From: Elusimicrobia bacterium GWB2_63_22
GTDB taxonomy: Bacteria; Elusimicrobiota; Elusimicrobia; Elusimicrobiales; UBA9959
Assembly: GCA_001799735.1 (NCBI GenBank)
Contig: MGUA01000031.1
Location: 48,937 to 101,915 of the forward strand
Direction: 5' to 3'
Length of the DNA stretch: 52,979 bases
The position numbers were made by a program, and so were the translations under genes. Below the pieces are notes generated by a model. The model saw only the letters and a list, made by a program, of their open reading frames with translations. It was not told the origin of the DNA and made no database searches. Of this stretch, positions 1 through 52,979 are shown one piece after another (the first letter of the stretch is position 1; each line of letters opens with the position of its first letter).

Positions 1-708
1 GTGGGGGGGCTGACCCGCGACCTGCCGGCCGATTTCAAAAAGGACACGGCGGAAGCTTTCAAGATCGTGCGCAAGAACCTCGCCGACGCGGACAAGATGC
101 TGACCCGCAACCGCATTTTCTATGACCGGCTGCACAACACCGGCCATATATCCAAGGAGGACGCGGTGGCGCTGTCCTTCACCGGCCCCGTGCTGCGCTC
201 CACCGGCGTGCCGCTCGACGTCCGCAAGGCCACCCCTTACCTGGTCTACGACCGCTTCGATTTCGACATTCCGGTAGGCTCCAACGGCGACAACTACGAC
301 CGTTACCTGGTGCGCCTCGAAGAGATGCACCAGAGCATGCGTATAGTGGAGCAGGCCCTGGCCCAGCTGCCCGACGGGCCGGTGAACCACCCCGATTTCA
401 GCGTGATCCTGCCGCCCAAGGAAGAGGTGTACGGCAACATCGAGGCGCTGATGGCCCATTTCAAGCTGACCTTCGAAGGCGTCAAGCCGCCGGCCGGCGA
501 GGTGTACCAGGCGGTGGAAGGCGGCAACGGCGAGGTAGGCTTCTACCTGGTCTCCGACGGCACCGGCCGGCCCTGGCGCCTGCGGGTGCGTCCGCCCTGC
601 TTTACGCTGACGGCCGGCCTCTCCAAGATGATCAAGGGCGGCTACATCGCCGACATAGTTTCCACTTTCGGCCAGGTGAACATGATAGGCGGGGAGCTGG
701 AAAGATAA
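1..708 (+). CDS. nuoD: NADH-quinone oxidoreductase subunit D (C-terminal part, 5' truncated)
   Basis: This is the 49-kDa-type subunit of the peripheral arm of complex I, which with NuoB forms the quinone pocket next to cluster N2. Only the last 235 residues are here. The family is normally near 400 residues and the reading frame is open from base 1, so the GTG at base 1 should not be taken as a start. Family-typical segments include RNRIFYDRLHNTG, then GPVLRSTGVP with the DVRKATPY block, and the tail VNMIGGELER, which replaces the usual end close to VMGEVDR. The stop overlaps the nuoE start by one base. Upstream nuoA-C presumably lie outside the window. The identity is secure; the upstream extent is not visible. 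Confidence 0.95.
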   Translation: MGGLTRDLPADFKKDTAEAFKIVRKNLADADKMLTRNRIFYDRLHNTGHISKEDAVALSFTGPVLRSTGVPLDVRKATPYLVYDRFDFDIPVGSNGDNYDRYLVRLEEMHQSMRIVEQALAQLPDGPVNHPDFSVILPPKEEVYGNIEALMAHFKLTFEGVKPPAGEVYQAVEGGNGEVGFYLVSDGTGRPWRLRVRPPCFTLTAGLSKMIKGGYIADIVSTFGQVNMIGGELER

Positions 709-1208
709 TGGCTTTTAAACTCACCGAAGACTTCAAGGCCAGGGCGGAAAAGCTCTGCGCCCGGTACCCCAGGCGCGACGCGGCGCTTATCCCCGTCCTG
801 CTGGAACTGCAGAAGGAAGCCGGCTATGTGGCCGAGGAGGCCATGGACGAGCTGGCCAAATTCCTGGCGCTGCCGTACGCGCGCGTAAAGGCCGTAGTCA
901 CTTTTTACACCATGTTCAACCGCGAGCCGGCCGGCAAGTACCACCTGCAGGTCTGCCGGAACATCTCCTGCCATATGGCCGGCGCCCCCGGGCTGCTGGC
1001 CCGTCTACGGGCGAAGCTGGGCATCGGCGAGGGGGAGACCACCAAGGACGGCCTCTTCACGCTGTCCGCGGTAGAATGCCTGGGCGCCTGCGGCGCGGCC
1101 CCGGTGATGCAGGTCAACGAGGACTATTTCGAGAACCTTAACGGGGAGAAACTGGACGCGCTGCTGGAGGACATTAAACACGGCCGCCTGCGGGCCGGCG
1201 GCCGCTGA
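708..1208 (+). CDS. nuoE: NADH-quinone oxidoreductase subunit E
   Basis: This is the 24-kDa-type subunit of the NADH dehydrogenase module. It has a thioredoxin-like fold carrying the [2Fe-2S] cluster N1a. At 166 residues it has the usual length. The four cluster ligands are visible as C83, C88, C124 and C128 (motifs CRNISC and CLGACG). The ATG overlaps the last base of the nuoD stop, so the two genes are translationally coupled. It acts with NuoF and NuoG in the cytoplasmic arm, passing electrons from NADH via FMN into the Fe-S chain. Confidence 0.97.
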
Positions 1209-1215
1209 GACTGCA

Positions 1216-2481
1216 ATGGAAAATATCCTCCTTAAAGATAACGTCGCCGGCCTCGAGGGCTATTTCGCCTGCGGCGGCTACCGGCCGCTGAAGAAGGCGC
1301 TCGCCCTGAAGCCCGCCGACGTGATAGAGGAAGTCAAGAAGTCGGGCCTGCGCGGCCGCGGCGGCGCGGGCTTTCCTACCGGCCTGAAATGGTCCTTCAT
1401 CCCTAAAGACGCCCCCGGGCCCCGTTACCTGGTCTGCAACGCCGACGAGGGCGAGCCCGGCACCTTCAAAGACCGCGAGCTCCTCCTCAGGAACCCGCAC
1501 GCGCTGATAGAGGGCATGGCCATCGCCGCCTACGCCATAGGCGCGGCCCACGGCTACATCTACATCCGCGGCGAGTTTGCCGCCGAAGCCCGGCTGCTGG
1601 AGAAGGCCATCGCCGAAGCCAGGACCAAGGGCTTCATAGGAAAGAACATACTCGGGTCCGGTTTTGATTTCGAGCTGTTCATGCACTCCGGGGCCGGCGC
1701 CTATATCTGCGGCGAGGAGACGGCCCTGCTGGAATCCCTGGAAGGCTTCAAGGGCCAGCCGCGCCTCAAGCCGCCTTTTCCGGCGGTAAAGGGCCTGTTC
1801 GCTTCGCCTACCGTTATCAATAACGTAGAGACGCTGGCCGCCGTCCCGGCCATAATAGAGAAAGGCGGCGAGTGGTACGCCTCCATCGGCACGCCCAAAA
1901 GCACGGGCACAAAACTTTTCTGCGTCAGCGGCCCGGTCAACAAGCCCGGCGTGTACGAGCTGCCGCTGGGCGTCACTTTCAGGGACCTGCTGGAAAAAAG
2001 CTGCGGCGGCATGCAGGAAGGGAAAAAGATAAAGGCCGTCATCCCGGGCGGCTCCTCGGTCCCCGTGCTCACGGCCGAAGAGGCCTGGGCCGTCAAACTG
2101 GATTACGAATCCCTCGCCACCGCCGGCTCCATGCTGGGCTCGGGCGGCGTGATCGTGATAGACGAGAGCCAGTGCATGGTGAAGCTGCTGCAGGTACTGG
2201 CCCGCTTCTACCACCACGAATCCTGCGGCCAGTGCACCCCTTGCCGCGAGGGCTGCGGCTGGATAGAGAAGATCCTGAACCGGTTCGAGGAGGGGAAGGC
2301 CTCAGTGAAGGATATCGACCTGCTTTACTCCGTGGCCGACGGCATGCAGGGCCGCACCATCTGCCCGCTCGCCGACGCGATGGCCATGCCGGTGATGAGT
2401 TTCGTCAAGAAGTTCCGGTCCGAATTCGAAGCCCACGCGGCCGGGCGCTGCTGCGCACCCGAAGCGGGCGGGGGTCATTGA
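1216..2481 (+). CDS. nuoF: NADH-quinone oxidoreductase subunit F
   Basis: This is the 51-kDa-type subunit (421 residues), which binds NADH and FMN and carries cluster N3. The glycine-rich FMN/NADH segment is at about 46-58 ([13 protein letters not shown]), with a second flavin/NADH block at about 75-84 ([10 protein letters not shown]). N3 ligands are C337, C340 and C343 in [12 protein letters not shown], plus C383 in TICPLAD. The start is 7 bases after the nuoE stop, and the stop overlaps the nuoG start by one base. The C-terminus ends in a short Cys/His-containing tail of no obvious role. Its FMN would come from the riboflavin genes further along the window. Confidence 0.97.
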
Positions 2482-3953
2482 TGCCCAAACTAACGATCGA
2501 CGGCAAAAGCATAGAGGTCGCCAAAGGCACCACGGTCCTCGAGGCCGCCGCCAAGTTGGGCGTCTATATCCCGCGCTACTGCTACCACCCCAGCCTTTCC
2601 ATCTCCGGCAACTGCCGCATGTGCCTGGTGGAAGTGGAGAAAGCGCCCAAGCTGCTGACCGCCTGCTCCACCGAGGCCGCCGAAGGCATGGTCGTGCGCA
2701 CGGATTCCGAAAAAGTAAAAGCGGCCCGGCGTGACGTGCTGGAGTACCTGCTCATCAACCACCCGCTCGACTGCCCCATCTGCGACCAGGCGGGGGAATG
2801 CGGCCTGCAGGACTACTACATGGAGTACAGCCTCAAGAAGAGCCGCTTCGCCGCCGCCGACAAGGTGACCCGCCAGAAGCGGCGCGCCCTGGGCCCGCAC
2901 CTGGTGCTCGACAACGAGCGCTGCATCCTCTGCACCCGCTGCGTCAGGTTCTGCTCCGAGGTCACTAAAACCTCCGAGCTGGAAGTCATGGAGCGCGCCG
3001 ACCATTCCTTCATAGACCTGAAAGAGGGCAAGGCCCTCGATAACGATTATTCGATGAACATAGCCGACCTCTGCCCCGTCGGCGCCTGGACGTCCAGGGA
3101 TTTCCGCTTTAAGCAGCGCGTCTGGTTCCTCAAGAAGACCCCGACGGTCTGCCTCGGCTGCGCCACCGGCTGCCTGGCTGAGGCGCAGCATAACGAGAAC
3201 GTCATCTACAGGGTGATGCCGCGCCCCAACGCCGAGACCAACACCTGGCTCTGCGACCGCGGCCGCCTTGCCTACAAGGCCGTGACCGCCGGCGACAGGC
3301 TGGCCAAGGGTTTTATAAAGAACGGCCTGATCGACCTGGAACCCGCCCTGCGCGAGGCAGCCACCCGCATAGACGAGGCCAAGGGCGCCGTCGCGGTGCT
3401 GGGCTCCCCGTGGCTTTCCATCGAGGATAACGCCGCCCTGGCCGCGCTGGCCATAGAGGCGGTCAAGACGGAGAATTTCTGCTTCGACTTCCCCGCCGAA
3501 CAGGGCATAAAGGACGGCATCCTTATAAACAAGGACGCGGCCCCTAACACCGCCGGCGTTAAACTGGTCAAGGCTGCCCGCGGCGGCATTTCCCTCGAGG
3601 AGCTTTCCCGGCGCCTCCTGGCGGGGCAGATAAAAGTGGTGATCACCGAGGCCCGCGCCGCCGGCTTTATAAAGGAAGCGCTGAAGGCCGCCGCCCCCCG
3701 GCTGATAACCTTCGCCACCAACAGGGGCGAGATCCCTCAGGGCGCCTACGCCACCCTGCCTTACGCCTCCTACTTCGAGACCCCCGGGACTTTTGTGAAC
3801 TACCAGGGCCTTAAACGCCGCACCGAGCCGGCGGTGACGCCGCCGGAAGGGGTAAAACCGCTCTGGGGCCTGGTGAACAAACTGGCGGCCTACAGCGGAG
3901 ATTCCCTGCACCTGAACTCTTCCGAGGACGCGCTGAAGGGCGTTAAACTCTGA
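2481..3953 (+). CDS. nuoG: NADH-quinone oxidoreductase subunit G, short form
   Basis: This is the 75-kDa-type Fe-S subunit. The start at 2481 (MPKLTIDG) is chosen because it overlaps the nuoF stop by one base and opens directly into the ferredoxin domain; the frame stays open further upstream but that part is non-homologous. Cluster ligands visible are C34/C45/C48/C62 ([2Fe-2S]), H94/C98/C101/C107 (His-ligated [4Fe-4S]), C148/C151/C154 with C198, and the N7-type set C224/C227/C231/C258. At 490 residues it is far shorter than the roughly 900-residue E. coli protein. The molybdopterin-oxidoreductase-like C-terminal half is strongly reduced. The stop overlaps the nuoH start. Confidence 0.95.
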   Translation: MPKLTIDGKSIEVAKGTTVLEAAAKLGVYIPRYCYHPSLSISGNCRMCLVEVEKAPKLLTACSTEAAEGMVVRTDSEKVKAARRDVLEYLLINHPLDCPICDQAGECGLQDYYMEYSLKKSRFAAADKVTRQKRRALGPHLVLDNERCILCTRCVRFCSEVTKTSELEVMERADHSFIDLKEGKALDNDYSMNIADLCPVGAWTSRDFRFKQRVWFLKKTPTVCLGCATGCLAEAQHNENVIYRVMPRPNAETNTWLCDRGRLAYKAVTAGDRLAKGFIKNGLIDLEPALREAATRIDEAKGAVAVLGSPWLSIEDNAALAALAIEAVKTENFCFDFPAEQGIKDGILINKDAAPNTAGVKLVKAARGGISLEELSRRLLAGQIKVVITEARAAGFIKEALKAAAPRLITFATNRGEIPQGAYATLPYASYFETPGTFVNYQGLKRRTEPAVTPPEGVKPLWGLVNKLAAYSGDSLHLNSSEDALKGVKL

Positions 3954-5071
3954 TGATCGAATTCTTCGAAGCCAACAAGGACATCCTCCTCTTCACCCTG
4001 GCCGCCGGCCTGAAGGTGCTGGTGTTCATGGGCGGGATCATGGGCTTCGCGGCGCTGCTGACGCTGGCCGAGCGCAAGGTCAGCGCGCTGATGCAGGACC
4101 GCGTCGGCCCCAACCGCGCCTCGGTGTTCGGCTTCGCCTTCAACGGCCTTTTCCACCCCATCGCCGACGCGATCAAGATGATCATGAAAGAGGACTTCGT
4201 CCCCGGCCGGGCGGAGAAACTGCTTTTCACCCTGGCGCCTTTCTTCGCCCTGGTCCCGGTGCTGGCCCTGTTCGCGGTGATCCCTTTCGGCGACTACGTG
4301 ATGGTGTTCGGCTACCAGCTGGACCTGCAGATCGCCGACCTGCCGCTCGGTCTGTTCCTGGTGCTGGCCCTGTCGGGCATGGCCATCTACGGCGTCTTCC
4401 TGGCCGGCTGGGCTTCCAAGAATAACTTCGCGCTGCTGGGCGCCATGCGCGGCGCGGCGCAGATGGTGTCCTACGAAGTAGTGCTCGGCCTGACTCTGGT
4501 GGGGCTGCTGATGATCTACGGCTCGGCGAACCTGCAGGACATGGTGAGGGCGCAGGGCCGGCTGCTGTTCGGCGCCGTGCCGGCCTGGGGCGTGGTGCTG
4601 CAGCCTTTCGCCTTCATACTTTTCCTGATCGCCGCCATCGCCGAGAACAAGCGCACGCCTTTCGACCTGGTGGAGGGGGAATCGGAGATTATCGGCTACT
4701 TCATGGAGTACAGCTCCATGCGCTTCGCGGCCTTCATGTTCGCCGAGTTCGTGGAGATCATCCTGGTCTCCATGCTCGCCGCCACGCTGTTCTTCGGCGG
4801 CTGGCAGGTGCCTTACCTCTACGAGACCGGCTTCATATTCCCCGGCGGGAGCGCGCTGCCGCTGGACCACTACCTGGTCTCGGCGCTGCAGGTAGGCTCC
4901 TTCTCGGTCAAGACCGTCTTCTTCTCCTGGTTCCTGCTGGTGGTGCGCTGGACCCTGCCGCGCTTCCGCTTCGACCAGCTGATGGGCCTGTGCTGGAAGG
5001 CGCTGCTGCCGCTGGCGCTGCTCAACATCCTTCTAACCGGCGCCGCGCTGGTGGCCCTGGGCAAACTATGA
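3953..5071 (+). CDS. nuoH: NADH-quinone oxidoreductase subunit H
   Basis: This is the membrane subunit (ND1-like, 372 residues) that contacts NuoB/D/I and forms the quinone entry channel. Multiple transmembrane helices are evident. Family blocks include AERKVSALMQDRVGPNR near residues 43-59 and the conserved acidic loop ENKRTPFDLVEGESEI, which lines the quinone tunnel. It is somewhat longer than the common 320-350 residues, mostly at the C-terminal helices. The start overlaps the nuoG stop and the stop overlaps the nuoI start (ATGA), as expected for a coupled operon. Confidence 0.97.
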   Translation: MIEFFEANKDILLFTLAAGLKVLVFMGGIMGFAALLTLAERKVSALMQDRVGPNRASVFGFAFNGLFHPIADAIKMIMKEDFVPGRAEKLLFTLAPFFALVPVLALFAVIPFGDYVMVFGYQLDLQIADLPLGLFLVLALSGMAIYGVFLAGWASKNNFALLGAMRGAAQMVSYEVVLGLTLVGLLMIYGSANLQDMVRAQGRLLFGAVPAWGVVLQPFAFILFLIAAIAENKRTPFDLVEGESEIIGYFMEYSSMRFAAFMFAEFVEIILVSMLAATLFFGGWQVPYLYETGFIFPGGSALPLDHYLVSALQVGSFSVKTVFFSWFLLVVRWTLPRFRFDQLMGLCWKALLPLALLNILLTGAALVALGKL

Positions 5072-5622
5072 TAAGCGTAAAGAAAGTAAACAACCGGCCG
5101 CTGAATTTCCTGGAGAGGATCTACCTCTGGGAAATAGGCCGCGGCCTGCTGGTCACCAGCCGCCATTTCTTCGTCAACCTCTTCAATCCTAAAAAGATCG
5201 TGACCGTCAGCTATCCCGAGCAGCGCCTGCCGCTCCCCGGCGCCGCCGGCCAGCGCACCCGCCACCGCCTCAAGGTGCGCGCCGACGGCTCGCCCAAATG
5301 CGTGGCCTGCTTCATGTGCCAGACCGCCTGCCCGGCGTACTGCATACGGATAGAGGCCGCCGAATATCCCGACAACACGGTGGAAAAATATCCGGCCGTC
5401 TTCGACATAGACCTCTCGCGCTGCGTGATGTGCGGCATGTGCGTGGAGGCCTGCCCCGAAGACGCCATCTCCATGGACACGGGGGAGATCCCGGGCGGCG
5501 CCGGGGACCGCGGAGAGCTGCTGATGACCAGGGGAGACCTGCTGCGCAACCTCCCCGGCGAACCTTCGGTCAAGGGCGCCGCCAACCGCCTGGCCAACGA
5601 GTACCTGGAGGGGAAAGAATGA
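5068..5622 (+). CDS. nuoI: NADH-quinone oxidoreductase subunit I
   Basis: This is the 8Fe ferredoxin-type subunit (184 residues) carrying clusters N6a and N6b, linking NuoG to N2. Two CxxCxxCxxxC motifs are visible: CVACFMCQTAC and CVMCGMCVEAC, the second followed by PEDAI. The start chosen is the ATG overlapping the nuoH stop (MISVKKVNNRP). An earlier in-frame start would add a non-homologous leader lying inside nuoH. The C-terminus is a charged extension after the second cluster. The stop overlaps nuoJ. Confidence 0.97.
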   Translation: MISVKKVNNRPLNFLERIYLWEIGRGLLVTSRHFFVNLFNPKKIVTVSYPEQRLPLPGAAGQRTRHRLKVRADGSPKCVACFMCQTACPAYCIRIEAAEYPDNTVEKYPAVFDIDLSRCVMCGMCVEACPEDAISMDTGEIPGGAGDRGELLMTRGDLLRNLPGEPSVKGAANRLANEYLEGKE

Positions 5623-6116
5623 TCCTCGACGCGGCAGTCTACCTCTCCGCGGGAGTGGCCGCCCTGGCCACCCTGCTGATGATCTTCCAGAAGAACCCGG
5701 TGAAGGCCGCCATGCTGATGCTCACCGCCCTGCTGGCCACCGCCGGGATGTATCTCGCCTTCAGCGCCCAGCTGCTGGCCGTGCTGCAGGTCATTATCTA
5801 CGGCGGGGCCATCATGACCCTCTTTATCGTGGCCCTCTCCGTAACGCCGCAGGCGTGGAAGGACAAGCCCGTCCCCGGCCGGGCCGTGCGGGTGCTGGGC
5901 CTGGCCGCCGCGGCGGTGCTGCTGACCGAGCTCCTCCAGGTCTCGACGGTCCTGCGGGCGGCGTCGGCCGCCCCCGGGTTCTCGGAAACCGGCACGCTGG
6001 CCATCGCCATGAACCTTTTCGGCCGCTTCGCTTTCCAGTTCGAGCTGCTGTCGCTGGTGATCCTCGCCTCCATCGTGGGCGCGGTAGCCCTGGCCTCCCG
6101 GAGGACCGCGCCATGA
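5619..6116 (+). CDS. nuoJ: NADH-quinone oxidoreductase subunit J
   Basis: This is a membrane-arm subunit (ND6-like, 165 residues) with about five transmembrane helices. The family's central signature is seen as QVIIYGGAIMTLFIVAL in the third helix, where the pi-bulge coordinates proton pumping. The start (MILDAAVYL) overlaps the nuoI stop by ATGA. Longer readings of this frame upstream are shadows of nuoI. The end overlaps nuoK. Confidence 0.95.
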   Translation: MILDAAVYLSAGVAALATLLMIFQKNPVKAAMLMLTALLATAGMYLAFSAQLLAVLQVIIYGGAIMTLFIVALSVTPQAWKDKPVPGRAVRVLGLAAAAVLLTELLQVSTVLRAASAAPGFSETGTLAIAMNLFGRFAFQFELLSLVILASIVGAVALASRRTAP

Positions 6117-6402
6117 CCGCCTACAACCTCGCGGCCATAGCCTTCACCCTTTTCGCCCTGGCGACGGCGGGCTTTCTCACCTGCGGCAGCCTGGTGCGCA
6201 TGCTGATGTTCCTGGAGCTCATGCTCAACGCCGCCAATATCGCCCTGGTGGCGCTGGGCGGGAGCGCGGCCTCGCAGGCCTACGCGGCCATGCTGCTGGT
6301 CATCGCCGCGGCCGAGGCCGGCGTGGGCCTGGCGCTGATCATCGCCCTGGCCGGCGCGTTCAAGACCCTGGAGGCGGAGAATATAAAGGAGCTGAAAGGC
6401 TG

Positions 6403-6403
<1 letters not shown>
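6113..6403 (+). CDS. nuoK: NADH-quinone oxidoreductase subunit K
   Basis: This is a small membrane-arm subunit (ND4L-like, 96 residues, normal length about 100) with three transmembrane helices. The two helix-embedded acidic residues needed for proton translocation are present in MLMFLELMLNAANIAL and VIAAAEAGVGLAL. The start ATG overlaps the nuoJ stop; the stop overlaps the nuoL ATG by one base. Longer readings of this frame upstream are spurious. Confidence 0.95.
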
Positions 6404-8294
<1,891 letters not shown>

Positions 8295-8298
<4 letters not shown>

Positions 8299-9830
8299 CG
8301 GAACTGCTGACCAACCCCCTCTCTCTCTCCATCATCCTGCCGGCGGCGGCGGGCCTGGCCCTGCTGGCCGTGCCGCGCGATAACGAGCCCCTTCTCAAGG
8401 GCGCCGCGCTGGCCGCCACGCTGGCCACGCTGCTGGTAACCCTTAAACTCTACGCCGGCTTCGACCCGGCCCTGGCCGCCATGCAGTTCCGCCTGGACCT
8501 GGCGTGGATCCCTGCCTACGGCATCAGCTACGCCCTCGGCATAGACGGCATCAGCCTGCTGCTCATCGCCCTGACCGCCCTGCTCATGCCGGTCTCCGTG
8601 CTCGCCTCCTTCAGCTATATAAAGGAGGCGCAGCGCGGCTACTACGTGTGCCTGCTGCTGCTGGAAGCCGCGATGATAGGCGTTTTCGCCGCGCTGGACC
8701 TGTTCGTTTTCTATCTGTTCTGGGAAGGCATGCTGATACCGATGTACTTCCTGATAGGCGTCTGGGGCGGGCCGCGGCGCATCTACGCCGCGCTGAAGTT
8801 CTTCATCTACACCATGGCCGGCTCGGTGCTCATGCTGGCCGCTATACTGTGGGTGGTAGCGGCCCAACACGCAGCTACCGGGGTCTGGACCTTCTCCATA
8901 CCGGCCCTCTACGGCGCCGCGCTGACCCCGGAGGCGCAGTTCTGGCTGTTCGCCGCCTTCGCCCTGGCTTTCGCCGTAAAAGTGCCGCTGTTCCCGTTCC
9001 ACACCTGGCTGCCGGACGCCCACGTAGAGGCGCCCACGGCGGGCTCGGTGCTGCTGGCGGGCGTACTGCTTAAGATGGGCGTCTACGGCTACATAAGGCT
9101 GGCCGTGCCGATGTTCCCCCGCGGGGCGGCGGAGTTCGCGCCCTGGCTGGCCGCGCTGGGCGTGACCGGCGTGATCTACGGCTCGCTGGTGGCCTGGACG
9201 CAGCGCGACATGAAGAAAATGGTGGCCTACTCTTCGGTGGCCCACCTCGGCGTGGTGATGCTCGGCGTCATGGCTTTCGAGCCGGCCGCGGTGGCCGGCG
9301 CGGTGCTGCAGATGGTCAACCACGGCCTGTCCACAGGCGCGCTGTTCCTGCTGGTAGGCGTGCTCTACGAGCGGCGCCATACCCGCATGATAGAGGACTA
9401 CGGCGGCCTCGCAAAGGTGATGCCCGGCTTCGCCGCGGTCTTCATGATCGTGACGCTGTCCTCCATCGGCCTGCCCGGCCTCAACGGCTTCGTGGGCGAG
9501 GCGCTCATCCTGTTCGGCTCCTTCCTGGCGTATCCCTGGCTGGCTTCGCTGGCCGTTTCCGGAGTGGTGCTGTCGGCCGTCTACATGCTGGGCATGTACC
9601 AGGCCGTTATGTTCGGGCCGCTGCGCCACACCGAGAACAAGATCCTCAAGGACCTTAGCCCCCGGGAATGGCTCTACCTGCTGCCGCTGCTCTTTTTTAT
9701 CGTGCTGATAGGCGTCTGGCCCAATCCTTTCCTGCGCCGGGCCCAGGCCGCAGTAGACAGCTACATACAGCTGGCGCAGCCGTACCCGGCCCCGCCGGAC
9801 ACGCTGCCCGCAGTGGTGGTGAGGAAATAG
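8295..9830 (+). CDS. nuoM: NADH-quinone oxidoreductase subunit M
   Basis: This is an antiporter-like proton-pumping membrane subunit (ND4-like, 511 residues, usual length). Family blocks are FYLFWEGMLIPMYFLIGVWGG with the key glutamate, FHTWLPDAHVEAPTAGSVLLA, KMVAYSSVAHLGVV, and the lysine-bearing helices between them. The start overlaps nuoL by ATGA. It is followed immediately by nuoN with no spacer. Confidence 0.97.
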
Positions 9831-11234
9831 ATGGAACACATGAACTACGCCGCCTCGGCCTTCTCCGTGCCGCTGCTCCTTCTGCTGGCCGCTTTAGCAG
9901 CCCTGCTGCTGCCGCTCTTTATCCGGGCGCTGCGCGGGACGCAGGGGCTGATGGCCCTGGGCGCGGCGCTGGCGGCCCTCACGTTCTTCCGCCTCGCGCC
10001 GCAGGTAGAGATCTCCCTCTTTAACGGCGCTATCGCGCTGAACCCGGCTTCCGCGTACCTCTGGCTTTTCACCCTCGGGGTGCTCGCGGCCGTGCTCGCC
10101 CTCTCGGTCTACCGGCCGCCGGCCGGCGAGGAGAACGCGGGGGAATACTATTTCCTGCTGCTGCTGTCCGCGCTGGGCCTCATGGCCCTGATAGCCGCCG
10201 GGGACCTGTTCACGGCTTTCATCGCGCTCGAACTGCTCAGCCTGCCCCTCTACGCGCTGGCCGGCATCCGCCGCAGCAAGCCGGGCCTCGAGGCCGCCTA
10301 CAAGTATTTCATGCTGGGCGCGCTGGGCTCGGCTTTCACGGTGCTCGGCATCGCCGTGCTCAACGCCCTCTACCCCGCCCTCACCTTCGACGCCCTCGGG
10401 CAGGGCACCCCGGGCCCGCTGGCGCTGGCCGGCTTCCTGCTGGTCATCTCCGGCTTCGCCTTCAAGACCGCGCTGGTGCCCTTCCACATGTGGGTGCCGG
10501 ACGCCTACGAGGGCGCCCCGACGCAGATCTCGGCGTTCATGGGCGCCGCGGTAAAGGCCGGCGGCGTGGTGCTGCTGTGGCGGCTCTTCTCGCTTTTCGA
10601 CGGCGGCCCCGTCCGGGAGATCTTCTGGTGGCTGGCCGCTATCACCGCGGTGGGGGCCAACCTGGCGGCGCTGGCCCAGACCGGCCTCAAGCGCCTGCTG
10701 GCCTACTCCAGCGTGGCCCACGCCGGCTACCTGGCCGTAGCCTTCTTCGGCGGGCGCCAGGGCTTTGAAGCCGTGCTCTTCTACCTGCCGGTCTACGCCA
10801 TGGCCACCATAGGCGCCTTCGCCGTGGCGCTGGTCCTGGAGAAGGACGAGAGGGGGCCGCAGATAGAGGACCTGGCCGGCCTGGCCAGAACGCGGCCCTG
10901 GCTGGCCGCCGCGATGGCGGCTTTCATGTTCTCGCTGGCCGGCGTGCCGCCGCTGGCGGGCTTCTTCGCCAAGTTCTACGCCTTCGCCGGGGCGGTCACC
11001 GCCGGCTATACCGGGCTGGTGGTCATAGCCGTTATCATGAGCGCGGTCTCCATCTATTACTACCTCCGGGTAACCGTGGCGATGTACATGAAGCCGCCCG
11101 CCGCGGACACCCACGCAGAGCCGGCCGGCCTGGCCGGGGCGGTCATCGCCCTGATGGCCGCCGGGGTCATACTGGCCGGTATTTTTTCGCGGCCCCTGCT
11201 GGCCGCCGCCGTCGGGGCAGCCCGCTGGTTCTAG
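9831..11234 (+). CDS. nuoN: NADH-quinone oxidoreductase subunit N
   Basis: This is the third antiporter-like subunit (ND2-like, 467 residues), adjacent to NuoK/J in the assembled membrane arm. Visible family blocks are FIALELLSLPLYALAG, FHMWVPDAYEGAPTQISAFM and RLLAYSSVAHAGYLA. The ATG directly follows the nuoM stop. A second in-frame ATG three codons later (MNYAAS) is an alternative start. It is the last gene of the nuo run; a short terminator-like hairpin begins within its stop codon. Confidence 0.96.
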   Translation: MEHMNYAASAFSVPLLLLLAALAALLLPLFIRALRGTQGLMALGAALAALTFFRLAPQVEISLFNGAIALNPASAYLWLFTLGVLAAVLALSVYRPPAGEENAGEYYFLLLLSALGLMALIAAGDLFTAFIALELLSLPLYALAGIRRSKPGLEAAYKYFMLGALGSAFTVLGIAVLNALYPALTFDALGQGTPGPLALAGFLLVISGFAFKTALVPFHMWVPDAYEGAPTQISAFMGAAVKAGGVVLLWRLFSLFDGGPVREIFWWLAAITAVGANLAALAQTGLKRLLAYSSVAHAGYLAVAFFGGRQGFEAVLFYLPVYAMATIGAFAVALVLEKDERGPQIEDLAGLARTRPWLAAAMAAFMFSLAGVPPLAGFFAKFYAFAGAVTAGYTGLVVIAVIMSAVSIYYYLRVTVAMYMKPPAADTHAEPAGLAGAVIALMAAGVILAGIFSRPLLAAAVGAARWF

Positions 11235-11252
11235 GCCTTTTACAGGCCTTTT
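11233..11252 (+). terminator. Probable terminator of the nuo operon
   Basis: The sequence AGGCCT, five-base loop TTTAC, AGGCCT, then TTT forms a six-pair stem with a short T tail. It begins inside the nuoN stop codon. The stem is short, so it is a modest terminator. It is the only hairpin before the AT-rich region that follows. Confidence 0.45.
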
Positions 11253-11291
11253 CACATAATCGCAAAAATCGCAAAAGTATAATAAGTCATA

Positions 11292-11320
11292 TTGACTTTG
11301 GGTAATATTTATATTACATT
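11292..11320 (+). promoter_or_regulatory. Candidate promoter for the small ORF / coiled-coil gene
   Basis: TTGACT at 11292-11297 and TACATT at 11315-11320 are separated by 17 bases in an AT-rich island (11253-11330). The arms GGGTAA (11300-11305) and TTACCC (11320-11325) form a six-base inverted repeat across the -10 region and could be an operator. The rest of the 192-base gap between nuoN and the next possible gene holds no further recognised feature. Confidence 0.5.
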
Positions 11321-11426
11321 TACCCTAGGATCACTCCTAAGGGGTTAGGGGCAAACACAAATTAAGGCTGCATGTTAAGCGCGCCGCGCTTTGTAAGTTT
11401 GTTGCCGCCGCGCGGCAGGGGGAAAA

Positions 11427-11594
11427 ATGAAAACCACAAGAAAACGCGCCGGTTCCGGCGCCCGCAGGCGAAAGACCGCGGCGACAGGCTCCGCCAAGGA
11501 CCCGAACGCCAAACTTCTGCGCATGGTTTTGCGCCACTTCGGCACGGCAATGACCATGGCGCTCTGCAGGCGCCTGGGGTACGAAGCCTGCTGA
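11427..11594 (+). CDS. Possible small basic protein (55 aa), unknown function
   Basis: This is a short open frame beginning MKTTRKRAGSGARRRK and ending CRRLGYEAC. The ATG is preceded by a purine-rich ribosome-binding site (AGGGGGAAAA). It lies downstream of the candidate promoter and 32 bases before the coiled-coil gene. The N-terminal third is very rich in Arg/Lys. The C-terminal part (KLLRMVLRHFGTAMTMALC) could form an amphipathic helix. Third-position GC is roughly three quarters, compatible with a real gene here. I recognise no family. It could instead be an untranslated leader, so the call is tentative. Confidence 0.4.
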   Translation: MKTTRKRAGSGARRRKTAATGSAKDPNAKLLRMVLRHFGTAMTMALCRRLGYEAC

Positions 11595-11626
11595 CCGGCG
11601 GGCCTTACAGGAACACAGGGGGGAAT

Positions 11627-12619
11627 ATGGACAGCAAGAAAACATTCGACAAGGCGTTCAGCCAGATCGAGCAGGCTGAAACGCGGTTGGCGGAAGAGAA
11701 CAGGATGCTCCTCAAGCTTAAGCAGGAGGAGCAGGAAGAGCGGCACGACCTGGAGGTGCTGGAGGACGAGGTGAAGAACCAGGAGCGCATCCTGGCGCCC
11801 CTGAAAGAGGAGATCCGGGAATGCCAGGCGGAGAGAAACCGCCTGGACGAGGAATTTTCCCGGAAAGAGACCGAAATGAAGGCCCGGCTGGAGATAAAAC
11901 GCACGGAGCTTGAGACCCGCTGCGCCCAGAGCGAAAAGGAAACCTCCGCAAAGGAAAAAGAATTCAATGAAAAAGCCCGCGCCCTTAAGGACGAAGTAAA
12001 CCTCAGGGAAAAAGAGATGGGCGACATGCGCCACCTCCTGATGACCATGAAGGAAGAATCCGAGGCGAACTTCGGCAGAGCCGTCCTGAAGGAGCGGGAA
12101 TGGGCCGAGATGAAGAAAGAGCTGGACAACGCCAAGGCCTATATCGAAACGCTGCACACCGAGCTCAAGGTAAAGGAACAGGCGGTACTCTCAGCGCAGA
12201 ACGACCTCCGCGCCAGACTGGCGGAGGGGGTCAGGGCGGACCTGGGCCTCAACGGGAAGCCCGAACACGCGCATGAGCTGCTGGAGAAGGAGCGGAAAGA
12301 ATTCAACGCGCATTACGCGGCCCTCGAGAAGGAGTTCGAGGACAGGGAAAAAGAGCTCATGGACGAGATCCGGGCCATGAAGGAAGCCGATACCAAGCGT
12401 TCCCTGGAATATGAGCGGATGAGCATGGAACTCTCCACCGCCCGCGAGAGGCAGGAAGCGGCCGAGACAAAAGCTTCCTCGGCCTCGATAGAACTGATGG
12501 AACTCAACGTCTACAACAAATCCGCGGCCGCCGCGCTGCGAGAGAAGGACGCCGAGATCTCCGACCTGAAGCAGGCCCTGGACGAAGCCAAGCTGGTGAC
12601 CGCCAAAAACCAGAAATAA
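11627..12619 (+). CDS. Coiled-coil protein, unknown function (330 aa)
   Basis: Nearly the whole protein is a continuous heptad-rich coiled coil: Glu, Lys, Arg, Gln and Leu dominate and there are no signal peptide, transmembrane helix or catalytic motifs. The start MDSKKTFDKAF is chosen for its upstream purine run (GGGGGGAAT) and because codons before it read as low-complexity shadow sequence. A small break occurs around residues 198-215 (RADLGLNGKPEHA), possibly a hinge. It probably forms a long cytoplasmic rod or scaffold. Nothing nearby identifies a partner. A strong bidirectional terminator follows 20 bases after the stop. Confidence 0.8.
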   Translation: MDSKKTFDKAFSQIEQAETRLAEENRMLLKLKQEEQEERHDLEVLEDEVKNQERILAPLKEEIRECQAERNRLDEEFSRKETEMKARLEIKRTELETRCAQSEKETSAKEKEFNEKARALKDEVNLREKEMGDMRHLLMTMKEESEANFGRAVLKEREWAEMKKELDNAKAYIETLHTELKVKEQAVLSAQNDLRARLAEGVRADLGLNGKPEHAHELLEKERKEFNAHYAALEKEFEDREKELMDEIRAMKEADTKRSLEYERMSMELSTARERQEAAETKASSASIELMELNVYNKSAAAALREKDAEISDLKQALDEAKLVTAKNQK

Positions 12620-12638
12620 GTCCCATCAGCGCACAAAT

Positions 12639-12667
12639 AAAAACCGCCGGGACACCCCGGCGGTTTT
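12639..12667. terminator. Bidirectional terminator between coiled-coil gene and ribE
   Basis: CCGCCGGG (12644-12651), loop ACAC, CCCGGCGG (12656-12663) is flanked by an A run on the left and a T run on the right. It can therefore end transcription on both strands, for the plus-strand coiled-coil gene and the minus-strand riboflavin operon whose last gene stops at 12683. Confidence 0.9.
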
Positions 12668-12682
12668 CACTTTATACGGCTG

Positions 12683-13285
12683 TTAAAGAAAACCGTTCTC
12701 TTTCAGGAAGTCTTTGGTGACGCCGGAGGAGCGGGGGGCGGCGTATTTACCGAGGATGTCGTATTCGATATTGAGCAGGGCGCCCGGCCTGAGCCCCTTG
12801 AGGGCGGTATTGGCCCAGGTATGGGGAATCACAGCCGCTTTGAAGGAGGCGGGGGCAATGTCGTAAACGGTAAGGCTTATGCCGTCCAGGGCGACGGACC
12901 CCTTCTCGACCAGAAGAGCAGCCGCGGATCGTTCCACCTCCATGATCCTGCTGTTCCCGTCGTCGCGCACCGAGAGCAGCTGAACCGTACCGTCTATATG
13001 GCCGGTTACGAAGTGGCCGCCTAACCTGGCGCCCACGGCCAGCGCCCGCTCCAAATTCACGATAGAACCAGCTTTTAATCTGCCCAGGGTGGTGCGGGAG
13101 AAGCTTTCAGGGCTGACGGCGAAGCCGGCCACGCCGGCCTTATGGGAAACGACGGTCAGGCAGGCGCCGTTTACGGCCACGCTCTCGCCGTCGGCAAGCG
13201 CCCAGTCCGCAGGCACGGAAACTTCCAGTCGCCCTGTGGAAACCGATCTAACCTTCTCTACCGCCTCTATAATGCCTGTAAACAT
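12683..13285 (-). CDS. ribE: Riboflavin synthase, alpha chain
   Basis: It converts two molecules of 6,7-dimethyl-8-ribityllumazine into riboflavin, the last step of the pathway. At 200 residues it has the family's duplicated lumazine-binding domains. It opens with the diagnostic MFTGIIEAVEKV. In domain 1, NGACLTVV is followed later by GGHFVTGHIDG at the domain border; DGISLTV occupies the equivalent site in domain 2. The start overlaps the ribD stop by one base. It is the last gene of the riboswitch-controlled operon, just before the shared terminator. Confidence 0.96.
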   Translation of the reverse strand: MFTGIIEAVEKVRSVSTGRLEVSVPADWALADGESVAVNGACLTVVSHKAGVAGFAVSPESFSRTTLGRLKAGSIVNLERALAVGARLGGHFVTGHIDGTVQLLSVRDDGNSRIMEVERSAAALLVEKGSVALDGISLTVYDIAPASFKAAVIPHTWANTALKGLRPGALLNIEYDILGKYAAPRSSGVTKDFLKENGFL

Positions 13286-14376
13286 CAGTCGAACCTCAAG
13301 TCCAGCATCAGGTCGGGGCCCGCTTTGCCGATGGAGGCCAGCCGCGGCCGTATGCCAAGCTGCGCCTTGGCCGCGTTAAGCTCGTCGGGCCAGACCATGG
13401 AATTTTTAGACTCCGTGCCGCCGATGATCATCGGCGCCACAAAACAGATGAACCTGTCGGCCAGGCCCTCGCTTATGAAGGAGCCGGCCACCCGGCCGCC
13501 GCCTTCCACCAGCACATGGGCAATGCCCAGTTTACCCAACTCTTTAAGCAGCGCCTTAAGCGAAACGCGGCCTTTCTCCGACGGGAGGACCATTATTTTA
13601 GCGTTGCGGGAAAACTTCTTCATGGCCGTGACCGAAGCCTTGCGGGTGGTGGCTATGATCACGCGCTCGTTCCGGAAGATCTGCGCCTTGCGCGGCACGC
13701 GGAACGAGGAATCCAGCGCCACTATCCACGGTTGCTGCCGCACCCGCACGCCGCGCACGTTAAGCAGCGGGTCGTCGGCCAGCACCGTGCCGATGCCGGC
13801 CAGCACCGCATCGGCCTCGGCGCGCAACCGATGGGCTTCCAGCCGCGACTGCGGGCTGGAGATCCAGCGCGAGCGGCCGGCGGCGTCCGCTATGCGCCCG
13901 TCGAGACTCTGCGCTATTTTTACCGTGACATACGGGATACCGGTACGCATATACTTATTGAAAGCGGGGTTGAGCGCCTCGCACTCTTTAGCCAGCACGC
14001 CCGCCGTCACCTTGATGCCGGCCCGGCGCAGTATGCCCGCGCCGCGGCCGCTGTGCGCCGGGTTAACGTCCCGGGCGCCATAATAGACTTCCCTGATGCC
14101 GGACTTGATTAGGAGTTCGGTGCAGGGCGGCGTCTTGCCGTAGGTAGAGCAGGGCTCGAGGGTCACATAGATGGCCGCGCCGGCGGGATCTACCCGGCAG
14201 GAGCGCAGGGTATTCACTTCGGCGTGCGGCCCCCCGTAGCGCAGGTGGGCCCCTTCAGCTATGACCTTGCCGCCCTTCACCAGCACGGCGCCCACCATCG
14301 GGTTGGGATGGGTGGTATAGCGCCCGCGCCTGGCCAGCTCAATGGCGCGGGCCATGTAGCCCTCGTGCCGGTTCAT
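13285..14376 (-). CDS. ribD: Bifunctional pyrimidine deaminase/reductase RibD
   Basis: It carries out the second and third steps of riboflavin synthesis: deamination of the diaminopyrimidine product, then NADPH-dependent reduction of the ribose side chain. It has 363 residues. The N-terminal deaminase has zinc-binding HAEV and PCSTYGKTPPC. The C-terminal reductase (about 150-363) includes TVKIAQSLDGRIA and the VEGGGRVAGSF segment. The start overlaps the ribH stop and the stop overlaps ribE, so the last three genes are tightly coupled. Confidence 0.96.
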   Translation of the reverse strand: MNRHEGYMARAIELARRGRYTTHPNPMVGAVLVKGGKVIAEGAHLRYGGPHAEVNTLRSCRVDPAGAAIYVTLEPCSTYGKTPPCTELLIKSGIREVYYGARDVNPAHSGRGAGILRRAGIKVTAGVLAKECEALNPAFNKYMRTGIPYVTVKIAQSLDGRIADAAGRSRWISSPQSRLEAHRLRAEADAVLAGIGTVLADDPLLNVRGVRVRQQPWIVALDSSFRVPRKAQIFRNERVIIATTRKASVTAMKKFSRNAKIMVLPSEKGRVSLKALLKELGKLGIAHVLVEGGGRVAGSFISEGLADRFICFVAPMIIGGTESKNSMVWPDELNAAKAQLGIRPRLASIGKAGPDLMLDLRFD

Positions 14377-14834
14377 TACAGGTGCTTGAAGAGATTCGCC
14401 ATCTCTATGGCCGAAACCGCGGCCTCGGCACCCTTGTTGCCGTGCTTCACGCCGGCGCGTTCTATGGCCTGCTCCAGGTTATCGGCCGTGATCACGCCGA
14501 AAGCCACCGGAACCTTATGCTTCATGGAGACGGCCGCTATGCCCTTGGCGGTCTCCTGCGCGACGAAGTCGAAGTGGGGGGTGTCGCCCTTAATGACCGC
14601 GCCCAGGCAGATGATGGCGTCGTAGGGGCCGGAGGCGAGCTTTTCGCAGACCACCGGGATCTCGTAGGCGCCCGGGGTCTTAACCACGGTAATGTCCTTC
14701 TCGTCAGCGCCGTGGCGCTTAAGCGAGTCCACTGCCCCGTCGAGCAGGCGCCCGGTGATGAAATCGTTGAACCGGGAAACTATGATCGCGAACTTCAGTT
14801 TGTCGGCTTTGAAACCGCCTTCTATGGTTTTCAT
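14376..14834 (-). CDS. ribH: 6,7-dimethyl-8-ribityllumazine synthase
   Basis: It condenses the pyrimidine intermediate with dihydroxybutanone phosphate to give the lumazine precursor of riboflavin. At 152 residues it has the normal length. Active-site segments are [13 protein letters not shown] near the N-terminus, [24 protein letters not shown] and [15 protein letters not shown]; the histidine in PHFDF is the expected catalytic residue. It usually assembles into pentamers or 60-mers. It lies 10 bases after ribBA on the minus strand. Confidence 0.97.
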
Positions 14835-14844
14835 TTTATTCTCC

Positions 14845-16065
14845 TTAACCTTCGAGCCCGGGTCTACCCCCGAGCATATGTCCCATCTTGTCGCTCTTGG
14901 TCTTCAAATAGCGCGCGTTGTGCTGGTTGGGGTGGATGACCAGCGGCACCCGGCCGGCGATCTTCAGGCCGTAGCCGGAGAGGCCGGCCAGCTTCTTGGG
15001 GTTATTGGTGATCAGGCGCAGGGAGTGCAGGCCCAGGTCGCAGAGTATCTGCGCGCCTATGCCGTAGTCACGCAGGTCGGCGGGGAAGCCCAGCGCCTCG
15101 TTGGCGGTGACGGTATCGTAGCCCTTGTCCTGCAGGCTGTAGGCCTTTATTTTGTTGCCCAGGCCTATGCCGCGGCCTTCCTGCCGCATGTAGAGAATGG
15201 CGCCGGCGCCCTCCCTGGCTATCAGGCGCATGGCGGCGTGCAGCTGCGGGCCGCAGTCGCAGCGGCGCGAGCCGAACACGTCGCCGGTGAGGCATTCGGA
15301 ATGCACGCGCACCAGCGCCGTGTTCCCTATTTTGCCGAAGGTCAGCGCGGCGTGCTCCAGGCCGGTCAGGCGCTCGCGGTAGACCGAAATATTGAAAGTG
15401 CCGAATTCCGTCGGGAGGGTGGAGGACGATACCCGCTCCACCAGCGACTCTTTGCGGCGGCGGTAGGCTATCAGGTCGGCTATGGTGGCCATCTTAAGCT
15501 TGTGCTTAGCGGCGAAGCGAACCAGTTGCGGCAGGCGGGACATGGTGCCGTCCGGGTTCATGATCTCGCAGATGACGCCGGCGCCCGTCAGGCCCGCCAG
15601 GCGCACCAGGTCGGTGCAGGCCTCGGTGTGGCCGGCTCGCGCCAGCACGCCGCCGGGGCGCGCCTTCAGGGGGAAGACGTGGCCCGGGCGGGTAAGGTCG
15701 CCCGGCAGGGAGCCGGGAGCGGCGAGTATCTTTATGGTGCGCGCGCGGTCGGCGGCGGAGATGCCGGTGGTGACGCCTTTCGCAGCGTCCACGGAGATGA
15801 GCCAGTTGGTCTTGAAGGGGTCCTTGTTCTCGCGCTCCATCTGGAACAGGTCCAGCGCGGCGGCGCGGTCGGCCGTGAGCGGCGCGCAGATGAGGCCGCG
15901 CCCGTGCCTGGCCATGAAATTTATTTTTTCGGGAGTGGCGAAGGAGCCCGCCATCAGCAGGTCGCCCTCGTTCTCGCGGCCCTCGTCGTCGGTGATGACC
16001 ACCATGCGGCCGCGCTTGATGTCCGCTATCACGTCTTCGATGGGGGAGAAAAGTTTTTTTGCCAT
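14845..16065 (-). CDS. ribBA: 3,4-dihydroxy-2-butanone-4-phosphate synthase / GTP cyclohydrolase II
   Basis: This bifunctional enzyme supplies both branches of riboflavin synthesis. It has 406 residues. The N-terminal DHBP synthase domain (about 1-200) contains [11 protein letters not shown] and RPGHVFPL with [11 protein letters not shown]. The C-terminal GTP cyclohydrolase II contains the zinc ligands in [14 protein letters not shown] and the catalytic stretch [14 protein letters not shown]. It is the first gene of the rib operon; its ATG follows directly on the T tract of the riboswitch terminator, so its expression should fall when FMN is plentiful. Confidence 0.97.
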
Positions 16066-16097
16066 AAAAAAGCCCTGAAGCTGTCTTCAGGGCTTTA
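16066..16097 (-). terminator. Intrinsic terminator of the FMN riboswitch
   Basis: On the minus strand, GCCCTGAAG (16093-16085), loop ACAG, CTTCAGGGC (16080-16072) and a run of T residues stand immediately before the ribBA ATG. It is the expression platform of the upstream aptamer. The 3' half has the same nine bases as a segment at the 5' edge of the aptamer. Confidence 0.92.
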
Positions 16098-16135
16098 ATA
16101 CGCGGCAAACGGCGAAGCCGGCTGCAATGCGTTTA

Positions 16136-16245
16136 GTTCTTCTTTCATCCGGACTACACCGTCGGCCCCGGAGTTACACCGGATCTGCTCGTAAGAGCTT
16201 GCGGGCTTTACCGCCGGTGGGGAATTGCGCCCCGCCCTGAAGAAC
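16136..16245 (-). ncRNA. FMN riboswitch (RFN element)
   Basis: Reading the minus strand, the conserved RFN core is present: AATTCCCCACCGGCGGTAAA, then AGCCCGCAAG, CAGATCCGGTGTAACTCC, GGGGCCGACGGT and AGTCCGGATG. The closing P1 helix is GTTCTTC (16245-16239) with GAAGAAC (16142-16136). It lies upstream of ribBA with about 40 bases plus a terminator between, the standard FMN-responsive transcription control of riboflavin synthesis. Confidence 0.97.
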
Positions 16246-16254
16246 TACAGGGAT

Positions 16255-16282
16255 ATTATACAACTTTACGGACTATTCGCAG
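16255..16282 (-). promoter_or_regulatory. Promoter of the riboswitch / rib operon
   Basis: A consensus TATAAT lies at 16260-16255 (minus strand), placing the transcript start only a few bases before the aptamer P1 helix. The best -35, CTGCGA at 16282-16277 with 16-base spacing, is weak. The promoter overlaps the end of the upstream adhesin gene. Confidence 0.65.
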
Positions 16283-19200
16283 GTCGTCTCTTCCTTGACG
16301 GTCACCCAGGTGGTCCCGTTGAAGAAACAGAGCTTGTGCAGGGTGATGCTATAGGCCATCGCGCCCTCCGCGGGGTTCGGAGCCGCCAGGAACTGTGCCT
16401 GTGTCATAGAACGCGGGAGCCAATAGCCCTCGGCGGTGAACGTGGACTTGGTCACCCCGGCGCCGAACTGCGCGTCGCCGTTTACGTCCAGCGCGGCCTG
16501 CGGGGCGGGGGTGCGTATGCCTACCGTGTAGTGCTTAACGTCGGAGGGGTCGATTATGAAGGAATAAGGCTGCGTCACCGGAGTGTTGTTGAAAAAGCCG
16601 TTGCCCGCCGTGTCGCTGAACCCCCAGGCAAAAGTGCCCTCGGCCAGGTCGGACACGTAGGTCTTGCGGCCGCCGGCAAAAGCGTAGGAGCTCATGACGA
16701 TATTGTACATGCCCCCGGGAATGGACGACTTTTCCCCGGAAACATAGTTCTCGGCGCCGCCGGCCACCACGCCGCTATTGGCATGCACGGTATGGGAGTA
16801 GCCGCCCAGGGCCGCCGAATACGTGCCGGAAGCGATGTTGTTCTGCCCGAAGGCGGCCGAATAGGCGCCGACGCCGTCCCACTGTGTGCCGGTCACGTTG
16901 CCTGCCCTTATAGCCGACATGGTCGGCACCCACATGAAGCGCGTCCCGTTGCCGGTAGCCGGCAGGGCCTGCGCGCCGGTATGGCTGCCGGACCCCAGGA
17001 TAGCCGCTTTTGCGTCCAGCGTGCCCTGCACCCGCATGGCCCCGTTCACGTCCAGCAGTACGGCGGGATTGCCGGTACCGACGCCGGTGAAGCCGGTGGC
17101 GGTACTGACGAACAGCGCCGCGGAGGCGCGGTCTCCGCCCACCAGAAAGCTGGAGGCTACGTGCACCCGTTCTTTAGGCGTGCCGGTGCTGAACCCCACC
17201 GAGGCGAGCCCGGTGGAGACGTAGATTATCGAAGCTCCGGCGTCGGCATTGCTGACCATCAGGTTGGTCATCACCTGGAAGCGTTCAGTGGCGATAAAAG
17301 AGGAGAGCGCGTCGCCTATCAGGAACTTGCCGTCCGGCTTAATGCGGAAGGCCTGCGTGCCGTTGCCGGTGCCGAGCGGGGGGAGAAGGCTGGCGGAGGC
17401 GATAGACGCATCGCCGCCGACGTAGATCAGGTCCCTCTCGCTGGTCCTTACGCCAAGGGCGCCGGGGGCGGCGATGCCGCCCGCCTGCCATCTGATATAA
17501 CTGTTGCCGCCGGTTTCTGGGAACATGGACAGCACGACGTCATTGAATGTGCCATCCGGCTGGTCCACCCTGAGGGTGCCGCGGACATGCACATCACTGG
17601 TCGGAAGAAAAGCCATTCCGCCGACAGCGACCCTGGAATTTACGTATATCGCGTCGTAACCGCTGTCCGGGATGTAGGAAATGCTGGAGACCTGCAGGTC
17701 CGCGCCGACAAAGCCGCCCTGGGCCGTTATGGAAGACCCGGCGACGATGCCCTGCCCTACCGTCAGGGAGTGGGTCTGCGTGGTGGTGCTTATGGAGACC
17801 CGGCTGGTGGTGGTACTGGCGAAGAACACCGGCACCGTGTCCGAAAAACCGGTAGTGCGGGTGCTGACCAGGACATTGGCCCCGACATGGAACCGCTCCT
17901 GCGGATCTTCGGTCCCTATGCCGAATTTCCAATTGGCGTACCTGTCGGACGCGATGCGGAACACTTCGGCCCCCCGGCTGGCGAAATTGTTGGTGGAGGG
18001 GTCCTCTCCCAGCGCCCGGTAGACCAGGGTCCTGCTGATAGGCAGGAAACCCAGCGCGCCCTGCTGCGGGCCGTCGCCGTCGCCGGCAATAATGGCGTTC
18101 TTCCAGCTTATATAGCCGGAGTAGTACGAGGAAAGGTCCAGCGAGACGTCGGTGTCCGTGTCCGAGGTATAGGAAATGCGGGCCGTCTTGCGCACCTCCA
18201 GCGGCGCGGCCGGGGAGTTCACCTGCACGCCCACGTTGCCTGCGGTAGTCACCACGAGGCCGTAATAATCGTTCACGTTCACAAGAGTCCCGACGGTGAC
18301 GGCGTACTGGTGCTCCCCGTAGGAATTAACGGTAAGGCTGGACCCCAGCACCACCAGGTTGCCGGTCATGGTGTCGCCCGCCTTGCTTACCTTGGAAGTG
18401 TCGGTGCTCTTAAGCACGCCGTCCAGCAGGGCGCCGCTGCCTACAAAAAAAGGCGCAACCACCTTGCCGGCGTTGACTTTGATGCCGCTGGCCGTGGTGA
18501 CGCTGTAGCTGTTGTCCGGGTCCGGCCCTACGAAGCCCCAGAAGGTGGCCGTGGAGGCCGTAACGCTCTGCGTAAAGTTGCCGTAGGGCGCGTTCACGAG
18601 GGTACTGCTGTACAGGCCTTGCTGGGCCGTAATGCTGGAAGTGGCGATGATGCCGCCTACTACGGAGAGTTTGGCGGGGAAAGAGGTAAGGCTGCCCACC
18701 GCCACGCTGCCGCCGGCAATGGCGAAGGTGGAACCGGTGACGGAGAAAGCGCTGCCTGTGACGGTCAGCGTGCTGCCGGTGAGAGTGGTAGTGCTGAAGC
18801 CGAGCGTCAGCGGGCCGGCCATGGTGTCCCCGGTGCGCCAGACCTTGGTATTGTCATAGGTAAAAAGGTTGGTCAGGCCGCCGCCATCGCCGTAATAGAC
18901 CGCCCCGGCGGGCAGATAGACGTTGGAGCTGATATAGATGCCGCCCCGCTGGGCCGCGCTGGCCGAAGAGAGTTCAACGTTGCCAGCCAGCTTGAGCTTC
19001 GGGGCCTCTACGCCGAAAGGCGAGGTCGCCGTAAGGCTGGAGCCTTCCAGGCGCAGGTGGCCCGTCATGGTGTCGCCGGCCTGGCGCACCAGCCCGCTGA
19101 GCTTGGCGCCGTTGCCGTAGATCTCGCCGAGGCCGTTGATCTTGAATTTCTCCACCGCCCCCGCGGTCACCAGGAAAATGTCCCCGGTGTCGCCCGCCGC

Positions 19201-20031
19201 CGTGGAGACGTGCAGCCTGGCCAGCGGCATAGTGAGGGACTCCCCGATACCGACGTTGCCGGGGTTTATGCTGTAGACGTTGTTGCCGCTGCCCTCCCAC
19301 ATGGTGATCGCGGCCGCCTTAAGCTGCACCGAGCCGTCGGGGAACCGGAACCCGCAGGTATAGTTGAAGGGATCCGCTCCGCAGGAAGGCCAGTTGCCGG
19401 TGCTCTCCACCACGCCCGCCACGGCCAGCTTCTGGCCGGGGGAGATGCTGCCCACCGAGATGCCGCCCTGCACGAACAGGTTGGTGGAAATGGTTATGGC
19501 GCCGTAGGTAGTCTGCGGCAGCGCCTCCAGGATGTCCGCCCTGAACACGGTCGTAGCGGCGGAAGCGGTAGAGGCGTACAGGGAGTTGAAGGCGAAGGGA
19601 GACGCCTGCAGGCGGATGCGGGGCGACATGGCCTCGTAGGGGCCGGAGCAGCTGCCGTCGGCGTCCACCTGGATCTCCAGCCAGAGGTTCTGGTTGGTCA
19701 GGAAGAGCGAATCCGGGACGCCGCCGGTGGTCATGGAACCTATTTCCACGTCGTAGCGCCCCTTGCTGACGCCCACGTTGCAGCGGCTCTCCGTGAAGAG
19801 GGCGGAACCGCCGGAAGCGGCGTTATAGATTATGAACTTGATGTCCTGCGGGATCTCCACAGGCAGGTTGGTGGCCTTGCTCAGCAGGAAACCCTGGTAG
19901 TTGAAAGACTGGTTTATGGCCGCCAGGGCGGGAAGACTTAAGGCCATGAGGGCAAAGAGGGGAACAAGGCAGAGCAGGGCGCGGCGCGGCGCGGCTCCCT
20001 TCAATTTTCCTGTCTTAACCGTTGAAAGCAT
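16273..20031 (-). CDS. Large secreted tail-fibre/adhesin-like protein with head-type repeats (1252 aa)
   Basis: The start at 20031 (MLSTVKTGKLKG) has a strong GGAGG ribosome-binding site and opens into a signal peptide ending near residue 37 (LSLPALAA). An N-terminal domain of about 150 residues (INQSFNYQGFLL to RIRLQASPFAF) is of a type common on large surface proteins of several phyla. The middle is a long Ser/Thr/Gly/Val-rich beta stalk. It contains three phage-tail-fibre-like motifs (GDTMTGHL, GDTMAGPL, GDTMTGNL) and GIGT-type turns. Near the C-terminus are YadA-head-like repeats (SAAFGQNNIASGTYSAALGG). It ends with a small Cys-containing domain (LHKLCFFNGTTWV). No anchor or S74 chaperone domain was recognised. 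Probably exported with the 537-aa gene 17 bases upstream. Confidence 0.85.
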   Translation of the reverse strand: MLSTVKTGKLKGAAPRRALLCLVPLFALMALSLPALAAINQSFNYQGFLLSKATNLPVEIPQDIKFIIYNAASGGSALFTESRCNVGVSKGRYDVEIGSMTTGGVPDSLFLTNQNLWLEIQVDADGSCSGPYEAMSPRIRLQASPFAFNSLYASTASAATTVFRADILEALPQTTYGAITISTNLFVQGGISVGSISPGQKLAVAGVVESTGNWPSCGADPFNYTCGFRFPDGSVQLKAAAITMWEGSGNNVYSINPGNVGIGESLTMPLARLHVSTAAGDTGDIFLVTAGAVEKFKINGLGEIYGNGAKLSGLVRQAGDTMTGHLRLEGSSLTATSPFGVEAPKLKLAGNVELSSASAAQRGGIYISSNVYLPAGAVYYGDGGGLTNLFTYDNTKVWRTGDTMAGPLTLGFSTTTLTGSTLTVTGSAFSVTGSTFAIAGGSVAVGSLTSFPAKLSVVGGIIATSSITAQQGLYSSTLVNAPYGNFTQSVTASTATFWGFVGPDPDNSYSVTTASGIKVNAGKVVAPFFVGSGALLDGVLKSTDTSKVSKAGDTMTGNLVVLGSSLTVNSYGEHQYAVTVGTLVNVNDYYGLVVTTAGNVGVQVNSPAAPLEVRKTARISYTSDTDTDVSLDLSSYYSGYISWKNAIIAGDGDGPQQGALGFLPISRTLVYRALGEDPSTNNFASRGAEVFRIASDRYANWKFGIGTEDPQERFHVGANVLVSTRTTGFSDTVPVFFASTTTSRVSISTTTQTHSLTVGQGIVAGSSITAQGGFVGADLQVSSISYIPDSGYDAIYVNSRVAVGGMAFLPTSDVHVRGTLRVDQPDGTFNDVVLSMFPETGGNSYIRWQAGGIAAPGALGVRTSERDLIYVGGDASIASASLLPPLGTGNGTQAFRIKPDGKFLIGDALSSFIATERFQVMTNLMVSNADAGASIIYVSTGLASVGFSTGTPKERVHVASSFLVGGDRASAALFVSTATGFTGVGTGNPAVLLDVNGAMRVQGTLDAKAAILGSGSHTGAQALPATGNGTRFMWVPTMSAIRAGNVTGTQWDGVGAYSAAFGQNNIASGTYSAALGGYSHTVHANSGVVAGGAENYVSGEKSSIPGGMYNIVMSSYAFAGGRKTYVSDLAEGTFAWGFSDTAGNGFFNNTPVTQPYSFIIDPSDVKHYTVGIRTPAPQAALDVNGDAQFGAGVTKSTFTAEGYWLPRSMTQAQFLAAPNPAEGAMAYSITLHKLCFFNGTTWVTVKEETTCE

Positions 20032-20048
20032 ATATCCTCCGCCGAAAG

Positions 20049-21662
20049 TTAACGTATCACCGCCACCGTCCCGTTGTAGACGGTACCGTCCGCCTCTATC
20101 TGGTAGATATAGACGCCGCCCGGCACGGCCTGGCCGCCGGCCTTGGCGTCCCACTTAAGGGAGTTCGCTATCGGCCCGGCCGCCATCGTCGCCACCAGGC
20201 CCCCGCGCATGTCGAAGATGCGGCCCTTCACCGCCTTCTCCTGCGGGTTATCAAAGATAAAGACCATGGTATCATTTTTCCCGTCGTTATTAGGAGTGAT
20301 CAGGCGGTTGGTCAGGCCGGACCTGTCGGCGGAGAAGCTGCCGCTGCGCTCGGTGGTCCGCAGCTGGTAGCGGCCGAGCAGCGTGGTCTCCAGCCGGACG
20401 CTCTGGTCCTGGGCGTTCACCACGCCGTACATCTGCAGCCAGCGGGCGCCGTTGTTGAAATACATGCTGAGCTGCTTGGCGTCGTTCAGGGCGGAGGGGA
20501 CTATCGCGCCTCCGGACTTGCTGTAGTAGAGCTTCAGCACGGCGTTGCGGGAAAGCTTGAAGGAGGGGGCGGCCTGCAGGCCGCCGCGGTAGGCGGAGAA
20601 CTCCACGGATTTCACCACCCTGCCGCCGAGGTCTTCCGGGTGCGTGGAGATCTCCACGTTGTAGGAATCCATCGGGTCCGCCGACTCCGTGAAGAAAGCG
20701 CCGGTGCCGTCGGCCGGCACCTGCAGTATGCTCAGGTTGTCGGGCGCCAGGAAGTAAAGGTCGCCTGAACTGCTGTCGCGGGCGTAGGAGGGGAGGGAGG
20801 CGCCGGCCTTGTTGATGGCCTTGGCGTGATAGTAATAGTTGTCGTCCACGCCCACCGTGTCCGTCCAGTTGAAGGTGTCGGAGGACACCTCGCCGAGGAA
20901 ATCCCACTCCGCGTCGGCCGGCGCGGTGGCGCGGTAAACCTGGTACGCGCGGATCTCGTAGGGGTAGGTGGGGTTGAACCGGTCGTTGAACGGGATGCGG
21001 TTCATGTAGCCGGCCGGCGGGATCCAGGTTATATTGACCGAAGGCCCCGACTTTACCAGCTTGAAATTCATAGGCGGCAGCGGCACCAGGGCGATGGCGG
21101 CGGCGCTGTTGGAAAACTCGGAAAGCAGGCGGTGCGAATTCACGCTCTCGAGCGAGAAGTAGTAGGTGGTGCCGGGGTTGAATCCCTCCACGACCTGGAC
21201 CTCCTCGGCGCCGGGAGCGAGGGGGACCCAGCCCTGCGCGTAAGGATCGGCCGCGGCGAAGGCCCTGTCGTCGGCTATCGGCGCCGTAGTGGTGTATTTC
21301 AGCACGTACGCGTCCGCGGCTTCGGCGGCGCGGGCGATGTCGGCCGAAGGGGCGGTCCAGTTGACGCGGATGGAGTAGCTGGTCACGATCACCACGGAGA
21401 GGTCGGCGACGGTGGCGGGGAAGGGGTAGAAGGCCAGCCGGCCGGTCCGCTGGGAGAACCCGGAGATCTCCTGCGAGGAGACGGCCAGCTCCTGCAGGGA
21501 GGCGCTGCCCGAGAAATTCGCCGAGACCATGGCCGCCGAGCCCAGGGCGGAAATGCCGCCGACGTCCGCGAAATTAGAGGAATACATCCTCTCTGCCGAG
21601 AGGCGGGGGGCGGAGCCCAGAAGGAGCGCCGCGAACAGGGATAAAACGCCTGCGGTCTTCAT
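20049..21662 (-). CDS. Secreted FN3-type protein with FlgD/CHU_C-like C-terminal module (537 aa)
   Basis: The signal peptide is about residues 1-23 (LLLGSAPRLSA). A fibronectin-III-like region (about 85-195) contains SYSIRVNWTAPSADIA and NPGTTYYFSLESVN. A second such region follows (NITWIPPAGYMNR, then DNYYYHAKAINKAGASLP). The last about 90 residues form a beta module: NRLITPNNDGKNDT, then GRIFDMRGG, LKWDAKAGG, and GGVYIYQIEADGTVYNGTVA. This resembles FlgD Ig-like and gliding-motility-associated C-terminal domains, some of which are sorting signals for the type IX secretion system. It precedes the large adhesin in an apparent two-gene operon. The -10-like TATAAT at 21676-21671 would leave almost no leader. 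Confidence 0.85.
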   Translation of the reverse strand: MKTAGVLSLFAALLLGSAPRLSAERMYSSNFADVGGISALGSAAMVSANFSGSASLQELAVSSQEISGFSQRTGRLAFYPFPATVADLSVVIVTSYSIRVNWTAPSADIARAAEAADAYVLKYTTTAPIADDRAFAAADPYAQGWVPLAPGAEEVQVVEGFNPGTTYYFSLESVNSHRLLSEFSNSAAAIALVPLPPMNFKLVKSGPSVNITWIPPAGYMNRIPFNDRFNPTYPYEIRAYQVYRATAPADAEWDFLGEVSSDTFNWTDTVGVDDNYYYHAKAINKAGASLPSYARDSSSGDLYFLAPDNLSILQVPADGTGAFFTESADPMDSYNVEISTHPEDLGGRVVKSVEFSAYRGGLQAAPSFKLSRNAVLKLYYSKSGGAIVPSALNDAKQLSMYFNNGARWLQMYGVVNAQDQSVRLETTLLGRYQLRTTERSGSFSADRSGLTNRLITPNNDGKNDTMVFIFDNPQEKAVKGRIFDMRGGLVATMAAGPIANSLKWDAKAGGQAVPGGVYIYQIEADGTVYNGTVAVIR

Positions 21663-21709
21663 GCAATATTATTATACCGGCCCCGTGCGACCAAAATATT
21701 ACAAAGAGG

Positions 21710-21738
21710 TTGCAATATCCCGGCGTAGAATTTATAAA
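21710..21738 (+). promoter_or_regulatory. Promoter of the 132-aa secreted-module gene
   Basis: TTGCAA at 21710-21715 and TATAAA at 21733-21738 are separated by exactly 17 bases, in the gap between two divergent genes that encode the same C-terminal module. The predicted leader is about 40 bases. Confidence 0.7.
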
Positions 21739-21783
21739 TCGGAAACAAAACAGTCACAATTGAAAAGTAGAATTAACACAGAT

Positions 21784-22182
21784 ATGAACCTTAACGCGCA
21801 GATCTTCCGCCTCCTGGCCGTGCTGGCACTTGCACCGGCCGCGGCTTTCTGCGCGGCCTCGTCGCTCGGGCGCTCCGTCCCGCTCAACCGGCTGGTGACG
21901 CCGAACGGCGACCACCTCAACGACACCTTTATTTTCAGATGCTACAACCCCAAGGATTCCGCGATAGAGGCCAGGATCTTCAACGCGGCCGGAGCCGAGG
22001 TGGGAAAAATGACGCTCAAGCAGCGCTCCACCGCGGCCTCGCTCACGCCTTACGCCTACGGCGAATACTACGACCTGGAGTGGAACCCCAACACGGCCGG
22101 AAAAGCCCCGGGCGGGGTGTACGTCTACCAGATCAGGCTGGAGACGGCGGTGTATAAGGGAACAGTAGCAGTAATAAGATAA
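21784..22182 (+). CDS. Small secreted protein consisting of a FlgD/CHU_C-like module (132 aa)
   Basis: The start MNLNAQIFRLL follows the promoter above and opens into a signal peptide ending around residue 24 (AAAFCAAS). The remaining about 105 residues match the C-terminal module of the divergent 537-aa protein block for block: NRLVTPNGDHLNDTF, ARIFNAAGAEVGKM, DLEWNPNTAGKA, PGGVYVYQIRLETAVYKGTV. Both end in exactly GTVAVIR. There is no other domain, so it may be a free-standing partner, a decoy for a sorting apparatus, or a surface subunit. The function is unknown. The PorV-like gene follows 12 bases later. Confidence 0.8.
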   Translation: MNLNAQIFRLLAVLALAPAAAFCAASSLGRSVPLNRLVTPNGDHLNDTFIFRCYNPKDSAIEARIFNAAGAEVGKMTLKQRSTAASLTPYAYGEYYDLEWNPNTAGKAPGGVYVYQIRLETAVYKGTVAVIR

Positions 22183-22194
22183 GTAGGCACGACT

Positions 22195-24207
22195 ATGATG
22201 ACCAAGGTCGAAAAAATGCGCGGTTCCAGGCCCGGCCCGTCAGTGACGGGGCTGGCCGCCGTGATTTTCTGCCTGCTGGCCTGCGCGCGGCCGGCCCGCG
22301 CGGCTTTCGAGGACCTCGGCTTCGGGGCCAGGGGGCCCGGCATGGGAGACGCCTTCACCGCCGTGGCGGACGACGTCTCCGCGGCCTACTATAACCCGGC
22401 CGGCCTTTCCAACGTGGAGCGCCCCAAGGTCCTGGCCTCCCACGCCCTCTTCCACACCGGCCTGAGCGACGGCTCCAGCCTGGGCATGAGCGGCCTGGCC
22501 TTCGCCACCCCTATCTCCAACGGCCGCAACGGGACGGTGGGCGTCCTGTGGCAGCAGTTCTCCCTTTCCGGCGTCTACTCCGAGCAGACGGGGCAGGTCT
22601 CCTGGGGCTACCGCTTCGCCAAGGAGTCGGCCTACGAGAAGTTCTCGCTCGGCGCCTCCGTCAAGTATTTAAGCCACGGGTTCACCCGCCTGGAGGAGAC
22701 TTACAACGCCGTCAGGGACGACATTCTGCAGCAGGGGGATACGGACCCGGTGCTGGCCGGGGCCAAGACCCGCTCCGCCCTGGACGCCGACGTGGGCGCG
22801 CTGTACCGGTATTCCAAGCGCTGGACCCTGGGCGCCTCCGTAATGAACGCCATGCAGGCCGACGTGGCCTTCAGCGAGGCCGACCAGGACAAGATCCCCA
22901 TGAAGACCCGCGTGGGCGCCTCCTACAAAAGCCTCTGGATGCTGATGGCCGCCGACGCCAGGTTCTCCAAGGGCCCCGACGGCAAGATGGACAAGCAGTT
23001 CACGGTGGCCGCCGAGAAGGTCTTCCCCAGCCTCGACCGGGGCGACCTGGGCGTGCGCGGCTCGCTGGCGGCCGGCGACAGGGAATTCAAGCAGGCCACG
23101 CTCGGCTTCTCCTATAAGATACAGAAGATCCAGGTGGATTACGGCTTCGCCCTGCCGCTCGGCACCATCAAGGAAACCTCCGGCAACCACAAGATAGCGC
23201 TCAGCTACCATTTCGGCAGCGCCACGCAGACCGAGCTGGCGGAGACCGAACTGCTGGACCAGTACAAGAAGCTGCGCGACGCCCAGAACTACAAGAGCCC
23301 GCGCGACACCGCCAGCCTCAACGACCCCCGCCTGGCCGAAGTCAGGGAGCAGGTGCGCAAGGAAAACTATTACGCGGCCAACAAGCTGCTGCTCGAGAAG
23401 GCCAACGAGCTGCTGCCTGACGCCTCGGTGGTCAGCCTGACCCGCCGCCTCTCCACCGTGGCGGCCTTCTACCCGTCGCTCGCCGTGGACGGGGACCGCC
23501 AGAAACAGCGCTGGGAGGAGCTGCTGTCGGCCGGCGCCCGCGACTTCATCAACGGCAGGGACCTGCGCGCCATGAAGGAGCTGGCCTACGCCCAGAGCCT
23601 CAACCAGCAGGACTCCGCCCTTTCCAATTTCCTCGACCGCACCGGCGAGCTGACCCGCGTAACCCCCGACCGGGTGCCCGCCGATTTCAGCCGCGGCTGG
23701 CCCGAGTACAAGATGACCGAGTCCGACGAGTTCTACGCCAAGAAGCGCTACTCCGAGGCCCTGCGCAAGCTGGAGGAGCTGCTGGAGATAGAGCCGGGCA
23801 ACCTGATGGCGCTCAAGAAGAGCGGCTCGTGCAACTATATGCTGGGCAGCTACGCCAGGGCCATCCGCGACTGGGACCTCGCCGCCAAGGCCGAGCCCGA
23901 CCCCGTAGAAAAGGCCAAGCTCGCCAGGATGGTGGAGGAAGCCAGGGCGAAGGCCGGCAAGGCGGGCACGTGGGAGCCTAACGCCGCGCAGACCCGCCTC
24001 TCCGAGCCCGAGGACGAAACGGCCCCCGGGACCGCGGGCAAGCCCGACGCCCGCGAGATAGAGCGGCTTTACCAGGCCGGCGCCGACGCCTACGCCAAAG
24101 GGGAGTACGGCAAAGCGGCCGACTCGTTCCGCAAGATCCTTACGCTGGACCCGCAGAACACCCAGGCGAAGAAAGCCCTGGAACGCATAATACGGCTGTC
24201 GAGGTAA
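22195..24207 (+). CDS. PorV/UPF0164-type outer-membrane barrel with C-terminal TPR domain (670 aa)
   Basis: A signal peptide occupies about 1-37 (CLLACARPARA). Mature residues begin AFEDLGFGARGPGMGDAF and continue with VADDVSAAYYNPAGLSN, the hallmark opening of PorV/PorQ-type beta-barrels; strands continue to about residue 345 (IALSYHFG). The rest is alpha-helical with at least two tetratricopeptide repeats, near 510-575 (YSEALRKLEELLEIEPGNL) and 625-665 (EYGKAADSFRKILTLDPQN). PorV serves as an outer-membrane shuttle in type IX secretion; whether this one does is unknown. The first ATG lacks a clear ribosome-binding site, and an internal ATG at 22216 with AAGG upstream is an alternative start. 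It probably heads the run into the sensor-kinase and FliF-FliG genes. Confidence 0.85.
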   Translation: MMTKVEKMRGSRPGPSVTGLAAVIFCLLACARPARAAFEDLGFGARGPGMGDAFTAVADDVSAAYYNPAGLSNVERPKVLASHALFHTGLSDGSSLGMSGLAFATPISNGRNGTVGVLWQQFSLSGVYSEQTGQVSWGYRFAKESAYEKFSLGASVKYLSHGFTRLEETYNAVRDDILQQGDTDPVLAGAKTRSALDADVGALYRYSKRWTLGASVMNAMQADVAFSEADQDKIPMKTRVGASYKSLWMLMAADARFSKGPDGKMDKQFTVAAEKVFPSLDRGDLGVRGSLAAGDREFKQATLGFSYKIQKIQVDYGFALPLGTIKETSGNHKIALSYHFGSATQTELAETELLDQYKKLRDAQNYKSPRDTASLNDPRLAEVREQVRKENYYAANKLLLEKANELLPDASVVSLTRRLSTVAAFYPSLAVDGDRQKQRWEELLSAGARDFINGRDLRAMKELAYAQSLNQQDSALSNFLDRTGELTRVTPDRVPADFSRGWPEYKMTESDEFYAKKRYSEALRKLEELLEIEPGNLMALKKSGSCNYMLGSYARAIRDWDLAAKAEPDPVEKAKLARMVEEARAKAGKAGTWEPNAAQTRLSEPEDETAPGTAGKPDAREIERLYQAGADAYAKGEYGKAADSFRKILTLDPQNTQAKKALERIIRLSR

Positions 24208-24214
24208 AAGCAAA

Positions 24215-25525
24215 GTGAACCTCTTCCACAAGCTCAGCGCGGCGCTGATAGCGGCGGCCCTGGCGGCCGGCGCCCTGCTGTCCGTTATCTTTTTCAACTT
24301 CCAGAAGGAGACCATCCGCGCGGCCCAGCAGGAGCGCCTCGGGACGATGGCGGCCTCGGCCGCGGCCATGCTGCGGGAGGCGGAACTGGCGGGGGACCCG
24401 CTGATGGCGGTGGACTACCTGTCCGGGCTTTACGGCTCGCCGGGCCTGGTCTCCTGCGACCTGGACATCGGCCGCGGCCTCAGGCCGGTAAAGCCGCGCA
24501 GGGCCAGGAAGTCGCCAGCGGCTGCGGGGGCCCTGGTCTCCAGGACCGCCGCCGGAGGGAAATTCTCGGCGCGGCTCAATTTTTCATCCGATCACCTCGA
24601 CCGGGAGATAAAATCCGCCCTGGCCGGCATCTACCGCAACCTGGCGGCCGCTTTCCTGGGCGCCACGGCGGGGGCCGGCCTGCTGGGCGTGCTGCTGGCC
24701 TGGCGCCTGACCGGCAGGCTCAAGCGCCTGGCCGCCGAGGCGGGAGAGCTGGGGGAGGGCCGCTTCGGGGTCAAGACCGACGCCCGCGGCTCCGACGAGG
24801 TGGCGGACCTGGCGGCGGCGTTCAACCGCATGTCGGACCGCCTGCTGGAACTGGAGACGCTGAAAAAGAACTTCACCGCCTCCGTCACCCACGAGCTGCG
24901 CTCGCCGCTGGGGGTCATAGAGACCTACGCCGCCATGCTGCTCAAGGAAAAAGAGAAGTTTTCCGCCGAGGACCTGGAAGTCTTCGGCCGGATAAAAGAG
25001 AACGCCGGCCGCCTGGCCAATTTCGTCACGGCCATGCTGGACCTGGCAAAAATAGAGCGCGGCAAGATGGAGCTGCGCCCCTCGTACGAGGACCCGGCCG
25101 CGCTGGCGGCCGACGCCGCCGACTTCCTGCGGCCCAAAGCGGCGGAGAAGGGCGTAGAACTTACCCTGGAGGCCGCTGCGGGCCCGCCCTGCCTCCTGGA
25201 CCGCGAGCTCATAACCCACGCCCTCACCAACCTTGTCTCCAACGCCATAAAGTTCTCGAAGTCCGGCGGAAAAGTGCAGGTAACCGTCTCCGTTTCCGAC
25301 AAACGCTGCCGCATGGAGGTGCGCGACAGCGGGCCCGGCCTTAAACCAGGGGAAGAAAAAAAACTTTTCGAGCCCTACGCGCAGGGCTCGGCCGCGCCCG
25401 GCCACGGCGGCACCGGCCTCGGCCTGGCTCTGTCAAAATCTATCGTAGAGCTGCATAAAGGCAGCATCGGCTGCGCCCCCGCCCCCGGAGGCGGCGCCCT
25501 CTTCTGGTTCGACCTCCCGGTGTAG
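24215..25525 (+). CDS. HAMP-domain sensor histidine kinase (436 aa)
   Basis: This is a membrane-bound two-component kinase starting at GTG, with GAGGT nine bases upstream. The first membrane helix spans about 9-28, an extracytoplasmic segment of about 105 residues follows, and the second helix lies at about 139-163. HAMP is at about 164-215. The dimerisation domain has phospho-acceptor H226 in VTHELRSPLG. The ATPase domain shows the N box (NLVSNAIKFSKSGG), G1 (RDSGPGL) and G2 (GGTGLGLALS). It starts 7 bases after the PorV-TPR gene and precedes the FliF-FliG fusion by 54 bases. Its partner is unknown; the minus-strand regulators ending at 29030 are candidates. Confidence 0.93.
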   Translation: MNLFHKLSAALIAAALAAGALLSVIFFNFQKETIRAAQQERLGTMAASAAAMLREAELAGDPLMAVDYLSGLYGSPGLVSCDLDIGRGLRPVKPRRARKSPAAAGALVSRTAAGGKFSARLNFSSDHLDREIKSALAGIYRNLAAAFLGATAGAGLLGVLLAWRLTGRLKRLAAEAGELGEGRFGVKTDARGSDEVADLAAAFNRMSDRLLELETLKKNFTASVTHELRSPLGVIETYAAMLLKEKEKFSAEDLEVFGRIKENAGRLANFVTAMLDLAKIERGKMELRPSYEDPAALAADAADFLRPKAAEKGVELTLEAAAGPPCLLDRELITHALTNLVSNAIKFSKSGGKVQVTVSVSDKRCRMEVRDSGPGLKPGEEKKLFEPYAQGSAAPGHGGTGLGLALSKSIVELHKGSIGCAPAPGGGALFWFDLPV

Positions 25526-25538
25526 CGGACACGCTGTA

Positions 25539-25560
25539 ATAACTCTGTAACCTGAGTTAT
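25539..25560. promoter_or_regulatory. Inverted repeat upstream of the FliF-FliG fusion gene
   Basis: ATAACTC (25539-25545) and GAGTTAT (25554-25560) are perfect seven-base inverted arms eight bases apart, ending 19 bases before the ATG. A TACAAT-like -10 sits just downstream. It could be a regulator binding site or a weak hairpin. The short 54-base gap holds nothing else. Confidence 0.4.
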
Positions 25561-25579
25561 ATACAATATCAGTGTAATT

Positions 25580-27019
25580 ATGAACCAGCTTTTACGCCCT
25601 TTCGCCCTTCTCCTCGCCTTCGCCTGCGCGGCCGCCGCGCAGACGGCTCCTGAAACGCCCGCTCCTTCGCCCAGCGCCCAGGCCACCGAACTCTCCGCCC
25701 GCATGCAGGAGGACGTCTCCCGCCTGCTCGAGCAGCTCGTCGGCCGCGGCCGCGCCCGCTCCTTCATCGCCGTGGAGGGGGAGATAGTGCTCAAGAGCCG
25801 GAGCGAGTCCGGCCCCACCGCCGAGGAAAGCCTCACCATGCCCGGCTACGCCGCGGTCAATATCCTCGAGAAGACCGGCGAATACTTGAAGCAGCAGCGC
25901 GAGGAGTCCCAGCGCACCACCGAATTCAAAGTCAAAAAGCTCAACGTCTCCCTTGTTTTCGACAGGACCGTCCCCGAGGCCCGCGTCAACGCGATAAAGC
26001 TCATCATCGCCGAGATGCTGCGCCTGAGCGAACAGCGCGGCGACAGCATTTCCACCGCGCGCACCGAGATGATGCCCTGGTGGAAGACCGCCCTGGAGGC
26101 CCCCGAGATCCGCCCCGTGCTTATCGCCTCGGCCTTCGGCGCGCTGGCCCTGGCCGCGCTGCTGGTGCTCGGCTACATCCTCGCTTCCAAACTGATGACC
26201 GGCTTTGTGGACTACGCCCGCGTGAACGCCCAGGCCTCCGCCCCGCTGACCGCGGGCGGGAGCGGTTACGGCGGCCCCGGGAGCGAGGGAGAAACCGGAG
26301 AGCTGGGGGAGATCATCGACGTGGAATCGCGGGCCGCCTCCGGCGGACTGCTGGAAGCCGGCTCGGCCTTCGAATTCATGGAGAAGCTGCCGCCCTCGGA
26401 AGCCGCGGAACTGCTCTCCGACATGCCCGAAGAGGACGCGGCCATCATCATCGCCAACCTCTCCGACCGGAAGCCCCACATTTCCTCCAAGATCCTGCTC
26501 TCCTTCTCCCCTGCCAAGCGCCAGTCCGTTTCGGCCGGCATGCTCAACCTCAAGCAGGCCGACCCCGAGAAGGTCTACGAGATAGAGAACGACCTGCGCA
26601 TGAAGCTGGAGAAAAGCCTTAAAGGCGCAGACAAGCTGGGCCGCCTGCTCTCCCTGGTGGACGAAGCCGCCCGCACCGAGATCCTTGAAAACCTCTCGCG
26701 CGCCAACCCCAAAGGTTCCGAAGAGCTGCGCCGCAAGATGGTCACTTTCGACGACATCTGCCGCCTGGACGAAAAGAACCTGCGCCCGCTGGTGGTCTCC
26801 ACGCCCTACGCCGAATGGGCCGCCGCCCTCACCGGCTCCGGCGAGACCGCTGTGGGCAACGTCACCCGGCTGCTGCCCGAGGACGTGCGCATGATCGTCA
26901 AGGACATGATGCTGGCCCGCCCCGAGGAAGAGAAGATAATCGGCGCCAGGGCCCGGATAATTTCCAACGCCATCGACCTCAACGCCAAGGGCCGCATCGT
27001 CATAAAGGAGGGCGTGTGA
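25580..27019 (+). CDS. FliF(RBM3+TM)-FliG fusion: rotor-like protein with signal peptide (479 aa)
   Basis: Domains in order: signal peptide about 1-20; periplasmic domain about 41-167 matching the third ring-building motif of the flagellar MS-ring protein FliF; transmembrane helix about 179-202; Gly-rich linker to about 260; then cytoplasmic FliG. FliF-like features are LLEQLVGRGRARSFIAVEGE, KKLNVSLVFDRT and LSEQRGDSI before WWK and the helix. FliG middle-domain features lie in about 262-345 (FMEKLPPSEAAELLSDMPEE). FliG C-terminal features are KLGRLLSLVDEAARTEILEN, EELRRKMVTFDDICRLDEKN and the end segment GRIVIKEGV. The MTFxD..xLD block corresponds to the torque-helix region. FliF's N-terminal helix, RBM1-2 and most of the beta-collar are missing. 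The C-terminus overlaps the next gene by GTGA. MotA/B genes lie 6 kb away. Confidence 0.85.
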   Translation: MNQLLRPFALLLAFACAAAAQTAPETPAPSPSAQATELSARMQEDVSRLLEQLVGRGRARSFIAVEGEIVLKSRSESGPTAEESLTMPGYAAVNILEKTGEYLKQQREESQRTTEFKVKKLNVSLVFDRTVPEARVNAIKLIIAEMLRLSEQRGDSISTARTEMMPWWKTALEAPEIRPVLIASAFGALALAALLVLGYILASKLMTGFVDYARVNAQASAPLTAGGSGYGGPGSEGETGELGEIIDVESRAASGGLLEAGSAFEFMEKLPPSEAAELLSDMPEEDAAIIIANLSDRKPHISSKILLSFSPAKRQSVSAGMLNLKQADPEKVYEIENDLRMKLEKSLKGADKLGRLLSLVDEAARTEILENLSRANPKGSEELRRKMVTFDDICRLDEKNLRPLVVSTPYAEWAAALTGSGETAVGNVTRLLPEDVRMIVKDMMLARPEEEKIIGARARIISNAIDLNAKGRIVIKEGV

Positions 27020-29025
27020 ACAGCCCGGCTGACGCCTTCCATTCCGAGCTCGACTATCTCTGGCGCGCCGTAGGCGACGCCCAGGAGACCTCCGCCCGTT
27101 CTGAGGCCGAGCGCGCCAAGGCCAAGGCCGGCCTGGACGAGAACGCCTCCCGGCTGCGCCGCCTGGAGAAGGCGCTGGAGCTCGCCGCTAAAAAGGAGCG
27201 CGAGCTCAGGAGCGAGATCGAAGACTTGAAGGCCGGAGCGCAGCGCGACGCCGGGATACTGGCCTCCGCCGCCCGCCAGGCGCGCGAGGCCGCCGAAGCC
27301 CAGGCCCTTAAGGCCGTCATACAGAAGAAAGACAACGAGGCAGCCCTGCTGGGAGCCGATATCACTTCCTTAAAGGCGGAAGCCGCCGCCCTGCGCGAAG
27401 CCGTCAACGGCCGCGAGGCGGTGATAGAAGCCCTGAAGGAGAAGATCGCCGGCCTGACCTCCCTGCCGGAACTCGCCAGAACGCTGGCGGAGGATTCCCG
27501 GCTCTCCGGCAAACCGGCCTCAGTCTACGCAAATTTAGCCGAACGACTGGAGAAGGGCAAGCGCGCCGCCGCCGAGGCCGCCGCCGAACTGGGCAGGACC
27601 GCCGCGCAGGCCCAGGCCTCCGGGACGGCCCTGGCCGCCGCGGAGGGTGAACTCTCCGGGTTGCGCGCCGAACTGGCGCTAAAGAAACAGGAACTTTCCG
27701 GCTTTGACGCGGCCCTCACCGAGGCCGCGGCCAGGGAAAAGATCTCCGCGGAAGAGAAGGCGGCGCTGGAAGGCCGCGCCGCCGGGCTGAAAGCCGCCCT
27801 GGCCGAAAAAGAAACGGCGCTGGCGCAGTCCGCAGCCGCCCTCGAGGCGCTGCGGGCCGACCTGGAAGCCTCCAGGACCGAAACCGGGCGCCTGCGCGCC
27901 GCCGCCGACGAGCAGGCCCTTAAGACCCAGGAGCAGCGCTCCAATTTCACCGGCGCGGTAGGCCAGGTGTTCGAACTGCAGAACCGCGCCAAAGAACTGC
28001 GCGCCGAACTCGCCCGCGCCCAGGAGCAGACCGCCGCCCTCGCCTCCGCGCTTAAAAGCCGCGAGGAGGACATAGAGAAGGTCAACGGCCTGCTGCGCGA
28101 CGCCAAGGCCGGCCTCGCAGGGGAAAAAGAATCCTCGCGCCGGGCGGCCATAAAGATCAAGTCCCTCGAAGGCGAGATAGACGCGCTCAAGTCCAAGATA
28201 ACCGCCGCCGGGGACTATTCCGCGCGCCTGCTGAAGGCCGTGGAGGAACGCGACCTCACGCTGGGCGCCATAAAGGCCGAACGGCACGGCGACCTCAAGC
28301 GCATAGACGCCCTAGAGACGGAGAACGAGGAGCTGCGCCGCAAGAGCATCAAATTCGCGGGCTACCTGCAGAACGAGCAGGCCGACTTCAACTCGCGCAT
28401 TATCGCCGCGATGGAGAAGGCGGTGAAGGACCTCAAGACCTTCAACCTGCGCATCCCCGCCGCCGAGCGCAAGGCGCTCGAGCCCGCGATGAAGAACCTT
28501 TTTTCCTCGGTGAACCTGCTCAAGGGCTGGCAGGAGTACATGGACCCGGAAACCCCGGAGCTGGCGGACACCGACCTGGCCCCGCTGGTCTCCGGCGAGG
28601 CCGGCAAGTGGGACCGCGCCTTCAAGCAGCGCAAGATGTCCATCTCCGCCGCCGTGGCCAACCCGCGCCTGCGCGCCCGCCTGTCCGTGGACAGGATAAA
28701 GATGCTTTTTTACCACCTGATAAAGAACGCCTACGAGCACCTGCCTTCCGGCGGGAGCCTGCGGGTGTTCCTGAAAGCCTCGGAGGACGGCCGCCAGGCC
28801 GTGATCAGCTTCGAGGACAACGGCCCCGGCTTCACGAGGGAGACCCTCGACAAGCTGTACGCCCCGTTCAACAGCACGGATAAGGGCAGGGTGGGAATAG
28901 GCCTGGCCGTGGCCCGCCGCATAGCGGAGAAGCACGGCGGCACGCTGGAAGCGACCAACAGGAAGGAGCGCGGGGCGCTGGTGGAAGTGCGCCTGCCGCT
29001 GGGAACCAACGCGCCTCAGCCCTGA
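27016..29025 (+). CDS. Coiled-coil GHKL ATPase, histidine-kinase-like without visible phospho-histidine (669 aa)
   Basis: The GTG start overlaps the previous stop (GTGA), with AAGGAGG just before it, so it is coupled to the FliF-FliG gene. Residues about 15-465 are an Ala/Glu/Arg-rich coiled coil with no membrane segment. The C-terminal domain (about 555-660) is a GHKL ATPase with N box around N571 (LIKNAYEHL), G1 at D601 (EDNGPGF) and G2 (GRVGIGLAVARRIAEKHGG). The region before it looks like a helical dimerisation domain but has no HExxxP-type histidine. It may therefore be an ATP-dependent switch or act on another phospho-acceptor. It may belong functionally to the rotor protein encoded just upstream. 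Confidence 0.85.
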   Translation: MNSPADAFHSELDYLWRAVGDAQETSARSEAERAKAKAGLDENASRLRRLEKALELAAKKERELRSEIEDLKAGAQRDAGILASAARQAREAAEAQALKAVIQKKDNEAALLGADITSLKAEAAALREAVNGREAVIEALKEKIAGLTSLPELARTLAEDSRLSGKPASVYANLAERLEKGKRAAAEAAAELGRTAAQAQASGTALAAAEGELSGLRAELALKKQELSGFDAALTEAAAREKISAEEKAALEGRAAGLKAALAEKETALAQSAAALEALRADLEASRTETGRLRAAADEQALKTQEQRSNFTGAVGQVFELQNRAKELRAELARAQEQTAALASALKSREEDIEKVNGLLRDAKAGLAGEKESSRRAAIKIKSLEGEIDALKSKITAAGDYSARLLKAVEERDLTLGAIKAERHGDLKRIDALETENEELRRKSIKFAGYLQNEQADFNSRIIAAMEKAVKDLKTFNLRIPAAERKALEPAMKNLFSSVNLLKGWQEYMDPETPELADTDLAPLVSGEAGKWDRAFKQRKMSISAAVANPRLRARLSVDRIKMLFYHLIKNAYEHLPSGGSLRVFLKASEDGRQAVISFEDNGPGFTRETLDKLYAPFNSTDKGRVGIGLAVARRIAEKHGGTLEATNRKERGALVEVRLPLGTNAPQP

Positions 29026-29029
29026 GGCA

Positions 29030-29710
29030 CTATAACTTGAAAAGGTAGCCGAGGCCGAAGACGGTCCTCAATTTGGAGCCAAAGGCGCGCCCCAGGCCGG
29101 AGCGCAGGGCTTCTATCCGCTTGTCCACGGCGCGGGGGCCGGCCTGTTCGCCCTGCCGCCACACCTGCTCCAGCAGGACGGTGCGGGAAACCACCCGCCC
29201 CTGGTTCCTCAGGAAATAAAGAAGGATGTCGAACTCGAGCGCCGTCAGCTTAAGGCGGCGCCCGCCGATCACCGCGGTCCTTGCCTCAGGGGAGATGACG
29301 AGGGCCCCGAAGCGGTACGCCTCCGGCGCCGGGGGCGGGCAGGCCCGCACACCCGCGCGGTCCAGGAGGTTTACCAGGCGCGCCCTGAAGAGCCGCGGGT
29401 CCGGGGGGTAAGGGAAATATTCGTCGGCCCCGTTCTCCAGGCAGAGGGCCGCGTCGGCGGGGGAATAGGTGCCGCCGGTCAGCACCAGGAGCAGGCCGGC
29501 GGTGGTTTTCTCCCGGCGCAGCACGGCCGCCAGGTCCCTGCCGCTCATGTCCGGCAGCGCGGAATCTATGACGGCCAGCCCCTTGACGGGCGGGGCGTTA
29601 AGGAAGGCCGCGGCCGAAGGGTAGAATTTAAGACGGAAACCTTTAAGGGCCGCCCTGTAGAAGGCGCGCGCGGAAGGGTCTGACGTGAGGCAGGCTGCGG
29701 CGAGGGTCAT
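29030..29710 (-). CDS. Response regulator with degenerate receiver and winged-helix DNA-binding domain (226 aa)
   Basis: An OmpR/PhoB-type architecture. Receiver residues 1-115 keep the phospho-acceptor D49 (VIDSALPDMSG) and T78, but the usual conserved lysine is replaced by Tyr (Y101, EYFPYPPDP), and only one acidic residue (D11) is found at the N-terminal pocket. The winged-helix domain is about 130-226, with LKLTALEFDILLYFLRNQG, SRTVLLEQVW and GLGYLFKL. The start overlaps the stop of the preceding regulator by four bases. It is the last gene of its operon and ends four bases from the convergent GHKL gene. It is the only obvious DNA-binding regulator in this cluster. Confidence 0.9.
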   Translation of the reverse strand: MTLAAACLTSDPSARAFYRAALKGFRLKFYPSAAAFLNAPPVKGLAVIDSALPDMSGRDLAAVLRREKTTAGLLLVLTGGTYSPADAALCLENGADEYFPYPPDPRLFRARLVNLLDRAGVRACPPPAPEAYRFGALVISPEARTAVIGGRRLKLTALEFDILLYFLRNQGRVVSRTVLLEQVWRQGEQAGPRAVDKRIEALRSGLGRAFGSKLRTVFGLGYLFKL

Positions 29711-30084
29711 GCGGGAAAGACGGCGGCCTTGATGCGGCGCAGGAGTTCGTCGGGGTCGAAGGGTTTGAGCACGTAGCCGGCCGCGCCCAACTTAAGGCCT
29801 TCGGAGACCATATCCAGCTCGGAGCGGACGGTGAAAAAGATGATCGGCGTTTTAGCCAGCGCGGGCACCTTGCGCAGCCGGCGCGCGGCCTCGAAGCCGC
29901 TGATATCGGGCAGGCCCACGTCGAGAAGGATCAGGGAGGGGAGCTCTTTTTCGGCCAGGGCCACCCCGGGCAGGGCGGCCGGGGCCGTTACTACCGCGCA
30001 GCCGGCCTTGGCGGCTATCCTGGCCGCTATCTTAAGGTAATCCGGCTCGTCGTCGACTACGAGCACTTTGGGGCGGGAGGTCAT
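29707..30084 (-). CDS. Single-domain response regulator (CheY-like, 125 aa)
   Basis: A stand-alone receiver with all canonical residues: D11 and D12 in VVDDEPD, phospho-acceptor D55 in LLDVGLPDISG, T85, and K107 in VLKPFDP. There is no output domain, so it would act by protein contact as CheY does, plausibly on the FliG-like rotor or in a phosphorelay. It overlaps both neighbours by four bases. Confidence 0.93.
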   Translation of the reverse strand: MTSRPKVLVVDDEPDYLKIAARIAAKAGCAVVTAPAALPGVALAEKELPSLILLDVGLPDISGFEAARRLRKVPALAKTPIIFFTVRSELDMVSEGLKLGAAGYVLKPFDPDELLRRIKAAVFPA

Positions 30085-30455
30085 TTCTTCGTCAGCTGGG
30101 CCGCCACCTTCTTCTCGAGGAAGGAAAGCTCCACGGTCTTGCTCATGAACTCCCGGCAGTTGGCCTCCTGGCGGAAGAGGTCGCTCATGTTCTTGTCGAA
30201 GAAGCTGCCGGTGATGATCAGGACGGGGATATTGCGGGTCTCGTCCTCCACCTGCAGGCCGCGCACCACCTCGATGCCGCCCATGTCGGGCATCATGACG
30301 TCGCAGAGGATGATGTCGGGGCGTATGGCCTTGGCCTTGGCCAGGCCCTCGCGCCCGTCGCCGGCGATTTCCACGGTGAAGCCCAGATCGGTGAAGTAGT
30401 CGGAAACCATGGTGCGGAACTCGACATTGTCGTCAATTATCAGCATCAGGTTCAT
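30081..30455 (-). CDS. Single-domain response regulator (124 aa)
   Basis: A receiver-only protein with D8 and D9 (IIDDN), phospho-acceptor D52 (CDVMMPDMGG), T82 and K106 (SKTVE; the proline after Lys is replaced by Thr). The start at 30455 (MNLMLIID) is chosen because GGAG lies eight bases upstream. An ATG four codons earlier (30467) would sit almost at the predicted transcript start and lack a ribosome-binding site. It is the first gene of a three-regulator operon with its own promoter. Confidence 0.9.
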   Translation of the reverse strand: MNLMLIIDDNVEFRTMVSDYFTDLGFTVEIAGDGREGLAKAKAIRPDIILCDVMMPDMGGIEVVRGLQVEDETRNIPVLIITGSFFDKNMSDLFRQEANCREFMSKTVELSFLEKKVAAQLTKK

Positions 30456-30475
30456 TTTTTGCTCCATAGGTCTCT

Positions 30476-30504
30476 AGTATAATTCAAATCAGCCCGCGTT
30501 TCAA
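30476..30504 (-). promoter_or_regulatory. Promoter of the response-regulator operon
   Basis: On the minus strand TTGAAA (30504-30499), a 17-base spacer and TATACT (30481-30476) make a strong sigma-70-type promoter. The -35 overlaps the stop codon of the upstream sensor kinase. The regulators can therefore be expressed apart from motAB and the kinase. Confidence 0.75.
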
Positions 30505-32639
30505 GAGGGCGTAGGCACCGGGGGCGGCGGGGGGGCCGCCGGCGGCGGCGCGGCCATGGCCTTGGAAACCGTGAAGATGAACTTGCTGCCCTTGCCCACT
30601 TCGGACTCCACCCAGATATCGCCCTTGTGCAGCTGCACCGTCATCTGGCACATCGCCAGGCCCAGGCCGAAGCCCTGGCTCTTGTGCTCTTCCATCTGCG
30701 AATACTTCTCGAAGATCTCCCTGCGCTTGTTCTCCGGTATGCCGGGGCCGGTGTCCTGCACGGCGAAGAACACCTGTTTGTCGTCCTCCCAGGCGGAAAG
30801 CGTGATGCTGCCGCCGCCGGGGGTGAACTTGAGCGAGTTGCCCATCAGGTTGGTGATTACGCGCTCCAGCAGGATGGGGTCCGCGGTGACGCGGATCTTG
30901 GAGGGGAAGGGGGCCACGGAGAGCTTTATGTTCTTGGGGCCGGCCACCGGCTCGTGGTTCTCCTTGATGCGGGTGATCAGCGCCTCGGCGTCGACGTCGT
31001 CGAGCTGCAGCGACATGGTGCCGCGCTCGAGCTTGGTGGTGTTGAGGATGTCGTCGATCATGCCGCGCAGGCGGCGCGAAGAATAAAGCATGCTCTGCAG
31101 ATACTTGTCCGTGGCCGGCGAGGGGCCGATCTTCTTCATGAGCAGCTCGGTGTAGCCCTGCAGCGTGGACAGCGGGGCCCTCATGTCGTGCGTGATCATG
31201 TGGAAGAACTCTTCCTTGGCCTTCTCGATCTCCTTCTCGCTGGTGATGTCGCGGATGATGATGACGCGGCCCGGGCGCTTGAGCGTCGCGAGCAGGAACT
31301 GGTTGGAGATTATCCGGAAGCTCTTGAGCACGGTGGTCGTCTCGCCGGCCAGCGGGGCGTCCACCTCGATCTTCAGGTACTTTTCCTTCTGCCCCAGCAT
31401 CTCGGTCAGCGCGTTGAAGAAAGCCTCGTTCTTGACCGAGCGGGGGACGGCGACCTCCGGGGAGATCTTGGGGATGCCCAGCAGCTTCAGCGCGGTGTTG
31501 TTGCAGTAGATCAGGGAGCCGCGGTCGTCTATCAGCAGCACGCCGTCGGAAATGGTATCTATCAGCGCCTGGGCCTTGCCCTTCTCCTCCACGATCTGGT
31601 TCAGCTGGAAGGCGCGGTAGGCCTGCAGCTCCAGCATCAGGCGGTTGAGCACGCCGACGAGCGACTTGATCTCCGGCCAGCCTTCCGCCGGGATCACCTT
31701 GTCGAGGTGCTGGGTGCGCAGGAAGCCTTTGACGCCGCCGACCATGTTGTTGATCGGCACGATGATGCGGTTGGAGATCAGGAACACCACCACCATGGTC
31801 ACGCCGAAGATCACCACGGCCAGCACCGAGAAGATGAGGATGGACTTGCGCTGCTTGCCGTAGAGCTCGTCCTCGGACTGCACCGAGACCGCCGCCCAGT
31901 CCAGCTTGTCTATGGCGGCGTAGGCGCCGGAATACTCCTTGCCCGAGAACACGAACTTGGCCAGCGTGCCGGTGCGGCTGCCGCTGCGGAAGGTTTTCTT
32001 CATCTCCTCCGGGCTATAATCCAGGCCCTTCATGTCCTGGCAGGGCAGCGGCCGGCCCTTGCTGTCGGAAATGAACACGCGGCCGCTGCGGCCGGCGCGC
32101 TGCGAGTTTATCTTCTCCAGCAGCTTGTCCATGGCGAAATGGAAAACCACCACGCGGCCGTCCACCAGCGGGTAGACGAGGGGGAAGAAGGCCTGGCCCC
32201 TGGTGCAGAGCACCTCGCCGGAGGTGACGATGCCGCTCTCGCGGGCGCGGTCGATGAGCTCTTTCTGAAAAGAGGCGAGGGACTTCTTCTCCTTGACCTT
32301 CTCGCTCTGCAGGAAGAACTGCTCCTTGTCGGCCTTGTCCACGAGGCCGAGGGACATGATGTCGGAATTGATGCGGGCGGCCTGCGCTATGACCTCGGCC
32401 TCGTTGACCTTGCGGCCGCGCAGCGGGTTCTCGAACTCGTAGAGGAAGGCGAGGTTGCGGTTGGTATTGAGGAACCAGTCGTCCACGTTGGAGGCCGACA
32501 GGCGCGACAGGCCGCGGTGGAGTTCGAAGTAGCTGCTGACCGACGAGTTGTACTGGTAGACGTTCCAGCCGACGGCCAGCACCAGCGGGAGCACCGCTAT
32601 GGCCAGCAATATCAGCAGGAACCTCGTGGTCAGTTTCAT
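30501..32639 (-). CDS. Cache/HAMP/PAS sensor histidine kinase (712 aa)
   Basis: The membrane helix is about 8-28. An extracytoplasmic sensor of about 235 residues (double-Cache-like; GRVFISDSKGRPLP and WAAVSVQ segments) follows, then the second helix about 266-290 with HAMP after it. PAS is at about 350-465 (ALIDTISDGVLLIDDRGSLIY). The dimerisation domain has H484 (MITHDMRAPLST). The ATPase domain shows NLMGNSLKFTPGGG, DTGPGIPE and GFGLGLAMC. A Pro/Ala-rich tail ends the protein. It starts four bases after motB, so kinase and stator genes are transcribed together; this suggests it controls or senses the motor. Its likely targets are the three regulators directly downstream. Confidence 0.93.
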   Translation of the reverse strand: MKLTTRFLLILLAIAVLPLVLAVGWNVYQYNSSVSSYFELHRGLSRLSASNVDDWFLNTNRNLAFLYEFENPLRGRKVNEAEVIAQAARINSDIMSLGLVDKADKEQFFLQSEKVKEKKSLASFQKELIDRARESGIVTSGEVLCTRGQAFFPLVYPLVDGRVVVFHFAMDKLLEKINSQRAGRSGRVFISDSKGRPLPCQDMKGLDYSPEEMKKTFRSGSRTGTLAKFVFSGKEYSGAYAAIDKLDWAAVSVQSEDELYGKQRKSILIFSVLAVVIFGVTMVVVFLISNRIIVPINNMVGGVKGFLRTQHLDKVIPAEGWPEIKSLVGVLNRLMLELQAYRAFQLNQIVEEKGKAQALIDTISDGVLLIDDRGSLIYCNNTALKLLGIPKISPEVAVPRSVKNEAFFNALTEMLGQKEKYLKIEVDAPLAGETTTVLKSFRIISNQFLLATLKRPGRVIIIRDITSEKEIEKAKEEFFHMITHDMRAPLSTLQGYTELLMKKIGPSPATDKYLQSMLYSSRRLRGMIDDILNTTKLERGTMSLQLDDVDAEALITRIKENHEPVAGPKNIKLSVAPFPSKIRVTADPILLERVITNLMGNSLKFTPGGGSITLSAWEDDKQVFFAVQDTGPGIPENKRREIFEKYSQMEEHKSQGFGLGLAMCQMTVQLHKGDIWVESEVGKGSKFIFTVSKAMAAPPPAAPPPPPVPTPS

Positions 32640-32643
32640 GGTC

Positions 32644-33270
32644 TTAGATCTCGTGGCGGATGATGTTGATCTCTATGCGCCGGTTCTTGGAGCGGCCTTC
32701 GGGCGACTCGTTGGTCTGTACCGGCTTGAACTCGCCGTAGCCCACGGCGGAAAGCTTTTCCGGCGCCACGCCTTCCTTGACGAAGAACTGCAGCACCGAG
32801 AAGGCGCGCGCGCTGGACAGCTCCCAGTTGGAGCGGAAGCGCGTCCCGCGGCCCAGGGGGCGGTTGTCGGTATGCCCCTCTATCTGTATGGGGTTGGGCA
32901 GGTCCTTGAAAACGGCCGTCAACCGGCGCAGGTGGGGGTAGGAGGACTCCTTGAGCACGTCGCTGCCCGGGGCAAAGAGTATGGGGTCGGAGAAATTGAT
33001 GCTGATCTTGTTGGCGGAGATCTCGACCTGCGCTATCTGCTGGATGCCGTGCTTGGAGAACAGGGTGCTGGCGATCTCGGTATCCTTGCCGAAGGTCTCC
33101 TCGAGGCCTTTCATGCTGAACTGCGCGGTGATGTTCTTGGAGCTGTAGAAGGCGAAGAGGATCATGAAGAAGATCATCAGGTAGCTCATCATGTCGCCGT
33201 AGGTGATGGCCCACAGCGCGCCGCGGTTGAGCTCGTTCTCCAGTTCGTCCTCGCGTTCGTAGTAGCGCAT
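32644..33270 (-). CDS. motB: MotB-like stator protein
   Basis: A 208-residue protein with a single N-terminal membrane helix carrying the proton-binding aspartate D26 (WAITYGDMMSYLMIFFMILFA). A plug/linker region follows, and an OmpA-like peptidoglycan-binding domain (about 95-205) includes IQIEGHTDNRP, SSARAFSVLQFF and the RSKNRRIEI end. It would anchor the stator to the cell wall and carry ion flow together with MotA. It is shorter than flagellar MotB of E. coli (308) but within the range of MotB/AglS/TolR-like relatives. It lies three bases after motA. Confidence 0.9.
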   Translation of the reverse strand: MRYYEREDELENELNRGALWAITYGDMMSYLMIFFMILFAFYSSKNITAQFSMKGLEETFGKDTEIASTLFSKHGIQQIAQVEISANKISINFSDPILFAPGSDVLKESSYPHLRRLTAVFKDLPNPIQIEGHTDNRPLGRGTRFRSNWELSSARAFSVLQFFVKEGVAPEKLSAVGYGEFKPVQTNESPEGRSKNRRIEINIIRHEI

Positions 33271-33273
33271 AGC

Positions 33274-34050
33274 TTAAGCCTTGCCGCCGGAGCCCTTGGC
33301 CGCTTCCGCGGCCTGGTAGCCGCGCAGGTGGATCTCCACCAGGTGGGGGGTCTTGCCGGCCATGATGTCCATCACGCCTTCGAGGATGAGCTGCAGGATC
33401 AGGGTCTCCTCCATGGCGCGCAGGCGGATCTTGTTGGCCACCGGCACGCAGAACATGTTGGAGAAACCGATGCCGAACAGGGCGGAGGTGATGGCGACGG
33501 CCATAGAGCGGCCTATGGCCGTGGGGTCGGAAATATTGCTCAGGGTCTGGATGATGCCGAACAGCGTGCCGATCAGGCCGAACATCGGGGAAAGCACGCC
33601 GGCCGTGCGGTACAGGTTGGAATCCTCCTGCACGTCCAGGCGGCGGCGGCGGATCTCCTCTTCCAGGATGTCGCGGGTCTCGCGGGACTCGGCGCTGGTC
33701 ATCGCCACGCCCACGGCGCGCTTAAGGAAGCCGCCGGCGAAGGCCGGGTCGGTGTTGGACAGCGCCATGATGCCGCCCTGCTTCTGGGCGGTCTCGGCCA
33801 TGCCCACCAGCGTGCGCACCGCGACCTCCACGGTGGGGATCTTGGGGGTGGAGAAAATATCTATCAGCGCCTTCAGCCCGGCGGCGAAGCGCACGTACGA
33901 GGTGTTTATCAGCGTGGCGGCCAGGGTGCCGCCCAGGACTATTATGATGCCGTGAGAATTGAGGATCTTGTCCGCGACCCCGGAGGAGAATGCGCCCCAG
34001 ACCATTACGGCCGCGCCCAGAATGAAACCTACTATCGTCATTATGTCCAT
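33274..34050 (-). CDS. motA: MotA-like stator protein
   Basis: 258 residues from the ATG at 34050 (MDIMTIVGF), preferred because GGAG lies nine bases upstream; a TTG 15 bases earlier is possible. Four membrane helices are evident, two N-terminal (about 2-20, 33-51) and two after the cytoplasmic loop (about 150-172, 181-203). The cytoplasmic loop has the charged region (VEVAVRTLVGMAETAQ) that in flagellar MotA touches FliG. The helix-3 proline segment is GVLSPMFGLIGTLFGII, and VPVANKI follows helix 4. With MotB it forms an ion-driven stator. It is first in the motA-motB-kinase operon. Confidence 0.92.
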   Translation of the reverse strand: MDIMTIVGFILGAAVMVWGAFSSGVADKILNSHGIIIVLGGTLAATLINTSYVRFAAGLKALIDIFSTPKIPTVEVAVRTLVGMAETAQKQGGIMALSNTDPAFAGGFLKRAVGVAMTSAESRETRDILEEEIRRRRLDVQEDSNLYRTAGVLSPMFGLIGTLFGIIQTLSNISDPTAIGRSMAVAITSALFGIGFSNMFCVPVANKIRLRAMEETLILQLILEGVMDIMAGKTPHLVEIHLRGYQAAEAAKGSGGKA

Positions 34051-34082
34051 AAGTGATGTCTCCAAAAACGTGCGTGAGTCTC

Positions 34083-34111
34083 CGTATACTATTCTACCGG
34101 AGGCATGTTAC
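34083..34111 (-). promoter_or_regulatory. Candidate promoter of the motA operon
   Basis: On the minus strand GTAACA (34111-34106), 17 bases, TATACG (34088-34083). Each hexamer matches four of six consensus positions. It is the best candidate in the gap before motA. Confidence 0.4.
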
Positions 34112-34192
34112 CGAATTTTTACATATATATAATATAAAATTGCGCGGTCTTTTTAGTTTTTGATACCATTTATATGCCGAAACCGGACCGCC

Positions 34193-34211
34193 CGGCCGCA
34201 AAAGGCGGCCG
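34193..34211 (+). promoter_or_regulatory. Leader hairpin before the acyl-CoA dehydrogenase gene
   Basis: CGGCCGC, loop AAAAG, GCGGCCG is a seven-pair GC stem in the 5' leader, 31 bases before the ATG and upstream of the TAGGAG ribosome-binding site. The AT-rich block 34117-34175 just before it probably holds the promoter, but I could not pick a convincing -35/-10 pair. Confidence 0.4.
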
Positions 34212-34242
34212 CGCCAGGATTTTTAACCCCTAGGAGCCCAAA

Positions 34243-35397
34243 ATGGATTATTTACTCAGCGAGTCTCAGGTCATGATCCGCGACCTGGCGCGCAAGATAG
34301 CCCAGGAAAAAATAAAGCCGGTGGCCGCCCACTACGACGAGAGCGAGGAATTCGCCTGGCCGGTAATGAAGATCCTGGCCGAGAGCGACCTGTTCGGCGT
34401 CTACCTGCCCGAACAGTACGGCGGCCTGGGCGGCGGCATCCTGGACATGTGCCTGGTGACCGAAGAACTTTCCCGCGCCTGCGGCGGCATAGCGCTGGGC
34501 TACGCCGGCACCGGCCTGGGCACCCTGCCCATCCTGCTGCACGGCTCCGAGGAGCAGAAAAAGAAATACCTGCCCGCTATCGCCAGCGGCAAACGGCTGG
34601 CGGCCTTCTGCATCACCGAGGCCGAGGCCGGCTCCGACGCGGGTTCCATAAAGACCACCGCCCGCAAGGAAGGGAACAAATATATCCTCAACGGCACCAA
34701 GCAGTGGATCACCAACGCCGGCGAGGCCGAAATCTACACCGTGATCGCCCTGACCGACAAGGCCAAGGGCGTGCGCGGCGCCAGCGCCTTCATAGTAGAG
34801 AAGGGCACGAAGGGCATGGAGTTCGGCAAGAAAGAGAAGAAGATGGGCATCCGCGCCAGCGCCACCCGCGAGGTGATCTTCACCGACTGCGAAGTGCCGG
34901 CCGAGAACCTCATCTCCCGCGAGGGCATGGGCTTTATCGTGGCCATGAAGACCCTCGACACCTCCCGCCCCGGCGTGGCGGCCCAGGCCGTGGGCATAGC
35001 GCAGGGCGCGCTCGACTGCGCCCTCGACTACTCCCGCACCCGCGTGCAGTTCGGCCAGCCTATCTCCAGCTTCCAGGCGATACAGCATATGCTCGCCGAT
35101 ATGGGCACCCAGATCGAGGCCGCCCGCGCGCTGGCCTACTCGGTGGCCCGCATGGTGGACTCGGGCGCCAAGAGCGTCTCCAAGGAATCGGCCATGGCCA
35201 AGCTGTTCGCCAGCGACGTGGCCATGAAGGTGGCCGTGGACGCCGTGCAGATCATGGGCGGCTACGGCTACATGCGCGACTACCCCGCCGAGAAGTTCAT
35301 GCGCGACGCCAAGATAACCCAGATCTACGAAGGCACCAACCAGATCCAGCGCAACGTCGTAGCGGCCAACATGATCAAGGAAACTCTCAAGAAATAG
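34243..35397 (+). CDS. Acyl-CoA dehydrogenase (short-chain/butyryl-CoA type)
   Basis: A FAD enzyme that oxidises acyl-CoA to enoyl-CoA, or in fermenters reduces crotonyl-CoA. At 384 residues it has the normal length. Signatures are FCITEAEAGSD, ILNGTKQWITNAG, RVQFGQPISSFQ, QIMGGYGY, and the catalytic-base segment QIYEGTNQIQR, whose glutamate is in the position used by short/medium-chain enzymes. TAGGAG precedes the ATG. It is followed two bases later by etfB and then a ferredoxin-EtfA gene, the arrangement of Bcd-Etf complexes. The chain length and direction of the reaction cannot be read from sequence alone. Confidence 0.93.
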   Translation: MDYLLSESQVMIRDLARKIAQEKIKPVAAHYDESEEFAWPVMKILAESDLFGVYLPEQYGGLGGGILDMCLVTEELSRACGGIALGYAGTGLGTLPILLHGSEEQKKKYLPAIASGKRLAAFCITEAEAGSDAGSIKTTARKEGNKYILNGTKQWITNAGEAEIYTVIALTDKAKGVRGASAFIVEKGTKGMEFGKKEKKMGIRASATREVIFTDCEVPAENLISREGMGFIVAMKTLDTSRPGVAAQAVGIAQGALDCALDYSRTRVQFGQPISSFQAIQHMLADMGTQIEAARALAYSVARMVDSGAKSVSKESAMAKLFASDVAMKVAVDAVQIMGGYGYMRDYPAEKFMRDAKITQIYEGTNQIQRNVVAANMIKETLKK

Positions 35398-35398
35398 C

Positions 35399-36181
35399 AT
35401 GAACATAATCGTCTGCATCAAACAGGTACCCAACACCACCGACGTAAGGATCGATCCCGTCACTAATACGCTCATCCGCGACGGGGTGGAGAGCGTCATT
35501 AATCCTTTCGACGCCTACGCTATTGAGGAAGCCGTACGGATAAAGGAGAGGTGCGGGGGGAAGGTGACGGCTATAACGATGGGGCCGCCCCAGGCCGAGA
35601 ACGCCCTCAAGGAGGCCATCGGCCTCGGCTGCGACGAAGGCGTGCTCGTCAGCGACCGCAAGTTCGCCGGCTCCGACACCTGGGCCACTTCCTATACGCT
35701 GGCCTGCGCCATTGAGAAGCTGGAGACCTACGACGTCATCCTATGCGGCAAGCAGGCCTCCGACGGCGACACCGCGCAGGTGGGCCCCGGCATCTCCACC
35801 CACCTCGACATCCCCCAGGTCACCTACGTAAAAAAGATCTCCGAGATAAATGAAAAGAGCGCCAAGGTGGAGCGCATGACCGAGGAAGGCTACGACGTGG
35901 TGGAGACGCCGCTGCCCTGCCTGTTCACCGTGGTCAAGGAGATAAACACCCCGCGCATGCCGTCGCTCAAGGGCATGATGCGCGCCAAGTCCGCCAAGAT
36001 CATAAAGTGGACCGCCGCCGACCTGGAGGCCGACCCGGCCGCCCTCGGCCTGGACGGCTCGCCCACGCGCGTCGTTAAGATATTTACGCCCGAGCCCCGC
36101 AAGGGCGGGGAAATGATCTCCGGCTCGCCCGCCGAAGTGGCAAAAGAGCTGGCGGAACTGCTCAAAGGGGAGGTCGTCTAA
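35399..36181 (+). CDS. etfB: Electron transfer flavoprotein, beta subunit
   Basis: 260 residues opening with MNIIVCIKQVPNTTDVRIDP, the usual EtfB start. Nucleotide-binding features include DAYAIEEAVRI, GCDEGVLVSDR, and the family signature region from VETPLPCLFTVVKEINTPRMPSL. It pairs with EtfA to shuttle electrons for the acyl-CoA dehydrogenase encoded two bases upstream. The stop overlaps the etfA start by one base. Confidence 0.95.
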   Translation: MNIIVCIKQVPNTTDVRIDPVTNTLIRDGVESVINPFDAYAIEEAVRIKERCGGKVTAITMGPPQAENALKEAIGLGCDEGVLVSDRKFAGSDTWATSYTLACAIEKLETYDVILCGKQASDGDTAQVGPGISTHLDIPQVTYVKKISEINEKSAKVERMTEEGYDVVETPLPCLFTVVKEINTPRMPSLKGMMRAKSAKIIKWTAADLEADPAALGLDGSPTRVVKIFTPEPRKGGEMISGSPAEVAKELAELLKGEVV

Positions 36182-37380
36182 TGGCCTCCATAAAAGTTCA
36201 CCTGGAAAAATGCACCGGCTGCACGCTCTGCGTTAAGGCCTGCGCCTTCGGCGCCATCCACATGGCCGACCGCAAGGCCGTCATCGACATGGCCAAGTGC
36301 ACGCTCTGCGGGGCCTGCGTGGCCGCCTGCCGGTTCTCGGCCATCGAGCTGGAGAAAGCCGCCGGGCCCAAGAAGGACTTATCCGCCTACAAGGACGTCT
36401 GGGTCTTCTGCGAGCAGAAGAAGGGCGTCATACAGTCCATCTCAGCCGAACTCCTCGGCGAAGGCCGCCGGCTGGCCGACAAGCTGGGTGTAAAGCTGTG
36501 CGCGGTGCTGCTGGGCAGCGGCATGGAAGAGGCCGCCGAAAAGTTAGGCGAGCGCGGCGCCGACAAGGTTTACCTGGTCGACCACCCGGCCCTCAAATCC
36601 TACCAGGACGACCCGTACACCGGCGTAATGGTGAAGCTCGTGGAGGAATTCAAGCCCGAGGTCATACTCTGCGGCGCCAGCACCATCGGCCGCAGCCTCA
36701 TCTCGCGCGTGGCCATAAAGACCAACGCCGGCCTTACCGCCGACTGCACCGGCCTCGACATCGACGTTAAAGAGCGCCTGCTGCTGCAGACCCGGCCCGC
36801 CTTCGGCGGCAACATCATGGCCACTATCATCGCCCCGAACCACCGGCCCCAGATGGCCACGGTGCGCCACAAGGTAATGAAGGAGGCCCCCGTACAGCCG
36901 GGCCGCGCGGCCGAGATCGTCAGCAAGGTCTACCCCGAAGAGACCTTCGCCTCGCGCACCAGGCTGCTCGACATCGTGGAGGAGCTCGGCGCCACGGTCA
37001 ACATTTCCGAAGCCGACATCATAGTGGCCGGCGGCCGCGGCATGGGCGGCAAGGAGAACTTCGCCCAGCTCGAGGAACTGGCCAAGGTTCTCGGCGGCGC
37101 CGTCGGCGCCAGCCGCAGCGCCGTAGACGCCGACTGGATCGGGTACTCCCACCAGGTAGGCCAGACCGGCAAGACCGTATGCCCCAAGCTCTACATCGCC
37201 TGCGGCATCTCCGGCCAGATCCAGCACCTGATCGGCATGCAGTCGTCCAAGACCATCGTAGCCATAAACAAAGACCCCGACGCGCCCATCTTTAAAGTAG
37301 CCACCTACGGCATCGTCGGCGACGTCAACGAACTGGTCCCCGCCCTCACCAAAGAATTCAAGCGGGTGCTGAATAAGTAG
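36181..37380 (+). CDS. etfA: Electron transfer flavoprotein alpha subunit fused to a 2[4Fe-4S] ferredoxin domain
   Basis: 399 residues. The first about 60 form a bacterial-type ferredoxin with ligands C11/C14/C17/C21 and C40/C43/C46/C50 ([22 protein letters not shown]). The rest is EtfA, with the FAD-binding C-terminal domain including [36 protein letters not shown] and [10 protein letters not shown]. Extra Fe-S clusters on EtfA are seen in some ETF complexes of anaerobes and suggest direct exchange with ferredoxin. With its two upstream neighbours it forms a three-gene operon. Confidence 0.94.
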
Positions 37381-37402
37381 TTTGAAGCAGAACATTGCGC
37401 GA

Positions 37403-37539
37403 GGGGACTGCCACGGGGGCCGGAACGCAAAAACGTGGTCTCGCACACCGTGCTCGCCACTCCCCGTCTCGCCCCTCGCGCTTACGCAAGCTCGGGGCTC
37501 CGACAGGGTTTTGCTAACCCGGCCCCCGCGTCAGTCCCC
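37403..37539. other. Large inverted-repeat / multi-hairpin element upstream of pgi
   Basis: The outer arms at 37403-37423 and 37519-37539 (21 bases each, from GGGGACTG to its complement CAGTCCCC) pair at 19 of 21 positions. Between them lie three smaller hairpins: GTGG/GCAC with GTGC/CCAC (37435-37460), GCCCC/GCTT with AAGC/GGGGC (37471-37498), and GGGTT with AACCC (37506-37520). As RNA this would be a multi-branched fold in the pgi leader; as DNA it may be a dispersed palindromic repeat. There is no T run, so it is not a simple terminator. No coding potential was seen in the 194-base gap. Confidence 0.6.
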
Positions 37540-37574
37540 GGAACAAGCCTAGATACAGCTCAGCAAAGGAAATC

Positions 37575-39206
37575 ATGGCAGACAATTCAAAGTCGCTCAC
37601 AAATCTCCCTGAATGGAAGGCGCTCGAGGCGCATTACGCCAAGGTCGGCAAGACGCATTTGCGCGAACTGTTCGCCGCCGACCCCAAGCGCGGAGAGAAA
37701 TTCGCGGTCGAAGCGGCCGGGATCTATTTCGACTACTCCAAGCACCGCGTCACCTCAGGAACCGTGAACCATCTCTGCGACCTCGCCGAAGCCTCCGGCC
37801 TGCGCGGCAGGATAGAGGCCATGTTCACCGGCGAGAAGATCAACCTCACCGAGGGCAGGGCCGTCCTGCACACCGCCCTGCGCACCCCGAAGGGCGCCAC
37901 GGTCACGGTGGACGGGGAGAATGTAGTGCCGCACGTGCACGCCGTGCTGGAAAAGATGGAGAAGTTTTCCGAAAAAGTAAGGACCGGCGAGTGGAAAGGC
38001 CATACCGGCAAGGCGATCCGCAATATCGTCAACATAGGCATAGGCGGCTCAGACCTCGGCCCCGTCATGGCCTACGAAGCCCTCAAGAGTTACAGCCAGC
38101 GCGGCCTCACGTTCCGTTTCGTTTCCAACGTCGACGGCGCCGACTTCGCCGAGGCCGTCCTGGACCTCGACCCCGCCGAAACCCTGGTCATCGTCGCCTC
38201 CAAGACCTTCACCACGCAGGAGACCATGACCAATGCCGAGACTGCGCGCGACTGGGCGCTCAAGGCCCTCAAGGACAGGGCCGCCATCGCGAAACACTTC
38301 GTGGCCGTCTCCACCAACGCCGCCAGGGTCTCCGAGTTCGGCATAGACACGGCCAACATGTTCGGCTTCTGGGACTGGGTAGGCGGCCGCTACTCCATGT
38401 TCTCGGCCATCGGGCTCTCGACCATGATAGCCATAGGCCCGAAGCATTTCCGCGAGATGCTCGCCGGGGCCCATGAGATGGACGAGCATTACCGCACTGC
38501 CCCCTTCGAGGAGAACATCCCCGCGCTGATGGGCCTGCTCGGGATCTGGAACAACAACTTCCTGGGCGCGCAGGCCATAGCCGTGCTGCCCTACGAGCAG
38601 TACCTCAAACGCTTCCCCGCCTACCTGCAGCAGCTCACCATGGAGAGCAACGGCAAGCGTGTAACGCTCGACGGACGCGCCGTGGACTACCAGACCAGCC
38701 AGATCTACTGGGGCGAGCCCGGCACCAACGGCCAGCATTCCTTCTACCAGCTCATCCATCAGGGCACGAAACTGATACCGTGCGATTTCATAGCTTTCTC
38801 CAAAACCGCCCACGCGCTGGGCCGCCACCACGACCTGCTGATGGCCAACGTCTTCGCACAGGCCGAAGCGCTGGCCTTCGGCAAGACCGCCGACGAATTG
38901 AAGAAGGAAGGCGTAAAAGACTGGCTGGTGCCGCATAAGACTTTCGAGGGCAACCGGCCTTCCACCACCATGCTTCTCGACGAGCTGACCCCGGAGGCGC
39001 TGGGCAGGCTCGTCGCCCTCTACGAGCACTCCGTCTTTACCCAGGGCGCCGTCTGGCAGATCGGGCCCTTCGACCAGTGGGGGGTGGAACTGGGCAAGGC
39101 CCTGGCCGGCCGCATCGCGCCCGAGCTGGAAGCCGCGGCCGAGCCGGAACTGAGGCACGACTCCTCCACCAACGCCCTGATACGGCGCTACCGCGGGCGC
39201 AGATAA
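37575..39206 (+). CDS. pgi: Glucose-6-phosphate isomerase
   Basis: It interconverts glucose-6-phosphate and fructose-6-phosphate. At 543 residues it has the size of the long bacterial/eukaryotic-type enzyme. Signatures include [21 protein letters not shown], the [13 protein letters not shown] phosphate-binding loop, [44 protein letters not shown] (with the catalytic glutamate and histidine region), and the lysine-containing C-terminal segment. The start has AAAGGA seven bases upstream. The self-complementary element lies in its leader. Confidence 0.97.
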
Positions 39207-39213
39207 GGCCCGC

Positions 39214-40512
39214 GTGACCGTCTCTCCCAAAGCCGCTAAAAAGCTGGCCGCCGTCAGGGACCTGTCGGCGGTGCTGATCTTCGTCCTCCTGGTCTTCTTC
39301 GGGGCCAGGGCCGTCATGAACGCCCCGTTCTTCCAGAAAGAGCGCCTGACCCGGCGCGAGGCGTCCGAAGACATCTCGGAATTCTTCGCCAGGATAGAAA
39401 AGACCCGCCCCGCGCGCCCGGAAGGCCCCGCGCCGGCGGGCTACGCGGCCATGAGGGCGGAGGCGGAGGCCGCGGCCGCAGCCTCGCTCGACGAGTTCGG
39501 CCGAATACCCGTTAAGGACCTGGCCTACATTCTCTACCGCTACGGCGCCTCGTTCGGCGACGGCGCCACGCGCCTGCTCTGGCAGCCGCCCCGTAAATGG
39601 AAAGATCCCGAACTTAAATTCCCGCCTTTTACCGTCGCCGCCGTCAAGGGCAAGTTCACGATAGGCAAAGCCTTAAACCCTTCGCTGGCCGGCGCGGAAC
39701 TGCTGGAGGTGAACGGGGTGCCGTTCCCTCGCTTGATAAGCCCGGTACTGGAGCGGGTATCGGGCGAAACACAGCGCCGCCGTGAATTCCTGTTCTGCCG
39801 GGACCAGGCTTTCTGGTGGGACTTCTCCCGGCTGTTCGCCGGCGCTCCCGCGCTGGAAGTTAAAGTCAAAAGCCCGGGCGGGAAGCCCTACACCCGGAAG
39901 CTGGACGCCGTCACGGCCGGCGAGTTCCGCCGGCTGGCCGCACGGCCCGCCGCTCCCGAAAGGATGCTCTACGCCCAGAAGAAGATAGCCTGGCTCAACG
40001 TCACGGACCTGGCCTATTCCCGCTCCGGGCGAAAAGGCTACGCCAGATTTTTCAGGGAACTTAAGGAACATGGCATAGAAGACCTGGTCCTGGACCTGCG
40101 CGACAGCTCCGGCGGGGACCCGCGTGCCGCGGACCTCCTCCTCTCCTATCTGGCCGGCACCCCGGGGAACGGGCCCGACGACGCTTTTGCCGGCACGGCC
40201 AGGCTGCTGACAGGGCCGGGAACGGACTCCGCGGGGGCCTACTTCGCGGCCCGATTCAGGGAACTTAAGGCGGGAGAGACGCTGGGCGCGGCGACCGGCG
40301 GCATGCCAGGCCATTTCTGCTCCCCTAAAGAATTCAAACTCTCCAATAGCGGCATCCCGTACGCCGCGGCCTCCCGCTATTGCGCCGCCCCGGGGGCCGA
40401 CGGGAGCCCCGTAGCCCCTGACGTTGCCCTGACCGAAGCCCTCCTGCGCCCCCACGGGGATGTGCAGGCTTTCCTGCTGGACCGGATCGCCAAAGCGCGG
40501 GCCGGGAAATAG
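39214..40512 (+). CDS. Membrane-anchored S41-peptidase-like protein (432 aa)
   Basis: GTG start eight bases after pgi. One N-terminal membrane helix (about 18-36, VLIFVLLVFFGARAVM) places the rest outside the cytoplasm. A divergent PDZ-like stretch (AGAELLEVNGVPFPRLI) comes before the S41 core. The core is recognised by IEDLVLDLRDSSGGDPRAADLL, then the candidate nucleophile serine in GTDSAGAYFA, GETLGAATGGMPG, and the end motif VAPDVALTEAL. The family cleaves C-terminal or processed peptides. Whether the Ser/Lys or Ser/Glu dyad is complete cannot be settled by eye, so it may be inactive. The bidirectional terminator follows. Confidence 0.75.
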   Translation: MTVSPKAAKKLAAVRDLSAVLIFVLLVFFGARAVMNAPFFQKERLTRREASEDISEFFARIEKTRPARPEGPAPAGYAAMRAEAEAAAAASLDEFGRIPVKDLAYILYRYGASFGDGATRLLWQPPRKWKDPELKFPPFTVAAVKGKFTIGKALNPSLAGAELLEVNGVPFPRLISPVLERVSGETQRRREFLFCRDQAFWWDFSRLFAGAPALEVKVKSPGGKPYTRKLDAVTAGEFRRLAARPAAPERMLYAQKKIAWLNVTDLAYSRSGRKGYARFFRELKEHGIEDLVLDLRDSSGGDPRAADLLLSYLAGTPGNGPDDAFAGTARLLTGPGTDSAGAYFAARFRELKAGETLGAATGGMPGHFCSPKEFKLSNSGIPYAAASRYCAAPGADGSPVAPDVALTEALLRPHGDVQAFLLDRIAKARAGK

Positions 40513-40523
40513 CGACCGGCAAT

Positions 40524-40555
40524 AAAAAAAGCCCGGGAACGCCCGGGCTTTTTTT
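40524..40555. terminator. Bidirectional terminator between S41-like gene and malic enzyme
   Basis: GCCCGGG (40531-40537), loop AACG, CCCGGGC (40542-40548) is framed by seven A on the left and seven T on the right, serving both convergent genes. Confidence 0.93.
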
Positions 40556-40570
40556 ATTTACCTGAAAGGC

Positions 40571-41911
40571 TTACGGCAGTTTTACTATGCCGCTGGCCTG
40601 GCGCACTTCCACGTCTTTGATGGCGCGCTTTATGAGGAACTCGGCGCTGGCCCGCAGTTCTCCCTCGGTGAGCCGTTTGCGGGCTATGCCCTGCTCTATG
40701 GCCTTCAGGCCCACGGCCACGGCTTCCTCGATATAAACCTGCGGTTCGTCCATGTGCGGCAGGAGGTAATCCTCGCCCATCTTGCCGGAGGTGACGGCGT
40801 AGCCGGCCAGCGCCTCGGCGGCCGCCACGCACATCTCGTCGGTAATGGTCCGGGCCTGCACGTCCAGCGCGCCGCGGAAGATGCCGGGGAAGCCCAGGGA
40901 GTTGTTCACCTGGTTCGGGAAGTCGGAGCGGCCCGTCGCCACTACGCGCGCGCCGGCCTCTTTGGCGTCCCAGGGCCACATCTCGGGGATGGGGTTGGCC
41001 GTCAGGAAGCAGATGGCGTCTTTGGCCATGGTGGCCACCCATTCCTTCTTGATAACGTCGGGGCCGGGGGTGGAGGCGGCGCTCAGCACGTCCGCGCCTT
41101 TAAGGGCGTCCGGCAGCTTACCCACTATCTGGGCGCCGTTGGTGACCTGGCACATATGCCATTTCTCGCGGTGGTCCTTCAGGTCGGTGCGGCCTTTATG
41201 CAGCGTGCCCTTGGAATCCACGTAGACCAGGTTTTCCGGCTTGGCGCCGTAATGCATGTAGAGCGTGCCGATACGGATATTGGCCGCGCCCGCGCCGAAC
41301 AGCACTATCTTCACGTCCGCGATGTTCTTCTTGACGATCTTGAGGGCGTTAATGAGGCCCGCCAGGCAAACGGTGGCGGTGCCCTGCTGGTCGTCGTGCC
41401 AGACCGGGATGGTCATGGTGCGGCGCAGTTCGTCGAGGATGTCGAAGCACTTGGGCTGGGCTATATCCTCCAGGTTGATGCCGCCGAAGGAGGGGGCGAG
41501 CAGCTGCACGGTGCGGATGATCTCCGCCGGGTCCTTGGTGGCCAGACAGATGGGGAAGGCGTCCACGCCGCCGAGGTACTTGAAGATGAGGCCCTTGCCC
41601 TCCATCACGGGCAGGCCGGCTTCGGGGCCGATGTCGCCCAGGCCCAGCACCCTTGTGCCGTCCGAGACCACCGCGACCATATTGCCCTTATTGGTGTGCT
41701 CGTACACCTTTTCCGGGTTGGCCTGGATATCCTTGCAGACCGCGGCCACGCCGGGGGTGTACCAGATGGCGAAATCGTTGATGTCGCGGATGCAGCACTT
41801 GGGGGAGACTTCCACTTTTCCCTTATAAAAAGGGTGCAGTTTCATGGCGTCTTCGGCCGGCTTATTGGCCTTCCGGAGCAGCTCTTCTTTGGATACTTTT
41901 ATGTCGGACAT
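40571..41911 (-). CDS. NAD(P)-dependent malic enzyme
   Basis: It oxidatively decarboxylates malate to pyruvate, giving NAD(P)H. 446 residues, the short bacterial form without a phosphotransacetylase domain. Signatures are DFAIWYTPGVAAVCKDI, VSDGTRVLGLGDIGPEAGLPVMEGK, the metal-site PVWHDDQQGTATV, the dinucleotide-binding VLFGAGAAN, and ATGRSDFPNQVNNSLGFPGIF. Cofactor preference cannot be assigned. It is a single-gene unit with its own promoter, overlapping that of the divergent tRNA. Confidence 0.94.
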   Translation of the reverse strand: MSDIKVSKEELLRKANKPAEDAMKLHPFYKGKVEVSPKCCIRDINDFAIWYTPGVAAVCKDIQANPEKVYEHTNKGNMVAVVSDGTRVLGLGDIGPEAGLPVMEGKGLIFKYLGGVDAFPICLATKDPAEIIRTVQLLAPSFGGINLEDIAQPKCFDILDELRRTMTIPVWHDDQQGTATVCLAGLINALKIVKKNIADVKIVLFGAGAANIRIGTLYMHYGAKPENLVYVDSKGTLHKGRTDLKDHREKWHMCQVTNGAQIVGKLPDALKGADVLSAASTPGPDVIKKEWVATMAKDAICFLTANPIPEMWPWDAKEAGARVVATGRSDFPNQVNNSLGFPGIFRGALDVQARTITDEMCVAAAEALAGYAVTSGKMGEDYLLPHMDEPQVYIEEAVAVGLKAIEQGIARKRLTEGELRASAEFLIKRAIKDVEVRQASGIVKLP

Positions 41912-41955
41912 TTGGAACCCCTTTACCCCTGAATCCAGAGGAGATTACAGTGAGA

Positions 41956-41984
41956 ATTGTAGTAAACAAAATTTGTCTTTACAA
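41956..41984 (-). promoter_or_regulatory. Promoter of the malic enzyme gene
   Basis: On the minus strand TTGTAA (41984-41979), 17 bases, TACAAT (41961-41956). The leader to the ATG is about 40 bases. Its -35 lies inside the spacer of the opposing tRNA promoter. Confidence 0.7.
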
Positions 41985-42001
41985 CAACTTTTTGATATAC
42001 T
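41973..42001 (+). promoter_or_regulatory. Promoter of the CAU tRNA (and possibly greA)
   Basis: TTGTCT at 41973-41978, a 17-base spacer and TATACT at 41996-42001, about 60 bases before the tRNA. It overlaps head-on with the malic-enzyme promoter. Confidence 0.7.
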
Positions 42002-42061
42002 TTTCTTGTTCACCCGAAGACTTCGGTCCCCGGTGATGAAACCAGCCCGCCACAGATTTTT

Positions 42062-42134
42062 GGCACCGTAGCTCAGTGGTTAGAGCGGGCGTTTCATAAG
42101 CGCTAGGTCAGAGGTTCAATCCCTCTCGGTGCCA
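42062..42134 (+). tRNA. tRNA with CAU anticodon (Met elongator or, more likely, lysidine-type Ile)
   Basis: A 73-base cloverleaf: acceptor GGCACCG/CGGTGCC with discriminator A and no encoded CCA; D arm GCTC/GAGC; anticodon loop TTCATAA; T arm AGAGG/CCTCT with loop TTCAATC. G1-C72 pairing and the lack of three consecutive G-C pairs in the anticodon stem exclude an initiator. The D loop AGTGGTTA and anticodon stem GGCG..CGCT resemble E. coli tRNA-Ile2 (CAU) more than elongator Met. In that case C34 would be modified to lysidine to read AUA. Confidence 0.92.
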
Positions 42135-42147
42135 CAAATTTGCAGAC

Positions 42148-42192
42148 CCCCGCACTTTGCAGGGCGCCAGTTGTAAAAGGCCCGGTGCGGGG
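42148..42192 (+). promoter_or_regulatory. Inverted repeat in the greA leader
   Basis: CCCCGCAC (42148-42155) and GTGCGGGG (42185-42192) are perfect arms enclosing 29 bases, between the tRNA 3' end and the greA ribosome-binding site. It could be a processing or stability hairpin of a tRNA-greA transcript. There is no T run. Confidence 0.4.
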
Positions 42193-42214
42193 TTCACACT
42201 TAAGTGGGGGAGCC

Positions 42215-42685
42215 ATGTCCGAAACATACCTTACCAAAGACGGCTTTGAAAAGCTGCAGGCCGAGCTTTTAGAGCTGAAGCGCCAGAAAAACGAGCTTTC
42301 CGTGGAGATCAACGAGGCCCGCGAACAGGGGGACCTCAAGGAGAACGCGGGCTACATCTACGGCAAGCAGAAACAGAGCCAGCTCATGTCCCGCATCAGC
42401 GAGCTGGAACTGCGCCTGCGCGGGGCCAAGATCGTGGACAACATGGCCGTCAACAAGGACCAGATCAGCCTCGGGGCCACCGTGACCATGCGCGACGAGA
42501 AGACCGGCCACACGCTGGTCTACACCCTTTCCAGCGCCGACGAGGCCGACCCGTCGGAAGGCCGCATCTCCGTCAGCTCGCCGCTGGCCCAGGGCCTGCT
42601 GGGCGCCGCGCAGGGGGGGTCCGTAAAAGTAAACCTCCCGAGCGGGGAAAAACAGCTGGCCATCCTGAAAGTTGAGTACAAATAG
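42215..42685 (+). CDS. greA: Transcription elongation factor GreA
   Basis: It rescues stalled RNA polymerase by stimulating transcript cleavage. 156 residues from MSETYLTKDGFEKL, matching the family length. The N-terminal coiled coil has the GreA hallmark acidic tip (EINEAREQGDLKENAGYIYGK), whose Asp/Glu pair reaches the polymerase active site. The C-terminal FKBP-like domain includes ISVSSPLAQGLLGA. The start has GGGGGAG upstream; an in-frame upstream extension is non-homologous. It may be cotranscribed with the tRNA. Confidence 0.95.
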   Translation: MSETYLTKDGFEKLQAELLELKRQKNELSVEINEAREQGDLKENAGYIYGKQKQSQLMSRISELELRLRGAKIVDNMAVNKDQISLGATVTMRDEKTGHTLVYTLSSADEADPSEGRISVSSPLAQGLLGAAQGGSVKVNLPSGEKQLAILKVEYK

Positions 42686-42701
42686 TTTTATTGTTATAAT
42701 T

Positions 42702-42710
42702 AAAAAAACG
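42702..42710 (+). promoter_or_regulatory. Extended -10 promoter of the GspE/PilB-type ATPase gene
   Basis: TGTTATAAT, a consensus extended -10 (TGn plus TATAAT), lies 52 bases before the ATG. No good -35 is seen, as expected for this promoter type. Confidence 0.55.
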
Positions 42711-42761
42711 GCAGCAAGCGGTTCCGCCGCCCCTTTTTTACCGCAAGGTTAGGAGACCACA

Positions 42762-44102
42762 ATGGCATTTTGGGGAAACAAACAGGAAGGAGAAAACCCC
42801 CAGCCGGGAGAGCAGGCGCCCGCGCAATTCACCGGGAGCCTCGAGGAAGGCTACAGCGAGCTGGTAAAGGCCAAGGGCAGGGCGCCCGGCATCGACCTCG
42901 CCATAAAGCTCAGCGACCTCATCCTCGAGCACGCCGTGCAGGAGCGCGCCAGCGACGTGCACATAGAATCCCAGGGCGCCAACCTGCGCGTGCGCTTCCG
43001 CGTGGACGGCATCCTGCAGGACATGCTGAGCTCGCCCAAGAACGCCGACATCCCGCTGACCCAGCGCATCCGGGTGCTGGCGGGCTTCGACCCCGAACCC
43101 CCTACCTCTTTCCGCAACGAAGAAGGCCGCTTCCAGAAGATGCTGGCCGGCCGCGCCATACAGGTGCGCGTCTCCTCGTTCCCGACCGTCAACGGCGAGA
43201 AGCTGGTGTTGCGCGTGCTGGACCGCCAGCAGCTCGGCCTGGACCTGGACCAGATCGGCCTCGACCAGGACGCCCTGACACTCATCAAGAAGCTCATCCG
43301 CAACCCCTACGGCATCTTCTTCATCACCGGCTCCACGGGCTCCGGCAAGACCACGTCGCTCTACGCGATGCTCAAGAACATCAATACCCCGATGATCAAC
43401 ATCATCACCCTCGAGGACCCGGTGGAGTACCGGCTCGAGGGCATCAACCAGGCGCAGATCAGCGCCAAGACCGGCTTCACCTGGACCGAAGGCCTGCGCA
43501 CCATCCTGCGCCAGGACCCCGACGTCATCATGGTGGGCGAGATCCGCGACTTCGACACGGCGGAGATCAGCCTGCGCTCGGCCCTGACGGGTCACCTGCT
43601 GTTCACCACCATCCACACCATCAACTCCGCCAGCATCATCGAGCGCCTCTTCGAGATGGGTGTGCCGCCCTTCCTGATCGGGTCCTCCATGCTGGGCGCC
43701 ATGAGCCAGCGCCTGGTGCGCAAGGTCTGCCCCAAGTGCTCGCAGAGCGCCGCGCCCCCGTCCGAGCCCGTCGTTAACGAATTCGTCAAGAACATGGACC
43801 CCGAAGAGGGCAAGATCGTAAAAGAGCTCATCCTCAAGCCCGGCGCCGCCTACAAGGTGGAGAAGGGCTGCCCGGAATGCCGCAACACCGGCTACATGGG
43901 CCGCGTCGGCATCTTCGAACTGATGCTGATGAACGAGGAGATCCGCAAGCACATCCTCGACCATGCGCCGACCGACGTGATCAAGCGCACGGCCATCAAG
44001 ACCGGCAAGATGCGCACGCTGCTGATGGACGGCATCCTTAAGGCCCGCACTGGCACCACCACCCTCTCGGAGATCATCCGCGTCACCGCGACAATGGTCT
44101 AA
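42762..44102 (+). CDS. GspE/PilB-family assembly ATPase without the N-terminal domain
   Basis: 446 residues; it would power type IV pilus or type II secretion pseudopilus extension from the cytoplasmic side of the membrane. The N2 domain has DLILEHAVQERASDVHIES. Walker A is at 190-197 (GSTGSGKT); the Asp box is TLEDPVEYRLEGINQ, and Walker B is DPDVIMVGEIRD. His-box residues lie in GHLLFTTIHTINSA. The tetracysteine zinc site is CPKC with CPEC. The N-terminal N1 domain of full-length PilB/GspE (about 550 residues) is missing, a feature also seen in some paralogues. No other pilus gene lies nearby, so PilB and GspE cannot be distinguished. A strong terminator follows. Confidence 0.93.
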   Translation: MAFWGNKQEGENPQPGEQAPAQFTGSLEEGYSELVKAKGRAPGIDLAIKLSDLILEHAVQERASDVHIESQGANLRVRFRVDGILQDMLSSPKNADIPLTQRIRVLAGFDPEPPTSFRNEEGRFQKMLAGRAIQVRVSSFPTVNGEKLVLRVLDRQQLGLDLDQIGLDQDALTLIKKLIRNPYGIFFITGSTGSGKTTSLYAMLKNINTPMINIITLEDPVEYRLEGINQAQISAKTGFTWTEGLRTILRQDPDVIMVGEIRDFDTAEISLRSALTGHLLFTTIHTINSASIIERLFEMGVPPFLIGSSMLGAMSQRLVRKVCPKCSQSAAPPSEPVVNEFVKNMDPEEGKIVKELILKPGAAYKVEKGCPECRNTGYMGRVGIFELMLMNEEIRKHILDHAPTDVIKRTAIKTGKMRTLLMDGILKARTGTTTLSEIIRVTATMV

Positions 44103-44118
44103 CGCCGGGGGCAGCCTT

Positions 44119-44158
44119 AAACCCGGCCGGCCGGAAACGGGGGCCGGGTTTGTTTTTT
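44119..44158 (+). terminator. Terminator between the ATPase gene and the aspartokinase-like gene
   Basis: AAACCCGGCC (44119-44128) pairs with GGCCGGGTTT (44142-44151), followed by a GTTTTTT tail. The tail ends three bases before the next ATG at 44162, leaving no room for a separate promoter, so the hairpin may also act as an attenuator. Confidence 0.85.
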
Positions 44159-44161
44159 AAG

Positions 44162-45121
<960 letters not shown>

Positions 45122-45132
45122 CCCGAACGTTA

Positions 45133-45161
45133 TTGACTTCACCCGGGTAAAGCTATAAAAT
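45133..45161 (+). promoter_or_regulatory. Promoter of the small membrane protein / dihydropyrimidinase pair
   Basis: TTGACT (45133-45138), a 17-base spacer, TAAAAT (45156-45161), 9 bases before the ATG, so the leader would be extremely short. A 15-base spacing to TATAAA is the alternative reading. Confidence 0.6.
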
Positions 45162-45170
45162 TCAATTACT

Positions 45171-45410
45171 ATGGCAAACGCAATTCGCGCCGTCTTCGCT
45201 CTCTTCTGGCTGGTCGCCTGCGGTTTTATCGGCTTCCTGGCCTACATAGTGATACAGACCGAAGGCGACCCCAGGGCGCTCTGGGCCTGGCTGGTGATGT
45301 GCGGCTTTACCTTCGTCTCCGCCACGTTCCTGGCCTATAATATCGTCTTCGGGCACACGCACCGCGCCGAAGAAGCCCACCACCAAAAACACCTCGCAGA
45401 TAACGCCTGA
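45171..45410 (+). CDS. Small membrane protein with His-rich tail (79 aa), unknown function
   Basis: Two predicted membrane helices (about 7-28, AVFALFWLVACGFIGFLAYI, and about 38-59, WAWLVMCGFTFVSATFLAYN) are joined by a short loop with Gly-Asp-Pro. The C-terminal tail is rich in His and charged residues (GHTHRAEEAHHQKHLADNA) and might bind metal or simply be cytoplasmic. I recognise no family. It has its own promoter and is followed after eight bases by the dihydropyrimidinase-like gene. Confidence 0.75.
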   Translation: MANAIRAVFALFWLVACGFIGFLAYIVIQTEGDPRALWAWLVMCGFTFVSATFLAYNIVFGHTHRAEEAHHQKHLADNA

Positions 45411-45418
45411 AACCGGCC

Positions 45419-46804
45419 ATGTCTTTCGACCTGATAATCAAGGGCGGCACCGTGGTCGGCGGGGGCCGGGCCGCCGTTCGCGACGTGCTGGTCAGGGGCG
45501 GCCGCATAGCCGCCGTTCGCCGGCCGGCCGCCGGCGCCACAGCCGCCAGGGTGATAGACGCCCGCGGGCTGCTGGTCCTGCCCGGCGTGATAGACGCCCA
45601 CGCGCATTTCCGCCTTAAACTGGGCCCGGGGCGCTACACCTCGGACGATTTCACCTCCGGCTCGGCCGCGGCGGTCTGCGGCGGCACCACCACTTTTATA
45701 GATTATACCGGCCAGGGCCCGGGGGAAAGCCCGCTCAAAGGCCTGCTGGCGCGCGTAAAAGAAGCCGAAGGCCGCTGCTACGCCGACTTCTCCTTCCACT
45801 GCATGCTGACCGGCTGGGAAAAGATCAAAGACCCGGCCGGCCAGATGGCCGCGGCCGTGCGGGCCGGAGCGCCGACCTTTAAAATGTTCACAGCCTACGG
45901 AGCCCGCGGCCTTATGGCCGGAGACGCCGCCCTGTCGGCGGCCCTTAAAGCTGCCGCCCGGCTGGGCGCGCTGATCTGCGTCCACGCCGAGAACGGCCCG
46001 GTGATAGACCTGCTGGCCGAAACTTACGCCGGGCGCGGGATAAGCTCTTTGCCCCTGTCGCGGCCCCCTTTCACCGAAACCGAACCAGTGGGCCGCGTCG
46101 CGGCTCTCGCGGCAGCGGCCGGCGCGCCGGTCTATTTCGTCCACCTGTCGGCCGGCGGGTCAGCCGGCATAATAGCGGCGGCCCGCAAGGCGGGGCTCAA
46201 GGTTCTAGGCGAGACCTGCCCGCAGTACCTGGCGCTCGACGAAAGCCGGTTCAGGGGCAGGGACGGGTACCTGTATTCCTGCTGCCCGCCCATCAGGACC
46301 CGGGAGGACAACGCCGCCCTCTGGCGGGCGCTGAAGAACGGCAGCCTGAAGGTGCTGGCTACCGACAACTGTACTTTCACGCGGGCGCAGAAGGGCGTTT
46401 GGGGCGGGGACGTACGCCGGCTGCCGATGGGCCTGCCGGGAGCGCAGACCCTGCTGGCCGCGGCGTACACCTACGGCGTGAAGGCGGGTAAAATATCGCT
46501 GGGGAAGCTGGTGGAAGTGCTGTGCGAAAACCCGGCCAGGATCATGGGCCTGGCCGCGAAAGGCTTCATAAAGCCGGGCTTCGACGCCGACTTCGCCATT
46601 CTCGACCCGCGGGCCTGCGTAAAAGCCGACTGGCGCAAGCTCCGGCATAACACCGATTTCTCGCCCTGGCAGGGGCGAAAACTGTATGGTTTCCCGAAGT
46701 ACACCGTCCTGCGCGGCGAGGTCGTAGCCGAGGCGGGGGAACTCACGGCTAAAAGAACTTTCGGCGGACGCTTCCTGCGCCGCTGCCTGCCCCGCATAAT
46801 CTAG
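45419..46804 (+). CDS. Dihydropyrimidinase/hydantoinase-family amidohydrolase
   Basis: A cyclic-amidase (461 residues) that would hydrolyse dihydropyrimidines or hydantoins. Metal-site residues are visible: HxH in GVIDAHAHF, the lysine expected to be carbamylated in PTFKMFTAYGARG, the histidines in CVHAENG and FVHLSAGG, and the catalytic aspartate in LATDNCTF. The C-terminal metal-free strand region (KPGFDADFAILDP) closes the usual composite fold. Overall it is nearer dihydropyrimidinase than dihydroorotase or allantoinase; exact substrate is uncertain. No other pyrimidine-degradation gene is adjacent. It ends six bases from the convergent ribF. Confidence 0.88.
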   Translation: MSFDLIIKGGTVVGGGRAAVRDVLVRGGRIAAVRRPAAGATAARVIDARGLLVLPGVIDAHAHFRLKLGPGRYTSDDFTSGSAAAVCGGTTTFIDYTGQGPGESPLKGLLARVKEAEGRCYADFSFHCMLTGWEKIKDPAGQMAAAVRAGAPTFKMFTAYGARGLMAGDAALSAALKAAARLGALICVHAENGPVIDLLAETYAGRGISSLPLSRPPFTETEPVGRVAALAAAAGAPVYFVHLSAGGSAGIIAAARKAGLKVLGETCPQYLALDESRFRGRDGYLYSCCPPIRTREDNAALWRALKNGSLKVLATDNCTFTRAQKGVWGGDVRRLPMGLPGAQTLLAAAYTYGVKAGKISLGKLVEVLCENPARIMGLAAKGFIKPGFDADFAILDPRACVKADWRKLRHNTDFSPWQGRKLYGFPKYTVLRGEVVAEAGELTAKRTFGGRFLRRCLPRII

Positions 46805-46810
46805 GAAAAA

Positions 46811-47716
46811 TCAGGTTTTGGAACCGGCCGACCTGGCGAAATAGCGCCGGGCCGCCGCAATGTCGGCGCGGATGTGGCTGACCAGGGATTGGCGGGAGCT
46901 GAATTTCCGCTCCGGGCGGATATGCTTGAGGAACGTGACGCGCACCTGCCGGCCGTAGATGGTCCGGGAGAAGTCCAGGATATGCGCCTCCAGGATCAGG
47001 CGGCCGCCCAGGGACGCCACGGTGGGGCGGCTGCCAACGTTGAGCACTCCGTCAAAGGTCTCATGGCCGACGTGCACGCGGGCGGCGAAAATGCCTGGCG
47101 GCAGGATCTTGGCCGGGTCCACGGCCACGTTGGCCGTCCGGAAGCCGAGCTGGCGGCCGATGCCCGCCCCCTTTATCACCGGCCCCGAAGCGAAGTAGTC
47201 CCAGCCCAGGCAGCGGTTGGCCTCGCCTACCGCCCCGGCGCGCAGGTGGGCCCGTATCAGACTGGAGGAGATCTTATGCCCGCCCCGGCGGGAGAAGGCT
47301 ACCTCCTTGAACGCGATACCTGCGGCCGCGCTGGCGGCTCGCAGAAAAGCCGTATGGCCTTCGCGCCCCTGGCCGACGGCGAAATCCGGGCCCACGCACA
47401 GCCCGCCGGCGCCAAACCGGCCCAGGACCGTGGAGGAGAAGAACTCCCCGGCCTGCATGGACGCGAGCTGCCGGTCAAAAGCCAGCGGCTCGGCCAGGTC
47501 CGGGCGCAGGTCCTTTATCAGGCCCTCGCGCTCGCCGGGCAGGGTTATCAGGCAGTTTTCCTTTTCTCCGGAAAAAAAGAATTTAGGGGGAACCGGGAAA
47601 TAGACTATGCGGCTTTTAAGACCCCGGCGCAGGGCCTCGCGCACCGCCGCGCGGATTATCCGGCGATGCCCCAGGTGCACGCCGTCAAAAGTCCCCATCG
47701 CCAGGAAAAAGGTCAC
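46811..47716 (-). CDS. ribF: Bifunctional riboflavin kinase / FAD synthetase
   Basis: It phosphorylates riboflavin to FMN and adenylates it to FAD. 301 residues from the GTG at 47716, which overlaps the truB stop (GTGA). The longer upstream frame is antisense-like sequence inside truB. The FAD synthetase domain has the nucleotidyltransferase motif MGTFDGVHLGH and KISSSLIR. The flavokinase domain has GPVIKGAGIGRQLGFRTANV (usually FPTAN; here Phe-Arg-Thr). Its product FMN is the ligand of the riboswitch before ribBA. The truB-ribF order is common in bacteria. Confidence 0.95.
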   Translation of the reverse strand: MTFFLAMGTFDGVHLGHRRIIRAAVREALRRGLKSRIVYFPVPPKFFFSGEKENCLITLPGEREGLIKDLRPDLAEPLAFDRQLASMQAGEFFSSTVLGRFGAGGLCVGPDFAVGQGREGHTAFLRAASAAAGIAFKEVAFSRRGGHKISSSLIRAHLRAGAVGEANRCLGWDYFASGPVIKGAGIGRQLGFRTANVAVDPAKILPPGIFAARVHVGHETFDGVLNVGSRPTVASLGGRLILEAHILDFSRTIYGRQVRVTFLKHIRPERKFSSRQSLVSHIRADIAAARRYFARSAGSKT

Positions 47717-48420
47717 GCCTGCCCCCCGGGCACCGGGCCGAGACGCGCCAGGGCCTCTTCCGGGGTCATGGCGGCCAGCTCCCCGGCGGTCACGGCGCCC
47801 TTCACGCTGTAGGCGCCTATGCTCTCGCGGCGGAGGGCCTTCAGATGGGCGCGGGACCCCAGGGCGCGCCCGAGCTCGCAGGCGATAGAGCGGATATACG
47901 TGCCGCCGGAACACTCTATAACGAAATCCAGCTCCGGGGGCCGGGGCGACCAGGAGAGCCACCGCACCTCGGCCTCGCGCTTCACTTCGGGCATGGCCTC
48001 GTTGCGGCGGGCCATTTTATACATCGGCCGGCCGCCCAGGCGCACGGCGGAATAAGACGGGACCTGCTGTATGATCCTGCCGCTGAAAGCCGGGATGATT
48101 TTTTTTAAAGATTCTTCGTCCAGCGCCGGCGGGGGGGCGTCCGCCACGGCCTTGCCTTCGGCGTCCCAGGTATCGGTCTCGGACCCGAACAGGATGGTGC
48201 CGGCATACACCTTGGCCGTGCCCTGCAGGGCGGCCTGCGCCGACGTGGCCGAACCAACCAGCAGGATGAGCAGGCCGGTAGCCATGGGGTCCAGCGTGCC
48301 GGTATGGCCTATCCGGCGTATCGAAAGTTTACGGCGGAGCAGGGCCACCGCGTCGTGGGAGGTTATGCCCTTCGGCTTGTCGAAGAGGAACAGGCCGGAG
48401 GGCGGCTGCGGAGTGATCAT
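47713..48420 (-). CDS. truB: tRNA pseudouridine-55 synthase
   Basis: It makes pseudouridine 55 in the T loop of tRNA. 235 residues, at the short end of the family because the C-terminal PUA domain is missing. Signatures are GLFLFDKPKGITSHDAVA, the catalytic aspartate in GHTGTLDPMATGLL, QVPSYSAVRLGGRPMYKMAR, and CSGGTYIRSIACELGRALG. The start overlaps the end of the DHH phosphoesterase gene by four bases. Confidence 0.95.
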   Translation of the reverse strand: MITPQPPSGLFLFDKPKGITSHDAVALLRRKLSIRRIGHTGTLDPMATGLLILLVGSATSAQAALQGTAKVYAGTILFGSETDTWDAEGKAVADAPPPALDEESLKKIIPAFSGRIIQQVPSYSAVRLGGRPMYKMARRNEAMPEVKREAEVRWLSWSPRPPELDFVIECSGGTYIRSIACELGRALGSRAHLKALRRESIGAYSVKGAVTAGELAAMTPEEALARLGPVPGGQA

Positions 48421-49403
48421 GCCAGCAGGCGGGTAAGCACCGAGAGGACTTTTTCGCGGGCGGCCGCGAGGCCCGCCTTCATGCGGCAGCCGGAGGCGTT
48501 GCGGTGCCCGCCGCCGCCGAAGGACTTGGCGACCAGGCTGACGTCCAGGTGGCCGCGCGAGCGGAAGGTGACGCTGACGCGCTCGGCTTCCTCGCGGAAC
48601 ATCACCGCGGCTTTCACGCCGGGGGGCATCATGCCGAAATTTATCACGTTCTCGCTGTGCTCGGAACGCGCGTCGAAGTCCTTGAAATCCGAGGCCTTCA
48701 GCGTAAGGACGGCCAGCTTTCCGCCCGCCTTGAGTTCCAGGCTTTCCAGGGCGCGGCCCAGGATCTTCAGGGCCTCGCAGGCCTTGGTGGCGTAAAGGAT
48801 GTCGTTGATGCGGGAGAACTTGAAGCCGGTCTCCAGCAGGCGGGAGGCGATCTCCAGCGTCCGGGGGCTGGTGGCCGGGAAATGGAAGCGGCCGGTATCG
48901 GTGACCATGCCGGTGTACAGGCAGGTGGCCTCGCGCCGGGTCACGTTAACCGTCATGTTATGGAAGAGCCGGTAGACGATCTCGGCGGTGGAGGAGGAAT
49001 GCGGCTCCACGATATTGATGTCGCCGTAGAACTCGGAAGTCTTGTGGTGGTCGATGTTGACCACTTTGCCGCAGCGCTTGAGCACCGGCTCCAGGTTGCC
49101 GCCCCGGGCGGGGGTGGAGCACTCCAGCAGTATCGCCGCGTCGAACCTGGCGGCGGGCAGGCGCGACCGGATGCTCTTGGCGTTAGGCAGGAAGCGCAGG
49201 TTCTCGGGCACGGGGTCCTGGGAGAACAGGCGCACCTTCTTGCCGAGGCGCTTGAGCACCGAGCCGATGGCCAGCATCGAGCCTATGGTGTCCCCGTCCG
49301 GGTTAAGGTGCCCGGCCAGGAAAAAAGTCTCCGAATTAACTATCAGCTCCTCGAGGCGCTTAAACTCCGCCTCGAGATCAAGGGTTCGCATCGGTTTTGT
49401 CAT
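48417..49403 (-). CDS. nrnA: DHH-family phosphoesterase (NrnA-like oligoribonuclease / pAp phosphatase)
   Basis: 328 residues with the DHH/DHHA1 arrangement. Metal-site motifs are AGHLNPDGDTIGS, LLECSTP (where DxxDP-like residues are usual), the DHH-equivalent NIDHHKTS, and MVTDTGRFHF. The C-terminal DHHA1 substrate-binding motif is GGGGHRNASGCRM. It degrades short RNA oligomers and 3'-phosphoadenosine phosphate in organisms lacking Orn. It stands between rbfA and truB, a common neighbourhood. The start overlaps rbfA by 26 bases; an ATG four codons later would reduce this to 14. Confidence 0.9.
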   Translation of the reverse strand: MTKPMRTLDLEAEFKRLEELIVNSETFFLAGHLNPDGDTIGSMLAIGSVLKRLGKKVRLFSQDPVPENLRFLPNAKSIRSRLPAARFDAAILLECSTPARGGNLEPVLKRCGKVVNIDHHKTSEFYGDINIVEPHSSSTAEIVYRLFHNMTVNVTRREATCLYTGMVTDTGRFHFPATSPRTLEIASRLLETGFKFSRINDILYATKACEALKILGRALESLELKAGGKLAVLTLKASDFKDFDARSEHSENVINFGMMPPGVKAAVMFREEAERVSVTFRSRGHLDVSLVAKSFGGGGHRNASGCRMKAGLAAAREKVLSVLTRLLA

Positions 49404-49746
49404 TTTCAGAATGGAGCTTTTTGAAGATACTCTCGAGGTGAGAGGCCTTCTCGGGGGTCTCGTCGAACTTGAAGATAAGTTCCGGGACCGTCTTCAGGCG
49501 CAGGCGCTTGAAGAGCGCCGTCCTGATGTCGCGGCTGTTGGCCATGAGGACCCGCTCCTTGCGGCGGCGTTCGTCCTCCGTGCCGAGCACGGAATAATAG
49601 ACGTACATCACCTTGCAGTCGCTGGCGAGATCGGCGCCGGTCAGCGTGAGGATGCCGTTGGCGTTGATGCCGTTGACGTTCCTCAGCTGGGCGCTGATCT
49701 CCTGAAGGAAGAGCTCCTTCAGCCTTTCGTTGCGTTTTGAACCCAT
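49378..49746 (-). CDS. rbfA: Ribosome-binding factor A
   Basis: A small KH-fold protein (122 residues) that assists 16S rRNA 5'-end maturation and small-subunit assembly in the cold. Family features are the N-terminal KRNERLKELFLQEISAQL, the strand segment SDCKVMYVYYSVLG and the end VPELIFKFDETPEKASHLESI. It sits six bases after infB in the classic nusA-infB-rbfA-truB neighbourhood. Confidence 0.94.
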   Translation of the reverse strand: MGSKRNERLKELFLQEISAQLRNVNGINANGILTLTGADLASDCKVMYVYYSVLGTEDERRRKERVLMANSRDIRTALFKRLRLKTVPELIFKFDETPEKASHLESIFKKLHSENDKTDANP

Positions 49747-49752
49747 AAGGCG

Positions 49753-52285
<2,533 letters not shown>

Positions 52286-52311
<26 letters not shown>

Positions 52312-52979
52312 TTTTCACCTCTTCGGTCGCGGGGACTTCTTCCTGGGCGGCCTGCTGTCCGTAGTTAGGATTTTCTTCAATGAATTTCTTGGCGCCGGCC
52401 AGTATCTTCTGGGCGGTCTTCTCGCCTATGCCCTCCAGGGAGCAGAGCTCTTCCTCGGTGAGGCCGGCCACGGTGCGGATGTCGAGCACGTTCATGGTGA
52501 TGAGCGTCTCGGCCACCTTGGAGCCGATCCCGTCGATCTTGAGCAGGTCCTGCATGGCCATGTCGGTGGTTTTCTTGTTCTCTTCGTTGCGCTGGCCTTC
52601 GGACTTCACCTCTATCTCCCAGCCGGTCAGGCGGCTGGCGAGGCGGATGTTCTGGCCCTCGCGGCCTATGGCCATAGCCAGCTGGTCGTCGGGCACGATG
52701 ATCTGGGCGCGCTTGCCCTCCTTATCCAGCACCTTCACGGAGCTGACCGTGGCGGGGGAGAAGGACTTGGCGATCATGGTGAGCGTGTCCTCGATGTAGG
52801 GGATGAGGTCGATCTTCTCGTTGGCGAGCTCGCTCATGATGACGCGGATGCGCGAGCCGCGGATGCCGACGCAGGCGCCGACGGGATCCACCTTGGGCGA
52901 GTTGCTGCGCACGAGCACCTTGGCGCGGAAGCCGGGGTCGCGGACCACGTCCACGATCTCGATGACCTTCTCGGCGATC
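52286..52979 (-). CDS. nusA: Transcription termination/antitermination factor NusA (C-terminal part)
   Basis: Only the C-terminal about 230 residues are in the window; the frame is open to the window edge. The KH domains are seen in VDPVGACVGIRGSRIRVIMSEL and in IIVPDDQLAMAIGREGQNIRLA followed by LTGWEIEV. A helix-hairpin-helix region follows (KIDGIGSKVAETL, SLEGIGEKTAQKIL), ending in an acidic tail. It overlaps infB by 26 bases, which suggests coupled translation. Confidence 0.96.

Follow-up and report, generated by a model that had tools for sequence, protein, structure and literature searches.

The gene cassette around the chimera

The window analysed here is a stretch of 52,979 nucleotides from the uncultured Elusimicrobia bacterium GWB2_63_22. 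It contains a cassette of about 18 kb (16273-34065) in which a gene joining parts of the flagellar ring protein FliF and the rotor protein FliG (hereafter, the chimera) lies among genes for secreted and outer-membrane proteins, two-component regulators, and a MotA/MotB stator. The genes are as follows, with the number of syntenic loci carrying each given as a fraction of 20 where available.

16273..20154, minus strand: large repetitive putative secreted/surface protein, 1293 aa; no Pfam match; 18/20
20049..21662, minus strand: secreted fn3 protein with a CHU_C / T9SS type B sorting domain (PF13585, 31 bits); 20/20
21784..22182, plus strand: small secreted protein with a C-terminal CHU_C (type IX sorting) domain (PF13585, 31 bits)
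22195..24207, plus strand: PorV/PorP-family outer-membrane barrel with TPRs (PF11751, 43 bits); 20/20
24215..25525, plus strand: membrane histidine kinase (HAMP-HisKA-HATPase); 20/20
25580..27019, plus strand: FliF(RBM3)-FliG(M+C) chimera, 479 aa, uninterrupted from ATG to stop codon
27016..29025, plus strand: coiled-coil protein with a HATPase_c domain, its GTG start overlapping the chimera stop codon; 20/20
29030..29710, minus strand: response regulator with an OmpR-type DNA-binding domain (PF00486, 60 bits); 20/20
29707..30084, minus strand: single-domain (CheY-like) response regulator (PF00072, 92 bits); 20/20
30081..30467, minus strand: single-domain response regulator (PF00072, 69 bits); 20/20
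30501..32639, minus strand: histidine kinase with dCache-like sensor and PAS; 20/20
32644..33270, minus strand: MotB, with plug/TM carrying the Asp (YGD) and an OmpA-type peptidoglycan-binding domain (PF13677, 38 bits; PF00691, 75 bits)
33274..34065, minus strand: MotA stator subunit of the flagellar/PomA-like kind (PF01618, 70 bits)

Synteny of the cassette was observed in all 20 relatives examined, down to 47% identity of the chimera, and MotA/MotB were present in 19. Conservation was lower for the metabolic genes beyond MotA (13–14 relatives). The cassette of one relative (G212; L171, contig C35) was complete except for MotA/MotB, which were missing between the kinase gene and an acyl-CoA dehydrogenase gene.

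The CHU_C and Por_Secre_tail sorting domains scored above the Pfam cut-off. Matches to TIGR04131 on the fn3 protein (31.5 bits, cut-off 35) and to NF033709 on the PorV/PorP-family barrel (61 bits) fell below theirs. The start of the small secreted protein at 21784 is probable only, having been chosen by eye from a signal-like sequence within the open reading frame 21529-22182. The 1293-aa protein is a candidate surface load.

MotA and MotB are located 5.6 kb from the chimera in the same cassette and have the features of a stator, i.e., the MotA family fold, and the plug, essential aspartate and peptidoglycan-binding domain of MotB. NCBIfam models for flagellar MotA/PomA matched MotA at 153–159 bits, compared with 22 bits for TolQ. 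MotA has two invariant prolines at the aligned positions of the known pore prolines, and the MotB aspartate is kept, as read in the alignment.

Domain architecture of the chimera

In flagella, RBM3 of FliF builds the S-ring, the FliF ring has about 34 subunits, MotA pushes FliG_C, and MotB anchors to peptidoglycan. The original prediction placed a minimal FliF and FliG in a single polypeptide at 25580..27019, and the intact gene, its profile matches, predicted fold and orthologs all agree with this. The features of the chimera, all on the plus strand, are:

25580..25642, plus strand: putative Sec signal peptide, residues 1-21, with an AAA|QT-like site judged by eye; the model has a helix at 5-19
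25661..26074, plus strand: FliF RBM3 with a shortened beta-collar, residues 28-165; fold match, and PF08345 in 18/18 orthologs
26108..26194, plus strand: single transmembrane helix, about residues 177-205; hydropathy, and helix 177-219 in the AlphaFold model
26363..26617, plus strand: FliG middle domain, residues 262-346; PF14841, 29.9 bits, and fold superposition
26687..27004, plus strand: FliG C-terminal (torque) domain, residues 370-475; PF01706, 54.3 bits, and fold superposition

Both FliG domains scored above their Pfam cut-offs, and residues 255-475 superposed on FliG M+C structures (8wiw, Z 17.9; also 1lkv, 1qc7 and 8ucs), with the C-terminal domain aligned to 1qc7 and 8ucs over 86–87 residues at 1.7–1.8 Å, as expected from the FliG assignment first proposed. 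The FliF part is more divergent in profile searches: YscJ_FliF_C (PF08345) matched at 19.8 bits (E 1.2e-3), below the cut-off of 23.8. The same family was detected at E ≤ 0.01 in each of the 18 aligned orthologs (best 1e-5), and the paralog on contig C34 exceeded the cut-off with 33.5 bits. In the AlphaFold model (mean pLDDT 77; 84–94 in most core-domain blocks), residues 28-165 matched FliF RBM3 of Salmonella and Vibrio (7bk0, 8z5v and 6sd1) with Z 13.6–13.9 over 96–103 residues at 2.0–2.8 Å, the best superposition being Z 13.9 at 2.0 Å over 96 residues, whereas the top-scoring unrelated fold (OsmC-like) reached a Z of about 9. The RBM3 identity is thereby confirmed, with the domain starting near residue 28 rather than at residue 41 as first read.

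The FliF part is strongly reduced, as had also been predicted. PF01514 (YscJ_FliF, covering RBM1-RBM2) matched neither the chimera nor any other part of the genome. In the model, partners exist for only about 99 of the 208 residues of FliF 231-438, so most of the beta-collar is missing, and what remains of it is two long strands (59-74 and 111-128). A putative signal peptide stands in place of the N-terminal transmembrane helix of FliF; no 19-residue window of the signal region reached the hydropathy threshold of 1.6, in contrast to residues 176-210. The rotor domains were thought to be attached directly to the membrane ring. They do lie on the same chain, but a disordered linker of 40 residues (220-260) separates the membrane helix from FliG M+C. 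This linker runs straight into FliG_M, and the FliG-binding tail that follows the C-terminal transmembrane helix of FliF is absent. FliG_N was not detected in the chimera (PF14842, 19.9 bits, below cut-off and overlying FliG_M). The EHPQR motif for FliM binding is also absent, with LPDED opposite EHPQT of T. maritima in the profile alignment, a loss that is expected given that the genome has no FliM (see below).

The torque helix has partly kept its charges (E. coli numbering). Position 288 is acidic in 17 of 18 orthologs, and the charges at K264, R281, D289 and R297 are all lost in the window type, with R281 replaced by D, R297 by E and D289 by M or L. The gear contact surface must therefore be redrawn.

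From the profile, fold and ortholog evidence, we conclude that the protein is an RBM3-only, minimal FliF fused to FliG M+C. It shares the RBM3 fold, the FliG M+C folds and a flagellar-type MotA and MotB with flagellar rotors and MotAB/PomAB stators, but differs from those rotors in the fusion itself, in its signal peptide, and in lacking RBM1-2, the first transmembrane helix, most of the collar and FliG_N. FliF-FliG fusions in Salmonella and Vibrio retain ring assembly, and a Salmonella mutant with such a fusion was motile (PMC6079021, PMC11481574). These also carry FliF and FliG in one chain (PDB 8z4d for Vibrio), but they retain a long FliF (the Vibrio chain has 945 aa), occur in flagellated species, and are mutant or engineered rather than natural genes of a lineage. 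Other RBM rings in membranes, i.e., SpoIIIAG (PDB 5wc3) and the T3SS proteins SctJ/PrgK, have neither FliG nor a stator and are weaker fold matches than FliF RBM3 (Z 8.2 for SpoIIIAG, which is among the matches of the chimera).

Rotor and stator genes in the genome and the phylum

The chimera is not unique, a point that the original prediction missed. In the genome (3.06 Mb, 95.3% complete), FliG_C was matched exactly four times, and reading of the loci revealed all of them to be chimeras. The other three are:

contig C1, L005:7492-9423: further chimera with its own MotA and MotB
contig C34, L006:8341-9888: further chimera with its own MotA and MotB
contig C12, L007:7488-9020: further chimera with its own MotA and two tandem MotB genes

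All four follow a common plan of putative signal peptide, RBM3-like region, transmembrane helix and FliG M+C, and one has C-terminal TPRs. Support for the RBM3-like region is limited in the 643-aa paralog, for which the structure comparison listed only FliG and TPR folds, with RBM3 crowded out, and whose type matched PF08345 at E ≤ 0.01 in just 2 of 11 members. MotA genes also number exactly four, one per chimera locus, in addition to one TolQ/ExbB-like gene, and each motor locus has its own MotA and its own MotB, a pairing that is directly observed.

A complete flagellum elsewhere in the genome was considered and rejected. There is no FliMN_C domain (thus no FliM or FliN) and no FlhA (best match only 10.4 bits) in this 95.3% complete genome, nor a YscJ_FliF N-terminal domain or any other FliG, and so no separate fliF and fliG genes that would have undermined the fusion. 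The absence of RBM1-2, FliG_N, FliM/FliN and the export gate agrees with a reduced ring. We regard the architecture as given, together with the absence of a flagellum, as close to certain; without a flagellum, the motor probably turns something else.

Orthologs of the chimera were found in more than 30 genomes (59 genomes of the same family were searched), with 46–79% identity and each as a single open frame without internal stops. The same architecture is thus found in related genomes, and the gene is not a join. The partial presence of FliF and FliG could suggest an assembly join, or a degenerate remnant left by the loss of a flagellum. Given the uninterrupted and syntenic orthologs and the repeated duplication of the gene, to four or five copies per genome, a remnant is barely credible, and a frameshift or assembly join was rejected.

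On named Elusimicrobia contigs, a second conserved arrangement was detected, a same-strand operon of a PorV-like outer-membrane protein with TPRs, a chimera of about 640 aa with TPRs, a large coiled-coil protein, FlbD (a certain identity; PF06289, 83 bits), MotA, MotB and a putative lipoprotein. The order FlbD-MotA-MotB is found in flagellar operons and is shared by this operon type. The named genomes were scanned with two peptide patterns, and 80 loci titled Elusimicrobia/Elusimicrobiota, Endomicrobia or 'bacterium' were kept. Across the 84 loci analysed, the chimera (n = 84) was accompanied by PorV-like proteins (n = 75), the coiled coil (n = 68), MotA (n = 60), FlbD (n = 57), MotB (n = 56) and the lipoprotein (n = 46); many loci were cut off by contig ends, and in the most distant members of the operon, MotA was not seen within the stretch of sequence covered.

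The chimera family is spread over much of Elusimicrobiota. Among 295 genomes of the phylum, 120 had both FliG_C and MotA, none had FliG only, 4 had MotA only, and 171 had neither (those listed being mostly small, 1.2–2 Mb). The copy numbers of the two genes were correlated (Spearman 0.87) and differed by no more than one in 113 of the 120 genomes. A Fisher test on this co-occurrence is not independent because the genomes are related, and the pattern is clear despite their kinship. One relative (G032; L018, contig C2) has a canonical 355-aa FliG with its N-terminal domain and a single divergent MotA, and probably has a true flagellum; FliG matches are therefore not all chimeras, and some members may be flagellated. 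In a FliG tree with two flagellar outgroups and an unknown root, the window type formed one group, and the C12 and C34 paralogs had very long branches. With such branches and no known root, one fusion event cannot be distinguished from several.

The rotor-stator pairing bears on whether the proposed ring moves. A static ring, in which FliG and MotAB sense load or a surface on behalf of the adjacent kinases, would fit the kinases and response regulators within the cassette, the drift of the torque-helix charges, and the G212 cassette without local MotAB. The near-perfect co-occurrence with MotA, the matching copy numbers and the conserved ion-path residues argue instead for working torque units, and reading of the C1 operon, which is of the type widespread in the phylum, revealed no kinase. 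We consider a non-rotating scaffold or mechanosensor improbable.

Possible function of the motor

We propose that the chimera serves as the rotor subunit in a rotary motor that is not flagellar. In the mature protein, RBM3 would be periplasmic, a single helix would cross the inner membrane, and FliG M+C would be cytoplasmic. Contacts between RBM3 domains would gather many copies into a ring, and the FliG_C domains of this ring would face MotA5MotB2 units from the same cassette, whose ion flow may turn it. By analogy with the Salmonella and Vibrio fusions, the chimera should form a ring in the inner membrane; the ring and its single layer remain an inference, and RBM3 alone need not give a closed one. 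As rod, hook, filament and export gate are all missing, torque would have to leave through the periplasmic face. Genomic support for the motor core is strong, and that this core is a MotAB-driven rotor, its rotation being inferred, seems likely to us. We are also fairly confident in the fuller statement, that this non-flagellar rotor works on the outer membrane, for which ring assembly, rotation and output were all inferred without experiment.

The load is suggested by linkage to PorV-like barrels and to proteins with type IX sorting domains. PorV-like outer-membrane proteins are encoded close to each of the four chimeras in this genome, and the C12 locus, like the window, encodes secreted protein(s) with a T9SS-type sorting domain. 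A 2069-aa protein (L005:11772-17978, minus strand) adjoins the C1 motor operon; its C-terminus matches the FlgD Ig-like domain weakly (24.5 bits, below cut-off), and it is another candidate surface protein. The linkage may also be incidental, if such barrels and sorting domains are simply widespread in these genomes, for which no genome-wide PorV count is available. If the linkage is meaningful, the motor would move or energise surface proteins, a role played by GldLM in gliding Bacteroidota. GldLM/PorLM (PMC8986121) likewise has a PMF-driven, MotAB-like architecture acting on type IX surface proteins, but no FliG-like rotor has been described for it, whereas the Elusimicrobiota motor has a true MotA and a MotB with a peptidoglycan-binding domain, and GldM was not found.

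The missing GldM raises the possibility that torque from the chimera and MotAB drives export through an SprA-like translocon, replacing GldLM as the energiser of type IX-like secretion. GldM had no match above cut-off in the 295 genomes and none at E ≤ 0.01 in this one, and PorV homologs are encoded in the operon. The genome also has an SprA/Sov-like ORF of 1783 aa (L179:5435-10786, minus strand, contig C39), which matched TIGR04189 at 124.7 bits, below the cut-off of 200. SprA-like matches were detected in 253 of the 295 genomes, compared with FliG_C in only 120; SprA-like translocons thus also occur in genomes without the motor, which is probably not needed for secretion as such. The motor could help in secretion, and we view a role as its energiser as unlikely.

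A rotor acting on surface proteins could take the more specific form of a gliding or adhesin-conveyor motor, in which surface adhesins (the CHU_C proteins and the 1293-aa protein) are driven via a periplasmic link to the PorV-TPR barrel and the two-component genes set on/off or direction. The PorV-like proteins at the four loci and at most of the 84, the secreted sorting-domain proteins at the window and C12 loci with the weak FlgD-like one at C1, the single-domain response regulators in the cassette, and the small size of most listed genomes without FliG and MotA all favour it. The literature searched contained no report of gliding in Elusimicrobiota, and neither the surface partner nor the periplasmic link has been identified. 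We offer this version of our preferred explanation as a serious possibility that falls short of being probable; gliding or surface-protein movement as the output is inferred and similarly tentative. The adjacent histidine kinases and CheY-like regulators may control the motor. The regulators suggest control of its activity or direction, or simply of transcription, given the DNA-binding domain in one of them.

According to a survey of flagellar loss, 11% of non-motile species have rotor proteins but no filament, and the function of these proteins was left unresolved (PMC12199754). The chimera family is a concrete and testable answer: here, without any flagellum, rotor parts and MotAB are retained in fused and duplicated form and are linked to outer-membrane genes. 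We found no description of the chimera in Elusimicrobiota in the literature searched (full text, with most subscription journals not covered). It may be among the smallest natural FliF-FliG rotors, and it offers a model in which torque generation is separated from filament assembly. The type IX-like translocon without GldM in Elusimicrobiota is worth a study of its own. We lean slightly towards a separate class of envelope rotary machine, in which a reduced FliF-FliG ring with its own MotAB would drive, instead of a filament, proteins of the outer membrane or the surface, with several specialised copies per cell and dedicated two-component control, across much of the phylum. The family also provides a candidate system for motility or surface transport in a phylum of which most members are uncultured.
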